Below, in pieces: positions 1 to 64,000 of a DNA stretch of 64,000 nucleotides; the first letter of the stretch is position 1; each line of letters starts with the position of its first letter. The DNA is taken from NCBI RefSeq assembly GCF_025949695.1, contig NZ_JAPDFL010000001.1:2235501-2299500 (forward strand). The letters are read 5' to 3'. This DNA comes from Pararhodobacter zhoushanensis. GTDB lineage: Bacteria > Pseudomonadota > Alphaproteobacteria > Rhodobacterales > Rhodobacteraceae. The position numbers and the translations under genes were made by a program. The notes beneath the pieces were generated by a model, which ran no database searches, had not been told where the DNA came from, and worked only from the letters and a program-made list of their open reading frames with translations.

Positions 1-1273
1 CAATGCTGCGCTTGAGGCCGACCTGAAAGCCGCGATGGCCGCGCAACCGCCGATGTACATGGTGAACTCGGACAAGGGGATCACCAACCTGCATGTGTCG
101 TCGGACGTGATCATCGACGCTTCGATGCCTGCGGTGATCAAGGCGGGCGGCAAGGGCTGGGGCCCGGATGGCGCCGAGGCTGACGTCAACTGTTGCATCC
201 CCGACAACTGCTATGCCAGCGTCTATGACGAGACGATCAAATACTTCAAGGAAACCGGCACGCTGGACGTCACCACCTGTGGTGCTGTCTCCAACGTCGG
301 GCTGATGGCGCAAAAGGCCGAGGAATACGGCTCGCACCCCACCACCTTCGAGATCGCCGCCAACGGCACGGTCGAGATCGTGCTGGCCTCGGGCGAGGTG
401 CTGCATTCGCAGACGGTTGAGAAGGGCGACATCTGGCGCTCGTCCACCGCCAAGAAAGCGCCGATCCTCGACTGGATCCAGCTGGGCATCGCCCGCACCA
501 AGGCCACCGGTGCTGCTGCCTTCTGGCTGGACAAGAACCGCGCCCATGACGCCGAGCTGATCAAATACGTCGAGCCCGCGCTGAAAGCCGCTGGCATCGA
601 CATTCCGATCATGGCCCCGCGCGAAGCCACCCGTTTCAGCTTTGAGACCATGCGCGCGGGCAAGGACTGCGTCACCATCACCGGCAACGTGCTGCGCGAC
701 TACCTGACCGACCTGTTCCCCATTCTGGAACTGGGCACCTCGGCCAAGATGCTCTCGATCGTCAAGCTGATGCAGGGCGGCGGCATGTTCGAGACCGGCG
801 CCGGTGGCACCGCGCCCAAGCACGTCCAGCAGGTCTATGAAGAGAACCACCTGCGCTGGGACAGCCTTGGCGAGTTCTGCGCGCTGGGCGAAAGCTTCAA
901 CTTCCTGGCTGAGGCCAAGGGCATGCCCAAAGCCGCCGTGCTGGGCGCTGCGGTCGATTATGCCACGCAGCAGGTGCTCGACAACGCCAAGTCGCCGCGC
1001 GGCCGCGTGGGGCAGGACGATAACCGCACCTCGCACTACTACTTCGCCCGCTACTGGGCCGAGGCGCTGGCCGCCCAGACGGACGACGCCGCGCTGGCCG
1101 CCCACTTCGCCCCCATCGCCAAGGCGCTGGTCGAGGGGGAGGACACGATCGTCGCCGAGCTGCACAGCGTCGAAGGCGCGCCTGCCGATCTGGGCGGCTA
1201 TTACCTGCTCGATACGGCCAAGGTCACCGCAACCATGCGCCCCTCGGCCACGCTGAACGCGATCATCGGCTGA
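1..1273 (+). CDS. icd: NADP-dependent isocitrate dehydrogenase, monomeric type (3' part)
   Basis: TCA-cycle enzyme that oxidatively decarboxylates isocitrate to 2-oxoglutarate with NADP+. The reading frame is open from base 2, so the window holds only the last ~423 residues of a protein that is usually about 740 residues long. The methionine at base 35 is internal, not a start. The stretch around [22 protein letters not shown], followed by the [20 protein letters not shown] region, is typical of the single-subunit IDH family and not of the homodimeric Icd family. The frame ends at a TGA at 1271-1273 and is followed within 25 bases by a strong hairpin terminator. The identification rests on recognising the family sequence. 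Confidence 0.95.
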
Positions 1274-1296
1274 GGTTTGGCTTTTGCGACAGGGAA

Positions 1297-1325
1297 GGGG
1301 GCGGTCCTGCGGGGCCGCCCTTTTT
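1297..1325 (+). terminator. Rho-independent terminator of icd
   Basis: A GC-rich stem (GGGCGGTCC at 1299-1307 against GGGCCGCCC at 1312-1320, one G-U pair) with a four-base loop is followed by five T residues at 1321-1325. It starts 23 bases after the icd stop. Confidence 0.85.
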
Positions 1326-1509
1326 CATGCCGCGTCTCGCAGGATAGCGTCGCCGGGCCGGGCAGGCACATCGGCTTGGCGGTCAGATCGTCTGCACCAG
1401 CCGCAGCGGTGCCCGCGTTCTGCCCGACCACCCGAAACCCCGTCGGGCGGGGATCAACCGGGCGCGCAGCCCGGTCGGCTTCGGGCGTTCACCCCGCAAG
1501 GCGCTGATC

Positions 1510-2016
1510 TCAAGACCTGTTCCGGGGGCGCATTTCACGGCCTGAAGGGTCCGTATCAAGAACCGATTCGTGCAACCCGCCGATGGTTTGTGCCGTGGGT
1601 TGAAAGTCGTCATCGGTCGTCACCAGAGCCCAGCCAACAGAGCCAAAACGCGTCGCGTCTTCACCAATGAAAGAGGGATCTTCGAGCAGATAACACAGTC
1701 TCGAAATCATTTCGGCTTGTGATGCGCGCACCAGATCGACGAGATCAGCGCGCTCTGCGCCCGCTGCCAGCAGGCGGTGCAGCGCGTGGCCCTGCCCGGT
1801 GAAGGGCTCGTCCGGATGTTTGCGCGCGGCGTCAATGGCCCGGTCAATCCAGCTGTCGTCCTGCTCGTCGACGACCTGCGCCCACGCCTGCCGCAGGAAA
1901 AGAAAGCGATGCAGCTGCGGGATGCCTTCATCGATCTGGGAGCTTGCCCAGGACTCCGGCGCCCCAGCCCCAAGGCTTTTGAACAGGTCTGTGAGGTCGT
2001 TCAGTTCGCTGGACAT
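1510..2016 (-). CDS. Hypothetical protein, 168 aa, acidic
   Basis: I do not recognise this protein. It is a soluble acidic polypeptide without a signal peptide or membrane segment, with likely helical stretches (for example IDRAIDAARKHPDEP and ALHRLLAAGAERADLVDLVRASQ). The start ATG at 2016 is preceded by AGGAAAG at a suitable distance, which supports that it is real. It stands alone between the icd terminator and a short gene-free stretch, convergent with icd. The composition (many D/E, Trp and Leu) is reminiscent of small immunity- or SMI1-like proteins, but that is only an impression and no family motif is visible. Confidence 0.55.
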   Translation of the reverse strand: MSSELNDLTDLFKSLGAGAPESWASSQIDEGIPQLHRFLFLRQAWAQVVDEQDDSWIDRAIDAARKHPDEPFTGQGHALHRLLAAGAERADLVDLVRASQAEMISRLCYLLEDPSFIGEDATRFGSVGWALVTTDDDFQPTAQTIGGLHESVLDTDPSGREMRPRNRS

Positions 2017-2329
2017 TCGTGCGCGCTTTCCTGTTTGGCGTGACTGCCGGGTTGCAGGGTCTCAGGATCCGCCGCATTCGTCGAGACCGATCCTTGTCTC
2101 AAAGACGTGATGTGTCCATGTCGCGATCCGGTCCCCTTTGCCACCCTTTGCCCCGGCGGCTGTCCGGGGCCACCATTCGTGCGCGCCTCGGCAGACCCGG
2201 CATCCGCGGAACCCGACAGAGCCGCTGCATTCTGAGGCCGGTGAACCATCGTTAGGTGCCACGCCCCCGCCGTGCTAGCGTCCCTGCTGCGCGGCCATGA
2301 CCCATGGCGGCACCGAAAAGGATACGCCC
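2017..2329. other. Gene-free stretch
   Basis: Open frames here are short and GC-driven, with no convincing ribosome binding site or recognisable product. It must hold the promoters for the hypothetical gene on the minus strand and for the small secreted protein on the plus strand. No clear hairpin or repeat was seen. Confidence 0.5.
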
Positions 2330-2596
2330 ATGCGACTCTCCCTCGTGCCAGCCCTTGCCATTGCCCTGTTCCTGCCCCTGACCGCCACGGCTGAAGGCAT
2401 GGACACCTTCGGCGAGGGTGCGTGCCAACAGACCTGCGAGGTCTATCGGGACTGTGCCTATGACGCGCTGCAAGCCATCTATAACGGGACGTTTCAGGGC
2501 GAGTGCCGCGATTACAACAGTTGCGGCACCCGGGTTGAGCAATGCCGTGCCGCCAGCGGAACCTGCGAACAGACCTGCAGCGACCCGCGGTTTTAA
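2330..2596 (+). CDS. Small secreted cysteine-rich protein (88 aa)
   Basis: The product begins with a clear Sec signal peptide (MRLSLVPALAIALFLPLTATA, cleavage before EG), so I take the ATG at 2330 rather than the in-frame ATG at 2297. The mature part of about 67 residues contains eight cysteines, in ACQQTC, RDC, GEC, NSC, EQC and GTCEQTC settings. The even number and spacing suggest four disulfides in the periplasm or outside the cell. I do not recognise a family. It is followed by a gene for an Asp/Asn hydroxylase on the same strand, 110 bases away. Function unknown. Confidence 0.65.
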   Translation: MRLSLVPALAIALFLPLTATAEGMDTFGEGACQQTCEVYRDCAYDALQAIYNGTFQGECRDYNSCGTRVEQCRAASGTCEQTCSDPRF

Positions 2597-2706
2597 CGGG
2601 CAACCGATGCCCCGCTCCGGCGGCTGCGTGTCATCGCCCTGTCACAGCCGGGTTCCAAACCGCAAGCAATCCGGTCTACGCTCATCGCGTTGCTCGCAGG
2701 TGCCCC

Positions 2707-3405
2707 ATGCTTCAGAAACTCATCCTCAAGCGGCTGACAAAGCGGTTGCGGCAGGTCTACAGCGACCTCGACACGCCGCCCGTGCTGGACATGGCGCGCT
2801 ATTTTCCTGCGCATGCGGCGCTGGCGGCGCTGTATCCTGCCCTGCGGGCCGAGGCGCTGGCGGTCTATGCCGCCAACCCCGATATCCCGCTTTTCCATGA
2901 CATCACCGCCACGCAGACCCGGATCTCGGCAGGCGACGGCAAGAACTGGCGGATGTTCATGGTCAAGGCCTACCGCCATGTCATCGCCGCCAATGCCGCG
3001 CAAACGCCCGTGCTGGCCCGTTTTCTGCGCGATCACCCCGAGGTGACCACCGCCACCCTGTCTTACCTCGACCCCGGCAAGCATATCCCGCCGCATCGCG
3101 GCCCGTTTCGCGGCGTGCTGCGCTATCATTTGTGCCTCTATGCGCCCGACTGCGGCAGCGACGCCGCGCCGTGGCTGAAAGTGGACGGCACCCGTGTGCC
3201 CTATGCCGAGGGGCAGGCGCTGCTCTGGGACGACACTTTCACCCATGAGGTGCTCAACCCCGGTCCCAACCCGCGCATTGCGCTGCTCCTCGACATCCGC
3301 CGCCCGGTGACCCGCTGGCGGCACCGCGCGGCCTTTCGATGGGTGATGGCAGCGGGCTGGGTGCAGGCCCGGCTGTTGGAACGGCGGATGTCGACAAAGG
3401 CTTGA
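2707..3405 (+). CDS. Aspartyl/asparaginyl beta-hydroxylase family protein (LpxO-like)
   Basis: Fe(II)/2-oxoglutarate-dependent hydroxylase family; relatives hydroxylate lipid A acyl chains (LpxO) or peptides and siderophores. The 232-residue product has the family metal-site pattern: PPHRGPFRGVLRYHLCL with His130, and DDTFTHEVLNPG with His180 followed by RIALLLDIRRP, whose Arg binds 2-oxoglutarate. The start at 2707 is chosen because MLQKLILKRL begins a plausible N-terminus and upstream in-frame codons run into the preceding gene. A basic, amphipathic N-terminus could associate with the membrane. The substrate cannot be read from sequence. Confidence 0.85.
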   Translation: MLQKLILKRLTKRLRQVYSDLDTPPVLDMARYFPAHAALAALYPALRAEALAVYAANPDIPLFHDITATQTRISAGDGKNWRMFMVKAYRHVIAANAAQTPVLARFLRDHPEVTTATLSYLDPGKHIPPHRGPFRGVLRYHLCLYAPDCGSDAAPWLKVDGTRVPYAEGQALLWDDTFTHEVLNPGPNPRIALLLDIRRPVTRWRHRAAFRWVMAAGWVQARLLERRMSTKA

Positions 3406-3452
3406 ACCTGCCGCGCGCCTCGTGTCCTTTGGGGCAAACCTGAGAGGACGCC

Positions 3453-4481
3453 ATGGGAAAACTCACCCTTCTGACCCTGTTCGCGCTGACCCGCCTGCCG
3501 GAACCCGTCGCTGCCCTGTGGCTGACGGGACGGCGCAAAAGCGTCGACGGACGGCGGATCGACGCCAAGGCGCAGGTGCTGGGTGAGCTGTTCAACTCGG
3601 TCCGGGTGCCCGGCGTGACGCCAACTCTGGCCGAGAGCCGCCAGTCGCTCAGCATTCTGGCGGACAAGTTCGACCTGCCGTCCCCGCCGCAAGTCGCCAA
3701 GCGCGACATCACCATGCCCGGCGGCGACGGCGCACGGCCTGCACGCGTCTATGACACTCAGCCCGACGCTTCCAACCGCCCGACGCTGCTGTATATCCAC
3801 GGCGGCGGCTGGGTGCAGGGCAGTCTGGATACGCATGACGGGCTGTGCGGGCAGATCGCGCTCGAGGCCGGGATCAGGGTAATCTCGCTCGACTACCGCC
3901 TTGCGCCGGAACATAAATTCCCTGCCGGTCCCGATGATTGCCTTGCCGCCTACCGCGCGCTCATCGACGATCCGCAAACTTACGGCGTCAACCCCGCCCG
4001 TCTTGCTGTGGGTGGCGACAGCGCCGGGGGCAACCTGACCGCCGCGCTGATGCATGACCTCGCCACCGCCAGTCTGCCGCTGCCCAAAGCGCAGGTGCTG
4101 ATCTACCCGGCCGTCGATTTCCGCATGAACAGCCGCTCGATGACGGCACTGAAAGACGCCTATGTCCTGCCCGCCGACCGCGTCGCGTGGTACATCGACC
4201 AATACCTGCCCGCAGGGCAGGACCGCAGCGACCCGCGCGTGGCCCCGCTGACCTCGGACCGGCTGGCGGGCCAGCCGCAGGCGCTGATCCTCCACGGCGG
4301 CCACGATCCGCTGTGGGATGATGCCACCGCCTACAGCGACGCGCTCAAGGCCGTGGGCGTGCCGGTGACCCTGCTGCCGTTCCCCGGCCAGATCCACGCC
4401 TTTCTGTCCACCCGCCGCGCCATTCCGCAGGGCGTGCAGGCGACCACGGCGATCAGCGACTGGCTCAGGGCGAAACTCTAG
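3453..4481 (+). CDS. Alpha/beta hydrolase, hormone-sensitive lipase-type esterase
   Basis: Carboxylesterase of the HSL (family IV) group. The oxyanion-hole motif HGGGW lies at residues 116-120 and the nucleophile elbow GDSAGG at 188-193, with Ser190. The later HGGHDPLWDD and PGQIHAF segments supply the catalytic Asp and His. The length of 342 residues fits the family. A GAGGACGCC ribosome binding site precedes the ATG at 3453. The last four bases overlap the convergent DHFR-like gene. The natural ester substrate is not evident. Confidence 0.88.
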   Translation: MGKLTLLTLFALTRLPEPVAALWLTGRRKSVDGRRIDAKAQVLGELFNSVRVPGVTPTLAESRQSLSILADKFDLPSPPQVAKRDITMPGGDGARPARVYDTQPDASNRPTLLYIHGGGWVQGSLDTHDGLCGQIALEAGIRVISLDYRLAPEHKFPAGPDDCLAAYRALIDDPQTYGVNPARLAVGGDSAGGNLTAALMHDLATASLPLPKAQVLIYPAVDFRMNSRSMTALKDAYVLPADRVAWYIDQYLPAGQDRSDPRVAPLTSDRLAGQPQALILHGGHDPLWDDATAYSDALKAVGVPVTLLPFPGQIHAFLSTRRAIPQGVQATTAISDWLRAKL

Positions 4482-5008
4482 GCCGGAGCATAGCTGAGAC
4501 AGACGTATTCTTCGGCGATGGTCTCGGTCGCGACCAGCCGCAGGCGCGGCAGGGGCCCGTTGAAAAACGGCGTGCCGCGTCCCAGCACGACCGGGTGCAG
4601 ATACAGGCGATACAGGTCGATCAGACCCAGCGCCCCAAGGCTCGCTGCCAGCGTCGGCCCGGCGACCTCGATCTCGCCCTCGACGCTGGCTTTCAGCGCC
4701 CGGACCTCTGCCTCAACGTCCTCTCCCAGTAGCGTGGCATTCGGCCCCACCGCTGCCAGACTGCGCGATACCACCCATTTCGGCTGTCGCCGCCACGCCA
4801 CCGCGAACGCCTGCTCATCCTCGCCCCAGCCGGGTTGCTCAGCGTCCCAATAGGCCATCAGCTCGTACAGGGTGCGCCCGTAGAGACTGCCCGCCTGACC
4901 CTTCGTCTGGTCGATGAAATGGCGAAACAGCGGGGGGCTTGGGGCAAATTCGGTGTGATCGACAAAGCCGTCGAGCGAAACATTCATGCCAAAAACCAGC
5001 GTCGCCAT
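4478..5008 (-). CDS. Dihydrofolate reductase-like (RibD C-terminal domain) protein
   Basis: A 176-residue protein with the DHFR/RibD-C fold: N-terminal MNVSLDGFVD, a YGRTLYELM helix, and the C-terminal LYLHPVVLGRGTPFF segment are hallmarks of the YyaP/YwjB-type group. These proteins bind NADPH-like nucleotides, but most lack a proven substrate and are not housekeeping folate reductases. The gene is convergent with the esterase and overlaps its end by four bases. Confidence 0.85.
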   Translation of the reverse strand: MATLVFGMNVSLDGFVDHTEFAPSPPLFRHFIDQTKGQAGSLYGRTLYELMAYWDAEQPGWGEDEQAFAVAWRRQPKWVVSRSLAAVGPNATLLGEDVEAEVRALKASVEGEIEVAGPTLAASLGALGLIDLYRLYLHPVVLGRGTPFFNGPLPRLRLVATETIAEEYVCLSYAPA

Positions 5009-5135
5009 CCGTGGCCTCCCTCACCGGGCTGATGCCTCAGGCTAACCCCCTTCACCTCACCGATCAACCGACGCTGCCCGCCCGGCTTGCGTTCGCGCGC
5101 CCGGCGTCGCAGGATCGCCGCAACCGGAGATTACC

Positions 5136-6542
5136 ATGCGCAACGCCCATCCCATCGACACCGCCATCGACACCCACCGCTGTGACCTGACCGGCATGGC
5201 CGACCGGGTCTGGGGCACGCCCGAGCTGCTCTATCAGGAAAAAGCCTCGTGCGCCGAGCACACCGCCATGCTCAAGGCTAAGGGCTTTCGCGTGACCGAA
5301 AACGTCGCGGGCATCCCCACCGCCGTGATGGGCGAGGCGGGGCAGGGCGGTCCGGTGATCGCGATCCTTGGCGAATATGACGCGCTGCCCGGTCTCAGTC
5401 AGGTCGCCGGACTGGCCGAGCCGCAAGAGCTGGTCACGGGCGGCAACGGCCACGGCTGCGGGCACAACCTGCTGGGCTCGGCCGCGTTGCTCGCCGCCTG
5501 CGCGGTCAAGGACTGGCTGGAGCAAACCGGCACCGAGGGCCGCGTGCGCTATTATGGCTGCCCGGCGGAAGAGGGCGGGGCGGCCAAGACCTTCATGGTG
5601 CGCGATGGCGCGTTCGCGGGCACCGATGCCGCGATCACCTGGCACCCCGACAGCATGACCCGCGTCGCCGATCCCTATTCGCTGGCCAATACGCGGATTG
5701 ACTTCACCTTCCACGGCCGCGCCAGCCATGCCGCGATGTCGCCCCATCTGGGCCGTTCGGCGCTGGACGCGGTGGAGCTGATGTCCGTCGGCGTCAACTA
5801 TCTGCGCGAGCATATGGTTCAGGATGCGCGCATCCATTACGCCTATCTCGACGCGGGCGGCAGCGCGCCCAATGTGGTGCAATCCAAGGCCCGCGTGCGC
5901 TATTCGATCCGCGCGCTGAAAACCTCCGAGATGCTGGCGCTGGTCGAACGGGTCAAGGATGTGGCGCGCGGCGCGGCGCTGATGACCGGCACCACGGTCG
6001 AGGCCAAGGTCTATTCCGCCGTCTCGGCCATGCTGGAAAACCTGACCATGGACCGCACCATGCAGCGGGTGCTGGACGCCATCGGCGGCGTACCGTTCGA
6101 CGCCGCCGACCAGCCCTATGCCGCGCAGATTCAGGCGACGCTGAGCCCTGAGGACATCGCGCTGCCCTACCGCATCGTGGCGATGCAACCGCGCGCCGAC
6201 ACGCCGCTGTCGGACTGGATCGTCCCGCTGCGCCCGGGGGGCGAGGTGATGACCGGCTCGACCGATGTGGCCGACGTCAGCCACGCTGTGCCGCTGACGC
6301 AGGTGCAGGTCGCCACCATGGCCATCGGCACGCCGCTGCATTCGTGGCAGGCGACGGCGCAGGGCAAAAGCCCCGCCGCGCACAAGGGCATGACCCACGC
6401 CGCCACCGCGATGGCCCGCTGCGCGCAGCTGTTGATCACCGAGCCCGACACATTGGCCGCCGCCAAGGCCGAACACGCCGAGCATCAGGCGCAAGACCCT
6501 TATGTCTGCCCGATGCCCGAGGAGGTGAAGGCGCCGGTGTAA
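5136..6542 (+). CDS. M20 amidohydrolase, AbgB-like (p-aminobenzoyl-glutamate hydrolase family)
   Basis: Zinc-dependent M20 peptidase-family amidohydrolase of 468 residues. Metal-site motifs are visible at GEYDALPG (79-86), GNGHGCGHNLLG (103-114) and CPAEEGG (142-148), and the dimerisation lid contains GRASHAAMSPHLGRSALDA. The HGCGHNLLG form and overall length match AbgB-type enzymes, which cleave folate catabolites or related aminoacyl amides. There is no neighbouring abgA or abgT, so the substrate is uncertain. It begins 128 bases after the divergent DHFR-like gene. Confidence 0.85.
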   Translation: MRNAHPIDTAIDTHRCDLTGMADRVWGTPELLYQEKASCAEHTAMLKAKGFRVTENVAGIPTAVMGEAGQGGPVIAILGEYDALPGLSQVAGLAEPQELVTGGNGHGCGHNLLGSAALLAACAVKDWLEQTGTEGRVRYYGCPAEEGGAAKTFMVRDGAFAGTDAAITWHPDSMTRVADPYSLANTRIDFTFHGRASHAAMSPHLGRSALDAVELMSVGVNYLREHMVQDARIHYAYLDAGGSAPNVVQSKARVRYSIRALKTSEMLALVERVKDVARGAALMTGTTVEAKVYSAVSAMLENLTMDRTMQRVLDAIGGVPFDAADQPYAAQIQATLSPEDIALPYRIVAMQPRADTPLSDWIVPLRPGGEVMTGSTDVADVSHAVPLTQVQVATMAIGTPLHSWQATAQGKSPAAHKGMTHAATAMARCAQLLITEPDTLAAAKAEHAEHQAQDPYVCPMPEEVKAPV

Positions 6543-6552
6543 ACCGCGCGCC

Positions 6553-6993
6553 TCAGCTCTGGCGCTTTTGAACCAGCACGTTGTCCAGCATGCTCAGGAC
6601 GATCTGGTTGTGTTGATTGATCAGCGTCTGGCGCGTGATCACGATGCCCCGTTGCGGGTTCGACGCCGATAGGCGCTTGCTTTCGACATCAAGGATCAGC
6701 GTTACGGTGTCGTTCGCGTAGGCATGGGTATTAAACCGCACATCGTCATACCCGAAGGACGCGATGATTGCCGGGGGGCGGTCCAGACCGTGGATCAGAC
6801 GGTTGCGCAGGGCCAGTAAAAACGGTTCCGAGACACGTATTTTATCGTGATTGACCCTTGAGTTACGCTTGATCCCCAGCAAGCTGTCACCCCAGGATTT
6901 TGCAAAAGCCTCAATGTCGTCGCGGTTGATACTCTGGCTGGCACCACGGATCCGAGAGGGACATTCGATGTCGTCAAAATAAGTTAAATTCAC
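6553..6993 (-). CDS. MaoC-like (hot-dog fold) dehydratase family protein
   Basis: The product resembles MaoC-type acyl-dehydratases: an N-terminal YFDDIEC segment, DDIEAFAKSWGD, and a C-terminal half with NDTVTLILDVESKR and VLVQKR. These proteins hydrate trans-2-enoyl-CoA or serve as thioester-binding domains. The catalytic Asp/His pair is not clear: the usual (D)xxPxHxD stretch reads DSLLGIKRNSRV, so activity is doubtful. A GTG at 6993 with AGGTG upstream gives 146 residues and fits the family N-terminus better than the ATG at 7026. The region is more A+T-rich than its surroundings. Confidence 0.6.
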   Translation of the reverse strand: MNLTYFDDIECPSRIRGASQSINRDDIEAFAKSWGDSLLGIKRNSRVNHDKIRVSEPFLLALRNRLIHGLDRPPAIIASFGYDDVRFNTHAYANDTVTLILDVESKRLSASNPQRGIVITRQTLINQHNQIVLSMLDNVLVQKRQS

Positions 6994-7155
6994 ACAAGCA
7001 CCTGAAATTGTTACTGCAATAAACACAGTGATTTAACCCAGAGTTGGTTGCAAAAATCAAGCATTGGGTTCGGACCTGCACCTGGCGGGCGTCAGGCGGA
7101 TGCGCTGTGCCAATTCCAGGTTGTGCGTGTCCGGGGCACGCAACAGGTCTGGCCT

Positions 7156-7181
7156 TTTGCGCGCCGTTGATGGCGCGCAAA
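7156..7181. repeat. Perfect 10-bp inverted repeat
   Basis: TTTGCGCGCC at 7156-7165 and GGCGCGCAAA at 7172-7181 form a perfect stem with a six-base loop, in the 281-base gap between the mntH stop and the MaoC-like gene. Without a T-run after it on the minus strand, it is not a textbook terminator for mntH, but it could be the 3' end of that transcript. Confidence 0.5.
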
Positions 7182-7307
7182 TGAGCAGGTCCGCTGCCGC
7201 TTGATCCCGCGTCTGCAGAGCCAGGGCAGGGGTTGCTAAAAGGTTAATCTCTGTCGCCAAGTCTTTGTTTTCAAAGCATCGGCCTGCATGTCCCATCGGG
7301 GGACATC

Positions 7308-8621
7308 TCACCCCAGTCCCGGCACGCTGATCCCGAAGAACCCCGCCAACAGCACAAAATTCAGCCCCAGCACCACGACCGATCCCAGCACCGCCAGCCC
7401 GCGTACCAAAGGGCCGGTCACATGCGCGCCCATCAGATCGCGCCGCCCGGTAAAGATCACCAGCGCCACCATCGGCACCGGCAGGGCGATGGACAGCACC
7501 ACTTGGCTGAGCACCAGCGCCTCGGTCGCATTGACCCCCATAGCGACGATGATGAACGCCGGCGCCATCGTCACCACCCGGCGCAGCCAGACCGGGACAT
7601 GGATGCGCAAGAAGCCCTGCATGATCATCTGCCCGGCCATCGTCCCCACCACCGAGGACGAGATCCCCGAGGCGATCAGTGACACTAGAAACGCCCCCGC
7701 CGCCGCTGCACCCAGCAGCGGTGTCAGCATGTGATAGGCGGTCTCGATCTCGGCCACCTCGGCATGGCCTTGGTGGAAGGCCGAGGCGGCCATGATCACC
7801 ATCGCCATGTTGACCATCCCGGCCACCGCGAGCGCCACGATCACCTCGATGTTCGAAAAGCGCACCAGCCTGCGGCGTTCACCCGCCGTGGGGTTCGTCG
7901 CCCGCGCCTGCGTCAACCCCGAGTGCAGATAGATCGCGTGCGGCATCACCGTCGCCCCGATGATCCCCACCGCGATGGTCAGCGCCGCCGTGTCGGGCAG
8001 ACCCGGCGTGACCAGCCCGGTCAGCGCGCCGCCCCAGTCGACGGGCGCAATGAGCATCTCGGCCAGATAGCACAGCCCGATGATCGCCACGAAAGTGCCG
8101 ATCACCAGCTCCATCGGCCGGAACCCGCGCTGTTCGACCATCAGGATCGCGTAAGTGATCACCGCCGTCGCGATCATCCCCTGCATCAGCGGCAGCCCGA
8201 ACAGCAGCGCAAGGCCGATCGCACCGCCCAGAAACTCGGCCAGATCCGTGGCCATCGCGGCGACTTCGCTGATCCCCCACATCACCCAGACCACCGGGCG
8301 CGGGAAGTGATCGCGGCACAGCTCGGCCAGATTGTTGCCCGTGACGATCCCCAGCCGGGCCGAGAGCGCCTGAAACAGCATGGCGATCAGGTTCGCCATC
8401 AGCACGACCCACAGCAGCATATAGCCATAGCCCGCGCCGGCCTGAATGTTGGTCGCATAGTTGCCGGGGTCGATATAGGCGACCGAGGCGATCACGGCGG
8501 GGCCAACGAAGGACAACAGTGCGCGCGGCCCGCGCCGCCGTCCGGCAAGCGCCTCGGTCATGGTTGAACGGGTACGGTCGGTCAGGCTGGCCGTGTTGCG
8601 GGGCTGGGAACTGGACTGCAC
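7308..8621 (-). CDS. mntH: Nramp-family Mn2+/Fe2+ : H+ symporter MntH
   Basis: Inner-membrane divalent metal importer. The 437-residue product has about eleven hydrophobic segments and the Nramp signatures DPGN (51-54, TM1 metal site) and MPHAIYLHSG (TM6 metal site). The family length is 400-440 residues. The ATG at 8621 is possible, but an internal ATG at 8561 (MTEALAGRR) would remove a 20-residue polar tail and leave room for the operator at 8648-8667. The gene is divergent from mntR across a 154-base region with a near-perfect palindrome, so manganese-dependent repression is likely. Confidence 0.93.
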   Translation of the reverse strand: MQSSSQPRNTASLTDRTRSTMTEALAGRRRGPRALLSFVGPAVIASVAYIDPGNYATNIQAGAGYGYMLLWVVLMANLIAMLFQALSARLGIVTGNNLAELCRDHFPRPVVWVMWGISEVAAMATDLAEFLGGAIGLALLFGLPLMQGMIATAVITYAILMVEQRGFRPMELVIGTFVAIIGLCYLAEMLIAPVDWGGALTGLVTPGLPDTAALTIAVGIIGATVMPHAIYLHSGLTQARATNPTAGERRRLVRFSNIEVIVALAVAGMVNMAMVIMAASAFHQGHAEVAEIETAYHMLTPLLGAAAAGAFLVSLIASGISSSVVGTMAGQMIMQGFLRIHVPVWLRRVVTMAPAFIIVAMGVNATEALVLSQVVLSIALPVPMVALVIFTGRRDLMGAHVTGPLVRGLAVLGSVVVLGLNFVLLAGFFGISVPGLG

Positions 8622-8647
8622 GGGGCGACTCCGGGGTGTTTGTGCGG

Positions 8648-8667
8648 AATGTAGCCAGGGCTACATT
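8648..8667. promoter_or_regulatory. Putative MntR operator
   Basis: AATGTAGCC and GGCTACATT form a perfect 9-bp inverted repeat around two bases, in the mntH-mntR divergent promoter region, 27 bases from the mntH start. The layout and the TAGCnnnGGCTA core resemble the enterobacterial MntR box. Binding is inferred from position and symmetry. Confidence 0.75.
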
Positions 8668-8775
8668 GCTTGCAAGTGGCAAATTATTGACGACTGCTTT
8701 GCATTCACGCCGCCCCGTCGATAGAAGAGTTCAGGGTTCGCGACAGGGCGGCCCGCAACGACGGACCCCGACACA

Positions 8776-9216
8776 GTGCCCGAGCCCGCCCCCGAGACCC
8801 TTCCAGACAGTGCCGAAACCTCGGACCGCTTCGCGCAGGCGCGCACGGCGCAATCGGTGGCGTTGTTGGAGGATTACGTCGAGCTGATCGGCGACCTGAT
8901 CGCCGAGCATGGTGAAGCCCGCATCACCGATCTCGCGCAGCGCATGGGCGTGACGCATCCGACGGTGACCAAGGCCGTGGCGCGGCTGCGGCGCGAGGGG
9001 TTGGTGACCTCGCGGCCTTATCGGGGCGTGTTCCTGACCGACTCAGGCGCGGCGTTGGCTGGCAAGGTGCGCGCGCGCCACCGCACGGTGGTGTCGCTGC
9101 TGGTCGCGCTGGGCGTCCCGCCCGAGACGGCGGAACTGGACGCCGAGGGCATGGAACACCATGTTTCCGAGGTCACGCTGCGGGCATTCGAGGCTTATCT
9201 GGCCCGTCAGGACTGA
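8776..9216 (+). CDS. mntR: Manganese-responsive DtxR-family repressor MntR
   Basis: A metal-sensing winged-helix repressor of 146 residues. The DYVELIGDLIAEHGEARITDLAQRMGVTHPTVTKAVARL helix-turn-helix region, the RGVFLTDSGAAL wing and the EGMEHHVSEVTL metal-binding dimerisation helix align well with E. coli MntR. The start is a GTG at 8776. A non-conserved N-terminal extension of about 25 residues is rich in Pro and Glu. It is divergent from mntH. Confidence 0.92.
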   Translation: MPEPAPETLPDSAETSDRFAQARTAQSVALLEDYVELIGDLIAEHGEARITDLAQRMGVTHPTVTKAVARLRREGLVTSRPYRGVFLTDSGAALAGKVRARHRTVVSLLVALGVPPETAELDAEGMEHHVSEVTLRAFEAYLARQD

Positions 9217-9271
9217 TAGGCCACACTCTGTAGCCTCCAGCCCTTTCCTTTCCGCCAAACCCATGCCATAG

Positions 9272-10765
<1,494 letters not shown>

Positions 10766-10867
10766 GGCCCTGGCCCTCGCGCGGCGGGGCTTGAAGGCGC
10801 CGCCGGGCTGAGGCAGGCTTGCGGCGGGCGGTAAGCCGCCCGCAATCCCCAGACCCGGAGACCGCCG

Positions 10868-11170
10868 ATGCAGCGCCAGCACCCGCACCTCGAGGATGAC
10901 GAGGACCCCGGTTTCGAGCCCGGCACCCGCGAGCTGATCCCGCGGATCCTGTGGATCGTGGTGATCACCCTGATGATCAGCGGCGCGCAGTCCGTGCTGC
11001 TGGCTGTGGCGGTGCTACAGGTGGTGATCATGATCGCCAACCGCGGGCGCCCGAACGAGGAGCTGGGCGATTTCGGCTCGATGGTCGGCGCCTGGGTCGC
11101 GAAAGCGGCGCGCTATCAGTCGGCGGCGAGCGATCAGAAACCCTGGCCCTGGACACCGATGGGATCGTGA
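10868..11170 (+). CDS. DUF4389 membrane protein
   Basis: A 100-residue protein with two closely spaced hydrophobic segments (ILWIVVITLMISGAQSVLLAVAVLQVVIMI) followed by the family-typical NRGRPNEELGDFGSMVGAWVAKAARYQSAASDQKPWPWTPM. This C-terminal pattern, small gene size and the PWPWTP ending are what is seen in DUF4389 proteins. Their function is unknown. GGAGACCGCCG precedes the ATG. It is convergent with trpE across repeat copy 1. Confidence 0.82.
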   Translation: MQRQHPHLEDDEDPGFEPGTRELIPRILWIVVITLMISGAQSVLLAVAVLQVVIMIANRGRPNEELGDFGSMVGAWVAKAARYQSAASDQKPWPWTPMGS

Positions 11171-11233
11171 GGGGAGCGCGGCGCTCGGGGGCATCGAGCC
11201 CCTCGCGCCGCATGGGCTGCCGCCCAAACCTGC

Positions 11234-11392
11234 TTCAAGGGGGACGCACGCGCCCCCTTGAAAATCCCCCCGTGGATACTTTCAGACAGAAAATGAAACA
11301 GGGTTAACGAACCCTTATCATCTGTCCTTAAATATCCTGGGGGGTGAATGCGGCGAATGCCGCAGAGGGGGGCAAGGCCCCCTTGCCCGGTC
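11234..11392 (+). repeat. Double-hairpin intergenic repeat, copy 1 (both halves)
   Basis: A perfect 10-bp hairpin (11234-11243 with 11253-11262) leads into the core GTGGATACTTTCAGACAG...AAAATG at 11271-11294. An inverted spacer follows (AGGGTTAACGAACCCT), then an inverted second half-core (CTGTCCTTAAATATCC, ending near 11338), a GCGGC...GCCGC stem and a GGGGGGCAAGGCCCCC hairpin. It lies between the convergent DUF4389 and trpE genes and probably ends both transcripts. The same unit recurs five more times in this window. Confidence 0.8.
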
Positions 11393-11440
11393 GCCCGAGG
11401 GCGCGGCGGCGACAGCCGTCTCGGCCAAGGGCGAAACCCC

Positions 11441-12961
11441 TCAGCTGTTGCCGCGCAGGAACAGGCCAGCGCCTTCGGCCGCAGCGCGCAGCGCCTTGGC
11501 CTTGTTCACCGATTCCTGCCATTCGGACTCTGGATCGCTGTCATAGACCACGCCGCCCCCGGCCTGGGTGTACATCACCCCGTCCTTGACCACCGCCGTG
11601 CGCAGCGCGATGCAGAAGTCCATCTCGCCATTGGCTGCGAAATAGCCGATGCCGCCGCCATAGACGCCGCGCTTTTCGGGTTCCAGCTCGTCGATGATCT
11701 GCATGGCGCGGATCTTGGGCGCGCCGGACACCGTGCCCGCAGGCAGGCCCGCCAGCAGGGCGGACAGCGCGTCCTGATCGTCGCGGATCTCGCCGACGAC
11801 GTTCGAGACGATATGCATCACATGGCTGTAGCGTTCGATGATGAATTTCTCGGTCGGGTGCACGGTGCCGATCTTGGCCACGCGGCCGACATCGTTGCGG
11901 CCCAGATCGAGAAGCATCAGGTGCTCGGCCAGCTCTTTCTGATCCGCCAGCAGGTCCAGCTCCAGCGCCTTGTCCTGCTCGGGTGTTGCCCCGCGCGGGC
12001 GGGTGCCGGCAATGGGGCGGATGGTGACTTCGCCATCGCGCACCCGAACGAGAATTTCGGGCGAGGCACCGACGATATGGAACTCGCCGAGGTCGAAATA
12101 GAGCATGAATGGCGAGGGGTTCATCCGCCGCAGCGAGCGGTACAGCGCGAAGGGGGGCAGGGGGAATTCCTGCGCCCAGCGTTGCGAAGGCACGACCTGA
12201 AAGATGTCCCCGGCGCGGATGTAATCCTTGGCCTTGTCGACCGCCGCCTTGTAGCCGTCCTTGGTGAAGTTCGAGACCGCCTCACCGACCTGCGCCATAT
12301 CCCCCAGCGCGCGCCCGGTGCCCATCGCCTCGCGCTCGAGGTCGCGCAGGGCATCCATCACCCGCTCGGCCGCCTGCGCATAGGCGGCGCGGGCCGAGAG
12401 CCCGGAGCCGGCCCAGGCGGGCGAGACCACCGTCACCTCGCCCTTGACCCCGTCCAGCACCGCCACGACCGAGGGGCGCATCAGCACCGCGTCGGGCAGG
12501 TTCAGCGGGTCGGGGTTGTTTTGCGGCAGATCCTCGACCAGACGGATCATGTCATAGCCCAGATAGCCAAAGAGGCCCGAGGCAACCGGCGGCAGATCCT
12601 CGGGCATGGCGATGCGGCTTTCTGCCAGCAGCCCGCGCAGGGCGTCCAGCGGGTGGCCGGGCAGATCGACAAACGCCGCGTCGTCAAACCGCGCTTCGCG
12701 GTTCAGGCGGCTGGCGCCGCCCCGGCAGTGCCAGATCAGATCGGGCTTGGTGCCGATGATCGAATAGCGCCCGCGCACCTCGCCGCCGGTGACCGATTCC
12801 AGCATGAAGCTGTCTTTGCGGTTGCCGACGATCTTGAGCATCAGCGAGACCGGCGTGTCGAGATCGGCGGCCAGGCGGGCATAGACCACCTGGTTTTCAC
12901 CGCGCGCCCACCCGGCTTCGAAGTCGGCGAAACCGGGGGTCAGCAGGGCGGAATGGGTCAC
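11441..12961 (-). CDS. trpE: Anthranilate synthase component I
   Basis: First committed step of tryptophan synthesis: chorismate + glutamine-derived ammonia to anthranilate. The 506-residue product has the TrpE N-terminal domain and the chorismate-binding domain, with AGTRPRGATPEQD, LDLLADQKELAEHLMLLDLGRNDVGR, PAGTVSGAPKIRAM and GGIGY motifs. The N-terminal feedback site is not assessed. It follows the PpiD-like foldase gene by 41 bases on the same strand, a pairing common in alphaproteobacteria, so they are probably co-transcribed. No TrpG is adjacent at its 3' end. Confidence 0.96.
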   Translation of the reverse strand: MTHSALLTPGFADFEAGWARGENQVVYARLAADLDTPVSLMLKIVGNRKDSFMLESVTGGEVRGRYSIIGTKPDLIWHCRGGASRLNREARFDDAAFVDLPGHPLDALRGLLAESRIAMPEDLPPVASGLFGYLGYDMIRLVEDLPQNNPDPLNLPDAVLMRPSVVAVLDGVKGEVTVVSPAWAGSGLSARAAYAQAAERVMDALRDLEREAMGTGRALGDMAQVGEAVSNFTKDGYKAAVDKAKDYIRAGDIFQVVPSQRWAQEFPLPPFALYRSLRRMNPSPFMLYFDLGEFHIVGASPEILVRVRDGEVTIRPIAGTRPRGATPEQDKALELDLLADQKELAEHLMLLDLGRNDVGRVAKIGTVHPTEKFIIERYSHVMHIVSNVVGEIRDDQDALSALLAGLPAGTVSGAPKIRAMQIIDELEPEKRGVYGGGIGYFAANGEMDFCIALRTAVVKDGVMYTQAGGGVVYDSDPESEWQESVNKAKALRAAAEGAGLFLRGNS

Positions 12962-13002
12962 GGCTGGAAACCTTTGCAGCGGGACGGTCAGGGACGGTCG
13001 GA

Positions 13003-14862
13003 TCAGGGGAAGGTGGCGTGTACCGCGTCGATGGCGGGCTGGTTCAGGGTGATCCCGGCTTCGGCCTGCAGCGCGCTGGCGAAGTAGAAAAACACATCCT
13101 GCGCCAGTGCCTGACCGATCTGCTCGTTGATCGCGCCGGTCAGCTGCTCGGTCTGCTCATCGGCGCTGTCGGGTGCTTCGGTCTCGCCAACATAGACCAA
13201 CAGCAGCCGACCTTCGGCCACCGACATCACCGGCGTGTTGACGTCGCTGGCCATGATGGTTTCCAGCATCGTGGCGGGCACCTGAGTCAGGCGGTCAAGA
13301 CGGGTGATGTTCTCGAACACCTCGGGTGACAGGTCACGCGTTTCGCCAAAGGTCTCGGGGCCTTCGGCAACCAGATCGGCGCTCAGCGTCTGACCCATGC
13401 TTTGCAGCGCGGCATCGACAGCGGCGACGCGGGCACCGGCAACGACGGCCTCGCGTACGTCTTCAATCGGGCGCGGGGTCGGCGGGGTGACCGAGTCGAG
13501 CCGGATCGCAAACAGACCGCCATCTGACAGACCGGCCAGTTCGGGGAAGTCATCGGCGCTGACGGCAGCGGCAGCCGTGCCGAATTCGGAATAGGCCGCG
13601 ATGCCTTCGTTCGTGTCGCGGGTCCATTCGATGGTGCCCAGCTGCATCGGGGTTTCCTCGGCCAGCTGTTCCAGCGTGGCGCCGCCCGCCAGCAGATCGT
13701 CAAAGCCTTCCTGCTGGTCCTGGATCGCCCGGCGCGCGCCATCGCCCGCCAGTTCGGCACGCAGCTCGTCGCGTGCGTCCTCGAACGGGGTTTCCTGTGC
13801 GTTCAGGATCGCGTTCATGCGGAACAGGGCTGGCCCGAGGTTCGACGGCAGGGGGCCGACCACGGTGCCTGCATTGTCGAGGCCAAAGACCGCAGCCCCG
13901 GCGGCGCCCAGTTGCGCCTCGCTCACATCGCCCATATCGGCGTCTTCCAGCGACAGACCGCGCTCTTCGACCAGCGCATCAAAGGTGATCTCGCCGGCAT
14001 CAAGTCGCGCCTTGGCAGCCTGTGCTTCGTCATCCGAGCCAAAGACCAGACGCTCGACGAGGCGGCGCTCGGGCTGCACGAAGTCGTCGATGCGCTGCTC
14101 GTACAGGGCGCGGATCGACTCCTCATCGACCTCGACCGTGTCGAGCACCATTTCCGGCGTGAGCCAGGCGTAGGTAATCGAACGGGTTTCGGGGGCGGTG
14201 AAATCGGCGATATTGGCCGCGTAATAGGCGATGATCGCGGGCTCTTCAGGGTCCGCGACAGGAGCCGGCAGATTGGCCTCTGTCAGCGTGAACAGCGTGA
14301 AATTATGGCGCATGGCGTAAAAGCCAAGCAGGGCGCTGCGCAGGTTGTCGGGGGTTTCGACCCCGGCGGCCGTGGCCGCCTGCAGAATGCCGCGTGCGGC
14401 GTCGCGGCGGACTTCTTCTTCGAATTCGGCCGGGGACTGGCCAACGTTTTGCAGGGCAAAACGGTAGGCATCCATGTCAAAATTGCCGGTCGGGCCCTGA
14501 AACGCGCGGATCCCGACAACGGTGCGCTGGACGTTTTCGTCGCCAACCGAGATGCCGATGCGTCCGGCTTCGTTTTCCAGCGCCGCCTGCGTGATCAGTT
14601 GTGCGCGGACCTGTTGGTCAATGCCGACCTGCTGGGCAAAGGCGATGGTGACCGGCTGGCCGATCTGCTGTTCGACCGCGCGCATCTCGCTTTGCAGGGC
14701 GCGGGCATAGGACTGCGTGCTGATCTGGCGGTCACCGACGCTGCCGATCGAGGTGACACGGCTGCCAAGGAAACTGTCAATGCCAAAGCCACCCAGCCCT
14801 GCAATCAGCAGGATCATCATCCCCCAGGCAAGGATGGATTGGGCGCTATTTTTCTTGGCCAT
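13003..14862 (-). CDS. PpiD/SurA-type periplasmic peptidyl-prolyl isomerase, membrane-anchored
   Basis: Folding factor facing the periplasm. The start is set at the ATG at 14862 (MAKKNSAQSILAWGMMILL); the open frame extends 67 codons upstream but that part is repeat DNA. One N-terminal transmembrane helix (about residues 10-30, ending GLGGFGIDSFLG) is followed by a SurA-N-like helical domain, and a parvulin-like region in the middle (roughly 230-380) that looks degenerate. Length of 619 residues fits PpiD. It is upstream of trpE in the same transcript. Confidence 0.88.
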   Translation of the reverse strand: MAKKNSAQSILAWGMMILLIAGLGGFGIDSFLGSRVTSIGSVGDRQISTQSYARALQSEMRAVEQQIGQPVTIAFAQQVGIDQQVRAQLITQAALENEAGRIGISVGDENVQRTVVGIRAFQGPTGNFDMDAYRFALQNVGQSPAEFEEEVRRDAARGILQAATAAGVETPDNLRSALLGFYAMRHNFTLFTLTEANLPAPVADPEEPAIIAYYAANIADFTAPETRSITYAWLTPEMVLDTVEVDEESIRALYEQRIDDFVQPERRLVERLVFGSDDEAQAAKARLDAGEITFDALVEERGLSLEDADMGDVSEAQLGAAGAAVFGLDNAGTVVGPLPSNLGPALFRMNAILNAQETPFEDARDELRAELAGDGARRAIQDQQEGFDDLLAGGATLEQLAEETPMQLGTIEWTRDTNEGIAAYSEFGTAAAAVSADDFPELAGLSDGGLFAIRLDSVTPPTPRPIEDVREAVVAGARVAAVDAALQSMGQTLSADLVAEGPETFGETRDLSPEVFENITRLDRLTQVPATMLETIMASDVNTPVMSVAEGRLLLVYVGETEAPDSADEQTEQLTGAINEQIGQALAQDVFFYFASALQAEAGITLNQPAIDAVHATFP

Positions 14863-14963
14863 CTCAGGGGCTCCGACTGTCAGGACTGGCCCTGTGTAGG
14901 GGCGAAAGCGCACAGGGGCAAGCGGGTTGCGCCGGGGTGATCGGGGGCTCCCGCCCGTCGGGC

Positions 14964-15204
14964 GCAGCATCGCAGATGCTGCCCCTCCCGTTGGGCCGGG
15001 CGCCGCGCAAGCGCGGCGCGGGCGGGGGGCGTTGCCCCCCTCTTCGGCTGGCGCCGAATTCACCCCCCAGGATATTTAGGGACAGAAAATAAGACTTCGT
15101 TAACCCTGTTTCATTTTCTGTCTGAAAATATCCACGGGAGGAGTCCAGAGGAGGGGGCGTGCCCCCTCCTCTGGCTGGGGGTACGGGGGGCGAGCAGCCC
15201 CCCG
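14964..15204 (-). repeat. Double-hairpin intergenic repeat, copy 2, with extra palindromes
   Basis: The spacer between sulP and ppiD is packed with stems. From sulP's end reading on minus: an 8-bp stem (15184-15204), a perfect 14-bp stem (15145-15158 with 15161-15174), the core GTGGATATTTTCAGACAG...AAAATG, a GTTAACG spacer, the inverted half-core (ending CAGGATATTTAGGGACAG on plus, 15068-15085), a GGGGGGC stem near 15024-15040, a perfect 8-bp stem at 15001-15018 and another at 14964-14982. It is an inverted copy of repeat 1, so trpE and ppiD are bracketed by inverted repeats. Confidence 0.8.
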
Positions 15205-15207
15205 CTT

Positions 15208-16944
15208 TTACACCACCGCGTCGGGCAACGGTCGGGGTGCGCCCGTAAGGCTGCGCCAGCCGTCGTAATGCGACTGAAACACACGCCCGTTCAGCGCCTC
15301 CAGCAGATGCGACTTGCGCAGGCGGTCCATGACCGGGCCCTTGACCTCACTCAGGTGCAGTCCGACGCCCAGATCCTTGAGCCGCCGGTTGATCGATTCC
15401 AGGCTTTCAAGCGCCGAGTAGTCGATCTCGTTCACGGCCGAGCACATCAGGATCACATGCTTGATCGTGCAGCCCTGGGTCACGCGGTCCTGGATCAGGT
15501 CCTCAAGAAAGCGGGCATTGACGAAATACAGGCTCTCGTCCACGCGCAGGCTGAGGATGCTGGGCAGGGTCTCGACCGTGTGGCGGTTGATGTTGCGGAA
15601 ATGCTGGGTGCCCGGAACCAGACCCACCTCGGCGACATGCGGCCGCGATGTCTTATAAAGGTGCAGGCCGATTGACAGAATCACCCCGGCTGAGACACCG
15701 GTCTCAACCCCGAAGCCCAGCGTCAGCAGGATCGTCGCGGCCACGGCGAAGAAGTCGGCGCGCGAGTAGCCCCATGTTTTCTTCAGGATCGAGAAATCCA
15801 CCAGCGACAGCACCGCGACGATGATCGTTGCCGCCAGAGTCGCTTTGGGCAGGAAGAACACCAGCGGCGTCAGCGCCACAGCCGCGATGGCCAGACCCAC
15901 GGCGGTATAGGCCCCTGCGGCGGGCGTCTCGGCCCCGGCGTCGAAGTTGACCACCGAGCGCGCAAAGCCGCCGGTTACCGGATAGCCGCCGGTAAACGCC
16001 GCCCCGATATTGGCTGCGCCCAGACCGATCAGCTCTTGATCGGGGTTGATGCGCTGGCGTTTCTTGGCCGCCAGCGTCTGCGCCACAGAAATCGATTCGA
16101 CGAAGCCGATGATCGAAATCAGCAGGGCCGGGATCAGCAATTGCTTGAGCAGCTCGGGCGAAAGCGACGGCACCGTGAGCGGTGGCAGGCTTTGCGGCAC
16201 AGCGCCCACGACCGCCACGCCATGATCCGCCAGCCCCAGCCCCCAGGTCAGCACCGTGGTCAGCACCACCGCCGCCACCGGCCCGGCCTTGGTCAGCACA
16301 TCGGCCATCTTCGGCCCCAGCCCGGCAGCGCGCAGGCGGGGTTTGAGCCCCTTGCGCACCCAGAACAGGAACCCGGTCGCAGACACGCCAATCGCCAGCG
16401 TGATCGGGTTGGTGTCGCCCAGATGCTCAACCAGTGTCTCGAGCACCTCGATCAGTGTGTCGCCCCCGGCCGGGACGCCCAGAATATGCTTCAGCTGGCT
16501 GGCGGCGATCAGGATGCCCGAGGCGGTGATGAACCCGGCAATCACCGGGTGCGACAGGAAGTTCGCCAGAAAACCCAGCTTGAACAGACCCATTGCCAGC
16601 AAGAACACACCCGACAGAAACGCCAGCGTCAGCGCTGCGACGGCGTAGCCCATGGTCCCGCTCTGCGCGACCTGCCCGACAGCGGCGGCAGTCATTAGCG
16701 ACACCACGGCCACCGGCCCGACGGCCAGCGCGCGCGACGTGCCGAAGATCGCATAAAGGATGATGGGCGCGATCGAGGCATAGATCCCGGCCTCGGGCGG
16801 AAGACCCGCGAGCAGGGCATAGGCCAGCGATTGCGGGATCAGCATGATCGTTACGATCACCGCCGCAATCATGTCATTGGAGAAGGTCTCGCGGCTATAG
16901 CTGCGGCCCCAATCCAGAACCGGGATGTATTTGCCAAGGGTCAT
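15208..16944 (-). CDS. SulP-family anion (sulfate/bicarbonate) permease with STAS domain
   Basis: Inner-membrane secondary transporter of the SLC26/SulP family. The start is the ATG at 16944 (MTLGKYIPVLDWG), matching the family N-terminus; an upstream in-frame ATG adds only non-conserved sequence. The motif IPQSLAYALLAGLPPEAGIYASI in the first membrane segments is the SulP signature, followed by about ten further hydrophobic segments. The last ~120 residues (LSLRVDESLYFVNARFLED...ALESLESINRRLKDLGVGLHL) form a STAS domain. Length 578 residues. Substrate, sulfate or bicarbonate, cannot be decided from sequence. Confidence 0.92.
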   Translation of the reverse strand: MTLGKYIPVLDWGRSYSRETFSNDMIAAVIVTIMLIPQSLAYALLAGLPPEAGIYASIAPIILYAIFGTSRALAVGPVAVVSLMTAAAVGQVAQSGTMGYAVAALTLAFLSGVFLLAMGLFKLGFLANFLSHPVIAGFITASGILIAASQLKHILGVPAGGDTLIEVLETLVEHLGDTNPITLAIGVSATGFLFWVRKGLKPRLRAAGLGPKMADVLTKAGPVAAVVLTTVLTWGLGLADHGVAVVGAVPQSLPPLTVPSLSPELLKQLLIPALLISIIGFVESISVAQTLAAKKRQRINPDQELIGLGAANIGAAFTGGYPVTGGFARSVVNFDAGAETPAAGAYTAVGLAIAAVALTPLVFFLPKATLAATIIVAVLSLVDFSILKKTWGYSRADFFAVAATILLTLGFGVETGVSAGVILSIGLHLYKTSRPHVAEVGLVPGTQHFRNINRHTVETLPSILSLRVDESLYFVNARFLEDLIQDRVTQGCTIKHVILMCSAVNEIDYSALESLESINRRLKDLGVGLHLSEVKGPVMDRLRKSHLLEALNGRVFQSHYDGWRSLTGAPRPLPDAVV

Positions 16945-17325
16945 GGTCTTGTCTTTCAGGGTCAAAGGCAACGCGCGCCATCCTTCTCCACCGGGCCAAA
17001 TCGTCGAGCGCATTTCGGCAACTGGAAGTCACTGGCAATCGTCGCGTTGACGGTGCACCCAAGGGCGGCGCTCGCGACGATGACGCTGTGTCAGCCGCCA
17101 GGACAGGTGCGCGCGCTGGTGAGTGTCTGGGAGGTGTCTGGGGGTGTTGCGTCGCGTCCTCTTGGAAAATGCCGGAAACTGTGCGGGGCACAGCGCGGCA
17201 AGGGAAGGTTGGACGTGGGGTAACGGGTCTGCGTCCGCGCTTCAGTGAGTTTGTCACAGAGGCGCGGGAAAACACATACAAAAAATAAAATATGTTTATG
17301 GGTGGCCGAGAGTCCGGGCCGCATT
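16945..17325. other. Gene-free stretch upstream of sulP
   Basis: No supported coding frame. It carries the sulP promoter. A short A+T-rich patch lies at about 17265-17300 (AAAACACATAC, AAAATAAAATATG), unusual for this GC-rich window; it is followed directly by repeat copy 3. Confidence 0.5.
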
Positions 17326-17418
17326 GGGGGGCTGCTCGCCCCCCAAACCCCCTCGCCAGAAGGGGGAGCACGCTCCCCCTTCTGGACTTCCCCCGTGGAT
17401 ATTTTCAGACAGAAAATG
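17326..17418 (+). repeat. Double-hairpin intergenic repeat, copy 3 (half unit)
   Basis: GGGGGGCTGCTCGCCCCCC forms the first stem; CAGAAGGGGGAGC and GCTCCCCCTTCTG form the second, and the core CCCCCGTGGATATTTTCAG, ACAGAAAATG ends at 17418. A GTTAAGGTTAACG remnant of the spacer follows. It lies just outside the 3' end of galD in the opposite orientation. Confidence 0.8.
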
Positions 17419-17447
17419 CGGCGAAGGAGGCGTTAAGGTTAACGCGG

Positions 17448-18515
17448 TCAGGCGCGTGGGAAGACCCGGCCGTCAAAGAGTTTGCGCGCGGTGCGCAGGG
17501 TTCCGGCGCCGGTGACGGCGCCATCGGCATCCGTTTCAATCAACACTTCAGCGGCGCCGGTCGGATGCTCGATCTGATAGCGCCCGTCGCCGGGGATCAC
17601 GGCCAGTCTGGCCGCCGGGCTGCCCTCAAGCGTGCAGGCTGTCGCAACGCTGACGGCGGCAAAAACCCCGATCGAGGCGTGGCAGCGGTGCGGAATGAAG
17701 CTGCGGGTATTGATCGCGCCACTGTTCTGCGCAGGAGAAACCAGTGTCATCTTGGGCACCGATTTCTCGGTGACATCGCCCAGATTCATCATCGGGCCCA
17801 CCTGCAGGCGGATCTTCTCCAGCCGCTCTTTCAGCGCGCTGTTCGCCTCCATCTCCTCGCGGCTTTCCTGTCCGGTCATGCCGAAGTCCGACGCCGCCAT
17901 GATCACGCAGGGCATGCCGTTGTCGATCAGGGTGCAGTCCACCCCGTCAACGACATCAACCACATTGCCCGAGGGCAGCAGCGCCCCACTCATGGAGCCT
18001 GCGATGTTCTGGAACATCAGCGGAATCGGCGCATGGCCGCCCGGAACGCCGTCAATCTGCGCCGTCCCCGCATAGATTACTCGCCCGCCCGGCGTCTGTA
18101 CCACGGCCTTGGCGACTTCGCCGGTGTTGAGCATATGGATGCGCACCGGCGTCTCTTCGCCCGCCACGGCCACCAGTCCGCGTTCGATCGCCGCCGGACC
18201 AACACCCGACAGGATATTCCCGCAGGCCTGTGCGCCCGACACCAGCGCCTGATCGACGAAGACCTGCAAGAACAGATAATCCACATCCGCGTCGTCGCGG
18301 GTCGAGGGCGAGAGGATCGCCACCTTGGACGTCAGCGGGTCTGCCCCGCCGATCCCGTCGATCTGCCGCGCATCCGGTGTGCCCATGACACGCAACAAAA
18401 GGTCATCACGCGCCGCATCATCCCTCGGCAGATCCGAGGCCAGAAAATACGCCCCCTTCGACGTGCCGCCCCGCATCCACAGACACGCTATGCCGTCAAT
18501 CGCTGGATCGCTCAT
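17448..18515 (-). CDS. galD: 4-oxalomesaconate tautomerase (PrpF family)
   Basis: PrpF/DAP-epimerase-fold isomerase. The family motif RGGTSKG sits at residues 15-21 (CLWMRGGTSKG), with QACGNILSGVG near 98 and IDNGMPCVIM further on. The length of 355 residues fits GalD/LigU, which interconverts keto and enol forms of 4-oxalomesaconate in the gallate and protocatechuate 4,5-cleavage pathways. The galC and galB neighbours support this over methylaconitate isomerase (PrpF). Unusually, its start codon and ribosome binding site (GAGGACAGAAAATG) are the terminal bases of repeat copy 4. There are 98 bases between galC's stop and this start. Confidence 0.88.
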   Translation of the reverse strand: MSDPAIDGIACLWMRGGTSKGAYFLASDLPRDDAARDDLLLRVMGTPDARQIDGIGGADPLTSKVAILSPSTRDDADVDYLFLQVFVDQALVSGAQACGNILSGVGPAAIERGLVAVAGEETPVRIHMLNTGEVAKAVVQTPGGRVIYAGTAQIDGVPGGHAPIPLMFQNIAGSMSGALLPSGNVVDVVDGVDCTLIDNGMPCVIMAASDFGMTGQESREEMEANSALKERLEKIRLQVGPMMNLGDVTEKSVPKMTLVSPAQNSGAINTRSFIPHRCHASIGVFAAVSVATACTLEGSPAARLAVIPGDGRYQIEHPTGAAEVLIETDADGAVTGAGTLRTARKLFDGRVFPRA

Positions 18516-18602
18516 TTTCTGTCCTCAAATATCCACGGGGGAATCCAAAGGGGGAGCGTGCTCCCCCTTTGGCGAGGGGGTCCGGGGGCGAGCAGCCCCC
18601 CG
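18513..18602 (-). repeat. Double-hairpin intergenic repeat, copy 4, containing the galD start
   Basis: Reading on minus from the galC stop: GGGGGGCTGCTCGCCCCC stem, CCAAAGGGGGAGC with GCTCCCCCTTTGG stem, then the core CCCCCGTGGATATTTGAGG, ACAGAAAATG. The final ATG is codon 1 of galD and GAGGA acts as its Shine-Dalgarno. The whole galC-galD spacer is essentially this repeat. Confidence 0.8.
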
Positions 18603-18613
18603 GTTTTGCCCGC

Positions 18614-19285
18614 TCAGATGTACTTCAGGCCCTTCTCGGCCAGCCGCTCGCGCATCGAATAGATGTCCAGCCCCAGCTCGCCCGCGGCCAGTTTCAGCCG
18701 CTTGGCTTCCTCGGCGTCCAGACGCTTCTGGGCGGCGGCCTGCACCGCCGCTGCCTCGGCGCGCGGCACGATGACCACGCCATCGTCATCGGCAATCACC
18801 ACATCGCCCGGATTGACCAGCGCGCCCGCGCAGACGATCGGAATATTCACCGACCCCAGCGTTTCCTTGACCGTGCCCTGCGCCGAGACCGCCGTCGACC
18901 ACACGCCAAACCCCATCGACCGCAGATCGCGCGTGTCGCGGACGCCCGCGTCGATGATCAGCGCACGGCACCCCCGTGCCAGCGCCGAGGTCGCCAGCAG
19001 ATCGCCGAAATACCCCATGTCGCAGGGCGAGGTCGGTGCCAGCACCATCACATCGCCCTCTTGCAGTTGCTCGATGGCGACGTGGATCATCCAGTTGTCG
19101 CCGGGCGCTGCCGAAATCGTCACCGCCGAGCCGGCGATGCTCAGATCCTGCTGGATCGGGCGCATCTTACAGCCCATCAGCCCGGTGCGCCCCTGCGCCT
19201 CGTGCACGGTGGCGACCCCGGCCTTGCCGAGGGCTTCGATGATTGCCTTGTCGGCACGCTCGATGTTCTGAACGACTACAGCCAT
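18614..19285 (-). CDS. galC: 4-carboxy-4-hydroxy-2-oxoadipate aldolase / oxaloacetate decarboxylase
   Basis: RraA-fold class II aldolase of 223 residues that splits 4-carboxy-4-hydroxy-2-oxoadipate to pyruvate and oxaloacetate. The start is the ATG at 19285 ([13 protein letters not shown]); the frame upstream has no homology. Family motifs include [15 protein letters not shown] near the N-terminus, [22 protein letters not shown] and the substrate/metal-site stretch [19 protein letters not shown]-terminal helix ([25 protein letters not shown]) is typical of LigK/GalC. It lies between galB (upstream) and galD (downstream). Confidence 0.92.
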
Positions 19286-19313
19286 GATCAGCCTCTTTCG
19301 TGAATATTCAGTC

Positions 19314-19372
19314 GGGGGCGCCGGTGATCGGCACCCCCGGAACCCGACGGCGCGGCTTTGCCTCCGCGCCGT
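19314..19372. repeat. Two intercistronic hairpins between galB and galC
   Basis: GGGGGCGCCG with CGGCACCCCC (19314-19338, one mismatch) and a perfect 9-bp stem ACGGCGCGG with CCGCGCCGT (19347-19355 with 19364-19372). The second starts seven bases after the galB stop on the minus strand. No T-run follows, so a role in mRNA stability or partial attenuation is more likely than full termination. Confidence 0.6.
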
Positions 19373-19379
19373 GCGAGGC

Positions 19380-20111
19380 TCAAAGCTCGTCGACCGTGCG
19401 CGGGAAGATCGACTCGAAGCCTTCGGCGTATTTGCAGTCACGCCCGCCCGACATCCCGCCCGAGTTGCGCTTGAAGTGGTTGGCGCGCTGCTGGGCGACA
19501 CGGGTGTAGAAGTCCCACAGGTGGACCTGACCGTTCATCGCCTCCATCGCGGCGCGTTTCTTGTCCCAGACCGAGGTGATGTCGAGGAACGTGTCGGGCT
19601 TCCAGCCCATCTGTTCGGTCTGGTGCGGCTCGAACAGGTAGACCTGCGGCGCGCCAAGGACTTTCTCGCCCGGGTTGTGGCCCCAGGCCTGCGCCGTGGC
19701 GCGGCATTCCAGCACGATCTGCGTGGTCTGCATGTGGTCCGAATTATACGGATCCCATTTCGAGTGCGACATGATGAACGACGGCTGCACCGCGCGCATC
19801 ACATCGACCAGCTTGAAGCGGGTTTCGCGGGTGAAATCCATCGGGTAGTCGCCCAGATCGAATTCAACCAGATCATGCACCCCCAGCGCCTTGGCGGCAG
19901 CTTCGGCCTCGGCCTTGCGGATGTCCTTGACCTCTTGCAGCGACTTGCCTTCTTTCCACAGCTTGGCGCTTTCACCGCGCTCGCCGTAGGACAGGCAGGC
20001 GACGGTGACATTATAGCCCAGTTCGGCGTGCAGGGCGATCGCGCCACCGCAACGCCAGACGAAATCGGCGGCATGGGCGCTGACGATCAGCGCGGTTTTC
20101 TTCGGTGTCAT
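19380..20111 (-). CDS. galB: 4-oxalomesaconate hydratase, PIG-L family
   Basis: Zinc-dependent hydratase of the PIG-L deacetylase fold that converts 4-oxalomesaconate to 4-carboxy-4-hydroxy-2-oxoadipate. The product of 243 residues starts [17 protein letters not shown]; the zinc motif AHxxD is His13 and Asp16, and a further metal His lies in YNSDHMQTT. The pattern [12 protein letters not shown] and the HKRNSGG-like C-terminus are characteristic of GalB. The upstream open frame (to 20540) overlaps the divergent gene and is not coding. First gene of the galB-galC-galD operon. Confidence 0.9.
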
Positions 20112-20184
20112 GATGGGTCCTCCAAATCTGCGCGCAGAGTGCGGAAAACCCGACGTAAACGCAAATCGGAAAGCTGTGCGCGGG

Positions 20185-20201
20185 TATAAGGCGGTGCTAT
20201 A
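20185..20201. promoter_or_regulatory. Candidate LysR-type operator in the galB / DUF1932 divergent promoter
   Basis: TATA at 20185-20188 and TATA at 20198-20201 bracket nine bases, with G and C-flanked symmetry (G-TATA-N9-TATA-G), an arrangement of the T-N11-A type used by LysR regulators. It lies in the 128-base region between galB and the divergent dehydrogenase gene. Regulator binding is inferred. Confidence 0.35.
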
Positions 20202-20239
20202 GTCCCGATCAAAGAACAGGGGCTGACCCAGAGGAAAGA

Positions 20240-21091
20240 ATGAACGGAAAACTGGCGTTTGTCGGGTTTGGCGAAGCGGGGCAGGCCTTTGCGGGAAGCC
20301 TGTCGCGCGGCGGGCTTGAGCGGGTCGCGGGCTATGACCTGAACCGCGAGCGGGCGGCCGCGATGCGCGGCCTCGAGGTGATGCCGGGTGACCGGGCGCT
20401 GGCTCTGGCCGGTGCGGGGGCGGTTTGGTGTCTGGTGACCGCCGACCGCGCCGCGGCGGCGGCTGAGGAATGCGTGCCGCATCTGGCCCCCGGAACCCTG
20501 TGGTTTGACGGCAATTCCTGCTCTCCGGGTACCAAGACACAAGCCGCCGCGCTGATCGAGGCGGGGCAGGGGCGTTATGTCGATGTGGCGATCATGGCCC
20601 CCGTGCATCCGTTGCGCGCCCGCGTGCCGTTGTTGCTGGCCGGGCCCTGGGCCGAGGAAGCCGCCGGGCAGCTGCGCGGTCTGGGGATGAACCCGACGGT
20701 GGTGGGCGACATGGTGGGTCAGGCGTCAACCATCAAGATGCTGCGCTCGGTGATGATCAAGGGGATCGAGGCGCTGACCGCCGAATGCGTGCTGGGCGCG
20801 CGCAAGGCGGGGGTCGAGGAGCGGGTGCTGGCGTCCTTGCAGGCGTCCGATCCGGGTTTCGACTGGACCGCGCGCAGCGGCTATAATTTCGAGCGCATGG
20901 CGGTGCATGGTCAGCGGCGTGCTTCGGAAATGCGTGAAGTTGCCAAGACGCTGCGCGAGCTGGACCTGCCCGACCGCATGGCCGCTGCGACCGCGCAATG
21001 GCAAGATCAGATCGGCAGTTTGAAGGTGGCGATGGATGCCGATGACCTTGGCCCGCGCGCCGATGCTTTGCTGGCCGCGCTGATCTCATGA
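20240..21091 (+). CDS. NAD(P)-dependent beta-hydroxyacid dehydrogenase-like protein (DUF1932)
   Basis: A 283-residue protein with an N-terminal Rossmann domain (KLAFVGFGEAGQAF, GxGxxG) of the 6-phosphogluconate/3-hydroxyisobutyrate dehydrogenase superfamily, and a C-terminal helical DUF1932 domain (STIKMLRSVMIKGIEALTAECVLGARKAG). The conserved Lys in SxIKMLRS fits the catalytic Lys of the superfamily. DUF1932 proteins recur in gallate/protocatechuate clusters, but their reaction is not established. It is divergent from galB and its stop overlaps the LysR-type gene by four bases, suggesting co-expression and a role in the same pathway. Confidence 0.8.
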   Translation: MNGKLAFVGFGEAGQAFAGSLSRGGLERVAGYDLNRERAAAMRGLEVMPGDRALALAGAGAVWCLVTADRAAAAAEECVPHLAPGTLWFDGNSCSPGTKTQAAALIEAGQGRYVDVAIMAPVHPLRARVPLLLAGPWAEEAAGQLRGLGMNPTVVGDMVGQASTIKMLRSVMIKGIEALTAECVLGARKAGVEERVLASLQASDPGFDWTARSGYNFERMAVHGQRRASEMREVAKTLRELDLPDRMAAATAQWQDQIGSLKVAMDADDLGPRADALLAALIS

Positions 21092-22257
21092 CCCCCAGCC
21101 TGCGCCATTTGCGGGTGTTTCTGGCCGTTCTGGACTGCGGCACGATCACCGGCGCGGCGCGGGCGTGCAACATCTCGCAACCGGCGGCCTCGCAGGCCAT
21201 TGCGCGGCTGGAACGCGACGCGGGCATGGCGCTGATCCATCATGCGCGCGATGCCTCCGGTCCCACCGATGCCGGGCGCGCCTTTGGTCTGCGGGTGCGG
21301 CGCGCACTGGCGCGGCTTGATGCGTCGCTGGCGGTGGTGGCCCCGCGTCTGGTGCTGACCGCTACGCGTTCGCAACTGGGGGCGCTGATCGCCGTGCGCG
21401 ACGCCGAGAATTTTACCTTCGCCGCCCAACGCCTTGGCCTGTCGCAGCCCAGCGTTCACCGCGCGGTGACGCAGCTTGAGTCCGAGGCCGGGCGGCCCCT
21501 GTTCCAGCGCACCGGCAAACGGATGCAGCCGACCCGCGCGGCGCAGATGCTGGCAGACGCGGCGCGGTTGTGTTTTTCGGAACTGGAGCAGGCCGCCGCT
21601 GAACTGGCTGATCTGGCCGGGCATGAGGCCGGGCAGATCGTCATTGGCGCGTTGCCGCTGTCACGCTCGATTGTGCTGCCGCGCGCGCTTGCAGAATTCC
21701 GCCGCCTGCGCCCGACCATGCCGCTGCGCATTCTGGACGGGCCGTATACCGACATGCTGGCAGGGCTGCGGCGCGGGGAGATCGACATGATCGTCGGCGC
21801 GCTGCGCGCGCCTTTGCCGGTGCCCGAGGTGGTGCAGACACCGCTGTTCACCGACGATCTGGTGTTGGTGGTGCGCCCGGGCCATCCGCTGCGGCAGGTG
21901 GGCGCGCCTGATCTCGACCAGCTTGCGCGCTATCCGTGGATTGTGCCACGGCCCGGCACGCCCTCGCGCGCGTCGTTCGAGCGATACCTGGGCGAGTTCG
22001 GGCCGCGGCGGTTGGCGATGATCGAGTGCAGCTCGCTGGTCTTGCTGCGCGAGTTGCTGATCCTGAGCGATCACATCGGCTGCCTCAGCCGGATGCAGGC
22101 CGGGGCCGAGATCGCGCTGGGGGCACTGAGCCTGCTGGACGTCAGCTTGCCGGAAAGCGCCCGGCCCATCGGGTTGACCACGCGCGAGGACTGGCTGCCC
22201 ACCGCGGCGCAGGCTCAACTGGTCGAGATCCTGCACCGGGTGGGCGCCACCCTTTAA
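21088..22257 (+). CDS. LysR-type regulator with two helix-turn-helix domains
   Basis: A 389-residue LysR-family regulator, about 85 residues longer than usual. Two LysR-type DNA-binding domains lie in tandem: residues ~4-62 (LRHLRVFLAVLDCGTITGAARACNISQPAASQAIARLERDAG) and residues ~94-153 (SQLGALIAVRDAENFTFAAQRLGLSQPSVHRAVTQLESEAG). A normal effector domain follows (IVIGALPLSRSIVLPRALAEFRR). Position suggests control of the divergent gal operon. The first domain's C-terminal part is degenerate (LIHHARDASGPT), so it may be a relic or an extra contact domain. It overlaps the DUF1932 gene by four bases. Confidence 0.9.
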   Translation: MTPSLRHLRVFLAVLDCGTITGAARACNISQPAASQAIARLERDAGMALIHHARDASGPTDAGRAFGLRVRRALARLDASLAVVAPRLVLTATRSQLGALIAVRDAENFTFAAQRLGLSQPSVHRAVTQLESEAGRPLFQRTGKRMQPTRAAQMLADAARLCFSELEQAAAELADLAGHEAGQIVIGALPLSRSIVLPRALAEFRRLRPTMPLRILDGPYTDMLAGLRRGEIDMIVGALRAPLPVPEVVQTPLFTDDLVLVVRPGHPLRQVGAPDLDQLARYPWIVPRPGTPSRASFERYLGEFGPRRLAMIECSSLVLLRELLILSDHIGCLSRMQAGAEIALGALSLLDVSLPESARPIGLTTREDWLPTAAQAQLVEILHRVGATL

Positions 22258-22267
22258 GCATCAGCCT

Positions 22268-23842
22268 TCAGGCGACGGGGGCCTGTGCCGTGGCGATGTG
22301 CATCGCCAACTGGGCCGAGGCGCTGGCCATGAAATGCCGCGCCTCGGGCGTGTCGGCGATCCGCGTGGACAGCCAGGCCTGCACCGCCACCCAGCCTGCG
22401 CGCAGCACGCTGTCGGCCATCCACGCCTGACGGGTGCGGTCGGGTTCGGCCATCGCGTCGTCCATGAAGCGGGCGAATTGCTCGATCACGGCGGCCTGCG
22501 CCGGGTGCGCGGCGCACTCGGTACGGGCGCGGGTCAGGAAGCTTTGCAGCGCCTTGCCGCCGTCGCCCAGCGTCTGGCGCAGGAAGAAATCCTGCCCCTG
22601 CATGCCGGTCGTGCCCTCATAGATCGCAAAGACGCGGCTGTCGCGCAGGGACTGCTCCAGCGTGTAATCCTTGGTGAACCCGGCGCCGCCCAGCACCAGG
22701 ATCGCCTTGCCCGCCGTATCAAAGGACAGCTCGGCGCCGAAGTTCTTGACCAAGGGCAGCATCCACGCGGTGAAGCGGGCGAGGTCTTCGTCCTCGGCAC
22801 TCAGATCCGCGGCGGTGGCGGCTTCCAGCAGGGCCAGACGATAGATGTCGATCGCGCTTTTCATCGCGATCAGCTGGCGGCGCACATCGGGATGCTCGAT
22901 GATCGCAACCGGCGGTTCCTTGGGGTTGCCGCCCTGGCGGCGGTCGGCGGCGTGGGTCGCGGCCACGTCGTAGCATTTCAGCGCGGTGCCCAGACCCTGA
23001 CAGGCGACGGTCAGGCGCATGTGGCGGATCATGGTGAAGAGCTGCGGCAAACCGCGCCCCTCCTCCCCGATCAGCTGCGCGCGCGCACCGTCGAATTGCA
23101 GCGCGCAGGTGGGCGAGCCGTGCAGGCCCATCTTTTCCTCGATGCGTTCGCAGGTGACGCCGGGGCCACGCTCGACCAGAAACAGGCTCAGGCCGCGCGT
23201 GCCCGGCGCGTCGCCGGTGCGCGCCAGCAGGCAGTGCCCGATCCGTTCGCGGATGTCGTGATCGCCAAAGCTGATCCAGATCTTCTGGCCGCTGACTGAC
23301 CAGCCGTCAGCATCCTTGACGGCCTTTGTGCGGATGCGGCCCACGTCAGACCCGGCACCCGGTTCGGAAATGCAGATCGTCGCGCAGCGCTCACCGGCGA
23401 CCAGCGCGGGCACCCAGTCATCGCGCAGCGCGGGCTCGGCCCATTCGGCCAGCAGCAACGCTGCCGAGCGGGTGCCGCCCACGGCCATCATGAAGGCAGG
23501 GCAGGCGCGCTCGAACAGCGGATTTGCGGCGGCGAACATGCTAAGCGGCATGCCCATACCACCGAAATCCTCGGGGTGTTCCAGCCCCAGCCAGCCGCCC
23601 TCGACCAGCGCGTCAAAGGCGGGGTGATAGACAGCGGGGACACGCACAGAGCCTGCGTCGAACACCGCGCCTTCGCGGTCGGCGGGAATGTCGAGCGGGG
23701 CAACGACGCCTTCGGCCATCTTGGCGGCTTCGGTCAGGATCGACTCGAGCGTTTCATCGTCGATGGGCCCGCGAACGCGGGCCCAGTTCGGTGTCACGGC
23801 GAGCGCCGCCATCATGGCGGACGCGTCATGTCTGTACGTCAC
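22268..23842 (-). CDS. Acyl-CoA dehydrogenase (long, DmdC-like form)
   Basis: FAD-dependent acyl-CoA dehydrogenase of 524 residues. FAD/substrate motifs include CISEPGAGSDVGRIRT and GQKIWISFGDHD; IYEGTTGMQGQDFFLRQTLGDGG near residue 410 carries the family Glu and the long-form C-terminus. The length and this C-terminal extension match the DmdC-type group, whose substrates include 3-methylmercaptopropionyl-CoA. Here, at the end of a hydroxycinnamate-type operon, a saturated arylpropanoyl-CoA is an equally good guess. The start is GTG at 23842, overlapping the TGA of the TRAP gene (GTGA). Confidence 0.85.
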   Translation of the reverse strand: MTYRHDASAMMAALAVTPNWARVRGPIDDETLESILTEAAKMAEGVVAPLDIPADREGAVFDAGSVRVPAVYHPAFDALVEGGWLGLEHPEDFGGMGMPLSMFAAANPLFERACPAFMMAVGGTRSAALLLAEWAEPALRDDWVPALVAGERCATICISEPGAGSDVGRIRTKAVKDADGWSVSGQKIWISFGDHDIRERIGHCLLARTGDAPGTRGLSLFLVERGPGVTCERIEEKMGLHGSPTCALQFDGARAQLIGEEGRGLPQLFTMIRHMRLTVACQGLGTALKCYDVAATHAADRRQGGNPKEPPVAIIEHPDVRRQLIAMKSAIDIYRLALLEAATAADLSAEDEDLARFTAWMLPLVKNFGAELSFDTAGKAILVLGGAGFTKDYTLEQSLRDSRVFAIYEGTTGMQGQDFFLRQTLGDGGKALQSFLTRARTECAAHPAQAAVIEQFARFMDDAMAEPDRTRQAWMADSVLRAGWVAVQAWLSTRIADTPEARHFMASASAQLAMHIATAQAPVA

Positions 23843-25140
23843 ATCAACCTCGGCAGGAACAGGATCAGAGAGGGGAAGGCGATGACGATGAACACCACCA
23901 CGATGTCAGCCGCCAGAAAGGGCACAACGCCTTTGAAGATCTGCGAAACGGTCGCGTACTGACTGGCGACATTTCGGATGACAAAGACGTTCATCCCGAC
24001 AGGGGGCGTGATCATCCCGATCTCAAGCAACTTGACCAGCAGCACGCCGAACCAGATCAGGTCGATACCCTCGGCCCGGAAGATCGGCAGCAGGACCGGC
24101 AGCGTGACCATCATCGCGCCGAAGGGCTCCATGAACATGCCAAGGATCAGGTAGATCACCACGACGCTGATCATCAGCTGAATATAGCTCAGCTCGGCAC
24201 CGCTGACCCAGTTCGAGATATAGCTCGACAGCCCGGTGAGCCCCAGAAAGCGGGTGAACATCGCGGCCCCGACGCCGATGATGAACAGCGAGGACGAGGT
24301 TTGCAGCGTCTCGATCATCGAGGTCTTGAAGATCTGCCAGTTCATCCGCTTGGTGCCGATGCCGATCAGCAGCGACCCCAGCGCACCCACGGCACCGGCT
24401 TCGGTGGCGGTGAACAGGCCCGAGAACAGCCCGCCGAAGACGATGAACATCAAGAGCAGGATCGGCCAGATGTTGAGCAGGGCCTTGCGGGTGTTCAGTC
24501 CGTCGGCGTCCAGCGGCCGGGGCGGGGCGATGTCAGGGCGCAGCCAGCAGGTCAGCAGGACGATGATGGAATAGGACACCGCCGTGACCAGACCGATGGT
24601 AATGCCCCCGACGAACACCTTGGTGATCGAGGTTTCGGCGAACACGCCATAGACGATCATCAGGATCGACGGCGGGATCAGCGCACCGATGGTGCCACCC
24701 GCGGCAATCGCGCCCGAGGCGAAGCTGGGCGAATAGCCCGATTTCACCATCTCAGGGATGGCGATGCGGCCCATGGCGGCAGCGGTGGCCAGCGACGAGC
24801 CGCAGACGGCGGCGAAGCCCGAGCAGGCGAAGATCGAGCTGATCGCCAGCGCACCGGGCACACGGCGCAGCACGGCCTTGGCTGCCTCGAACAGGCCCGC
24901 TGTGAGCCCGGCATGATACGAGATGAAGCCCATCAGCAGGAACATCGGCACCGCCGAAAGGGTCCAGTTCGAGATGAACGAGAAGGGGGTGTTCGAGATG
25001 ATGCCGATCGCCGGGGTCAGGCCCAGCATCCAGGCGACACCGCCGAAAGAAACGCCGATCAGCGCGATGGCGACGGGCACGCGCAGGGCCAGCAGCACAA
25101 AGAGCACCGCGATGCCTGTAAAGCCGATGGTGATACTCAT
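23839..25140 (-). CDS. TRAP transporter large permease (DctM type), system 1
   Basis: Twelve-segment Na+-coupled permease of a tripartite uptake system. The 433-residue product starts at the ATG at 25140 (MSITIGFTGIAVLFVLLALRVPVAIAL), which overlaps the stop of the small subunit (ATGA). Typical DctM features are seen: GFAAVCGSSLATAAAMGRIAIPEM, GGTIGALIPPSILMIVYG and the C-terminal MITPPVGMNVFVI. Neighbouring CoA-dependent aromatic genes suggest an aromatic or phenylpropanoid acid as cargo. Confidence 0.94.
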   Translation of the reverse strand: MSITIGFTGIAVLFVLLALRVPVAIALIGVSFGGVAWMLGLTPAIGIISNTPFSFISNWTLSAVPMFLLMGFISYHAGLTAGLFEAAKAVLRRVPGALAISSIFACSGFAAVCGSSLATAAAMGRIAIPEMVKSGYSPSFASGAIAAGGTIGALIPPSILMIVYGVFAETSITKVFVGGITIGLVTAVSYSIIVLLTCWLRPDIAPPRPLDADGLNTRKALLNIWPILLLMFIVFGGLFSGLFTATEAGAVGALGSLLIGIGTKRMNWQIFKTSMIETLQTSSSLFIIGVGAAMFTRFLGLTGLSSYISNWVSGAELSYIQLMISVVVIYLILGMFMEPFGAMMVTLPVLLPIFRAEGIDLIWFGVLLVKLLEIGMITPPVGMNVFVIRNVASQYATVSQIFKGVVPFLAADIVVVFIVIAFPSLILFLPRLM

Positions 25141-25631
25141 ACGCGCGGATCCTTCAGCGGCGAGAAGAGGCGAACAAGGGTGACCAGACCGGCAAGTCCG
25201 AAGCCCAGCGGGGGCAGCCAGTAGGCGGGCCATGTCAGCACGCGGGTGCTGTTGGCCATCAGGTAGCTGCCGCGGGCGGTGTTGGTCAGCGCGACCTTGA
25301 ACGTGACCCAGGCGAGGATGAGGTAAACGATGGTCGAGATCAGCGCGACCATGCGGTCCGAAAAGCGCAGCACGCCGGGGCTCATGAAGCCCTCGAGCAC
25401 CTCGACCTGCACCATGCCGCCCGACCGTTCGACCCAGGCCAGCGGAATGAAGGCCAGCGCGACCATGTAATAGTTGGTGACGATCTCGAATGTCGCGGGG
25501 ATCGGCGCGTTCATCAGGTTTCGCATCGTGATGTCGATGGCGACATGGGCCATCAGGGACAATGTGGCCACGGCGCCGATGATGGCGAGCATGGCCAGCA
25601 GACTGTCTTCAATCCGTTCTAGGCGTTGCAT
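25137..25631 (-). CDS. TRAP transporter small permease (DctQ type), system 1
   Basis: A 164-residue protein with four hydrophobic segments, bridging binding protein and large permease. It begins MQRLERIEDSLLAMLAIIGAV at 25631, preceded by GGGGAGGAACC; the longer open frame upstream is not coding. Typical DctQ sequence MRNLMNAPIPATFEIVTNYYMVALAFIPLAW is present. Confidence 0.9.
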   Translation of the reverse strand: MQRLERIEDSLLAMLAIIGAVATLSLMAHVAIDITMRNLMNAPIPATFEIVTNYYMVALAFIPLAWVERSGGMVQVEVLEGFMSPGVLRFSDRMVALISTIVYLILAWVTFKVALTNTARGSYLMANSTRVLTWPAYWLPPLGFGLAGLVTLVRLFSPLKDPRV

Positions 25632-25706
25632 GGTTCCTCCCCGGAAACCGGCCGCAGGGTAAAGGCATGCCGCCGGGGAAGACCCCGGCGGCATGGTTTT
25701 TGCGGA

Positions 25707-26831
25707 TTACTGGCCGTAGGTCGCGTAGTCGACGTTGGCCCAGACAGCCTCGTTGACGCGCTCAGCCATGGCGGCCGGGTCGTTGTTGACCTCTTCGGCG
25801 ACTGCTGCCCAGCTGCTGTACAGCTCCTGGAAGCGCGCGATACGCTCTTCGGCGTCGGCAATGCCATAGCGCTCGGTCGAGATCTGCGCAGCAGACGCCG
25901 CTTCGGTCGCGACGAACTCCTGCACCGCTGCGACAAACGCGTCGTCAGCCTGATGCAGCTCGATCCCGGCTTCACGCGCTGCCGCTTCGGCCTCTTCGGG
26001 CATCGAACGGCCCCAGCGGTCGGTGAAATCGGCATTGGCGCGGTTGGCAGCACGGGCCATCGCGGCACGGTCCTCGACCGACAGGCTTTCCCAGGTCAGG
26101 CCCGAGGTCATGAAGTTCGACGTTGCCTGATACAGACCCAGCGGCACGAAGGTGACATGGGTGATCACGTCGACCAGACGGAACGAGATCAGGTCAGCGA
26201 TCGACGCCATCGAGCCGTCAACAACACCCTGGCTGATGGCCTCGAACGTGTCGTTGACCGAGATCTGTGCCGGAACAGCGCCGAAATGCTCGGCGAAGCG
26301 TGCCCAGGGCGAGCCGCCCGAGCGCAGACGCATGCCTTCCAGATCGGCGATCGAGTGCACCGGACGGGTCGACAGGATCTCGTAGACGTCCGACGCGCCC
26401 GAACCCAGATAGACAAAGCCGAAGTCGTGCAGCTCTTGCTGGCAGGGCTCGCATTCGACGATGAACTGGGTCATCGCGGCCGCGGCAGCCTGGCTGTTGC
26501 CCGAGGTCAGCGACAGCTCACCGGCCAGCGCCATGTAGGGCAGTTCTGCCGGGAAGTAGAGCGGCAGGAAGTTGCCGACTTCGGCAACCTGGCTCTGCAG
26601 CGCGTCCTTCATCTGGCCCAGATTGACCACTTCCGGGCCCAGCATCGTGGTGCCCAGACGGCCCTCGGATTCTTCGGGCAGGTACTGCGCGAAGTTGGTG
26701 TAGAGCACACCGTTGGCCGGGTGCGCCGGCGGGGCTGCCGGTGCGATCCGCAGTACGCGGTCTTGCGCCGCTGCACTGAAGGCAAGTACCGAAGCTGCAA
26801 TTGTGAGCCCGGCGAGTTTCGACAGTTTCAT
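25707..26831 (-). CDS. TRAP transporter substrate-binding protein (DctP type), system 1
   Basis: Periplasmic solute receptor of 374 residues with a signal peptide (MKLSKLAGLTIAASVLAFSAAAQ). The region DLEGMRLRSGGSPWARFAEHFGA contains the Arg that in DctP proteins salt-bridges the ligand's carboxylate, so a carboxylic acid is likely. It has two closely spaced cysteines (ECEPC) that could form a disulfide. GGGAGGAG precedes the ATG at 26831. It is upstream of dctQ by 75 bases and follows the amidohydrolase gene by 34. Confidence 0.93.
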   Translation of the reverse strand: MKLSKLAGLTIAASVLAFSAAAQDRVLRIAPAAPPAHPANGVLYTNFAQYLPEESEGRLGTTMLGPEVVNLGQMKDALQSQVAEVGNFLPLYFPAELPYMALAGELSLTSGNSQAAAAAMTQFIVECEPCQQELHDFGFVYLGSGASDVYEILSTRPVHSIADLEGMRLRSGGSPWARFAEHFGAVPAQISVNDTFEAISQGVVDGSMASIADLISFRLVDVITHVTFVPLGLYQATSNFMTSGLTWESLSVEDRAAMARAANRANADFTDRWGRSMPEEAEAAAREAGIELHQADDAFVAAVQEFVATEAASAAQISTERYGIADAEERIARFQELYSSWAAVAEEVNNDPAAMAERVNEAVWANVDYATYGQ

Positions 26832-26865
26832 TTTGGTCTCCTCCCAAAGACGCCCATCTTGATGC

Positions 26866-27747
26866 TCAGAGATTCAGCAATCTCATGGCATTCTCTTTCA
26901 GGATGAGGGGGCGTACCTCGTCCCGAAATTCCGCTTTCTCGAAGTCGGCCAGCCAACGGTCCGGCGTGATCGCCGGCCAGTCCGAGCCGAACAGCATTTT
27001 CTTTCTCAGCATGGTATTGGCGTATTGCACCAGAATCTTGGGGAAATACTTGGGCGACCAGCCCGAGAGGTCGATGTAGACGTTGGGCTTGTGGGTCGCC
27101 ACCGACAGCGCCTCTTCCTGCCAGGGAAAGGACGGATGCGCGAGGATGATCTTCAGATCGGGGAAATCCACCGCCACATCGTCCAGATACATCGGGTTCG
27201 AGTATTTCAGCCGCATGCCCATGCCGCCGCGCATCCCCGAACCGACACCGGTCTGCCCGGTGTGGAACAGCGCAATCGCGCCTTCGTCCTGAATGGCCTC
27301 ATAAAGATCATAGGCCATGCGGTCGTTGGGGTAGAAGCCCTGGAACGTCGGGTGAAACTTGAACCCCTTGATGCCGAACTCGCGCACCAGACGGCGGGCT
27401 TCGCGCACGCCCATCTTGCCTTTGTGCGGATCAATCGAGGCGAAGGGGATCAGGATGTCGTCGTTCGCTGCCGCGATTTCGGCGACTTCCTCGTTGTGAT
27501 AACGCCGGAACCCCGTCTCGCGCTCGGCGTCTACCGGAAAGATCACAGCGGCAATCTTGCGTTCGCGGTAATAGGCGGCGGTGTCCTGAATGGTGGGCAG
27601 CATGCCCTCGGCGCCAGCCGGGTTCTTGAAGTAATTCGCCATGCCCGTCTGAAATTCATTATACCCGTCGTCACGGCAGGTATCGCAGGGCTCTTCGGCG
27701 TGCGTGTGAATGTCGATGGCGATGATATCGTCGAGATTCAGGGGCAT
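26866..27747 (-). CDS. Amidohydrolase-2 family protein, likely 4-hydroxyphenyl-beta-ketoacyl-CoA hydrolase
   Basis: TIM-barrel metal-dependent hydrolase of 293 residues. The N-terminal DIHTH (12-16) provides two metal ligands, GFKFHPTFQGFYPND and ILAHPSFPW add His residues, and LFGSDWP near the end carries the catalytic Asp. In known p-hydroxycinnamate clusters (CouO of Rhodococcus jostii RHA1), a member of this family hydrolyses the beta-ketoacyl-CoA to a benzoate-level acid plus acetyl-CoA. Presence beside a CoA ligase, crotonase, SDR and MarR regulator supports the same role here. The gene overlaps the marR stop by ten bases. Confidence 0.75.
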   Translation of the reverse strand: MPLNLDDIIAIDIHTHAEEPCDTCRDDGYNEFQTGMANYFKNPAGAEGMLPTIQDTAAYYRERKIAAVIFPVDAERETGFRRYHNEEVAEIAAANDDILIPFASIDPHKGKMGVREARRLVREFGIKGFKFHPTFQGFYPNDRMAYDLYEAIQDEGAIALFHTGQTGVGSGMRGGMGMRLKYSNPMYLDDVAVDFPDLKIILAHPSFPWQEEALSVATHKPNVYIDLSGWSPKYFPKILVQYANTMLRKKMLFGSDWPAITPDRWLADFEKAEFRDEVRPLILKENAMRLLNL

Positions 27748-28217
27748 TCAGGGGCCTCTTTGAAGGTAAGTTTGCCAAGCAGGCCGAGCAGTTGCTCGAC
27801 TTCTTGTGGCGTCAGGCCGATACGTTCGGCGGCGTGTACGGCGAGAAAGCTCGCGCGGTAGGTATCCAGATGGGTCTGCCCGGCTGCCGTCAGCGAGAGC
27901 AGAACCGAACGGCGATCCTCAGCCGGGACCGTCCGCTTGATGTAGCCTGCGCGCACCAGCCGTTGCACCAGCTTGGTGGTATGCGCAGGCTTGATGTTCA
28001 GCGTGCGCGCCAGCGTTCCCTGCTTGAGCCCCGGGTTCAGACCCAGAACCCAGATCACCGTGAATTCGCCGGGGCGCACATCGCTGTCGGCAAACTCGCG
28101 AAAGAACTGATCGTAAGCGCGGGTCTGCGACATGCGCAGCATGAAACCCACAGAGCCACGCAGATCACCCAGCTCGACGATCTCTTCGTCGACGGTGGCA
28201 GGGAAGGGGGCGTTCAT
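27738..28217 (-). CDS. MarR-family regulator (CouR-like position)
   Basis: A 159-residue winged-helix repressor. The recognition region reads LKQGTLARTLNIKPAHTTKLVQRLVRAGYIKRTVPAEDRRSVLLSLTAAG, with the DxRS wing typical of MarR proteins. In analogous hydroxycinnamate clusters a MarR-type repressor (CouR, FerR) is released by the hydroxycinnamoyl-CoA thioester. It is co-transcribed with the crotonase upstream (12-base gap) and the amidohydrolase downstream, so it would be autoregulated. Confidence 0.88.
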   Translation of the reverse strand: MNAPFPATVDEEIVELGDLRGSVGFMLRMSQTRAYDQFFREFADSDVRPGEFTVIWVLGLNPGLKQGTLARTLNIKPAHTTKLVQRLVRAGYIKRTVPAEDRRSVLLSLTAAGQTHLDTYRASFLAVHAAERIGLTPQEVEQLLGLLGKLTFKEAPECP

Positions 28218-28229
28218 CGCGCCCGGTCC

Positions 28230-29003
28230 CTATTCGCCGGGGCGGGCGACCTTGCCCACCTTTTTGGACAGAAAGGCGTTCAGGCGTTCTTCGGCCTCGG
28301 GCGAGGTCGCGGTGAAGGACGCGATGAAGCTTTCGACGAACAGCCCGTCATCGGTGCCCATGTCGTTGATGCGGGGCAGGGCGTTGATGATTGCGTAGGT
28401 CGAGATCGGCGCGTTCGTCGCGGCATGCTTGGCCAGCTCGATTGCCTTTGCCAGCGCTTCGCCCGCGTCGACGACATAGTTGACGATGCCCCAACGCTCG
28501 GCGGTGACCGGATCAACCGAGCGGCCCGTCAGCATCAGATCGGTCATCCGCGACACGCCCATCAGCCGCGCCGAGCGCACCGAGGCACCGCCACCGACGA
28601 AGATGCCACGCTGGCCTTCGGGCAGGGCGAAGAACGCGGTCTGATCGGCGACCCGCACATGCACAGACGAGGCCAGCTCAAGCCCGCCACCGACGACCGC
28701 GCCATGCAGCGCCGCGAACCACGGCAGCTTGCCGCGCTGGATGCGGCCGAAGACTTCATGCCAGCGGCGCGACCCATGGACGCCCTCGAACGGGGTTTTC
28801 TTGACGTGCTCGGCCAGATCGAGGCCGGCGCAGAAATGCGGGCCGTGACCGTGGATCACGGCAGCTTTCGCGTTGGCTTCGACTTCGGTGATGACGTCGT
28901 TCAGCTCTTCGATGAAGGCGTCGGAAATTGCATTGCGCTTTTGCGGACGATTCAGTCCCACAACCGCGACATCGCCGTTATACTCAAGTGTGAGGTAATC
29001 CAT
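28230..29003 (-). CDS. Crotonase-family enoyl-CoA hydratase
   Basis: A 257-residue crotonase, start MDYLTLEYNGDVAVVGLNRPQKRNA at 29003. The oxyanion-hole segments are HFCAGLDLAEHV and HGAVVGGGLELASSVHV. The segment FFALPEGQRGIFVGGGAS contains a Glu at the hydratase position. It differs from the Ech/Fcb-type hydratase-lyase (no WxxxGG pattern), so it more likely hydrates hydroxycinnamoyl-CoA for the beta-oxidative route than releasing vanillin directly. First gene of the minus-strand operon, divergent from fcs. Confidence 0.85.
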   Translation of the reverse strand: MDYLTLEYNGDVAVVGLNRPQKRNAISDAFIEELNDVITEVEANAKAAVIHGHGPHFCAGLDLAEHVKKTPFEGVHGSRRWHEVFGRIQRGKLPWFAALHGAVVGGGLELASSVHVRVADQTAFFALPEGQRGIFVGGGASVRSARLMGVSRMTDLMLTGRSVDPVTAERWGIVNYVVDAGEALAKAIELAKHAATNAPISTYAIINALPRINDMGTDDGLFVESFIASFTATSPEAEERLNAFLSKKVGKVARPGE

Positions 29004-29110
29004 AGTTTGGCCCTGTCGCTGTCTGAAAAGCGAACCGCCCCTCCCGGTCGATTCCTGCGGAAGTATCCCCGCAAAAAGTATCCATGTAAACAATAATTCT
29101 CTATCCGTGG

Positions 29111-29134
29111 AAAATGTATCCGAGTATACATTTT
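29111..29134. promoter_or_regulatory. Inverted repeat operator upstream of the feruloyl-CoA synthase gene
   Basis: AAAATGTAT and ATACATTTT form a perfect 9-bp inverted repeat around six bases in the 149-base divergent region between the crotonase and CoA-ligase genes, 19 bases before the ligase ATG. It contains GTATACA, related to the TGTATACA sites near the GntR gene; it could serve the GntR or the MarR protein. Confidence 0.6.
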
Positions 29135-29152
29135 GCCACGGAGGACCCTACC

Positions 29153-30985
29153 ATGACAGAATCACCGCTTCGCTCGGTTGAGCTATGGAATCCCGACGTC
29201 GACTGGGAGCGCCGGAATGACGGCTCGATCCTGGTCTGGCAAAACGGCAAGCTCGGCGATTATCCCGCGCGCCTGTCCGACCGCATCAAGCATTGGGCCA
29301 AAGAACGCCCCGACACCCCTTGGATGGCCGAGCGCGACGCCGCCGGTGTCTGGCAGCGTGTCACCTTTGCGCAGTTGCTGACGCATATCCGGTCCATTGG
29401 TCAAGCCCTGCTGGACATGGGCCTGTCGACCGACCGGCCGCTGGTCATTCTCTCGGGGAATTCGACCCAACACGCGCTGATCGCGCTGGGTGCGCAATAC
29501 GCGGGCATCCCGTCAGCGGCCATCGCGCCCGCCTATTCACTGGTCGCCGGCGAGTTCGGCAAGCTTGACGCCGTGCGCGATCAGATCACGCCGGGTGCGG
29601 TTTTCGTGCAGGATACCGGCCCCTTTGGCCGTGCAATCGAGGCGGTGTTCGCCGATCTGCCGGTGCTGGGTGTCTCGGGCGACGGCCTTGCGATGAGCTG
29701 GGACGCGCTGCTTGCCACCCCGGCCACTGCCGCGGTGGACAAGGCCAACGCGGCCACCGGTCCCGACACGATTGCGAAATTCCTGTTCACCTCGGGCACC
29801 ACGGGGTCGCCCAAGGCGGTGATCCAGACCCAGCGCATGATGTGCGTGAACATGGAGCAGATGACCGATTGCTACGCCTATCTGCGCACCGAGCCGCCGG
29901 TCATTCTGGACTGGTCGCCGTGGAACCACGTTGCCGGCGGCAACCTGTGCTTCAATACGGCGATCTATAACGGCGGCACCTTCCACATCGACGGCGGTCG
30001 CCCGACGCGTGACATGATGGCAAACACCATCCGCGACATCCGCGAGATCAAGCCGAACTGGTACTGGAACGTCCCCTTCGGCTACGAGATGCTGGTCGAG
30101 GCGATGGATGCCGACCCGTCGCTGGCCGATGCTTTCTTCAAGAACCTCAAGCTCAAGTACTATGCGGGCGCGGCGATGGCCCAGCACACCTGGGATGCGC
30201 TGGAACGGCTGGCGGAGAAGTCCACCGGCGAGCGCGTGCTGCTGGCAACGGGCCTTGGCTCGACTGAAACCGCACCGTTTGCGCTGTTCAACACCGATCC
30301 TGAGGCCCCGGCGGGCTGCATCGGTGTCCCGGCCAAAGAGATCATCCTCAAGCTGGTCCCGGTCGAGGGCAAATGGGAGGCCCGTGTCAAAGGGCCGAAC
30401 GTGACGCCGGGCTACTGGCGCAACGAAAAGCTGACCGCCGAAGCCTTTGACGAGGAAGGCTTCTATTGTCTGGGCGACGCGCTCAAGTTCGTCGACGAGT
30501 CTGACCCGTCCAAGGGTTTCTTCTTTGACGGGCGCGTGGCCGAGAACTTCAAGCTGTCCACCGGCACCTGGGTCGGCGTCGGCGCGCTGCGCGCCAAGCT
30601 GACCGATGCGCTGGGTGGGCTGATGCGCGACGCGGTGATCGTCGGCGAGGGCGAGGATTACCTCGGCGCGTTGCTGGTCCCGTTCCGCCCGGCCATCGAG
30701 AAGCTGGTGCCGGGGGGCGAGGGCATGTCCGACGCCGAACTCTGCCGCCATCCGGTGCTGACCGAGGCACTGGCCGAGAAGCTTGCGGCCTATAACGCCA
30801 CCGCCACCGGCTCGTCGCTGCGCGTGCCGCGGGTGATCGTGATGGACGAGGCGCTGAACATGGACCGCGGTGAAGTGACCGACAAAGGCTCGGTCAACCA
30901 GCGCGCCGTGCGTGCCAACCGCGCCGAGCTGGTTGCCGATATCTATGCGGGCAGCAAACGCGTTATTCTGGGCAAGAAGGGCTGA
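29153..30985 (+). CDS. fcs: Feruloyl-CoA / hydroxycinnamoyl-CoA synthase
   Basis: ATP-dependent acid-CoA ligase of 610 residues (ANL superfamily). The P-loop-like motif is FLFTSGTTGSPKAVIQTQRMM, and later GLGSTETAPFA, the YCLGDA A8 region and DGRVAENFKLSTGTWV follow. GDYPARLSDRIKHWA near the N-terminus and the FKLSTGTWV form are typical of feruloyl-CoA synthases. The start is the ATG at 29153 with GGAGGACC upstream; an ATG at 29114 lies in the operator. It would activate ferulate, coumarate or caffeate for side-chain removal by the neighbouring crotonase, SDR and hydrolase. Confidence 0.88.
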   Translation: MTESPLRSVELWNPDVDWERRNDGSILVWQNGKLGDYPARLSDRIKHWAKERPDTPWMAERDAAGVWQRVTFAQLLTHIRSIGQALLDMGLSTDRPLVILSGNSTQHALIALGAQYAGIPSAAIAPAYSLVAGEFGKLDAVRDQITPGAVFVQDTGPFGRAIEAVFADLPVLGVSGDGLAMSWDALLATPATAAVDKANAATGPDTIAKFLFTSGTTGSPKAVIQTQRMMCVNMEQMTDCYAYLRTEPPVILDWSPWNHVAGGNLCFNTAIYNGGTFHIDGGRPTRDMMANTIRDIREIKPNWYWNVPFGYEMLVEAMDADPSLADAFFKNLKLKYYAGAAMAQHTWDALERLAEKSTGERVLLATGLGSTETAPFALFNTDPEAPAGCIGVPAKEIILKLVPVEGKWEARVKGPNVTPGYWRNEKLTAEAFDEEGFYCLGDALKFVDESDPSKGFFFDGRVAENFKLSTGTWVGVGALRAKLTDALGGLMRDAVIVGEGEDYLGALLVPFRPAIEKLVPGGEGMSDAELCRHPVLTEALAEKLAAYNATATGSSLRVPRVIVMDEALNMDRGEVTDKGSVNQRAVRANRAELVADIYAGSKRVILGKKG

Positions 30986-30988
30986 GCG

Positions 30989-31750
30989 ATGCAGATTGAC
31001 GGATGTTCGGTTCTGGTCACCGGCGCAGGGTCGGGGCTGGGCGAAGCAACGGCCCGCATGCTGGCTGCGCGCGGGGCCAAGGTCGCGATCCTGGACCGCG
31101 ATCTGGCCAAGGCGCAGATGGTGGCCGGTGAGATCGGCGGGGTTGCCGTCGGCGGGGATGTGACCGCGGAAGGCGACGTGAACGCTGCGCTGGATGCGGC
31201 GACCTCGGCGCATGGCATTCCGCGCATCGTGGTGAACTGCGCGGGCATCGGCACTGCCGGGCGTGTGCTGGGCCGCGAGGGGCCGCTGGCGCTCGAGGCG
31301 TTCCAGCGCACGATCAACGTGAACCTGGTGGGCACGTTTAACGTAATGCGTCTGGCGGTCGCGCGCATGGCGCAGGCTGAACCGCTTGACGATGGCGAGC
31401 GCGGCGTGGTGATCAACACCGCGTCCGTTGCAGCGTTTGACGGACAGATCGGGCAGGCGGCCTATGCGGCGTCCAAGGGCGGTATCGTTGCGATGTCCCT
31501 GCCTGTCGCGCGCGAGCTGGCGCGGGTCGGCGTGCGTGTCAACGTGGTGGCCCCGGGGATTTTCCTGACCCCGCTGCTCTATACCCTGCCTGAAGAGGCG
31601 CAAAAGGCGCTGGCGGCGGATATCCCCTTTCCGCAGCGGCTGGGCGATCCGGCGGAATTCGCCGATACCGTCTGCTTCATGGCCACCAATCGCTACATCA
31701 ACGGCGAATGCGTGCGGCTGGATGGCTCGGCGCGTCTGAAGGCCAAGTAA
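30989..31750 (+). CDS. SDR, 3-hydroxyacyl-CoA dehydrogenase type
   Basis: Short-chain dehydrogenase of 253 residues with the NAD site VLVTGAGSGLGEATARML, the D at 41 (ILDRD) favouring NAD+, NCAGIG, and the catalytic Ser/YxxxK in INTASVAAFDGQIGQAAYAASKGG. It resembles type-II 3-hydroxyacyl-CoA dehydrogenases (HSD10-like). Three bases separate it from the ligase stop. The expected reaction is oxidation of the 3-hydroxy-3-arylpropanoyl-CoA from the crotonase to the beta-ketoacyl-CoA, equivalent to CouN. Confidence 0.88.
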   Translation: MQIDGCSVLVTGAGSGLGEATARMLAARGAKVAILDRDLAKAQMVAGEIGGVAVGGDVTAEGDVNAALDAATSAHGIPRIVVNCAGIGTAGRVLGREGPLALEAFQRTINVNLVGTFNVMRLAVARMAQAEPLDDGERGVVINTASVAAFDGQIGQAAYAASKGGIVAMSLPVARELARVGVRVNVVAPGIFLTPLLYTLPEEAQKALAADIPFPQRLGDPAEFADTVCFMATNRYINGECVRLDGSARLKAK

Positions 31751-31778
31751 GGCCGCAGGGTCGGAAGAGTGGCGAAAC

Positions 31779-31935
31779 CCGGGAGGGTTTTCCACCCTCC
31801 CGGACCCTCCCGGAGGATATTTTCAGACAGAAAATGAGGCGCGGTTAACGAAAGCTTAACGCGCCTCTTTGCTCTTCAAGTATCCTCGGGGGGTGAATTC
31901 GCTGCAAGCGAAGAGGGGGGCTGAAGGCCCCCTTG
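31779..31935 (+). repeat. Double-hairpin intergenic repeat, copy 5 (both halves)
   Basis: A 9-bp stem CCGGGAGGG with CCCTCCCGG (31779-31787 with 31795-31803), the core GGATATTTTCAGACAG, AAAATG, an inner perfect inverted repeat (GAGGCGCG with CGCGCCTC, 31836-31867) around GTTAACG, the inverted half-core AAGTATCCTCGGGGGGTGAA and a final stem at about 31909-31935. It lies 28 bases after the SDR stop. Confidence 0.78.
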
Positions 31936-31981
31936 CTGCGTTGCCGGCGGCGCGGCAACACGGGGTTTGCGTGTTGCGGCA

Positions 31982-32005
31982 AAATGTATACATTTACTGT
32001 ATACA
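31982..32005. promoter_or_regulatory. Tandem TGTATACA palindromes upstream of the GntR gene
   Basis: AAATGTATACATTT at 31982-31995 is a perfect 14-bp palindrome, and a second TGTATACA lies at 31998-32005. They end 11 bases before the GntR start, as expected for an autoregulatory operator of a FadR-type GntR protein. Confidence 0.7.
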
Positions 32006-32016
32006 TGGGAGGGTTC

Positions 32017-32763
32017 ATGTCCGAATCGAAAAGCGTCAACCTGACCAAACGGGCGACCTATGAGTTGCGCCAGCGGATCATACACGGCGGATTGCCCGGT
32101 GGCACGCGGCTTTATGAGGTCGCCCTGTCCGAAGAATTGCAGATCTCGCGCACGCCCGTGCGGGAGGCGATGTCACGGCTGGCCGAAGAAGGTTTGCTGG
32201 AGCGCGCGCCGGGTGGCGGGTTTCAGGTGCGCTCGTTCAGCCTGCGCGATGTGACCGATGCCATCGAGCTGCGCGGCGTGCTTGAAGGTACCGCAGCGCG
32301 GCTGGCGGCGGAGCAGGGGGTTGAGCCGGCGCGATTGGTGGCGATCAAGGCGTTGCTCGACAGGCTGGACGGCTGCTTTGCGCCGGGTGGCGCGACGGGG
32401 CAGGAGCAGATCGATTTTGACGCCTATAGCGAGCTGAACGCGCTGTTTCATCAGCGTCTTTCCGAATTATGCGCCAGTCCGGTCATCCTGCGCGAGCTTG
32501 AGCGCGTTGTGTCGCTGCCCTTTGCGTCGCCCTCGGCCTTTGTGCTGGGACAGGCGGATGCTGCGCGCTCGAACCGCTCGCTGGCATTGGCGCAGGCGCA
32601 GCACCGCGCGCTGGTGCAGGCGATCGAGCAGCGCGAAGGCGCGCGGGCCGAGTTCATCGCGCGCGAACACGCAAGGATCGCGCGGGGCAACCTGGAGGCC
32701 AGTTTCGTTTCCGACCCGCAGGCGCCCGATTGCGTGCCGGGTATGGCGCTGATCACGCGCTGA
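32017..32763 (+). CDS. GntR-family (FCD) transcriptional regulator
   Basis: A 248-residue regulator with an N-terminal winged helix (LTKRATYELRQRIIHGGLPGGTRLYEVALSEELQISRTPVREAMSRLAEEGLL) and an all-helical FCD effector domain (DVTDAIELRGVLEGTAARLAA, FHQRLSEL, HRALVQAIEQREGARA). GGAGGG precedes the ATG at 32017. The same TGTATACA site appears in front of this gene and in front of the O-demethylase gene, so it probably controls O-demethylation and itself. A VanR-like role is plausible but the inducer is unknown. Confidence 0.9.
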   Translation: MSESKSVNLTKRATYELRQRIIHGGLPGGTRLYEVALSEELQISRTPVREAMSRLAEEGLLERAPGGGFQVRSFSLRDVTDAIELRGVLEGTAARLAAEQGVEPARLVAIKALLDRLDGCFAPGGATGQEQIDFDAYSELNALFHQRLSELCASPVILRELERVVSLPFASPSAFVLGQADAARSNRSLALAQAQHRALVQAIEQREGARAEFIAREHARIARGNLEASFVSDPQAPDCVPGMALITR

Positions 32764-32857
32764 CACCCGTTGATGCATACACGGTTTGTGTAAAATCGGT
32801 CAAAACTGGCCGGTGAGGGGCGAATTTACTTGCATCCAGCCAGCCTTCTGAGCATGT

Positions 32858-32865
32858 TGTATACA
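32858..32865. promoter_or_regulatory. TGTATACA site upstream of the O-demethylase gene
   Basis: A perfect 8-bp palindrome 25 bases before the O-demethylase start, identical to the two sites ahead of the adjacent GntR gene. Confidence 0.55.
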
Positions 32866-32890
32866 TTCTTGCCTTGGGAGGAGAATCGAA

Positions 32891-34306
32891 ATGGTTGCAA
32901 CCAGCCTTGAAGCCCTGATCGCACAAAACAATGGTGACCCCGTCACCATGCTGCGCAATTCGAAAATTGGCATGTATGTTTATCCGGTCGTCGCACCGGA
33001 ATTCAGCAACTGGCGTGTAGAACAGGAAGCCTGGCGCAAGTCGGCCGTGCTGTTTGACCAGTCGCACCACATGGACGAGCTGATCGTCGAGGGCCCGCAG
33101 GCCACCGAGTTCCTGGCTCACCACGGGATCAACGCATTCCACAACTTCGGCCTGAACCGTGCCAAGCACTACGTTCCGGTCACCCCCGCTGGTCACGTGA
33201 TCGGCGACCACATCATTTTCCGCGAGCGCGAAGACAAGTACATCCTGGTGGGCCGCGCGCCGACCTCGAACTGGCTGATGTTCTGCGCCTCGTACGGCAA
33301 CTGGAACGTGCGCATCCGCTACGACCCGCGCTCGAACAGCCGCCCCGAGGGTGAGCGCGTTCTGCGCGAGCATTACCGCTTCCAGATCCAGGGCCCTGAC
33401 GCCGGTGCGATCTTCGAGAAGATGAACGGCGGTCCGATCCCGGACATCAAGTTCTTCCACGTCGAGTGGATCAACATCGGTTCCAAAAAGGTGCAGGCGC
33501 TGCGTCACGGCATGTCCGGCGCGCCGGGTCTGGAAATCTGGGGTCCGTACAAGGACAAGGATTACATCCACTCGACCGTCATGCAGGCTGCGCGCGACGC
33601 CGGTGTGAACCTGGTTCAGTGCGGTAGCCGTGCGTATTCGACCAACACGCTGGAATCCGGCTGGATTCCGTCGCCGCTGCCGGGCATCTACACCGGTGAT
33701 GGCATGACCAAAGCCTACCGCGAATGGCTGGGCGCTGACATGTACGAGTCGGCCGGTGCCATCGGTGGTTCGTTTGTTTCGGACAACATCGAAGACTACT
33801 ACGTCAACCCGTTCGAAGTTGGCTATGACTTCTACATCGGCTGGAAGAAAGACGACTTCATCGGCAAGGCCGCTCTGGAGAAAATCAAGGCCGAAGGTCC
33901 GAAGCGCAAGAAAGTCACGTTCGAGTGGAACCGTGACGATGTGCTGAAAGTCATCGCCTCGTCCTTCGAGCAGGGCACGCCCTACAAGTGGATCGACTTC
34001 CCGCAGCCGAACTACGCGTCGTCCTCGGCCGACCGCGTCGAGCGTGATGGCAAGATGGTCGGCATGTCGATGTTCAACGGCTACTCGTTCAACGAGCGTT
34101 GCCTGCTGAGCCTTGGCGTGGTGAGCACCGATGTCGAAATCGGCGACGTGCTGACCCTGAAATGGGGTGAGCCCGAGACCACCGGCAAGACCTCGACCGA
34201 AGCGCACAAGCAAGCCGAGATCCGCGTTCGTGTCTCGCCGACGCCGTATGCGGCTGAAGCGCGCACCTCGTACGCCGACAGCTGGCGGACCCGCACCAAC
34301 GGGTGA
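32891..34306 (+). CDS. Tetrahydrofolate-dependent aromatic O-demethylase, LigM/DesA-like
   Basis: GcvT-fold aminomethyltransferase-family protein of 471 residues, the length of LigM. The opening (MLRNSKIGMYVYPVVAPEFSNWRVEQ, AWRKSAVLFDQSHHMDEL) and later segments (LRHGMSGAPGLEIWGP, NTLESGWIPSPLPGIYTGD, SGAIGGSFVSDNIEDYYVNP) match the vanillate/syringate demethylases of Sphingobium SYK-6. They move the O-methyl group to tetrahydrofolate. It is not DmdA: the VVAPEFSNWR and HHM segments are specific to the LigM group. GGGAGGAG precedes the ATG. A MetF-like gene 4 kb downstream could process methyl-THF. Codon use is notably biased, as in a highly expressed gene. Confidence 0.87.
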   Translation: MVATSLEALIAQNNGDPVTMLRNSKIGMYVYPVVAPEFSNWRVEQEAWRKSAVLFDQSHHMDELIVEGPQATEFLAHHGINAFHNFGLNRAKHYVPVTPAGHVIGDHIIFREREDKYILVGRAPTSNWLMFCASYGNWNVRIRYDPRSNSRPEGERVLREHYRFQIQGPDAGAIFEKMNGGPIPDIKFFHVEWINIGSKKVQALRHGMSGAPGLEIWGPYKDKDYIHSTVMQAARDAGVNLVQCGSRAYSTNTLESGWIPSPLPGIYTGDGMTKAYREWLGADMYESAGAIGGSFVSDNIEDYYVNPFEVGYDFYIGWKKDDFIGKAALEKIKAEGPKRKKVTFEWNRDDVLKVIASSFEQGTPYKWIDFPQPNYASSSADRVERDGKMVGMSMFNGYSFNERCLLSLGVVSTDVEIGDVLTLKWGEPETTGKTSTEAHKQAEIRVRVSPTPYAAEARTSYADSWRTRTNG

Positions 34307-34317
34307 TACGATGTCTG

Positions 34318-34346
34318 GGCGGCGCCGGTGCAAACCGTGCGCCGCC
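34318..34346 (+). terminator. Hairpin after the O-demethylase gene
   Basis: GGCGGCGC (34318-34325) and GCGCCGCC (34339-34346) form a perfect 8-bp stem 12 bases after the stop. No T-run follows, so termination may be partial. The next gene has its own 150-base leader. Confidence 0.5.
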
Positions 34347-34501
34347 TGAACCTTCGGGCCCGGGCCTGTGGGGTGATTATAGCCGCTCCTTATGATGGGA
34401 TCAGCGAAATCCATTTTAACGCGCGGTGTTCTTGGTCATAGTAGGTCCGGTCGAATGTAAGCGATCCGGGGCGTCGCGCCCCGAACCTTGGGAGGACTAC
34501 C

Positions 34502-35491
34502 ATGCTCAATTTCACAACCCTTCGCGCCGCTGGCGCGGTGGCTGCCACGGCTGCCGTTCTGGCCGCGCCCGCCGGTGCCACGACGCTGCGCTTCGCCCAC
34601 TGGGTGCCGCCGCAGCACACGCTGACCGCCTCGACCATCCAGCCGCTGATTGACGCCACTGCCGCCTCGGGCCTGGAAATCCAGGTGTACCCCGGTGGCG
34701 AGTTGGGCGCCGGTCCGCTGGAGCAATATGTGCGCGCTGTGACCGGTGCTGCGGATATCGTCTGGGGGCTGCAAGGCTACACCTCGACCCAATTCCCCCG
34801 CACGATGATCTCGGAACTGCCGGGCGCTGTGCCTGAGGGCATGCATGGCTATGACATGCTGTGGAATGCCTATGAGGCGGGCCAGCTGGCCAACGAGTTC
34901 CCGGGCACCGTGCCGCTGGCGCTGTGGCTGTCCGAGCCCAACGTGTTCATCATGCGCGACCACGACATCCGCACCCCGGCTGATCTGGCTGGTCTGAAGA
35001 TCCGTGTGTCGGGGTCGGCTGCCGCGGCTGCCGTTGAATCGCTGGGCGCAACCCCGGTGCAGATGCCGGCGGGCGAGATCTATAACTCGCTGCAAACCGG
35101 CCTGATCGACGGCGTGATCACCGGGGCCTCGGCCATCGGCGATTTCCGTCTGGACGAAGTTGCCAACAGCTACACGCTGGGTGCGCCGCTGGGTCACATC
35201 TCGTTCTACGTGGTGATGAACCAGGGCGCCTATGACAGCCTGTCGGACGAAGAGCGTACCGCGCTGGACTCGATTGCTGGTCGCGAACTGTCGGCCTCGG
35301 CCGAAGCGGGCTGGTATGCCCGCGCCGATCAGGTGATCGGCCAGATCACCGATGCCGGTGACAACACGGTCTACACGCTGACCGACGAAGAAGCCGCTGC
35401 CTTCAGCGCGCTGACCTTCCCGGTGCGTGACACGGTCGTTGGGTCGATCGATGGCGGCGCGGACGTCCTGAACACCATGCAGGGCATGTAA
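34502..35491 (+). CDS. TRAP transporter substrate-binding protein (DctP type), system 2
   Basis: Periplasmic receptor of 329 residues with a signal peptide (MLNFTTLRAAGAVAATAAVLAAPAGA, before TTLRFAHWVPPQH). DLAGLKIRVSGSAAAAAVESLGATPVQMPAGEIYNSLQTGLIDG is the DctP core with the carboxylate-binding Arg in KIRV. GGGAGGACTACC precedes the ATG. Neighbours (LigM-like upstream, MetF-like downstream) suggest a methoxylated aromatic acid. Confidence 0.94.
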   Translation: MLNFTTLRAAGAVAATAAVLAAPAGATTLRFAHWVPPQHTLTASTIQPLIDATAASGLEIQVYPGGELGAGPLEQYVRAVTGAADIVWGLQGYTSTQFPRTMISELPGAVPEGMHGYDMLWNAYEAGQLANEFPGTVPLALWLSEPNVFIMRDHDIRTPADLAGLKIRVSGSAAAAAVESLGATPVQMPAGEIYNSLQTGLIDGVITGASAIGDFRLDEVANSYTLGAPLGHISFYVVMNQGAYDSLSDEERTALDSIAGRELSASAEAGWYARADQVIGQITDAGDNTVYTLTDEEAAAFSALTFPVRDTVVGSIDGGADVLNTMQGM

Positions 35492-35492
35492 C

Positions 35493-36002
35493 GTGCTTCG
35501 TACTCTCGATACGTTTGCGGGCAGGGTTATCGCCCTGGCCGCAGTCCTCGGCACCCTCGGCCTTTTGGCCGAGGTTGTCGTGATCCTGATCGACGTGATC
35601 GGGCGCTATTTCGGCTCGCCGCTGCGCGGCGCGCAAGACGTGACGCAAATGGCCATGGTGGTGCTGGTGTTCGGCGGCATGGCGCTGTGCGACCGTCAGG
35701 GCGGCCATATCGCCGTGGATCTGTTCGAGCGGTCCTTTCCCGCCTGGCTGAACAAGCTGACCGACATTGTGGCGGCGGTGCTGGGTGCAATGGTCTTTGG
35801 CCTGATCGCCTGGAACATGTGGAAGTCGGCGTCGATCTCGCAGATGCTGAATCTGTCGACCAATATCATCAATCTGCCCAAGGACTGGTTCCAGTATTAC
35901 GTGGTTGTGTGCTGCGTGATCACCGCTGCGGGCATGACTCTGCGCGCCGTCTACCTGAGCCTTGGTGGTTCGGTAACGCGACCGGAAGGTTATAATTCAT
36001 GA
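35493..36002 (+). CDS. TRAP transporter small permease (DctQ type), system 2
   Basis: A 169-residue protein with four hydrophobic segments, including VVVILIDVIGRYFGSPLRGAQDVTQMAMVVLVFGGMALCDRQGGHIAVDLFERSFP, which is characteristic of DctQ. The start is GTG at 35493, one base after the dctP stop. Its last four bases overlap the dctM ATG. Confidence 0.88.
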   Translation: MLRTLDTFAGRVIALAAVLGTLGLLAEVVVILIDVIGRYFGSPLRGAQDVTQMAMVVLVFGGMALCDRQGGHIAVDLFERSFPAWLNKLTDIVAAVLGAMVFGLIAWNMWKSASISQMLNLSTNIINLPKDWFQYYVVVCCVITAAGMTLRAVYLSLGGSVTRPEGYNS

Positions 36003-37302
36003 GCGATTTCGGTATCGGCGTCACCGGGGTGGTCATTCTTTTCGCCCTGCTCGCCCTGCGCGTGCCCGTCGCCTTTGCGATGTTCGCGGTAGGTTTTGTC
36101 GGCATTGCGATCCTCAACAGTGTCAACGCTGCCATGGTGTCGATGGCGTCGGAAAGCTTCACACTGGCCTCGTCGCCGGAACTGGTCGTGGTGCCGCTGT
36201 TCATCCTGATGGGCAATGTCGCGACCGAGACCGGGATGAGCCGCAAGCTCTATGACGCGGCCTATGCGATGATCGGCTCGGTGCGCGGTGGTCTGGCCTC
36301 GGCCACGATCATCGGCTGCGGCGGGTTTGCCGCGCTGTCGGGTTCGTCGGTGGCCTCGGCGCTGACGATGGGCAAGGTCTCGCTGGGCGAGATGGAGCGT
36401 TTTGGCTACGACCCGCGCCTGAGCACCGGTGCCGTCGCTGCGGGCGGTACGCTGGGCATCCTGATCCCGCCCTCGACCGGGTTCGTGATCTACGCGATCC
36501 TGACGCAGGAATCCATCGGACGGCTGTTTCTGGCCGGGGTGTTCCCGGGCCTGCTGCTTTTGCTGATGTTCGTGCTTACGGCCACGGTGATCTGCTGGAT
36601 CAATCCGGCCATGGGCCCGGCCGGTCCGCGCACCTCGGTGAATGAGAAGCTGCGCGCGATGGTCGGGGCGCTGCCGATCCTCAGCGTCATCGTGCTGACC
36701 ATTGGCGGCATCTACACCGGCATCTTTTCACCCGTTGAAGCCTCGGCTGTCGGGGCAGGGATGATCATCATTATCGGCCTGCTGGCCCGGACGCTGACGC
36801 TGCAAGCCTTCTGGGCTGCGGCAAAAAGCTCGGTCACCACCACGGCGACGGTCATGCTGATCCTGATCGCCGCGCATATGATCAACCCGTTCCTGGCGCT
36901 CAGCCATATCCCGCAGGAACTGGGGACGTTCCTGACCGAACTGAGCCTGCCGCCGATGGCGATTCTGGCGCTGATCCTGTGCTGCTACCTCATTCTGGGG
37001 TGCTTCCTGGAAGGTTTCGCCATGCTCGTGCTGACCATGCCGATCTTCTTCCCGATCATCCAGCAACTGGGCTTTGACCCGATCTGGTTTGGTGTGCTGG
37101 TCGTGCTGACGCTGGAAATGGGCCTGATCTCGCCCCCGTCGGGGTCAACGTGTTCATCGTGAAGTCGGTGGCACCGCATGTGCCCTTGGGCACGATCTTT
37201 CGCGGGGTCATGCCGTTCTGGTTTGCGATGATCATCACGCTGATCCTGTTGGTGATCTTCCCGCAGATCTCGCTTCTCTTGCCTAACACGATGATCAACT
37301 GA
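35999..37302 (+). pseudogene. TRAP transporter large permease (DctM type), system 2, frameshifted
   Basis: The frame begins MSDFGIGVTGVVILFALLALRVPVAF and shows DctM motifs (GFAALSGSSVASALTMGKVSLGEM, GGTLGILIPPSTGFVIYA). At LISPP the frame shifts: the sequence at 37136-37141 reads CCGTCG where CCGGTCGGG is expected, so one G is missing after 37138. The uncorrected frame stops at 37162 after PPSGSTCSS. With the base restored it continues PPVGVNVFIVKSVAPHVPLGTIFRGVMPFWF and ends at 37302, three bases before the next start. Either a sequencing error or a recent lesion; the truncation would remove the last membrane segment. Confidence 0.85.
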
Positions 37303-37304
37303 CC

Positions 37305-37985
37305 ATGACAACGACGCTTCTGATCCCCGGCCTTTTGTGTGACGCCTACTGCTGGGAGCCGGTTCTTGAACGGCTCCCGGCGCAGGTGGCCAATCTGTCC
37401 ACGCAGGACAGTCTCACCGAGATGGCGCGGGATCTGCTGGCGCAAAACCCCGGCCCCCTGCGGGTGGCCGGGCATTCGATGGGGGCCCGCGTCGCGATCG
37501 AGATGGCGCGGCAGGCGCCCGGGCGGATCGAAAAGCTGGCCCTGCTGGACACCGGCATCCATCCGCTGAAACCCGGCGAGCCTGCGAGCCGCGCCGAAAT
37601 CGTGAAATTCGCCTATGACCACGGCATGCAGGCGCTGGCTGACCGCTGGCTGCCGCCGATGGTCTGGACCGGCAACCAGACGAACGCAGCCCTGATGGCG
37701 GATCTGACCGCCATGGTGCTGCGCATGGATCCCGACCTGCACGCCCGCCAGATCAAGGCGCTGGTCGAGCGGCCGGATGCAACCCCGGCAATGGCGCAGA
37801 TCACCTGCCCGGTGCTGCTGATGGTTGGCCGCCATGACCAATGGTCGCCGGTCTCGCAGCACGAGGACATGCTGGCGCTGTTGCCGGATGCACGGCTGGA
37901 CATCATCGAAGACGCGGGCCATTTCGCCCCGGTCGAGCGGCCCGATGCGGTTGCGGACCGGCTGGTCCCCTTCCTGCGCGACTGA
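37305..37985 (+). CDS. Alpha/beta hydrolase
   Basis: A 226-residue serine hydrolase-fold protein. The nucleophile elbow is GHSMGARVAIE (Ser ~58), the acid lies in VGRHDQWSPV and the His in DAGHFAPVE. The small cap and N-terminal LLIPGLLCDAYCWEPVL are typical of ester or carboxy-lactone hydrolases. It begins two bases after the corrected dctM stop and is followed by a YciI-like gene, so it is in the TRAP operon; an aromatic ester or lactone could be the substrate, but nothing in the sequence decides this. Confidence 0.85.
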   Translation: MTTTLLIPGLLCDAYCWEPVLERLPAQVANLSTQDSLTEMARDLLAQNPGPLRVAGHSMGARVAIEMARQAPGRIEKLALLDTGIHPLKPGEPASRAEIVKFAYDHGMQALADRWLPPMVWTGNQTNAALMADLTAMVLRMDPDLHARQIKALVERPDATPAMAQITCPVLLMVGRHDQWSPVSQHEDMLALLPDARLDIIEDAGHFAPVERPDAVADRLVPFLRD

Positions 37986-37997
37986 CGGAGAGCGCTC

Positions 37998-38312
37998 ATG
38001 TTTTTTCTTATGGAATGCCAACACTTCCCGGCCAAGGATTCCGAGCGGGACCGGCTGCGGGCGCAGCATCGCGACTGGGTTGCCTCGGGCGGCGAGGGCC
38101 TGTGCTCGGTGCTGATCGGCTCGGCCCTGTGGGCCGATGACGGCAGCGCGCTGGGGCATTGGGGCATCCTTGAGGCCGAGACGCCGCAGGCCGCCCGCAG
38201 CTTTGCCGAAGGCGATCCCTTTGCCCGCGAGGGCGTGGTTTCGGCCATTGATATCACCCGGCTGGCGGATGGCTTCAAAGCCGACCGCATCAGCCCTCGC
38301 ATGACCACCTGA
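37998..38312 (+). CDS. YciI-family protein
   Basis: A 104-residue YciI/ferredoxin-like-fold protein (MFFLMECQHFPAKDSERDRLRAQHRDWV, GHWGILEAETPQAARSFAEGDPFAREGVVS). Such proteins include muconolactone isomerase-like and dehydrochlorinase folds and often accompany catabolic operons, but most have no assigned reaction. GGAGAGCGC precedes the ATG, 12 bases after the hydrolase stop. Confidence 0.85.
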   Translation: MFFLMECQHFPAKDSERDRLRAQHRDWVASGGEGLCSVLIGSALWADDGSALGHWGILEAETPQAARSFAEGDPFAREGVVSAIDITRLADGFKADRISPRMTT

Positions 38313-38329
38313 CACTGGAGGACCCTGTC

Positions 38330-39235
38330 ATGGCTCTGTTCAACCTGCGCGCCAACAAAGGCGCTGCCGACAAGCCCGAGCTGAAGACCGGCGCGCTGTC
38401 CGCGCTGCTTGAAGGCACCTCGATCGAGGTGATGCCGCGCACCGCTGCCAAGATCGAAAGCTTCGCCGAAATTCTGCCCGCCGGCACGCGCGTCTATGTC
38501 GCGCATCTGGACGGCACGCCGATTGACGAGATGGTCGAGACGGTCAAGCGGATCACCGATGAGGGCTTCCCGGTGATGCCCCACGTCCCCGCCCGCATCA
38601 TCGACAGCCGCGCCACGCTGGAAACCTGGCTGAAACGCTACCGCACCGAGGCCGGAGCCGAGCAGGCGCTGGTGCTGGCGGGGGGCGTGCCGACGGTGGC
38701 GGGTGAATTCACCTCGTCCATCGACCTTTTGAAAACCGGGCTGTTCGACGAGCTGGGCTTCAAGCGCCTGCATGTCGCCGGTCACCCCGAGGGCAACAAG
38801 GACATCGACCCCAAGGGCGGCACCGCCGTCGTTGATGAAGCGATGCTGTGGAAGCAGAACTTCTCGAAGAATTCCGATGCCGAAATGGCCATCGCCACGC
38901 AATTCGCGTTTGAGAGCGGGCCGATCATCGCCTGGGCCGAGCGTCTGCAAGCCATGGGCATCACCCTGCCGATCCATCTGGGCGTCGCCGGTCCGACCAA
39001 GCTGCAAACGCTGATCAAATTCGCTATCGCCTGTGGTGTCGGCCCGTCGCTGAGCGTGCTGCAAAAGCGGGCGATGGATCTGACCAAGCTCTTGGTGCCG
39101 TTCGCACCGACCGAGATGCTGGCGGAAATCGCGGCCTACAAGACCTCGCATCCTGACAGCCTGCTCGAGCATGTGCACCTGTTCCCGCTGGGCGGGATCA
39201 AGACCTCGGCGACCTGGTTGAGCGAGCACAAGTAA
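38330..39235 (+). CDS. Methylenetetrahydrofolate reductase-family protein
   Basis: A 301-residue TIM-barrel protein of the MetF family: EVMPRTAAKIESF near the N-terminus, YVAHLDGTPIDEMVETVKRI, LVLAGGVPTVAGEF and the GHPEGNKD segment match MetF-like reductases. In SYK-6-type O-demethylation clusters a metF gene recycles 5-methyl-THF from LigM/DesA. Here the gene ends the LigM-like/TRAP block and would oxidise methyl-THF for C1 use. TGGAGGACC precedes the ATG. The divergent form (not the housekeeping type) is consistent with a dedicated role. Confidence 0.82.
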   Translation: MALFNLRANKGAADKPELKTGALSALLEGTSIEVMPRTAAKIESFAEILPAGTRVYVAHLDGTPIDEMVETVKRITDEGFPVMPHVPARIIDSRATLETWLKRYRTEAGAEQALVLAGGVPTVAGEFTSSIDLLKTGLFDELGFKRLHVAGHPEGNKDIDPKGGTAVVDEAMLWKQNFSKNSDAEMAIATQFAFESGPIIAWAERLQAMGITLPIHLGVAGPTKLQTLIKFAIACGVGPSLSVLQKRAMDLTKLLVPFAPTEMLAEIAAYKTSHPDSLLEHVHLFPLGGIKTSATWLSEHK

Positions 39236-39240
39236 AAGAG

Positions 39241-39331
39241 GCGGGGGGCTGCGCGCCCCCGCACCCCTGCGCCAAAGGGGGAGCACGCTCCCCCTTTGGA
39301 AACCCCCGTGGATATTTAGAGACAGAAAATG
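39241..39331 (+). repeat. Double-hairpin intergenic repeat, copy 6 (half unit)
   Basis: GCGGGGGGC with GCGCCCCCGC stem, then CCAAAGGGGGAGC with GCTCCCCCTTTGG stem (39272-39299), then the core CCCCCGTGGATATTTAGAG, ACAGAAAATG. It fills the 98-base space between the convergent MetF-like and hydroxypyruvate isomerase genes. Confidence 0.8.
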
Positions 39332-39333
39332 GG

Positions 39334-40077
39334 TCAGCAGGCAGAGAGCCTGGGGAGCCAGTCGAGGGAGGCGTCTGTCGGGCCGTTGGGTTTGTATTCG
39401 GCACCGATGGGGCCGGGCCAGTTGAGCCGGGGCAGGAGCGTCACGTAGTCGACGCTGCCGTGGTCTGGCGCGCTGCGGTCGGGGACGGCGGCAATCTGGA
39501 TATGGCCGATCAGCGGGCGCAGGGTGTCGACGTCATTGAAGACCTCGGGCTCGGTGCGGCCGACATGGTAGCAATCGAACATCAGTTTCAGATTGGGGCG
39601 GTTGAGCGTTTTCAGCGTGTCGACCGCTTGAGCCGTGGTGTTCAGGTGGTAGTCGGGCACGTGCCAGCGGTTGATCGCTTCGATGAGCAGGGTCATGCCG
39701 GGCGGCGCGCTGTCGCAGGCATAGGCGAGGTTGGCGTGGTAGGTCGCGTCGTCGCCGTGTTTGCCCGCCATGAGGTGCACGGCGCGCGTGTCGGTGGCCA
39801 GCGCATAGGCGAAGGCCTCATCGATGGCGGCGCGGGCCTCGGCCTCGCGGTCCTTCAGCGCAAGAAGGCCGAAATCGCCAGTGCCGCCGGGGCGGGTGTT
39901 GAGGGTCATCATCCGCAAGCCGGTTTCGAGCAGCGCGGCGCGCGTCTCGGCGGCGGGGGTGTCGTAGGGGAAGTGGCACTCGACCGCCGCGAAGCCCGCG
40001 GCCTTGGCGGCGCGGATCGCGTCGGGCAGGGGACGGTCGGTCCACAGGAAGCCGAGATTGGCGGAGAATTCCCTCAC
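39334..40077 (-). CDS. hyi: Hydroxypyruvate isomerase-family TIM-barrel protein
   Basis: A 247-residue sugar isomerase-fold protein. N-terminal REFSANLGFLWTDRPLPDAIRAAKAAGFAAVECHFPYD, the LLIEAINRWHVPDYHLN segment with the metal-binding Glu, LMFDCYHVGR, HIQIAAVPDR and IGAEYKP are typical of Hyi (hydroxypyruvate to tartronate semialdehyde). The start overlaps the DUF1513 stop by four bases, so it is transcribed as the last gene of the iron operon, although no functional link is obvious. Confidence 0.85.
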   Translation of the reverse strand: MREFSANLGFLWTDRPLPDAIRAAKAAGFAAVECHFPYDTPAAETRAALLETGLRMMTLNTRPGGTGDFGLLALKDREAEARAAIDEAFAYALATDTRAVHLMAGKHGDDATYHANLAYACDSAPPGMTLLIEAINRWHVPDYHLNTTAQAVDTLKTLNRPNLKLMFDCYHVGRTEPEVFNDVDTLRPLIGHIQIAAVPDRSAPDHGSVDYVTLLPRLNWPGPIGAEYKPNGPTDASLDWLPRLSAC

Positions 40078-41120
40078 AGCGTGACGATGTGGTTATCCCA
40101 GGCGCGCGGGCGCAGGCCCAGCGGCCGGGCGTGGCCTTGCGTGACGCGCAGGACACCGCCGCCGCCATCGGTGGTCAGGAACCCGCCGGGGCAGGGGGCA
40201 AGGCCGCAGATATCGGCGCGGCGGGTGGCACCGAGGAACGCGCCGCTGGTGTCGAAACGGTGCAGCCGGCCGCCGCGGGGCGAGGTGATCGCCACCTCGC
40301 CTGCGGTAAAGGCGCAGGAGCCGGCGTAGCCCTGCATCAGAGCCTGCTCGGCATCGGGGGCTGAGGCAAGGAGGGGCGCGTTGCCCCGACGGTGCAGACC
40401 GAGGAGCGGGACAACCTGCCCCGCGTCGCCTTCCCACTGCATCGCGAAGGCGAGTGTGCCGTCGTCATGGGCGAGGTGGCGGATCGAGGCGAAGTGCAGC
40501 GCGGGATTCAGCGTGACCTGTTCGGCGATCGCGTCGGCTTCGATATAGGTCAGCGAGGGGGCCATATCCGGCACGTTCAGCTTGGTGCGGTCGCTGGGGT
40601 CGGTGGCGATGCCGCCATTGGCGACGGCAAACACGTCGCCCGGCAGGCGCAGCACTTCGTGCGGGCCGATGCCGCCGGTTTCAATCTGGCCGATGCGGCG
40701 ATACTCGGCGTCCCAGAGGCCCAGAAAGCCCTGACTGTCGGACGCGCGCTGCTCGGTGGTGGTGAGCAGGCTGCCATCCTCGGTAAAGGCACCGTGGCCG
40801 TTGAACTGCATCCCCTCGGGCGGGGTCAACTGGCGCAGCAGGCTGCCGGTCGCGCAGTCGAGCACCAGCGCGAAAGCGCCGGGGCGGCGGGCAAAGACCA
40901 CGGCCTGAGGCCGGTGCGGATGCCCGGCCCCGGCATGGCCGCGCGCGGGCAGGGGCAGGCGGAAAGTGTCCGCGCCATCCTCGGCGATGCCAAAGAGCGC
41001 GTAAGCGCCGTCAGCCTCACGCGCGCAGGCCAGCCAGCGCGGCCCGCCCGCATCGGCCCAGCTGGGTTTGGGCGCGGCGACGGCCACCAGCCCGGCGAGA
41101 AAGGCGCGACGGCTGGTCAT
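40074..41120 (-). CDS. DUF1513 beta-propeller-like periplasmic protein
   Basis: A 348-residue protein with a twin-arginine signal (MTSRRAFLAGLVAVAAPKPSWA) and repeated beta-type segments (QFNGHGAFTEDGSLLTTTEQ, GIGPHEVLRLPGDVFAVANGG, FASIRHLAHDDGTLAFAMQWEG) matching DUF1513. These proteins occur with imelysins and di-haem oxidoreductases in iron-regulated loci. The molecular role is unknown. It starts three bases after the imelysin stop. Confidence 0.85.
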   Translation of the reverse strand: MTSRRAFLAGLVAVAAPKPSWADAGGPRWLACAREADGAYALFGIAEDGADTFRLPLPARGHAGAGHPHRPQAVVFARRPGAFALVLDCATGSLLRQLTPPEGMQFNGHGAFTEDGSLLTTTEQRASDSQGFLGLWDAEYRRIGQIETGGIGPHEVLRLPGDVFAVANGGIATDPSDRTKLNVPDMAPSLTYIEADAIAEQVTLNPALHFASIRHLAHDDGTLAFAMQWEGDAGQVVPLLGLHRRGNAPLLASAPDAEQALMQGYAGSCAFTAGEVAITSPRGGRLHRFDTSGAFLGATRRADICGLAPCPGGFLTTDGGGGVLRVTQGHARPLGLRPRAWDNHIVTL

Positions 41121-41123
41121 GGC

Positions 41124-42107
41124 TCAGTCTCCGTCCGCCGAGTTGAAGCCGGGGGCGATGCCCATCGTTTCGCCGATGTCGACGATCAGCACGTCACCGA
41201 TGGTGCGCACCCGGCCTTGCAGCGATTCCAACCGCAGGCGGGCTTGCGCTTCGGTGATGTCCTGAAACGCCGGGTCAGCAATCGTGCTGGCAAAATACTT
41301 TGCGGCGTCAAACGCTTGCTCGACCGCCTCAAGCGGTTGCCCGGCCAGCGCGGTCGCCATCTGGTGCAGCGCCTCCAGCGAGAGAGACACGTTGCGCATG
41401 CTGCGGCTCGCGCGCCAGGTCTCGGCCCGTTGCGGGCGCGGGCGGTCCAGCGTGCCCATCGGGCGGCCAAGGCGCTGGTCGGCGATGAACTCGATCCCGC
41501 CGTGCAGCTGGGTGAAGAGCGCGCGCTCGGCCTCTTGCGGCGAGAGGTAGACACCGTTGTCCGTCGCCCCGGCGTTGCGCAGCTCGGGCGCGAATTTCTG
41601 GTTCCAGGCGGCGTTCACGGCTTCGGCCTGATTGGCCAGATCCTGCGTCATGACCGTCACCAGCGTGCAGGAATAGCTGCCCGCCGCATAGTCGTTGAAC
41701 TGCGGATCGTAGAGCATGGTTTCCAGCGCATAGAGCCCGCGCGCGGCGGCGGAGACCTCGGTAAAGGCCTCGGCGTCGGTGCCCATCGCGTCTTCATCGG
41801 CGATCAGCCGGGCCAGTGTGCGCCGCCCGCTGCTGCGATCGTCGGGCCAGTACGCCATGCTCAGCGTCGCCTGTTCCTGCGGTCCCATGCGCAGATGGCT
41901 GATACCCATCCACGCGTCAAAGGCGGTGTTCCACGCCGGGGTCAGCGCGTCGGGTAGGCAGTTTTCAGCGGCGGCCGTGGCCAGATCCTGCGTGGCACTG
42001 GCAAAGGCGGCCTCGCCGGGCAGTATATGGGTGTCGAGCACCGCGTTGACATCGGCCAGCGCCGGGGCGGCGGTGAAACACAGAGCGAAGGCAAGGCTGA
42101 GGCGCAT
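41124..42107 (-). CDS. Imelysin-family periplasmic protein 2
   Basis: A 327-residue protein with a signal peptide (MRLSLAFALCFTAAPALA) and the imelysin helical fold (AWNTAFDAWMGISHLRMGPQEQ, GRRTLARLIADED). The family's GxHxxE motif reads GLYALETML here, so the His is replaced by Tyr; metal-site function may be lost or altered. It overlaps the di-haem oxidoreductase stop by one base. Imelysin-like proteins are tied to periplasmic iron handling. Confidence 0.85.
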   Translation of the reverse strand: MRLSLAFALCFTAAPALADVNAVLDTHILPGEAAFASATQDLATAAAENCLPDALTPAWNTAFDAWMGISHLRMGPQEQATLSMAYWPDDRSSGRRTLARLIADEDAMGTDAEAFTEVSAAARGLYALETMLYDPQFNDYAAGSYSCTLVTVMTQDLANQAEAVNAAWNQKFAPELRNAGATDNGVYLSPQEAERALFTQLHGGIEFIADQRLGRPMGTLDRPRPQRAETWRASRSMRNVSLSLEALHQMATALAGQPLEAVEQAFDAAKYFASTIADPAFQDITEAQARLRLESLQGRVRTIGDVLIVDIGETMGIAPGFNSADGD

Positions 42108-43642
42108 CAGAGGGACTCCAGAAAGCGCAGCAAGGCGGCGCGGTCATCAGGGGCGAGGGCGACCACGGCGTCGCGGGCTGTCTGCGCCTCGCCACCGTGC
42201 CAGAGCACGGCTTCCAGCAGGGACCGTGCGCGCCCGTCGTGCAGGAACTGGGTATGCCCGCTGACCCGTTCGGTCAAGCCGATCCCCCATAACGGTGGCG
42301 TGCGCCACTCGGTGCCGGTGGCGCGGGCTTCTGGTCGGTGGTCGGCCAGACCCTCGCCCATGTCGTGCAGCAGAAGGTCGGTGTAGGGCCAGATCAGCTG
42401 GAAGCTTTGCTCGGGCCGGTCGGGCAGGCGGGCGGTGACAAAGGCGGGTTGGTGGCAACTGGCGCAGTCCAGCTGGTGAAAGATCGCGCGCCCGCGCAGC
42501 ACTTCCGCGTCATCCACGTCGCGGCGGGCGGGGACGCCCAGATTGCGGGCATAAAAGGTGACCAGATCGAGCGCCTGCTGGCTGACCTCGACACTGTCCT
42601 GTTCGGGGTCAGCGCCGTCGATGGCCATGCGGCAGACGGTTTGCGCCGGGGTGCAGTCACCGGCGCTGTCGGGGAACAGCGGCGTCGACAGGCCCATGTC
42701 GCCCGAGAAGGCGGCGGCGCTTTGCTGCATCACCGTGGGGGCACCGGCCTTGTGGCCGAAACGGCCCAGCATGGGGGCGTTGAATTCGGGCGACCAGACG
42801 ATGTTGGGGCGGCCCGAGATGCCATTGCCGTCGGCATCGTCGGGGTCGGCATGGGCGAGGATGTCGGCCACAGGGATCGCCTCGAGCAGTCCGAGGCCGA
42901 GCATCTGGGGGGCAACGCGGGGGCTGAGCATGGCGGTGTCGCCCAAGGGGCCAAAGGCCAGATCCTCGGCCCGCCAATCGGGGCGGCGCAGGGACGCGGT
43001 TTCGCCCCCTGCCAGCGCGACCGGGATTTCCTCCCAATCGACGACCAGCCGGTATTCGGCGGGCTGGCCCTGCACCGCAAAGTCCTGCATCTGCGCACCG
43101 TAAGCCGGATGGGGAAGGGTGGCGATGTAATCGGCGATTCCGGCAGGGCCTGCCGTGCCCTCGGGCGCGGGGATCGAGACGCGCAGGAACATCGAGATCG
43201 CGTTATCGTCGCCGGGGCCGGGCGGATGGCCGCGCCCGTCGAGCAGATGGCAGGTCTGGCAGCCCCGCGCATTGTAGAGCGGGCCCAGACCATCCGACGC
43301 GATGGTCGAGGACGGGGCCGAGACCCAGAGCCGGGTGAACAGGCCGTTGCCCAGACGAAAATCCATCTGGTCTTCAAAGCTCATGTTCGCGGAAGGCTGC
43401 GAGAAGGCGTCATTGCCGGTGCGGACCCGGACTGTCGCCGCACCGCCCGAACGCAGCTCAAACCGCTGCGGCAGGGTCGGATCGCTGGGCGGCGCTGTCA
43501 CCAGAGCGACGCGCCGGGCTTCGGACGGGGTGCGGGGGGTGGCGTTCAGGTGCAGGTCGGTCAGATCCTGCGCAGCCAAGGGAGCCGCGAGTGGCAGGGC
43601 TGTGATCAGCCCTGCCAGCAGGCGGGCCTTACTCGGCCTCAT
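42107..43642 (-). CDS. Di-haem oxidoreductase-family c-type cytochrome (DUF1111)
   Basis: A periplasmic cytochrome of 511 residues with a signal peptide (MRPSKARLLAGLITALPLAAPLAAQ). Two CxxCH haem sites are visible: GCQTCH at residues 128-132 and CASCH near 393-397. GRFGHKAGAPTVMQQSAAAFSGDMGLSTPLF and the C-terminal GHTQFLHDGRARSLLEAVLWHGGEA are typical of the DHOR group. The ATG at 43642 lies inside the end of bfr; coupling is likely. In iron-uptake loci this protein pairs with imelysins, perhaps as an Fe(III)/Fe(II) redox partner. Confidence 0.88.
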   Translation of the reverse strand: MRPSKARLLAGLITALPLAAPLAAQDLTDLHLNATPRTPSEARRVALVTAPPSDPTLPQRFELRSGGAATVRVRTGNDAFSQPSANMSFEDQMDFRLGNGLFTRLWVSAPSSTIASDGLGPLYNARGCQTCHLLDGRGHPPGPGDDNAISMFLRVSIPAPEGTAGPAGIADYIATLPHPAYGAQMQDFAVQGQPAEYRLVVDWEEIPVALAGGETASLRRPDWRAEDLAFGPLGDTAMLSPRVAPQMLGLGLLEAIPVADILAHADPDDADGNGISGRPNIVWSPEFNAPMLGRFGHKAGAPTVMQQSAAAFSGDMGLSTPLFPDSAGDCTPAQTVCRMAIDGADPEQDSVEVSQQALDLVTFYARNLGVPARRDVDDAEVLRGRAIFHQLDCASCHQPAFVTARLPDRPEQSFQLIWPYTDLLLHDMGEGLADHRPEARATGTEWRTPPLWGIGLTERVSGHTQFLHDGRARSLLEAVLWHGGEAQTARDAVVALAPDDRAALLRFLESL

Positions 43643-44115
43643 CCATCGGCGCGGCGTTGAGCAGCGCATAGCGTTCGTCTCCGAGGCGGTCATAGAGCGC
43701 CAGCTGGGTTTCGAGGAAATCGATATGGCCTTCCTCGTCGACCAGCAGCGCCTGAAACAGCTCCATCGTGCCGAAATCGCTCACTGACTGGCAATAAGCG
43801 CGCGCCTCGCGGTAAAGCGCGACGGCTTCCTCTTCCGCCGCCAGATCGGCGGTCAGGGTTTCGCGCGGGCTTTCGCCGATGCGCAGCGAGATCGAGCTTT
43901 TGCAGATTGGGATGGCCGCCCAGAAAGATGATCCGGGCGATCAGCTTGTCGGCGTGCTGCATCTCTTCAATGCTTTCCTCACGGCTTTTCTTGGCCATGC
44001 GGGTCAGGCCCCAGTCTTCCTGCAGGCGGAAATGCAGCCAGTACTGGCTGACCGCCGTCAGTTCCGAGCGCAGGGCCTTGTTGAGATACTCGATGACCTT
44101 TGCATCACCCTTCAT
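43629..44115 (-). pseudogene. bfr: Bacterioferritin, frameshifted
   Basis: The first 75 residues ([20 protein letters not shown]) match bacterioferritin, with ferroxidase ligands Glu18, Glu51 and His54 and haem-ligand Met52. After NLQKLD the frame fails. An extra base at about 43889 (T on the minus strand, in GATC-T-CGCTG) displaces [34 protein letters not shown]; removing it gives a normal 161-residue Bfr ending RYALLNAAPMDEAE at 43629. Either a sequencing error or a real mutation. AGGAGG precedes the ATG within the end of bfd. The corrected 3' end overlaps the di-haem oxidoreductase start. Confidence 0.88.
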
Positions 44116-44117
44116 CG

Positions 44118-44357
44118 TCAGTCCTCCTGTTGGGCTGCACGGCGCAAGCCGCGTAGCTGACTGGGAACTTCCGTATTCGGATTTCCTCTCAGGGTCGAGA
44201 GAAAGGTCTTCATGCAACCACCACAATCGGCGGATTTACCCAAGGCGCGGTACACTTTGCCGGGCGTGATGATCGTCAGCGGGTCCGAGGCCCGCATCCA
44301 GTCCACGGCGGCATGGATGTCCCGGTCGGTGATGCCGGTGCAGGAACAGACGATCAT
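44118..44357 (-). CDS. bfd: Bacterioferritin-associated ferredoxin
   Basis: A 79-residue [2Fe-2S] protein with cysteines at 4, 6, 45 and 48 ([10 protein letters not shown] ... DCGGC), exactly the Bfd pattern. It reduces the haem of Bfr to release stored iron. It lies two bases upstream of bfr and 35 bases downstream of the imelysin gene. Confidence 0.93.
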
Positions 44358-44392
44358 CGCTAAGGCCCTCTGTGTTTGCTCGAACGCGGCGT

Positions 44393-45652
44393 TTACTCGA
44401 AAACGGCGCCGGGGTTGTCGAGGCTGTCCGAGCCTTCGATCGCCACACCGTCCAGATTGAGCGCGACGATGACACGCTCGATGTCACGGGTCTGCGCGAC
44501 CAGCGCATCCACCGCCCCCATGATCACCGTCTCGCCGGTCTCGTTGCCGGGCGCGAGCATCATGTCATAGGACATGCCGCCCTCGGCCGTATCGACCATG
44601 GTTTGCAGCGCGGCGACCGAGGCATCCAGACCCGCAGTCAGCGCCTGATCCAGTGCCGGATCGGTCTGCGCGACCAGATCGCTCAGGCTGGGGCCGTCGA
44701 CAACGCTGCCATCGGTGCGGGTGTAGCTGCCGGTATAGACGTTCCGGATGCCCAGCCCGTCATAGTAATGGCTGTAATGCGTGTTGTCCGAGAAGCAGTC
44801 ATGCTCTTCCTCGGGGTCGTTCAGCATCAGACCCAGACGGATACGCTCGCCCGCCAGCTCGCCGTAGGACAGGCTGCCCATGCCGGTCAGGATCGCCGAC
44901 AGACCGGCGGTCTCGTCGGCGGTGACCGCTTCGCGCGCCGCGCCGCCATCGGTCCAGTTGGCGGCCATTTCTTCAAGATCGGTGATCAGTAGCCCGGTCG
45001 CAGCGCGCAGATAGGCCGCGCGGCGGTCACAGTTGCCATTGGTGCAGGCGTCGCCCTGCGCGTAGTCGGTCCAGGGGCGTTCGCCCGCACCGGCGTCGGT
45101 GCCGTGCAGATCCTGACCCCAGAGCAGGAATTCGATGGCGTGATAGCCGGTGGCGACATTGGCTTCGACCGCGTCGGCCTCTTGCAGCACGTCTTGCAGC
45201 AGGGTCGCGTCGATCACCGAGGCGTCGATCGTCTCGCCCGAAAGGGTCAGGCTGGGATTGGCGATCACATTGAGCTGCGCGGCGGGGTTGTCGTCACCGC
45301 CGATATAGCTGCGCGCGACATAGTCGATCAGACCCTCGTCCAGCGGCCAGGCGTTCACGCGGCCCTCCCAATCGTCAACGATCGGATTGCCAAAGCGGTA
45401 GGCCTCGGTCTGCTGATAGGGCACGCGCGCGGCGATCCAGGCAGCGCGGGCGTTTTCCAGCCCGGCTTCGGACGGGGCGGCCAGAAAGGCGGCAATCGCT
45501 TCGGACAGGTTCTGCGCGCTGTTCAGCGAGTCGGTGTACGCGGCTTCGGCGATGTCTGAATAGGTGGTCAGCACCTCGGCAGGCGTCACGGCATTCGCGG
45601 CCATGGGGAAAGTCAGGGCGGCGGTCAGGGCAAGGGTCGAAATATGGCGCAT
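44393..45652 (-). CDS. Imelysin-family iron-regulated periplasmic protein 1 (IrpA-like)
   Basis: A 419-residue secreted protein (signal peptide MRHISTLALTAALTFPMAANA) of the IrpA/imelysin group. It keeps the GxHxxE motif (GYHAIEFLLWG), and has the doubled helical bundle, plus DCFSDNTHYSHYYDGLGIRNVYTGSY, a segment typical of the long form. It is the first gene of the minus-strand iron operon; the 173-base region upstream holds its promoter, with TTGACA on the minus strand at 45776-45781. Iron-dependent control is expected from the gene content, but no clear Fur or Irr box was found. Confidence 0.9.
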   Translation of the reverse strand: MRHISTLALTAALTFPMAANAVTPAEVLTTYSDIAEAAYTDSLNSAQNLSEAIAAFLAAPSEAGLENARAAWIAARVPYQQTEAYRFGNPIVDDWEGRVNAWPLDEGLIDYVARSYIGGDDNPAAQLNVIANPSLTLSGETIDASVIDATLLQDVLQEADAVEANVATGYHAIEFLLWGQDLHGTDAGAGERPWTDYAQGDACTNGNCDRRAAYLRAATGLLITDLEEMAANWTDGGAAREAVTADETAGLSAILTGMGSLSYGELAGERIRLGLMLNDPEEEHDCFSDNTHYSHYYDGLGIRNVYTGSYTRTDGSVVDGPSLSDLVAQTDPALDQALTAGLDASVAALQTMVDTAEGGMSYDMMLAPGNETGETVIMGAVDALVAQTRDIERVIVALNLDGVAIEGSDSLDNPGAVFE

Positions 45653-45825
45653 GAATCCTCGGGCTGGCTGGGCGCCGGGGATGGGAGCGGCGCTTGAAAA
45701 TCAGGCCGGGCTTGTCCGTGTCAGGGTGGCACAGCGTGGCTTGGCTGGGCGCAATCTGCGTCCGGCCAGCCTGAATGTCAATCCTGATATCTTTACTTGG
45801 AATAAGCGCGCCGCCGCGCGGCGGG

Positions 45826-46269
45826 CTATTTCCCGGCCAGCAACAGCGCCATATGCCGCATCGCCAGCGCGTAGCCATGCACGCCGAACCCCGCCAGCAC
45901 CGCATCCGCGCGGGCACTGACATAGGAATGGTGGCGGAAGGCCTCGCGCTTGTGGACCTGAGAGATATGGACCTCGATCACCGGGCCCTCAAAGGTCATC
46001 AGCGCATCGAAAACCGCAACCGAGGTATGGGTCAGCGCGGCGGGGTTGATGATGATCCCGGCCGCTGTTTCGCGCGCCTCGTGGATCCAGTCGATGATCT
46101 GCCCCTCCCAGTTGGACTGGCGCAGCACCGACTCAAGCCCGGCCTCTTGGGCAATGGCGGCACAGGCGGCGGCGACATCATCCAGCGTGTCGCGGCCATA
46201 GATTTCGGGCTGGCGCTTGCCCAGCAGGTTCAGGTTGGGGCCGTTCAGGATATGGATGGTGCGGGTCAT
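45826..46269 (-). CDS. aroQ: 3-dehydroquinate dehydratase, type II
   Basis: Shikimate pathway enzyme that dehydrates 3-dehydroquinate. The 147-residue product begins [25 protein letters not shown], with Tyr24 and Arg19 as expected catalytic residues, then [25 protein letters not shown] and [20 protein letters not shown]. The start is the ATG at 46269. It ends 173 bases from the imelysin gene. Confidence 0.95.
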
Positions 46270-46463
46270 CGGGATCTGCTCACAAAGCTGTTGGCACAGC
46301 TTACCGATTGGGCACCGGGTGCGCCAGCCCGTTGGCGCTGCGCTGTTTCCTGCCGGGCGGCCCTGCGCACAGGGTTGTGTTTCCCAAACCGCTAGGTCTG
46401 TCACCGCAGGCGCGCTACCTTGTGCCATCGCCCCTGACCGGGGCGCGCACCACCGGGGGGCCC

Positions 46464-47821
46464 ATGCGGACCATTGCCAGTTTTATCGCCCTCAATCGCT
46501 TCGGTCTGGGGGCTGCACCGGGCGAGGCCGACGCAATCGGCGATGACCCGCGCGGCTGGCTGAGCGCGCAGATTCAGCCAAGCGCGCCCCTGCCCGAAGC
46601 GCTGCGCGGGTTTCGCAGTTCGGAAGCGATCATCAACGGCATTCTGAGCGCCCGTCTGGAGAGCCCGGAGGCCCAGCAGCGAGAACGCCGCCGCGCGCAA
46701 GAGCAGGATTTCGACACTGAAATGCTGGCCCGCGCCAGCCAGATGATCACCACGCGCGCCCCGCTGGCCGAGCGTCTGGTGCTGTTCTGGTCGAACCACT
46801 TCACCGTTTCCTCGGGGCGTCGCCAGATCGCCCCGGCGATCCCGGCCTTCGAGCGCGAGGCTATTCGCCCGCATGTCTTTGGCCGCTTTGCCGATATGCT
46901 CATGGCTGTCGTTCAGCACCCCAATATGCTGGTTTATCTGGATAATACCTACTCTATCGGCCCCGGATCGCCGGCGGGCCTGCGCCATTTGCAGCGCAAT
47001 CCCACCAGAACGACGCTGAACGAGAACCTCGCGCGCGAGGTGCTGGAGCTGCACACATTGGGCGTGCACGGCGGCTATACGCAGGCCGATGTCATCCAGT
47101 TCGCGCTGGCCCTGACCGGCTGGACGCATGGCGGCGTGCGGCGCGGGGACAGGCCCCGGCACGGCGGTTTCCAGTTCATCCCGCGCCACCACGAGCCGGG
47201 CGACAAAACCGTTCTGGGCCAGCGCTATGCCGAAGCAGGCGTGGACGAGGGGGGCAGATCCTCAACGCTCTGGCCCGGCACCCGGCCACGGCGCGCCATC
47301 TTGCCACCAAGTTGGTCCGTCATTTCGTCGCCGACGATCCGCCAGAGGCGGCAGTCGAGCAGATCGCGCGCGTCTATCTGGAGACGGACGGCGATCTGGG
47401 CCGGGTCATGCAGGCGGTGATCGACCTTGATGCGGCATGGGCGGATCCGCTGGCCAAGGTCAAACCGCATTACGATTATGTCATCGCCGTGCACCGCGCG
47501 GTGGGGCAGGGCGCGCCGCACCGGCGCGACATCGTGCTGCCCCTGCGGTTGCTGGCGCATTTGCCCTTCACCGCGCCGTCGCCGCAAGGCTGGGGCGATC
47601 GTGCGGCGGACTGGATCGGGCCCGAGGCGCTGATGATCCGGCTGGAATGGGTCAACCGCTTTACCTCGCGCCTGCCCGGCGGTGTCAACCCGCGCGCGGT
47701 GATGGAGCAAAGCATCGGTGCCGTGGCGCGCGATGTGACGCAGACATGGGTTTACCGCGCGCCCTCGGCCGATGCGGCGCTGACGCTGTTGTTCGGCAGC
47801 CCCGAGTTTCAGAGGAGATGA
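46464..47821 (+). pseudogene. DUF1800 protein, frameshifted
   Basis: Begins [26 protein letters not shown] and shows DUF1800 sequence (LFWSNHFTVSSG, LNENLAREVLELHTLGVHGGYTQADVIQFALALTGWT). The frame breaks in a run of six G residues at 47249-47254 after AGVDE: one G is missing. In the restored frame the protein continues QILNALARHPATARHLATKLVRHFVADDPPEAAVEQIARVYLETDGDLGRV to a stop at 47819-47821, giving about 450 residues. The pairing with DUF1501 is common and the function unknown. Sequencing error in a homopolymer is likely. Confidence 0.85.
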
Positions 47822-47823
47822 GC

Positions 47824-48978
47824 ATGCTCACCCGCCGCCGCTTTCTGCATCTGACCGGCGCGTCACTGGCCGCCTCGCTTGCGGCATCGCGTGTCGCCTT
47901 TGCCTCGGCCCCGACCGAGAACCGCTTTGTCTTTGTCTTCCTGCGCGGCGGGCTGGACGGGCTGCACGCGCTCGCGCCCTTTGCCGACGCCGACTATCAG
48001 CGCCTGCGCCCCTCGTTGGGGCTGAAGGCCGATCAGGTGCACAGTCTGGACGGCTACTTCGGCCTGCATCAGGGTTTGGGCGCGCTGATGCCGCTGTGGC
48101 AGGCAGGCGAACTGGCCCTGATCCCCGCAGCCACGACGCGCTACCGCGACCGCTCGCATTTCGATGGACAGAACCTGCTGGAGAATGGCACCGGGCAGCC
48201 CTTTGGCGCAGGCGATGGCTGGTTGAACCGGGCGATTGCCGGGCTGAACGGCGGCGATCAGCGGCTGGGCCTGTCACTGGGCCCCTCGGTGCCGCTGATC
48301 TTGCAGGGACAGGCGCGGGTGCAGGCGTGGTCGAACGAGCAGTTGCCGGATCTGGATGAGGATTTCCTCGCGCGGCTTGCCATCGTCTATCGGGGCGATC
48401 CGCTGTTCGCGATGGCGCTGGGCGAAGCCACGGGCGCGCCTGAGCCGGATATGGGCGGCGCCAGCGAGACCGGGAATTTCCAGATCGCCGCGCATGCGGC
48501 GGCGGACCTGCTGGCGCAGGAACACGGCCCGCGCATCGCGGTGATGGAAATGGGCGGCTGGGACACGCATGTCAATCAGGGCGGGCGGCTGACGGGACTG
48601 CTGGGGCGGCTGTCGGACGGGTTGATGACGCTGCGCGCCGGGCTGGGGCCCGAGTGGTCGCGCACGGTGGTCATGGTTGCCTCGGAATTCGGGCGCACTG
48701 CGGCCGAGAACGGCAATGCCGGCACCGATCACGGCACAGGCGGGCTGGCGCTGTTGGCCGGGGGTGCGGTCCATGGCGGGCGTATTCTGGGGGCGTGGCC
48801 GGGGCTTTCCAACCGGGCGCTGTTCGAAGAGCGCGACGTGCTGGCGGTCAATTCCTACGAGGGGATCTTCAAGGCGATCCTGACCGCTCATCTGGGGCTG
48901 GATGCCGCCTACGCCGAGCGCGTGGTCTTTCCGGGCAGTAGCGATCTGGCCCCGATGGACGGTTTCTTGCGCGGATAG
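47824..48978 (+). CDS. DUF1501 protein (Tat-exported)
   Basis: A 384-residue protein with a twin-arginine signal (MLTRRRFLHLTGASLAASLAASRVAFA) and DUF1501 features: FVFLRGGLDGLHALAP, HFDGQNLLENG, MGGWDTHVNQGG, VASEFGRTAAENGNAGTDHGTGG. These suggest an alkaline-phosphatase/sulfatase-type fold. The ATG at 47824 fits the GAGGAG site seven bases upstream better than the one at 47818. Translation follows directly on the DUF1800 gene. Function unknown. Confidence 0.88.
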   Translation: MLTRRRFLHLTGASLAASLAASRVAFASAPTENRFVFVFLRGGLDGLHALAPFADADYQRLRPSLGLKADQVHSLDGYFGLHQGLGALMPLWQAGELALIPAATTRYRDRSHFDGQNLLENGTGQPFGAGDGWLNRAIAGLNGGDQRLGLSLGPSVPLILQGQARVQAWSNEQLPDLDEDFLARLAIVYRGDPLFAMALGEATGAPEPDMGGASETGNFQIAAHAAADLLAQEHGPRIAVMEMGGWDTHVNQGGRLTGLLGRLSDGLMTLRAGLGPEWSRTVVMVASEFGRTAAENGNAGTDHGTGGLALLAGGAVHGGRILGAWPGLSNRALFEERDVLAVNSYEGIFKAILTAHLGLDAAYAERVVFPGSSDLAPMDGFLRG

Positions 48979-48984
48979 AAAGAA

Positions 48985-49010
48985 GGGGACCGAGCCTGCG
49001 CCCGGTCCCC
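48985..49010. terminator. Bidirectional terminator
   Basis: GGGGACCG (48985-48992) with CGGTCCCC (49003-49010), with further pairing inside, lies in the 39-base space between convergent genes. On the minus strand it is followed by CTTCTTTCT. Confidence 0.7.
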
Positions 49011-49017
49011 CGTTGTC

Positions 49018-52000
49018 TTAGAGCAGTTTCTGTTCATCGGGGCGTTTGTCCCCGGCCAGCACCTTGCCCAACAGCCAGCGCAACCGGTCCTTGAGCCCTT
49101 CAAGAACCGAAAACACCGAGGGCACGAACAGCAGCGACAGCGCGGTGGACAGCAACAGCCCGCCGATCACCGCGACAGCCATCGGCGCGCGGAACTCGCC
49201 GCCCGTGGCGCTGCCCAGTGCCGAGGGCACCATGCCTGCCGCCATGGCAATGGTCGTCATCACGATGGGACGCGCCCGCTTGTGGCCTGCGTCGATCATC
49301 GCGGCGGCGCGGTCCTTGCCTTCGGCCACGCTGGTCAACGCGAATTCGACCAGCATGATCGCGTTCTTGGTAACGATCCCCATCAGCATCAGGAAGCCGA
49401 TCACCACCGACAGACCGATGCCCGAGCCATAGATATACAGCGCAAAGATCGCGCCGCCGATGGCCAGAGGCAGCGACAGCATGATGGTCAGCGGCGTGAC
49501 GAAGCTGTTGAACAGCAAGACCAGCACCACATAGACCAGCATCAGCCCGGCCCCCATCGCCAGCGCAAAGCTGGAGAAGATCTCGTTCATGGTTTCCACA
49601 TCGCCCGAGGCCTGCAGCTCGGCCCCGTCGGGCATGTTGCTGGCTGCGGGCAGCGCGCTGATCGCCTCTGACGCCGGTCCCAGATAGACACCGGGCGCAA
49701 GGTCGGCCTGGATCGTGACGCGGTAGCGGCGGTCATACCGCTCGATGATGCTGACACCTGACGCCAGCTGCACATCCGCCACAGCCGACAGCGGCACCAT
49801 GGTGCCCGAGCTTGACGGGATGCGGAACCCGGCCAGCCGCGAGATGTCGCTGCGCGCGGCTTCGTTCAGGCGTACGCGGATCGGGATGCGTTCCTCGCCG
49901 GCGTCGAACTGCGCCAGATTGGCGTCGATGTCGCCAATCGTCGCCACCCGGACGGCCGCGGCCAGCGTCGATGCCGTCACACCCATTTCCGCCGCCCGTT
50001 CGGGGTTGGGCGTGATCTGGATCTCGGGCCGGCGAAGCGCGGCCTCGGACGAGACGCCGCGCAGCTCGGGCAGGCTGCGCATTTCGTGCAGCAGGTCGGC
50101 GGCGGCCTGCGCCACAGCGGTCTGGGTATCGGCCAGCACGTTGATCGAAATGTCGCGCTGCCCTTCTTCGCCCAGCACAAAGACGCGCAGGTCGGGCAGA
50201 TCGGCGAGATGGGCCGCGATATCGCTGTTGACCTCGGTCCACGAGCGCTCGCGCTCGGATTTGTCGCCGTAGTTGACCTGCAGGCTGAGCGAGGTTGCCG
50301 ACGAGCCGTTGACGAAGACGCGCTGAACCTCAGGCACTTGGAAAACCCGTTCGCTGACCGCCTGCGCGGTGCGGCGGGCTTCGGGCAGGGTGGTGCCCGG
50401 CGGCAGCTCGACCGTGATGACCGAGCGGCCGGTATCCGAGGGCGGCACAAATTCCTGCGGCAGCAGGGTCGCGGAATAGATCGACCCGGCAAAGAGCAGC
50501 AGGCCAAACAGCAAGGTGACCGTGCGGTTGCGCAGCGTCCAGCGCAGGACGCGCATATAGGCGCGCATGATGAAGCCGTCCTTGACCTCGTGCACGACGG
50601 TTTTGCTCTTCATGAAATAAGCCGCAAAAAGCGGGGTGATCAGCCGCGCCACGGCGAGTGAGAACAGCACCGCCACTGCCACCGTCAGCCCGAACTGCTT
50701 GAAGAACTCGCCCGCGATTCCGCCCATGAAACTGACCGGCGCGAAGACCGCCACGATGGTCAGCGAGATCGCGACCACGGTCGTGCCGATCTCGGTTGCC
50801 GCTTCGATGGCGGCATCATAGGCGGATTTGCCCATGTGGATGTGCCGGTCGATGTTCTCGATCTCGACGATGGCGTCATCGACAAGGATGCCGACCACCA
50901 GCGTGATCCCCAGCAGGCTGATGGTGTTGAGCGAAAAGCCCAGCAGATCCATGACGATAAACGTCGGAATGGCTGACAGCGGCAGCGCCACGAAGGCCAC
51001 CACCGTCGCGCGCCAGTTGCGCAGGAACAGGAACACCACGATGATCGCCAGCAGCGCCCCCTCGTAGAGCGTCTCCATCGCGGAATCGAAGTTGGCCTCG
51101 GTGTAGATCGTCGCGTCGTCGATCAGCGAAAACTCGGTGTCGGGGTATTGCGTGCGCAGCTCATCCAGCCGGGCTTCCGCGTTCTCGGCGGCCAGCAGAT
51201 CGCTGGCCCCTGTGGCGCGGTAGACGCCAAAAGCCACCACCGGACGCCCGTTATACAGCGCAAAGCTGCTTGCCTCGGACGCGCCATCGGTGACGGTGCC
51301 CAGCTGGTTCAGCGGTACGGTCTGGCCGGTGGGCAGCCGGATCGGCGTTGCCGCCAGTTGTTCCAGCGTCGGGGCCGACCCCAGCGCGCGGATCACGTAT
51401 TCCGAACCGAATAGATCGCCCTGACCGCCGCCCTGATCCAGATTGGTCTGCGCCAGTTGCTGACTGATGGAACTGGCGCTGAGGTTCAGCGCCACCAGCC
51501 GGTCAGGGTCCAGATCGACGCGGATCTCACGCTCGGCCCCGCCCAGACGCGTGACACTGCCAACGCCTGCGGCCCCCTGCAAGGCGCGGGCCACGACGTC
51601 ATCGACAAAGCTCGACAGCTCTTCGATGCTGCGCGTCTGATCGGCGACGGCGAAGGTCAGGATCGGACGCCCGGTGAAATCCAGCCGCTGCACCACCGGA
51701 TCGCTGGTGGTGTCGGGCATCTGGTCGCGGGCCGAGGTGACGGCATCCTTGACATCGTTCAGGGCGCGGTCGGTGTTGGTGCCCATCTCGAACTGGATCA
51801 CCAGCTCGGCCACGCCGTCGCGGGCGGTGGCCTCGATATGGCGCAGCCCGGCGATGTCGCTGACCTCATCCTCGATCGGCTGGATCACCTGACTGGCGAT
51901 CTCCGAGGGGGCCGTGCCCGGTGCCGCCACGCCAACGGTGATGACCGGCAAATCGACGTTGGGCATCTCGGTGACCGGCAGGCGGCCAAAGCTGACCAGA

Positions 52001-52074
52001 CCGGCGATGCACAGCACGACAAACAGCGCGATCGGCGGCACGGGCTGCCGGATCGACCATGTGGAAAGGTTCAT
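49018..52074 (-). CDS. RND-family efflux permease (HAE-type)
   Basis: Proton-driven inner-membrane pump of 1018 residues, starting MNLSTWSIRQPVPPIALFVVLCIAGLVSFGRLPVTEMPNVDLPVI. Twelve hydrophobic segments in two halves with large periplasmic loops. The TM4 relay motif GILVDDAIVEIENI (Asp-Asp near residue 400) and the PVSFMGGIAGEFFKQFG and GIVTKNAIMLVEFA segments are typical of AcrB/MexB-like proteins. Its ATG overlaps the stop of the adaptor gene (ATGA). Substrate range unknown; the divergent regulator suggests induced efflux. Confidence 0.94.
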   Translation of the reverse strand: MNLSTWSIRQPVPPIALFVVLCIAGLVSFGRLPVTEMPNVDLPVITVGVAAPGTAPSEIASQVIQPIEDEVSDIAGLRHIEATARDGVAELVIQFEMGTNTDRALNDVKDAVTSARDQMPDTTSDPVVQRLDFTGRPILTFAVADQTRSIEELSSFVDDVVARALQGAAGVGSVTRLGGAEREIRVDLDPDRLVALNLSASSISQQLAQTNLDQGGGQGDLFGSEYVIRALGSAPTLEQLAATPIRLPTGQTVPLNQLGTVTDGASEASSFALYNGRPVVAFGVYRATGASDLLAAENAEARLDELRTQYPDTEFSLIDDATIYTEANFDSAMETLYEGALLAIIVVFLFLRNWRATVVAFVALPLSAIPTFIVMDLLGFSLNTISLLGITLVVGILVDDAIVEIENIDRHIHMGKSAYDAAIEAATEIGTTVVAISLTIVAVFAPVSFMGGIAGEFFKQFGLTVAVAVLFSLAVARLITPLFAAYFMKSKTVVHEVKDGFIMRAYMRVLRWTLRNRTVTLLFGLLLFAGSIYSATLLPQEFVPPSDTGRSVITVELPPGTTLPEARRTAQAVSERVFQVPEVQRVFVNGSSATSLSLQVNYGDKSERERSWTEVNSDIAAHLADLPDLRVFVLGEEGQRDISINVLADTQTAVAQAAADLLHEMRSLPELRGVSSEAALRRPEIQITPNPERAAEMGVTASTLAAAVRVATIGDIDANLAQFDAGEERIPIRVRLNEAARSDISRLAGFRIPSSSGTMVPLSAVADVQLASGVSIIERYDRRYRVTIQADLAPGVYLGPASEAISALPAASNMPDGAELQASGDVETMNEIFSSFALAMGAGLMLVYVVLVLLFNSFVTPLTIMLSLPLAIGGAIFALYIYGSGIGLSVVIGFLMLMGIVTKNAIMLVEFALTSVAEGKDRAAAMIDAGHKRARPIVMTTIAMAAGMVPSALGSATGGEFRAPMAVAVIGGLLLSTALSLLFVPSVFSVLEGLKDRLRWLLGKVLAGDKRPDEQKLL

Positions 52075-53252
52075 TCTGCGGCCCCTTCACGCACCGGGCG
52101 GATCACGTCGCCGTCGCCAAAAAACGCCCCGGCCCGCGCGACAACCTCGTCGCCCTCGACCAGCCCGTCCGTGACCTCTTGCCAACCATCCCACGCGATG
52201 CCGGTCTGGATCATCCTGCGCTCGAGCGTGTCATTGGCCCCAAGACGCAGCACGAAACTGCCCTCCACATCGCGCAAAACCGAGGCGACAGGCACTGCAA
52301 GCCCGGTGCGGTCAGCCACCACGATGCGCCCGCCGACGTACAGGCCGGGACGCAGGCCGGTCGTGTCATCCAGCGAAAGGCGCACCTCGCCCAAGCGGGT
52401 GGTCGGGCTGACCACCGGGGCGATCAGGCGAACATGGCCCGTAACCGGTGCCAGCCCGGCAATGTTCAGGGTCGCGGGATCGTCAGGGTGCAAAAGCACC
52501 AGCTCGGTCTCGATCACTTCGGCGGCGACCTCGACCACACCCTCCTCGATCAACCGATAGATCGGCTCGCCGCCGGTTGCGGCAATCGCGCCGATCTGGC
52601 CGTTGCGGTCAGAAACGATGCCCGCCACGGGCGCGGTGATTTCGGCGTTCTCGAAATCCAGCTGCGCCACTTCCAGCGACGCCTGCGCCTGTTGCAGCGC
52701 GGCCCCCGCAGCCTGCACACCGTCGCGCGCCGACTGCGCATTGGCCTGTGCGCTCAGCTGCGCGGCCAGTGACTCATCCAGTGCCGATTGCGTTGCGGTC
52801 CCGCTCGAGCGCAGGGCGCGCGCGCGCTCGAGCACCTGATTGGCTTGCTGAAGCTGCGCTTCGCTGGCGTTGACCTGGCTTCGGGCCTGATCTTGTGCCG
52901 CAACGGCATTGGCCAGCGCCGCCTCGGCCTGACGGACGCGCAGGGCCAACGTTCGGTTGTCTATGCGCGCCAACACTTCACCAGCGTCGACATGATCGCC
53001 GATATCGGCATTCAGTTCGGTGATGGCGTAGCCGCCGGCGTGCGGCGAGACCAGCACTTCGCTGCGGGCGATCAAGGAACCCGACACCGGCACCACCTGT
53101 TGCAAGGGGCGCACCGCGGCCGTGGCGACGGTTACCGATGGTGCCGGGCGCGGCTCGACCGATGCCTCTTGCGCAAACAGGGGCAGGGGCAGGATCAGCA
53201 AACCCAAAGCGGCCACAGCCGTCCGGATAAGAGAGGAAGGGGCAGCGTGCAT
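52071..53252 (-). CDS. RND efflux periplasmic adaptor (HlyD/MFP)
   Basis: Membrane-fusion protein of 393 residues, starting at the ATG at 53252 (MHAAPSSLIRTAVAALGLLILPLPLFAQ, signal peptide). It shows the lipoyl-type half motif (GDHVDAGEVLARIDNRTLALRVRQAEAAL), a long coiled coil (residues ~90-160, QDQARSQVNASEAQLQQANQVLERAR) and the second lipoyl half (ITAPVAGIVSDRNGQIG). GGAGATCCGG precedes the start. No outer-membrane factor gene is adjacent. Confidence 0.92.
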   Translation of the reverse strand: MHAAPSSLIRTAVAALGLLILPLPLFAQEASVEPRPAPSVTVATAAVRPLQQVVPVSGSLIARSEVLVSPHAGGYAITELNADIGDHVDAGEVLARIDNRTLALRVRQAEAALANAVAAQDQARSQVNASEAQLQQANQVLERARALRSSGTATQSALDESLAAQLSAQANAQSARDGVQAAGAALQQAQASLEVAQLDFENAEITAPVAGIVSDRNGQIGAIAATGGEPIYRLIEEGVVEVAAEVIETELVLLHPDDPATLNIAGLAPVTGHVRLIAPVVSPTTRLGEVRLSLDDTTGLRPGLYVGGRIVVADRTGLAVPVASVLRDVEGSFVLRLGANDTLERRMIQTGIAWDGWQEVTDGLVEGDEVVARAGAFFGDGDVIRPVREGAAE

Positions 53253-53291
53253 CCGGATCTCCGTCAATGGGGCCGAGCGGCACCAGAAATT

Positions 53292-53309
53292 GTTCAATTT
53301 TAACTGAAC
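53292..53309. promoter_or_regulatory. Operator 1 of the RND/GbsR-like divergent promoter
   Basis: GTTCAATTTTAACTGAAC is an 18-bp near-palindrome (GTTCAnTTnnAAnTGAAC), located 40 bases upstream of the adaptor start. Confidence 0.65.
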
Positions 53310-53344
53310 GCAGGTAGGGGTGCCCGACCCCTGCGTCAAGGAGC

Positions 53345-53362
53345 GTTCAGTCTTGAATGACC
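53345..53362. promoter_or_regulatory. Operator 2 of the RND/GbsR-like divergent promoter
   Basis: GTTCAGTCTTGAATGACC matches operator 1's symmetric consensus with three mismatches; the two centres are 53 bases (about five helical turns) apart, between the adaptor and the regulator genes. Confidence 0.55.
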
Positions 53363-53391
53363 TTTGGTGGCGTTTAAGATAGCAAGGGTTC

Positions 53392-53862
53392 ATGGAAGAT
53401 ACGATGACAACACAGATTTTGACCACACGCGCCAATTTTATCGACTTTATGGGCCATGCTCTTGAAGGCAATGGCATGCCGCCGATTGCCGGGCGTATTC
53501 TGGGTCTGCTGATCTTTGACGGCGAACCGCGCTCGTTCAGCGATCTGGCGACCGAACTGGGGGTCAGCCGGGGCAGCATCAGTGCCAATGCACGCGCGCT
53601 GGTTCAGCGGGGATCGATCATCAAGGTGAACATGCCCGGCGACCGGCAGGATTATTTCCGGCTGGCTGACGAGTCGTTCTGTGTGCTCTTGCAAACCATC
53701 GCGACCCGCATGCGCAGCACGTCACGCGCCGTGCAGGGCTTTGCCAGCGAATTGCCAGACGACGCCACGCCGCACAAGCGGCTCGACGGGTTGGCGGTGT
53801 TCTTCACGGCGATGGCCGACGGCATCGAAAACGCCGCCAAGACGATCGACCAGCGCTGCTAG
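53392..53862 (+). CDS. GbsR/MarR-type transcriptional regulator
   Basis: A 156-residue winged-helix protein: NFIDFMGHALEGNGMPPIAGRILGLLIFDGEPRSFSDLATELGVSRGSISANARALVQRGSIIKV is the DNA-binding part with the GMPPIAGRI opening typical of the GbsR-like branch of MarR proteins, and a helical C-terminus follows. It is divergent from the RND operon across two related palindromes, so it probably represses the pump and itself. An alternative ATG lies at 53404. Confidence 0.87.
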   Translation: MEDTMTTQILTTRANFIDFMGHALEGNGMPPIAGRILGLLIFDGEPRSFSDLATELGVSRGSISANARALVQRGSIIKVNMPGDRQDYFRLADESFCVLLQTIATRMRSTSRAVQGFASELPDDATPHKRLDGLAVFFTAMADGIENAAKTIDQRC

Positions 53863-53877
53863 GCAGCGCCATCCACG

Positions 53878-55164
53878 TCAGCTGTCGACCGGCGCGGTGC
53901 TCTTGACGCGGGCACCCGGTGGGATCGTCGGCGGGGCCGCGTTCAGGTTCTCGATGGCAAACCCCGCGGCGGCTTTGTAGCCGGCCATGAAGCTCGTGCG
54001 CTCGTCGGGCGAGATCACCGTATCGATATCATCGAACGCACCGCCGCAGCGTTCATCCACCATATTCAGCAACCCAAACGGCCCGGCCCCGCGGTTGCGC
54101 AGGATCACGGCCGAGATCGGCCCGCAGAGCTGCTGATCGAAGGTGGCAAGCGCGTGTGTGGTCAGGCCGTTTGCAACCATGCACGCGCCCAGAATGCGCG
54201 CGTCCACAATGGCTTGACTGGCGCCGTTCGAGCCGGTGGGATACATCGCATGCGCCGCGTCGCCGATCAGCAACACGTTGCCATCGCGCCAGGTTTCCAC
54301 CGGATCACGGTCAATCATCGGGTTCTCATAGGCGATGGTGCCCGCCCGGATCAGCGCCGGAACGTCGAGCCAGTCATAGGTCCAGCCGTCGAAATGATGG
54401 GCGAAATCCTCGATCGCGACTTCACGGAACCAGCCGGTATTCTCGCGCGCCGACGGGTCGTCATAGGTGACCTCGGCGATCCAGTTGATATCGGCCATGC
54501 CGTCGGCGTCGGGATGTGAAATCGGATAGATCACCATCCGGTGCTTGTGCGTGCCCAGTCCGACAAAACTGCTGCCCGTGCGGATCGGTTTGGCCCGTGT
54601 CACCCCGCGCCACATCACAGCGCCGCCCCAGTGGATTGGCGGCTGATCGGGGTGCATCTGCGCGCGGATGGCGGAATGGATGCCGTCCGCGCCAATCAGG
54701 AACGCCCCGGTTTCCTCGCGCCCATCGTCGAACAGGGCGGTCACGCTGTCGTCGGCGTTCTGGCGGTAGCCGGTCACCCGGCGACCCAGTTGCACCGCGT
54801 CGGCGCCCAGCCGGTCGCAGACCGTCTGGTAAAGCAGCATGTGCAGCGCGCCGCGATGCGCAGCGTATTGCGGCCAGTTGTAGCCCGCCAGTTCACCGCG
54901 CGGTTCGGCATAGATGTCGTTGCCATTCAGCCCGACCAGCGCCCATTCGCGCGCCGGGACGCCGACGGGATCGAGAACCTCAGGCCCGAAGCCCAGATCA
55001 TACAGTTCGCGCACGGCGTTGGGCTGCAGGTTGATGCCCACGCCCAGCGGCTTGAGCGCGCGCACGGATTCGAAGACCACGCAGTCGACGCCGATCTGAT
55101 GCAGCGTCAACGCTGTGACCAGACCGCCGATACCGCCCCCGGCAATCATCACCCTTTGCGTCAT
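53878..55164 (-). CDS. PhzS-like FAD-dependent monooxygenase A
   Basis: Flavoprotein hydroxylase of 428 residues. GxGxxG FAD site at MIAGGGIGGLVTAL, the DG motif GADGIHSAIRAQMHPDQPPIHWGG, and the GD motif GDAAHAMYPTGSNGASQA are all present. The regions LGVGINLQPNAVRELYDLGFGPEV, NWPQYAAHRGALHMLL and MWRGVTRAKPIRTGS are typical of the PhzS group of aromatic/heteroaromatic ring hydroxylases. Last gene of the 10-kb operon, 96 bases after its paralogue. Start chosen at ATG 55164 (GGGGGATACAGGG upstream). Confidence 0.88.
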   Translation of the reverse strand: MTQRVMIAGGGIGGLVTALTLHQIGVDCVVFESVRALKPLGVGINLQPNAVRELYDLGFGPEVLDPVGVPAREWALVGLNGNDIYAEPRGELAGYNWPQYAAHRGALHMLLYQTVCDRLGADAVQLGRRVTGYRQNADDSVTALFDDGREETGAFLIGADGIHSAIRAQMHPDQPPIHWGGAVMWRGVTRAKPIRTGSSFVGLGTHKHRMVIYPISHPDADGMADINWIAEVTYDDPSARENTGWFREVAIEDFAHHFDGWTYDWLDVPALIRAGTIAYENPMIDRDPVETWRDGNVLLIGDAAHAMYPTGSNGASQAIVDARILGACMVANGLTTHALATFDQQLCGPISAVILRNRGAGPFGLLNMVDERCGGAFDDIDTVISPDERTSFMAGYKAAAGFAIENLNAAPPTIPPGARVKSTAPVDS

Positions 55165-55260
55165 CCCTGTATCCCCCTGAATGATCCGCGCGCGTTTTCG
55201 CAAGAAAACGCCGCCGGAGCAACAGGGGGCGCGCGGCTTTTGGCGGCGGTGCAGGTTTGC

Positions 55261-56526
55261 TCAGGCAATCGAGGCCCGGGCACCGGGCGCGATGATCGGC
55301 GGTGTCTTGTTCAACTGGTCAGCCGCAAACCCGGTGATGGCAACGAAGCGCGCCAGATACCGCGCGCGTTCGGCACGGGGGCAGACCTCTTCGATATCGT
55401 CAAAGGACCCGCCGCAACGGGCGTCGATGATGCTGAACAGCTCGAAAGGCCCCTCGGCGCGGTTGCTTTCCACCACCGCTGAAATCGGCGCACACAGCTT
55501 GTCATCATAGACATCGAGCGCCCATTCCGAGAGCCCATGCTCAACGATGCTGGCACCAAGAACACGGGCGTCGATGATCCCTTGGCTTGCACTGTTGGCG
55601 CCGGTGGGAAACATCGGATGCGCAGCGGCGCCCAGCAGCACGACGCGGCCATCGCGCCAGGTGGGGACCGGATCGCGGTCCCGCATCGGCGTTTCGAAGG
55701 CGACGTCGGCGGTGCGGATCAACGTGCCGGCGTCAAGCCAATCCGTGCAGAAATTTTCGAAGTGTTTCGCAATATCAACGGGTTGTGCGGGGTTAAATAA
55801 GGCTCCGTCGGGGCGCACCGTTTGCGCGCCACGTGCCAGATGCGCGATCCAGCAGATCTTGGCCAACCCGTCCGGGCCCGGATGCGAGAAGGGAAAGAAG
55901 ACGAACCGCCTGTCTTTCGTGCCGACCGCTATCGCGCTTGAGCCTGTGCGGATCGGACGCGAGCGCGTCACGCCCCGCCAGAGCACCCCTTTGGACCGGT
56001 TGATGGGGGGCTGATCAGGGTACATCTGGGCGCGCACGCACGAGTTTATCCCGTCAGCCGCCACCAGGATCGCGCCCCTTTCTTCGCTGCCGTCAGCGAA
56101 CAGTGCCGTCACGCTGTCGCGATCCTGCCGGTAGCCTGTGATGCGCGCGCCCAGAACCACGCAATGCCTGCCAAGGCGCTGCATCGCGGTTCTGTAGAGC
56201 ATCGCATGAAACAGGCCGCGATCGACCGAGAATTGCGGCCAGTGAAACCCGGCATCGATGCCGCGCTGTTCACTGCTGATGTCCTTGCCATTCAGGCTGA
56301 CCATGGCCCATTCCCTGAGCGGCAAGCCGACCGAATTCAGCTGCGCCCCGGCGATACCCAGATCGTAAAGCTCTCTCACCGCATAGGGCTGCAGGTTGAT
56401 TCCAACGCCTGCGCGCTGCAATTCGGGCGCCGCATCGTACACGGTGCAGGCGACCCCGATCTGGCGCAGCGTCAGGGCCGTGACCAGCCCAGCGATCCCG
56501 GCCCCTGAAATAATGACCCGCGTCAT
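55261..56526 (-). CDS. PhzS-like FAD-dependent monooxygenase B
   Basis: Paralogue of the next gene, 421 residues, with the FAD motif IISGAGIAGLVTAL, DG motif AADGINSCVRAQMYPDQPPINRSKG, and MWRGVT-equivalent LWRGVTRSRPIRTGS. The GD motif that binds the FAD ribityl/pyrophosphate reads GAAAHPMFPTGANSASQG: the usual Asp is Ala. Either a functional change or a decaying copy. It lies 28 bases after the first P450. Confidence 0.85.
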   Translation of the reverse strand: MTRVIISGAGIAGLVTALTLRQIGVACTVYDAAPELQRAGVGINLQPYAVRELYDLGIAGAQLNSVGLPLREWAMVSLNGKDISSEQRGIDAGFHWPQFSVDRGLFHAMLYRTAMQRLGRHCVVLGARITGYRQDRDSVTALFADGSEERGAILVAADGINSCVRAQMYPDQPPINRSKGVLWRGVTRSRPIRTGSSAIAVGTKDRRFVFFPFSHPGPDGLAKICWIAHLARGAQTVRPDGALFNPAQPVDIAKHFENFCTDWLDAGTLIRTADVAFETPMRDRDPVPTWRDGRVVLLGAAAHPMFPTGANSASQGIIDARVLGASIVEHGLSEWALDVYDDKLCAPISAVVESNRAEGPFELFSIIDARCGGSFDDIEEVCPRAERARYLARFVAITGFAADQLNKTPPIIAPGARASIA

Positions 56527-56554
56527 GCTCCCTCCGGTCTGTGGTGACCGCAGG

Positions 56555-57736
56555 TTATCCGGCAGGTGTCAACGCAAGGTGAACGGCAAGGGGTCCATAT
56601 TCCGGCCAGCGGGTCATTTCCAGCGGGCCGGTCAGGCGCAGATCGCGGGTTTTTTGCGCGATTTGCAACAACACCTCGGCCAGCAGCACCCGCGCCAGCG
56701 GCGAGCCGGGGCACATATGCGGGCCACGGCCAAAAGTGACCAGATCGGGCGCGTCCCGGTCCAGCCGGTAGCTGTGCGGATCGGGGAAGACATCCTCGTC
56801 CCGGTTGCCCGAAGTGAAGACCACGGCCAGCGGATCGCCCTCTTTGACCAGCTTGCCGCCCAGTTCCACATCGCGCGTCGCGGTACGGGCAAAGCCGCGG
56901 TACGGGGTATAGAGGCGCAGCAGTTCTTCCAGCGCCACCGGCACCAGCGCCGGGTTTGCGGTCAGTTCGGCGTGGTGTTCTGGGTGGCGCGCAAGGTGCA
57001 CGGCCATCGAGCCGATAAAGGTCGTCGGCGCGATGATGCCGACCAGCAGGAATTGCCGCAGCGCGCCAAGGATCTTGTCATCGGGCAGTGCCGCGCCGTC
57101 GACCCGAACCGCCAGCAGGTTTGACACCGGGTCCAGATCGGGGTCTTGCGGGCTGGCTTTGCGGTCCTCGATCAGCCGCGCGGCGATGTTGTAAAGTGCG
57201 TCCGAGCGTTCGCGCAGCAGGTCGAAATCCTGCCGTTGCAGCGCCATGTTGAACTCGGCCCCGACAATGCGGATCTCAGCCGCTTCATCGGGCGCAAGGC
57301 GGAAGAATTCGGCCAGCAGCGCGATGGGCAGGGTGAAGGAAAAATCGGCGCAGATATCGCCACCCCCGGCTGCGACGAACGGGTCGAAATGCTCGGCCAC
57401 CATCGCGGCGATCACCGGCTTCCAGTCCTCGATCCGCCGGGGACTGAGAAAGCGCAGAATGGCGTTGCGGTACGGGATGTTACCCGGCGGGTCCAGATGC
57501 AGCGGCGGGCGGCGCTGCGTGGTGGCGACGCGGGGCACGACGTTCTGCACAGTCGTTGTAAAGGTCTGCCATTCGGTCAGCACGCGGCAGATATCGGCGT
57601 GTTTGGTCACCGCCCAGAAGCCCCCCATTTCATCGGCCCAGGCGACCGGGCAATGCCCGCGCAGTTCGGCGAACAGGGCGTGCGGGCTGTCGAAATCCTC
57701 GACCTCGGGGACGGTGAAATCGGCGGGATGAGTCAT
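56555..57736 (-). CDS. Cytochrome P450 A, atypical I-helix
   Basis: A 393-residue P450. Haem-ligand loop FGRGPHMCPGSPLAR with Cys342, and ExxR as Glu271-Arg274 (EELLR). The I-helix segment that normally reads A/G-G-x-D/E-T-T is VGIIAPTT (232-239); aligned on the following RHP, the acid-alcohol pair is replaced by Ile-Ala. The helix-C His after DPP is Asn86 (DPPGN). No ferredoxin gene is adjacent. Its ATG overlaps the stop of P450 B (ATGA). Confidence 0.88.
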   Translation of the reverse strand: MTHPADFTVPEVEDFDSPHALFAELRGHCPVAWADEMGGFWAVTKHADICRVLTEWQTFTTTVQNVVPRVATTQRRPPLHLDPPGNIPYRNAILRFLSPRRIEDWKPVIAAMVAEHFDPFVAAGGGDICADFSFTLPIALLAEFFRLAPDEAAEIRIVGAEFNMALQRQDFDLLRERSDALYNIAARLIEDRKASPQDPDLDPVSNLLAVRVDGAALPDDKILGALRQFLLVGIIAPTTFIGSMAVHLARHPEHHAELTANPALVPVALEELLRLYTPYRGFARTATRDVELGGKLVKEGDPLAVVFTSGNRDEDVFPDPHSYRLDRDAPDLVTFGRGPHMCPGSPLARVLLAEVLLQIAQKTRDLRLTGPLEMTRWPEYGPLAVHLALTPAG

Positions 57737-58905
57737 GATGCGAACCTCAGATCCAGATGGGTGACGCCGTATTCCGTCCAGCGCGCCCAGCGGGTGTTGT
57801 CGCCCAAGGTAAAGGCGGGCAGGGCGGCCAACACGTCGAGCGTGATACGCGCCTGCAGCTTGGCGACGGCCTGACCCAGGCAGATGTGCGGGCCGATGCC
57901 GAAGGCGAGGTGACGATTGGGGCTGCGGTCGGCGATGAAGTCCATCGGTGCGTCGAAGACGTCGGGGTCGCGGTTGGCGCTGAGGTAGTTCAGCGCCACG
58001 GGGCAGCCCTGCGGGATGGTGACGCCGCGCAGCTCAGTGTCCTCGGTCGCCACGCGCACCAAGGCCTGATTGGGCGCGTAGCAGCGCAGCATTTCCTCGA
58101 TCAACAGGCGGCGGTCGGCGGTGCCGTCGCGCAGGCGGGCTTGCAGATCAGCGTCCCGCGCCAGATGCCACGCCATCGAGCACAGGAAGTTGCGCGGTAC
58201 GACATGCCCGCCGATCAGCATCAGCCGGACCATGCCGGCGAGTTCCTCGAAGCTGTAGGGCCCGCCCTCGGGCGCAAAGGCCATCAACCCGCTGACGATA
58301 TCGGTTTCGGGGTCACGCGGTTTGGCAACCCGGTCTTTGACCAGCGCAATGGCGAACCCGTCGATGGCCTGACTGATCTTGCCCGCTTGAGGCATGTCGA
58401 GGCCCTGCACGGCGGCGACATAATCGTGGCCCAAGCGCCCCAGTTCCTCGGCCTCGTTCAGATCCATGCCCGCCAGAATGCACAGACTGCCCACGGTGAA
58501 GGGCGCAGCGAAGCCGGTGCCGAACTCGGGGGCCTCGGCGGCTCGCAGTGTCTCGGCCAGCTGCTCGGCCAGCGCCCGCGTCGGGGCCTCGATCGCGCGG
58601 ATGCGGTTTTCCTTGAAGAACAGGTTCAGCCCCTTGCGATAGCGCATCGCCTCGGGCGGGTCTTTCTGCAACGGCAGGCGGGGCAGGCCCTTGCGCGGGC
58701 TAGCCGGGATCACCGTCTGCACGGTCGCGGTAAAGCGCGCATAGTCTTTGGATGCCATGACCACATCGTCATATTTGGTCAGCGTATAGAACCCGCCCCA
58801 GTTCTGCGATCCGGCCACCGGGCAACGCCCGCGCAGATCGAGCAGCGCGGCTTGCGGATCGGCCTGCACGTCGGCCGAGGTCGGGTCCCAGTCATGCGGG
58901 ATCAT
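57733..58905 (-). CDS. Cytochrome P450 B, atypical I-helix
   Basis: A 390-residue P450 that starts MIPHDWDPTSADVQADPQAALLDLRGRCPVAGSQ at 58905, overlapping the dctM stop (ATGA). Haem loop FGIGPHICLGQAVAK with Cys342, ExxR as Glu271-Arg274 (EEMLR). The I-helix reads IGGHVVPRN (231-239), again without the usual acidic-Thr pair, and the helix-C His is Ala86 (DPPEA). Its motifs align colinearly with P450 A, so the two are related duplicates. A hydroxylase acting on the operon's transported substrate is likely, but electron source and substrate are unknown. Confidence 0.88.
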   Translation of the reverse strand: MIPHDWDPTSADVQADPQAALLDLRGRCPVAGSQNWGGFYTLTKYDDVVMASKDYARFTATVQTVIPASPRKGLPRLPLQKDPPEAMRYRKGLNLFFKENRIRAIEAPTRALAEQLAETLRAAEAPEFGTGFAAPFTVGSLCILAGMDLNEAEELGRLGHDYVAAVQGLDMPQAGKISQAIDGFAIALVKDRVAKPRDPETDIVSGLMAFAPEGGPYSFEELAGMVRLMLIGGHVVPRNFLCSMAWHLARDADLQARLRDGTADRRLLIEEMLRCYAPNQALVRVATEDTELRGVTIPQGCPVALNYLSANRDPDVFDAPMDFIADRSPNRHLAFGIGPHICLGQAVAKLQARITLDVLAALPAFTLGDNTRWARWTEYGVTHLDLRFAS

Positions 58906-60182
58906 CGGGCGAACACCGTCGTCGGCAGCCATAGCGATATCTCCGGTATGTAGGTCACAAGAAGCAGGAACACGGCCATCGCGGCGATGAAGGGCAGAAC
59001 ACCGCGGATCGCCTCGCTGAGCGGGGCTTTGGCGATGGACGAGAGCACGAACAGGTTCAGACCAATCGGCGGCGTGAGGAACGCGATCTCCATGTTCACG
59101 ATCAGGATGATGCCGAAATGGATCGGGTCGATGCCAAGGGCGGGCAGCAGCGGCAGCACGATGGGGGTGACGATCAGCAACACCGCCACAGCATCGAGGA
59201 ACATGCCCATGATCAGCATGATCAGGTTGAGTGCGATGAGGAATTGCCACGGCGACAGGCCGGTTGCGGCGGCCCAGCGCACCAGCGCCGTGGGGATGCC
59301 GCTGCCGGTGATCCAATGCGCGAAGAGCATGGCAAACATGACGATGAAGGTCACGGCAGAGGCGGCTTTCATCGCCTCGGCGGTCATGCCGAAAATGTCG
59401 CGCCACGTCACCTCGCGGTAGACCAGCACGGCGATCAGGACCGAGGCAATCGCGGCAACCCCGGCGGATTCGGTGACGGTGGTGATGCCCGTATAGATGC
59501 CGACAAAGACCGAGATCGGGATGAACAGCGCGGGCAGGGCGCGCAGGTTGCGGCGCAGGAACTCGGCCCCCGACACGCGGGTGCCCGAGGCATAGCCTTT
59601 CTTGCGCGAGATGATCATCACCACGACCGCAAGGATCACCGCCTGAATGAGGCCCGGGATCACCCCGGCCAGGAACAGGCGCGGCACCGAGACCTCGGCG
59701 ATCAGGCCATAGAGGATCATCGACAGCGACGGCGGGATCAGGATGCCCAGCGTGCCCGAGGCGCCGACAGTGCCCAGCGCGAAGGGGCGGTCATAACCGC
59801 GCGCCATCATCGCCGGGATCAGGAAGGTGCCCATCGCCATTGCGGTCACCACGGACGAGCCGCTGATTGCCGCGAACAGCGTCGTCGCCAGCACGCAGAC
59901 CAGCCCCAGCCCGCCACGGAAATGGCCGACCCAGGCTTCTGCGGCGTCGATGATGATGCGCGCGATGCCGCCGCGCTGCATGAAGGTGGCGGCCATGACG
60001 AAGAACGGCACGGCCAGGAAGGTTGTCGAGTTGATGCCCGAGATCGAGGTCATCGCCGCGTCCATCAGCGGACGCCCCTCGAACGACAGCATGACCAGCG
60101 CCGAGACACCCAATGCCACGAAGATCGGCGCGCCCAGTGCCATCAGCACCAGCAACCCGCCCAGACCAAGGATCGCTTCCAT
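58902..60182 (-). CDS. TRAP transporter large permease (DctM type), system 3
   Basis: A 426-residue permease with DctM motifs: TLFAAISGSSVVTAMAMGTFLIPAMMARGY, VGASGTLGILIPPSLSMILYG, and LTPPIGLNLFVLSSIAKAPLSEAIRG. The start at 60182 overlaps the last base of the small-subunit gene's stop. Unlike system 2 it is intact. Confidence 0.94.
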   Translation of the reverse strand: MEAILGLGGLLVLMALGAPIFVALGVSALVMLSFEGRPLMDAAMTSISGINSTTFLAVPFFVMAATFMQRGGIARIIIDAAEAWVGHFRGGLGLVCVLATTLFAAISGSSVVTAMAMGTFLIPAMMARGYDRPFALGTVGASGTLGILIPPSLSMILYGLIAEVSVPRLFLAGVIPGLIQAVILAVVVMIISRKKGYASGTRVSGAEFLRRNLRALPALFIPISVFVGIYTGITTVTESAGVAAIASVLIAVLVYREVTWRDIFGMTAEAMKAASAVTFIVMFAMLFAHWITGSGIPTALVRWAAATGLSPWQFLIALNLIMLIMGMFLDAVAVLLIVTPIVLPLLPALGIDPIHFGIILIVNMEIAFLTPPIGLNLFVLSSIAKAPLSEAIRGVLPFIAAMAVFLLLVTYIPEISLWLPTTVFAR

Positions 60183-60697
60183 TATTCGACCTTTCCGGGC
60201 AGCGCTTCAGCCGCAGTGGTGATCCCGCGTCCGACAATCGCCAGCAGAACGATGCGCAGGGCCATCAGACCCATGCCGACAGGCAGCGCCAGAAACAGTG
60301 TCCATGCTTGTGGTGTCCGCAGACTGGATGCCGAGCGGTCATCGAGCATTTTCGAGAATTCAAAGGCTTCCCAGCCAAACCAGAACATCGCGGCGCAGAA
60401 CGCCAGTGTCAGCGCGCCGGTGAACAGCACCGCCGCGCGGCGCAGATGCGGGGGCAGGCCGGTCACCAGAATTTCGGTGTTGATGTGACGGCCTTCGGCC
60501 GCCAGCACGCTGCCCCCCAGCGCGGTGGCCCAGACGATGAAATAGAGCGCAACTTCGTCGGCCCAATCGACCGCATGCTGCGGGGCCAGAACCCGCAGCG
60601 CGGCGCCGCCCATGAAGGTGAACAGCGCACACAGCACCAGCGTGCCGATCAGCACGGTTTCGATCCGTGACCAGATCGAGAGTAATCGCTCAAGCAT
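60182..60697 (-). CDS. TRAP transporter small permease (DctQ type), system 3
   Basis: A 171-residue protein with four hydrophobic segments: VLIGTLVLCALFTFMGGAALRVLAPQHAVDWADEVALYFIVWATALGGSVLAAEGRHINTEIL is recognisable DctQ sequence. It lies 54 bases after dctP. Confidence 0.86.
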   Translation of the reverse strand: MLERLLSIWSRIETVLIGTLVLCALFTFMGGAALRVLAPQHAVDWADEVALYFIVWATALGGSVLAAEGRHINTEILVTGLPPHLRRAAVLFTGALTLAFCAAMFWFGWEAFEFSKMLDDRSASSLRTPQAWTLFLALPVGMGLMALRIVLLAIVGRGITTAAEALPGKVE

Positions 60698-60751
60698 CTC
60701 AGACTCCGCGGGGAAGGGTGGTCAGGCGGGATAGCCCGCCTGACCGTCGTG

Positions 60752-61759
60752 TCACTGGCTGTGCAACGCTGCCGCGACGCGACCAACGAAATCGGCGTCC
60801 ATGCCCGAGGCTTCGACGATGCCGGGCTGAAGATCCATCATCTGCGCGCGCATCGCGCCGATCATCTCGTCGGACGGATCGGCGTAGGTGATGCCGTTTT
60901 CCTCATTCGTGGCGCGGGCATGCTCCAGCTCTTCGGCCGAGGCGTCACGCGCCCAGCCGACGACCTGCGCCCAGGCCTGATTGATCACGCCGCGCTGTTC
61001 TTCGGTCATGGCGTCCAGCGTGCGGGCCGATGCCAGCGGGATATAGACCCCCCAACCCGCGTTATCGTTGAAGGCGTGGCGAATGCCTGCCTCCCACAGA
61101 CGCCCGCCCGAGATGGTCAGATCGGTGACCGAGCCCAGCCCCTGAATCTGGCCCTGCGTCAGTTGCAGCACGATCTCGGTGCGCGGGGTGGCCACGCCGT
61201 TGATGCCCATCGCGCTCATGATCTGCACCACGACCGGGCTGGGCGGGGTGGCGACGGTGCGGCCTGCAAGCTCTTCGTAGCTGGCCGCAGGTTCGGTGGT
61301 GTAGGCGGTGTTGTTGGGGGCGAATTCGAAATGCCCGCCCTCAGGCACCACGATGCCGCGCTGGGCGACCATGCCCCACAGCTCGGCCCCCAGCGGGCCG
61401 TCCAGCACCGCGCGGATGTCATCGCGGGTGGCGCCAAAGAACATCGGCAGGGTGATCACGCTCAGGTTCGGCTCAAGCCGGCTCAGCGTCGGGCTGGCCT
61501 GAATCGACAGATCCAGCGCGCCCGAAGCCAGCGCCCGGATCGCATCGGCCGAGTTATAGAGCTGACCGGCCGGGAACACCTCGACGGTGATGTCGCCGCC
61601 CGACAGCTCGGCAATCGCCGCCGCCCACTGCTCGGCGGCCTGATTGCGCACATGGCCCGGCGGGGTTTCCACCGACAGCCGCAACTCAAGCGCCTGCGCG
61701 CCCGAGGCGATCATCAGTGCGGCGGCCAGAGCGCCGCTCAGGTTGAAAAGCTTAGACAT
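60752..61759 (-). CDS. TRAP transporter substrate-binding protein (DctP type), system 3
   Basis: Periplasmic receptor of 335 residues (signal peptide MSKLFNLSGALAAALMIASGAQA). In the segment where DctP proteins usually carry GxKxR for carboxylate binding, this one reads ELAGRTVATPPSPVVVQIMSAMG (163-185), with no Arg at the usual place; Arg167 is two to three positions earlier. The cargo may therefore bind differently from a simple carboxylate. It is 36 bases after the CoA-transferase gene. Confidence 0.92.
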   Translation of the reverse strand: MSKLFNLSGALAAALMIASGAQALELRLSVETPPGHVRNQAAEQWAAAIAELSGGDITVEVFPAGQLYNSADAIRALASGALDLSIQASPTLSRLEPNLSVITLPMFFGATRDDIRAVLDGPLGAELWGMVAQRGIVVPEGGHFEFAPNNTAYTTEPAASYEELAGRTVATPPSPVVVQIMSAMGINGVATPRTEIVLQLTQGQIQGLGSVTDLTISGGRLWEAGIRHAFNDNAGWGVYIPLASARTLDAMTEEQRGVINQAWAQVVGWARDASAEELEHARATNEENGITYADPSDEMIGAMRAQMMDLQPGIVEASGMDADFVGRVAAALHSQ

Positions 61760-61795
61760 GGTGAATCCTCCTCCCAGTGGATTGCGATGATGGCG

Positions 61796-62920
61796 TCAGC
61801 CTGCCCCCAGAACGGGGGCAGGCCGGTCGGTGCCCGGTCCGCCCTCGCGGAACCGGAACCCGGCGTTCAGAACGCGCTGCGTACCGCCGGTCGGCGCAGG
61901 CAGCGACAGGAACAGATCGCGCTGGGCGAGATGCGGCATGGCCACGGCCTGGCCCACATCCTGCACCCGCGCGGCGGGAACACCGACAGCCCGCAACGCA
62001 TCCTCCCAGTGCGCTGCGGGCTGGGTCGCCAGCGCCGCCGCCAGCGTCGCGGCAAGCGCGTCGGCATGGGCGGCACGGGCGGTCCGGGTGGCATAGGCGG
62101 GATCGTCCAGCAGATCGTCCAGCCCCAGCACGGCAAGCAGCTTGGCGACATGCCAGTCCTCGACCGCGCCGATGGTGATCTCGCCGTCGGCGCAGGTGAA
62201 GGTATCCGAAGTCGGCGCACGGCTGAAGCCGCGGTTGCCGGTGCGCAGAGGTTCCTCGCCGGTCATCAGCAGCGGGTTGACCACCGACAGCAGCATGACC
62301 AGCGCCGCATCCAGCATTGCCACGTCAATCTCTTGCCCGGTCACCAGCCCGCGTTCGCGCTGCAACAGCGCCGTCTGGATGGCGAAGGCGGCAAGCAGCC
62401 CGGTGAAGGTATCGACCAGCGGAAAGCCGATGCGCTGCGCGGGATCGCCGGGCAGGCCGCTGAGCTGCATGACGCCCGACAGGCTCTGGATGATCTGATC
62501 CATCGCCGCGACATCGGCCATCGGCCCAGACTGGCCAAAGCCGGACACCGCGCACCAGATCAGCTGCGGGTATTTCGCCCGCATCTGGGCAGGCCCCAAC
62601 CCCAGACGGGCCATCACGCCGGGGCGGAAATTCTCGACCACCACATCGCTTTGCGCGATGATCGCTTCGGCCTGCGCGCGACCTTCTTCGGTCTTGAGAT
62701 CCAGCACGACCGAGCTTTTGCCAATATTGATACCGGCAAAGGCCGGGGCCATGCCGCGCTGCGCCGGGTCCAGCGTGTAGTTGCGCAGGGCATCACCGCG
62801 CGGCGGCTCGATCTTGACCACCTCGGCACCGTTCAGGGCCAGAAAATGCGTCGCCAGCGGACCGGCCACGACATGGCTGAAGTCGGCGACCCTGATTCCG
62901 GTCAACGCACGCTGTGCCAT
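61796..62920 (-). CDS. CaiB/BaiF-family (class III) CoA-transferase
   Basis: A 374-residue transferase; start MAQRALTGIRVADFSHVVAGPLATHFLALNGAEVVKIEPP at 62920 with GGGAGG upstream. IGFPLVDTFTG carries the catalytic Asp170 that forms the glutamyl/aspartyl-CoA thioester intermediate in this family. DLKTEEGRAQAEAI and SDVVVENFRPGVMARLG are typical. Beside a 2-hydroxyacyl-CoA dehydratase-type protein it could activate a 2-hydroxy acid to its CoA ester, as HadA does. Confidence 0.93.
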   Translation of the reverse strand: MAQRALTGIRVADFSHVVAGPLATHFLALNGAEVVKIEPPRGDALRNYTLDPAQRGMAPAFAGINIGKSSVVLDLKTEEGRAQAEAIIAQSDVVVENFRPGVMARLGLGPAQMRAKYPQLIWCAVSGFGQSGPMADVAAMDQIIQSLSGVMQLSGLPGDPAQRIGFPLVDTFTGLLAAFAIQTALLQRERGLVTGQEIDVAMLDAALVMLLSVVNPLLMTGEEPLRTGNRGFSRAPTSDTFTCADGEITIGAVEDWHVAKLLAVLGLDDLLDDPAYATRTARAAHADALAATLAAALATQPAAHWEDALRAVGVPAARVQDVGQAVAMPHLAQRDLFLSLPAPTGGTQRVLNAGFRFREGGPGTDRPAPVLGAG

Positions 62921-62937
62921 GAGTGGCCCTCCCTTGT

Positions 62938-62954
62938 AGTTCATAGAATGAACT
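62938..62954. promoter_or_regulatory. Short perfect inverted repeat before the CoA-transferase gene
   Basis: AGTTCAT and ATGAACT (7 bp each) flank AGA in the 47-base space between the dehydratase-type gene and the CoA-transferase gene. It could be a regulator site or an internal promoter operator. Confidence 0.4.
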
Positions 62955-62967
62955 AATCATGAGTCTG

Positions 62968-64000
62968 TCAACGCTCTTTTCGCCCCCGCGCGATCCCGTC
63001 CCGCACCAGCGCCCGCGCTTTCTCGCCATCCCACGCCCGCGCATCGACCATATCGGCCTCGATTGTCACGGTTTCGACCCCGGCCTGCTCCAGCGCCCGG
63101 GCAATGAACCGCGTGCCATAGCCCGAGGGGCGGTCGCTTTCCGGCACGATGATCACCGCCAGATCAATCCGTGCGCGCAGCGCTTCCTTGACGTGCCAGG
63201 CACCGGCCCAGGGCGGCTGGTGCAGGTGTTCGTTCAGGTCGATGGCCCGAGCGGCCAGCGCGCGCATCGGATCACCATGATCGGTGCGCAGATAGCCGTC
63301 AGCCGCAAAGGGCAGGTACATCGACCACGCGAACACGGCACCGAGGTTTTCAAACGCCTGATAGAATCCAGTGTCGAACCACAGGCCTGCGCCAATCCAC
63401 ATCATGCGCACCTGCTCGTCCTCAACCACCGCCGCGCCGTCGGCGATGCGCGCAGCCACCGCGTCGCGGAACCGCTCGGCATGCGCCAGCGCCCAGTCGC
63501 TGCCGCGGTGCCATTGCGGGATCATCACGTTGGGGATCATTTCCGAAATGCGGATCGGGCAGCGCGGGGCGTCGGCGATCATCTGTGCGGCCTCGTCGAA
63601 CAGGCGTTCCTGCCTGTCGATCCGCGCCATCAACCCCGCCAGTGCGCCGTCCGGCATGCGCCGCCCGGCGACCTTCTCGGCCAGAGCGGTGAGATCCTCG
63701 ATCTCGGCCACCATCAGGTCCAGCCGGTCGCCGCCGGTACCCTTTTCCCACCCGTCACGCAAGCCGTTCCACCAGTCGGATGCCGGATCAGGATGCCCCG
63801 GCGCGCTGAGAATGCGCAGCGGCGCGCCGGTCAGGCGCGCCCATTCGGCAAAGATCAGCGGATGGTCATCGGCACTGGCGCGCGCGCACAACAAACCCGG
63901 AGCGGGCAGGCCACCCCACGGTTGCATCTCGGGCCGGCCATCGATCGCTGCAAAGAGCGGCAGCGCCGAGTATTTGGCCAGCCGCCCGTGAAACCCGGCG
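62968..64000 (-). CDS. 2-hydroxyacyl-CoA dehydratase / benzoyl-CoA reductase-family subunit (partial, 5' end outside)
   Basis: The minus-strand frame is open from the stop at 62968 to the window end, so the N-terminus is missing; the ATG at 63927 is internal. About 344 residues are visible. GRLAKYSALPLFAAIDGRPEMQPWGG, CARASADDHPLIFAEWARLTG, FYQAFENLGAVFAWSMYLPFAADGYLR and RIDLAVIIVPESDRPSGYG resemble the HgdB/HadC/BcrC group, which holds a [4Fe-4S] cluster and eliminates water from 2-hydroxyacyl-CoA radically. Only two cysteines are in the visible part, in LLCAR and PRCPI. Its ATPase activator is not in the window. Confidence 0.72.
   Translation of the reverse strand, partial: AGFHGRLAKYSALPLFAAIDGRPEMQPWGGLPAPGLLCARASADDHPLIFAEWARLTGAPLRILSAPGHPDPASDWWNGLRDGWEKGTGGDRLDLMVAEIEDLTALAEKVAGRRMPDGALAGLMARIDRQERLFDEAAQMIADAPRCPIRISEMIPNVMIPQWHRGSDWALAHAERFRDAVAARIADGAAVVEDEQVRMMWIGAGLWFDTGFYQAFENLGAVFAWSMYLPFAADGYLRTDHGDPMRALAARAIDLNEHLHQPPWAGAWHVKEALRARIDLAVIIVPESDRPSGYGTRFIARALEQAGVETVTIEADMVDARAWDGEKARALVRDGIARGRKER

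Follow-up and report, generated by a model that had tools for sequence, protein, structure and literature searches.

A putatively MarR-controlled gene cluster in Pararhodobacter zhoushanensis joins HGD-D proteins without cluster cysteines to a TRAP importer, a CoA-transferase and two P450s

A conserved core of eight genes in Pararhodobacter zhoushanensis, HGDa-HGDb-CaiB-dctPQM-P450-P450, is best read as a MarR-controlled aerobic catabolic unit of two modules, a TRAP/P450 peripheral module and a CaiB/HGDab core, a reading to which we assign a probability of about 0.5. The evidence consists of gene content, co-occurrence, operator-like sites, lost residues and a predicted HGDb fold, all at the level of sequence. 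The eight-gene order, without the two FAD monooxygenase (FMO) genes that follow it here, was found again in 11 of 45 named loci and thus recurs more often than expected by chance. The gene set appears to be common to some marine and soil bacteria and to be jointly regulated. The original prediction of an undescribed gene set agrees with literature searches by topic, which gave no matching pathway among the papers listed (most subscription journals were outside their scope); P450, dehydratase and MarR are absent from the text of PMC12442348.

Gene organization and recurrence

The analysed window is a stretch of 64,000 nucleotides, in which nine minus-strand genes extend from the window end to position 53878. 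HGDb (62968–64000), a BzdO/HadB-like subunit of the HGD-D type (PF06050), is cut by the window edge, leaving its C-terminal 343 residues in the window; in the genome it continues to window-equivalent position 64227, and the entire gene (L002, 10968–12227) encodes 419 residues. Upstream of the window, the genome contains a second HGD-D-type gene, HGDa, which overlaps HGDb by 4 bases, and beyond it a MarR gene in divergent orientation. HGDa is frameshifted in the assembly of this strain, so the unit may be damaged here. A 47-base gap separates HGDb from CaiB (61796–62920; likely start ATG at 62920), a class III CoA-transferase gene, and a 36-base gap separates CaiB from the TRAP genes dctP (60752–61759; binding protein), dctQ (60182–60697; small permease) and dctM (58902–60182; large permease), with 54 bases between dctP and dctQ and a 1-base overlap between dctQ and dctM. 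The genes for P450_A (57733–58932, starting at 58932 or 58905) and P450_B (56555–57736) follow with 4-base overlaps, the first on the assumption of the ATG at 58905. At the distal end, FMO_A (55261–56526) and FMO_B (53878–55164) are preceded by gaps of 28 and 96 bases, respectively. Order, strand and spacings were confirmed in the P. zhoushanensis sequence as originally predicted, and the predicted gene families agree with the NCBIfam and Pfam matches. ABC- and RND-type export genes are located near the operon, as judged by eye.

The 8 of 295 family genomes with DctP are also those with P450_B, and all of them belong to the 13 with HGDb; these counts scored at most six or seven candidates per genome and may contain misses. 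The hypergeometric probability of this co-occurrence is ∼1e-12, or 6e-10 without the own genome and its congener, with relatedness ignored. Among the eight P450_B matches, those in G050 and G159 reach just 51–52% identity. In the class sample, HGDb is rare and reaches 1e-60 in 4 of 385 genomes, with at most four candidates scored per genome. In the tree, the TRAP/P450 module accompanies HGDb of several lineages; 12 of the 13 linked type-1 HGDb rows fall in one clade (100/99), and L040 lies outside it. The TRAP/P450 genes of G161 and G097 stand apart from HGDb, beside a MarR-family gene of their own and a similar −35/operator arrangement. Occurrence in the same genomes, together with common operator motifs, indicates that the core parts belong together and form a coherent unit, in which a dedicated importer accompanies a CoA-transferase and P450s.

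The FMOs are PhzS-like (NF005720, PDB 2rgj/3c96); both exceed the NF005720 cut-off of 400 (574.3 and 448), and FMO_B matches 2rgj at 1.8e-76. Unlike the core genes, they are not tied to this cluster. The original prediction had counted them as pathway members, with all nine genes on one transcript and acting on one compound, which P450s and FMOs would hydroxylate before its CoA activation and dehydration. Tight spacing is consistent with such a nine-gene pathway, as are an adjacent FMO pair in L029, L030 and L031 and, in L069, a 66% FMO_B relative next to an HGDb cluster of the distant kind. However, FMO_B relatives occur in 74 of the 295 family genomes, 8 of the 11 linked operons show no FMO in their fetched flank, and in the congener G222 FMO_B lies by an RND/regulator block, 7.7 kb from P450_B. 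With a promoter-like site inside the operon as a further argument against it (see below), we regard the nine-gene pathway as distinctly unlikely. As core genes, the FMOs were rejected on their distribution and on the locations of FMO_B in five other genomes.

Putative operators and promoters

An operator-like motif, GTTCA-N5-TGAAC, precedes HGDa in all 12 linked type-1 operons, which comprise the P. zhoushanensis genome and 11 named loci. It also precedes CaiB in 7 of these 12, being absent there from L041, L045, L049, L050 and L052, and it is found before dctP in three genomes in which the TRAP/P450 module stands apart. L040 has an operator-like site before dctP. A scan of 46 loci (900,725 bases) yielded 68 sites matching in at least 9 of 10 bases, versus 4 for the reversed control. 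Three positions around HGDa/HGDb account for 58 of the 68 sites, with the other 10 elsewhere; no operator was found at these positions in 21 of the 46 loci (L038, L040, L042–L044, L046, L047, L054, L058–L063 and L065–L071). In the window alone, the count is not significant (2 matches, which are one palindrome read on both strands; as many or more occur in 24 of 100 shuffles), and the operator evidence therefore comes from the comparison across loci.

The gap between HGDb and CaiB contains the second putative MarR operator, GTTCATTCTATGAAC (62939–62953, minus-strand reading), and a −35-like box, TTGACA (62966–62971, minus strand), 12 bases upstream of it. The −35 boxes near operators are the best match in ∼30 positions at chosen loci, without a shuffle control, and a simple sigma-70 scan found a single site, fewer than the mean of 1.9 in shuffled sequence. 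The operator and box make the predicted single transcript doubtful in this genome. As for strong internal promoters, which would speak against the original prediction by its own account, a promoter-like site is present in this gap, but the operator is missing from the gap in 5 of the 12 linked operons, a point in favour of the nine-gene pathway. The core probably constitutes one regulon, in this genome with two promoters, and the MarR protein would regulate it through the putative operators.

Loss of the cluster cysteines in HGDa and HGDb

The HGD-D superfamily is familiar from anaerobes, where its enzymes use radical chemistry and are sensitive to oxygen, and to our knowledge the chemistry described for the benzoyl-CoA reductase/2-hydroxyacyl-CoA dehydratase superfamily requires the iron-sulfur cluster. 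HGDb matches PF06050 with 106.8 bits (cut-off 28.4) and is predicted to retain the HGD-D fold. HGDa is closer to the limit of the family, with 29.0 bits against the same cut-off for the type-2 locus L036 and no PF06050 match for L029, and its profile matches BzdN at 6.8e-31. Both subunits belong to the superfamily of the benzoyl-CoA reductase subunits BzdNO and MbdON and the 2-hydroxyisocaproyl-CoA dehydratase HadBC (PF06050). HGDb shares 14–18% identity with large subunits of this type in structural alignments. In contrast to these enzymes, HGDab has all three cluster cysteines replaced, and its genes accompany P450s and a TRAP importer.

The columns that we take to hold the [4Fe-4S] ligands were read from alignments to BzdO, HadB, BzdN and HadC. 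In HGDb of this strain, they are occupied by A84, A119 and D365. Among the 45 named HGDb sequences, 38 have none of the three cysteines, six keep two, and one is gapped at two columns. A profile search returned 1215 related proteins at an E value of 1e-10 or better, and at least 119 of the best 120, a set biased to close relatives, lack the cysteine at each column. All three cysteines together are found in none of the 165 HGDb rows (45 loci and 120 proteins, partly overlapping). HGDa has no cysteine at any of the three columns in 19 sequences; its former ligand positions are acidic in 17 of 19 rows at the first column and in 19 of 19 at the third. The third position of HGDb is likewise Asp in 39 of 45 named rows and in 119 of the best 120 of the 1215. 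Some of these best 120 are named in their source as, for example, "benzoyl-CoA reductase subunit B", which would mislead.

Given the absent cysteines of both subunits, it is extremely improbable that HGDab is a functional [4Fe-4S] enzyme, be it a radical dehydratase or of the benzoyl-CoA-reductase type, that is shielded from oxygen or serves under anoxic conditions. The activator-type family PF01869 also has a single match in the genome (64.8 bits), which best fits the NCBIfam N-acetylglucosamine kinase model NagK, at 88.3 bits and below its cut-off of 370. The missing cluster cysteines led us to reject a radical dehydratase identity for HGDab. The mixture of an oxygen-sensitive anaerobic enzyme with oxygen-dependent ones, as originally perceived, dissolves because HGDb lacks the three cysteines and both P450s lack the acid-alcohol pair.

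P450s, importer and proposed pathway

Both P450s exceed the Pfam cut-off (PF00067, 73.0 and 61.6 bits), and no curated NCBIfam model attains its own cut-off for them. The heme-ligand motif FxxGxxxCxG is kept in both (FGIGPHICLG and FGRGPHMCPG). The I-helix positions of the acid-alcohol pair, the usual proton-delivery pair of P450s, are Val-Val in P450_A (GGHVVPRN) and Ile-Ala in P450_B (VGIIAPTTF) of this strain, and the pair is missing in all aligned P450_A and P450_B rows with one exception (L020/L049), a fused 723-residue P450 (35%) that keeps the Thr. The best PDB sequence match of P450_B, near full-length, is the CYP125-type CYP125MRCA (8vxi; E = 3.6e-48), which has the heme motif in common but carries Glu-Thr in the same I-helix columns. 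Because both P450s lack the pair and no redox partner is seen among the conserved core genes, normal hydroxylation, and with it the predicted series of successive hydroxylations, is uncertain.

It is possible, although we hold it only tentatively, that HGDab represents a new oxygen-tolerant HGD-D branch with a rebuilt cluster pocket, which would perform non-radical CoA-ester chemistry with a simple metal ion or with no metal bound; the two-cysteine relatives would be intermediates, and the P450s would dispense with the classical proton relay and be driven by peroxide or assisted by the substrate. If so, a branch without cluster ligands in aerobic bacteria would show reuse of the HGD-D scaffold in air. 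The loss of residues expected for catalysis could also mean that HGDab and the P450s no longer catalyse any reaction and serve the regulon as sensors that bind CoA esters or ligands, but 84 HGDb columns are invariant among 49 rows and the P450 heme cysteine motif is retained, and we consider such a role very unlikely.

The importer components are well supported (DctM, NCBIfam 410.7 bits, cut-off 268; DctP, TRAP_S1 110.6, cut-off 50; DctQ, above its Pfam cut-off), and the DctP fold is present together with DctQ and DctM. This DctP resembles the DctP-family proteins SiaP and 4p47 in fold (TM 0.84 for 4p47) and in gene set. The position of the carboxylate-binding Arg, Arg-147 in SiaP, is Ala in all 13 type-1 DctP rows, as it is in Treponema Tp0957 (PMC4646407), whereas in alignment A3 the five type-2 rows, as well as L065 and L066, have Arg; L028 has Lys. 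DctP cargo is thus probably not a carboxylate. According to the available part of PMC4646407, the Arg-less Csal_0678 bound ethanolamine, and Tp0957 has a hydrophobic pocket whose ligand is not known. The same source describes an engineered SiaP, R147A, that functioned at high substrate concentration and was still seen with its acid ligand bound in crystals; Ala at this position therefore leaves some room for acid cargo. DctP relatives in the PDB gave no substrate lead. The operator motif and the Arg-less TRAP protein offer a way to find the substrate through ordinary ligand screens and tests of expression. CaiB shows full-length similarity to PF02515 (370.5 bits) and matches 4ed9 (E = 6e-58), one of the CaiB-type class III CoA-transferases, which include YfdE and succinyl-CoA:mesaconate transferases. 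Unlike the class III transferases modelled in NCBIfam, it scores below the cut-off of every matched model.

In the proposed catabolic unit, DctPQM would import a hydrophobic or non-carboxylate compound, the two P450s would oxidize this compound, with a carboxylic acid as the simplest product, and the CaiB-type transferase would attach CoA to that acid. HGDa and HGDb would then convert the CoA ester by an oxygen-tolerant, non-radical reaction of the dehydration or lyase type. We infer the substrate class, the order of steps, the oxidation to an acid and the HGDab chemistry. The original idea of a catabolic pathway for one transported compound is supported for the importer, CoA-transferase and P450s as a unit, is not supported for the FMOs and is uncertain for the hydroxylation series. 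A unit that does not supply central metabolism but modifies or detoxifies a bioactive compound (a signal, a toxin or a xenobiotic) would suit the MarR-family regulator, the export genes in the neighbourhood and a conserved core in which no β-oxidation or ring-cleavage genes are seen; the dedicated importer and CoA-transferase, and sister clusters with several CoA-transferases, fit catabolism better, and detoxification seems unlikely.

The catabolic reading resembles the sterol degradation proposed for SAR202 (CYP125 P450 and CaiB/BaiF transferases; PMC5395668), in which CoA-transferases likewise activate recalcitrant compounds after P450 oxidation, and SAR202 genomes carry TRAP genes as well. 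That case concerns genome-wide gene families in another phylum; no gene order is seen in the available part of the paper, and the paper nowhere uses the word dehydratase. Type-2 sister clusters, whose TRAP protein has the Arg, would enter the proposed pathway at the acid stage. This two-entry model is blurred by P450_B relatives, one of which lies near each of several type-2 clusters (L037, L044, L047, L048, L057 and L022).

Gene order and conservation

The unit is a conserved, probably co-regulated module of known families, and it shows three telling departures from its parent families. The nine minus-strand genes and their spacings are as originally described on re-reading of the window (G000:C1:2235501-2299500; genome of 4.65 Mb). 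With the sequence past the window end included (region L002; position = window position minus 52000), HGDb, one of the paired HGD-D superfamily genes, encodes a full-length protein of 419 amino acids. HGDa, a second gene upstream of HGDb, overlaps it by 4 bases at its end and is frameshifted in this genome's assembly (L002 12224-13095, equivalent to window 64224-65095), with an open frame of 214 codons and the remainder in another frame. HGDa is a single open frame in L029, the Pararhodobacter zhoushanensis locus containing the closest named-genome relative of HGDb (96%). The divergent gene beside HGDa belongs to the MarR family (PF12802, 58.7 bits). By eye, ABC exporter genes and a membrane-fusion-type protein adjoin the MarR gene (L002 13558-17239), and similar genes are observed in L029 and L064. 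The region from L002 18763 to L003 4068 contains a binding-protein-like gene without a Pfam match, transporter genes that appear tripartite tricarboxylate-like by eye and two Amidohydro_2 genes; this set is partly present in L029.

One scan of named genomes yielded 45 loci. The gene-order search proposed in the original prediction finds the eight-gene core HGDa-HGDb-CaiB-dctP-dctQ-dctM-P450_A-P450_B in 11 of them (type 1: L029, L030, L031, L032, L033, L041, L045, L049, L050, L052 and L064), which belong to Pararhodobacter, a strain labeled Rhodobacter sp. NTK016B, Maritimibacter, Mesobacterium and two MAGs, one of Ahrensia and one of Rhodobacteraceae. The type 2 layout, with families assigned by scoring single members of L036, comprises a divergently oriented CaiB, in most cases a MarR gene, the HGDa and HGDb genes, three consecutive CaiB-family genes and an unrelated dctPQM; L040 and L022 are mixtures of both types. 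Distant clusters in sphingomonads and relatives unite HGDa, HGDb, CaiB and TRAP genes; some of these clusters also carry genes resembling TonB receptors, together with a PGA_cap-domain protein and an S15 hydrolase (Pfam for L066 only). HGDb relatives in L065-L069, whose clusters partly carry TonB-receptor-like, PGA_cap-type and S15-type hydrolase genes, retain two of the three cluster cysteines.

A published pathway with this gene set, named at the outset as refuting, was not found in topic searches of an open-access library, nor was any other description of the set; subscription journals may still contain one. The nearest printed idea found, a proposal for SAR202 in which P450s oxidize a compound before a CaiB-type enzyme transfers CoA, lacks this gene set in its text as far as examined (PMC5395668).

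Co-occurrence was analyzed in 295 genomes of the family. HGDb (E of 1e-20 or better) is present in 13, and P450_B and DctP (1e-70 or better) in eight each. The latter two sets are identical (G000, G050, G097, G153, G159, G161, G222 and G229) and fall inside the 13, although the P450_B matches of G050 and G159 reach only 51-52% identity. The hypergeometric chance of this overlap, uncorrected for shared ancestry, is ∼1e-12; leaving out this genome and its congener gives 6e-10. The TRAP/P450 genes of G161 and its HGDb are located on different contigs, and in G097, dctPQM-P450_A lies ∼72 kb from HGDb and P450_B is on a further contig. In each of these two genomes, the separate TRAP/P450 module is accompanied by a MarR-family gene of its own (Pfam support for G161's). 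In the HGDb tree, 12 of 13 linked type-1 rows form one clade (100/99), outside which L040 and those genomes whose TRAP/P450 module stands apart are placed. Because rows with the module are spread over the tree, the association must have originated, or been reshuffled, repeatedly.

Importer and P450 residues

The column of SiaP Arg-147 contains Ala in all 13 type-1 DctP rows and Arg in the five type-2 rows. In the parts of PMC4646407 consulted, Arg is present in 96.8% of 6142 DctP sequences. Among the Arg-less proteins described there, Tp0957 has Ala, as in type-1 DctP, and a hydrophobic pocket with no ligand identified, Csal_0678 binds ethanolamine, and SiaP R147A still bound sialic acid in crystals. 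Judged by this residue, a carboxylate is an unlikely cargo for type 1 and a probable one for type 2. This difference points to two routes of entry: the type-1 importer would bring in a precursor for subsequent oxidation by the P450s, and the type-2 importer would bring in the acid itself. One P450_B relative lies close to several type-2 clusters, which counts against such a division. Beside the type-2 clusters of L037, L048 and L057 (first 7 kb), genes resembling peptide-type ABC importers by eye adjoin the P450_B relative, and in L048 these genes also adjoin an operator copy at 4807.

P450_A and P450_B retain the heme motif, but the acid-alcohol pair of the I-helix (Glu-Thr in CYP125) is replaced in both: by Ile-Ala in P450_B, and in P450_A by Val-Val, or Ile-Ala in Maritimibacter and Mesobacterium. 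The L065 relative has Val-Ala. The I-helix Thr is retained in a fused P450 of Mesobacterium pallidum (L049 9421-11592; 723 amino acids), which carries an electron-transfer part with a terminal Fer2 domain and is encoded directly downstream of P450_B. Among nine other P450 genes found in this genome, eight are readable by eye: five have acid-Thr, one Glu-Ala-Thr and two Glu at the Thr position. According to the consulted portion of a review (PMC9112060), breaking the pair, as in CYP101A1 T252A, stops the normal O2 route, and peroxide can form. P450_A and P450_B may be peroxide-driven or substrate-assisted.

Operators and transcript organization

The palindrome GTTCA-N5-TGAAC, for which the MarR protein is the putative binder, recurs around these genes. 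Across 46 loci (this one and the 45 named; 900,725 bases), 68 sites match at 9 or 10 of 10 bases, versus 4 for the reversed control: 29 upstream of HGDa, 9 farther upstream toward the divergent CaiB, 20 immediately after HGDb and the remaining 10 at other places. The upstream site is present in 24 loci, the site behind HGDb in 20 and both in 19; 21 of the 46 have no operator at these HGDa/HGDb positions. Genome-wide, the strict pattern GTTCAYNNNRTRAAC is found in three positions, two of which fall at this operon. TTGACA-like boxes (5 or 6 of 6 matching; 4 of 6 in L064), which are best matches in a selected promoter set without a control, precede the type-1 HGDa operator by 9-15 bases, the type-1 CaiB operator by 12-13, the dctP operator of L040, L089 and L090 by 13 and the type-2 CaiB operator by 2.

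With operators and boxes before both HGDa and CaiB, the unit in this genome looks like one regulon of two transcripts, HGDa-HGDb and CaiB onward. The single transcript originally proposed is therefore disfavored here, but it remains compatible with the 5 of 12 linked operons that lack the second site, before CaiB.

The flanking FMO genes

FMO_A and FMO_B are PhzS-like and 55% identical to one another. Their assignment to the pathway in the original prediction is not supported, since FMO_B relatives are widespread (74 of 295 family genomes at 1e-120, own genome counted) and have other neighbors at four of five sites inspected elsewhere. In the congener G222, FMO_B adjoins the RND/regulator block that also flanks it in the window, and 7.7 kb containing other genes separates it from P450_B. 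The FMOs are best seen as neighbors of the core rather than members, and their co-transcription with it in Pararhodobacter zhoushanensis is possible. Next to FMO_B, window 49018-53862 contains RND efflux genes (by eye) and a small regulator gene of the MarR_2 family (35.3 bits) in divergent orientation; the similar block of G222 is found in L104.
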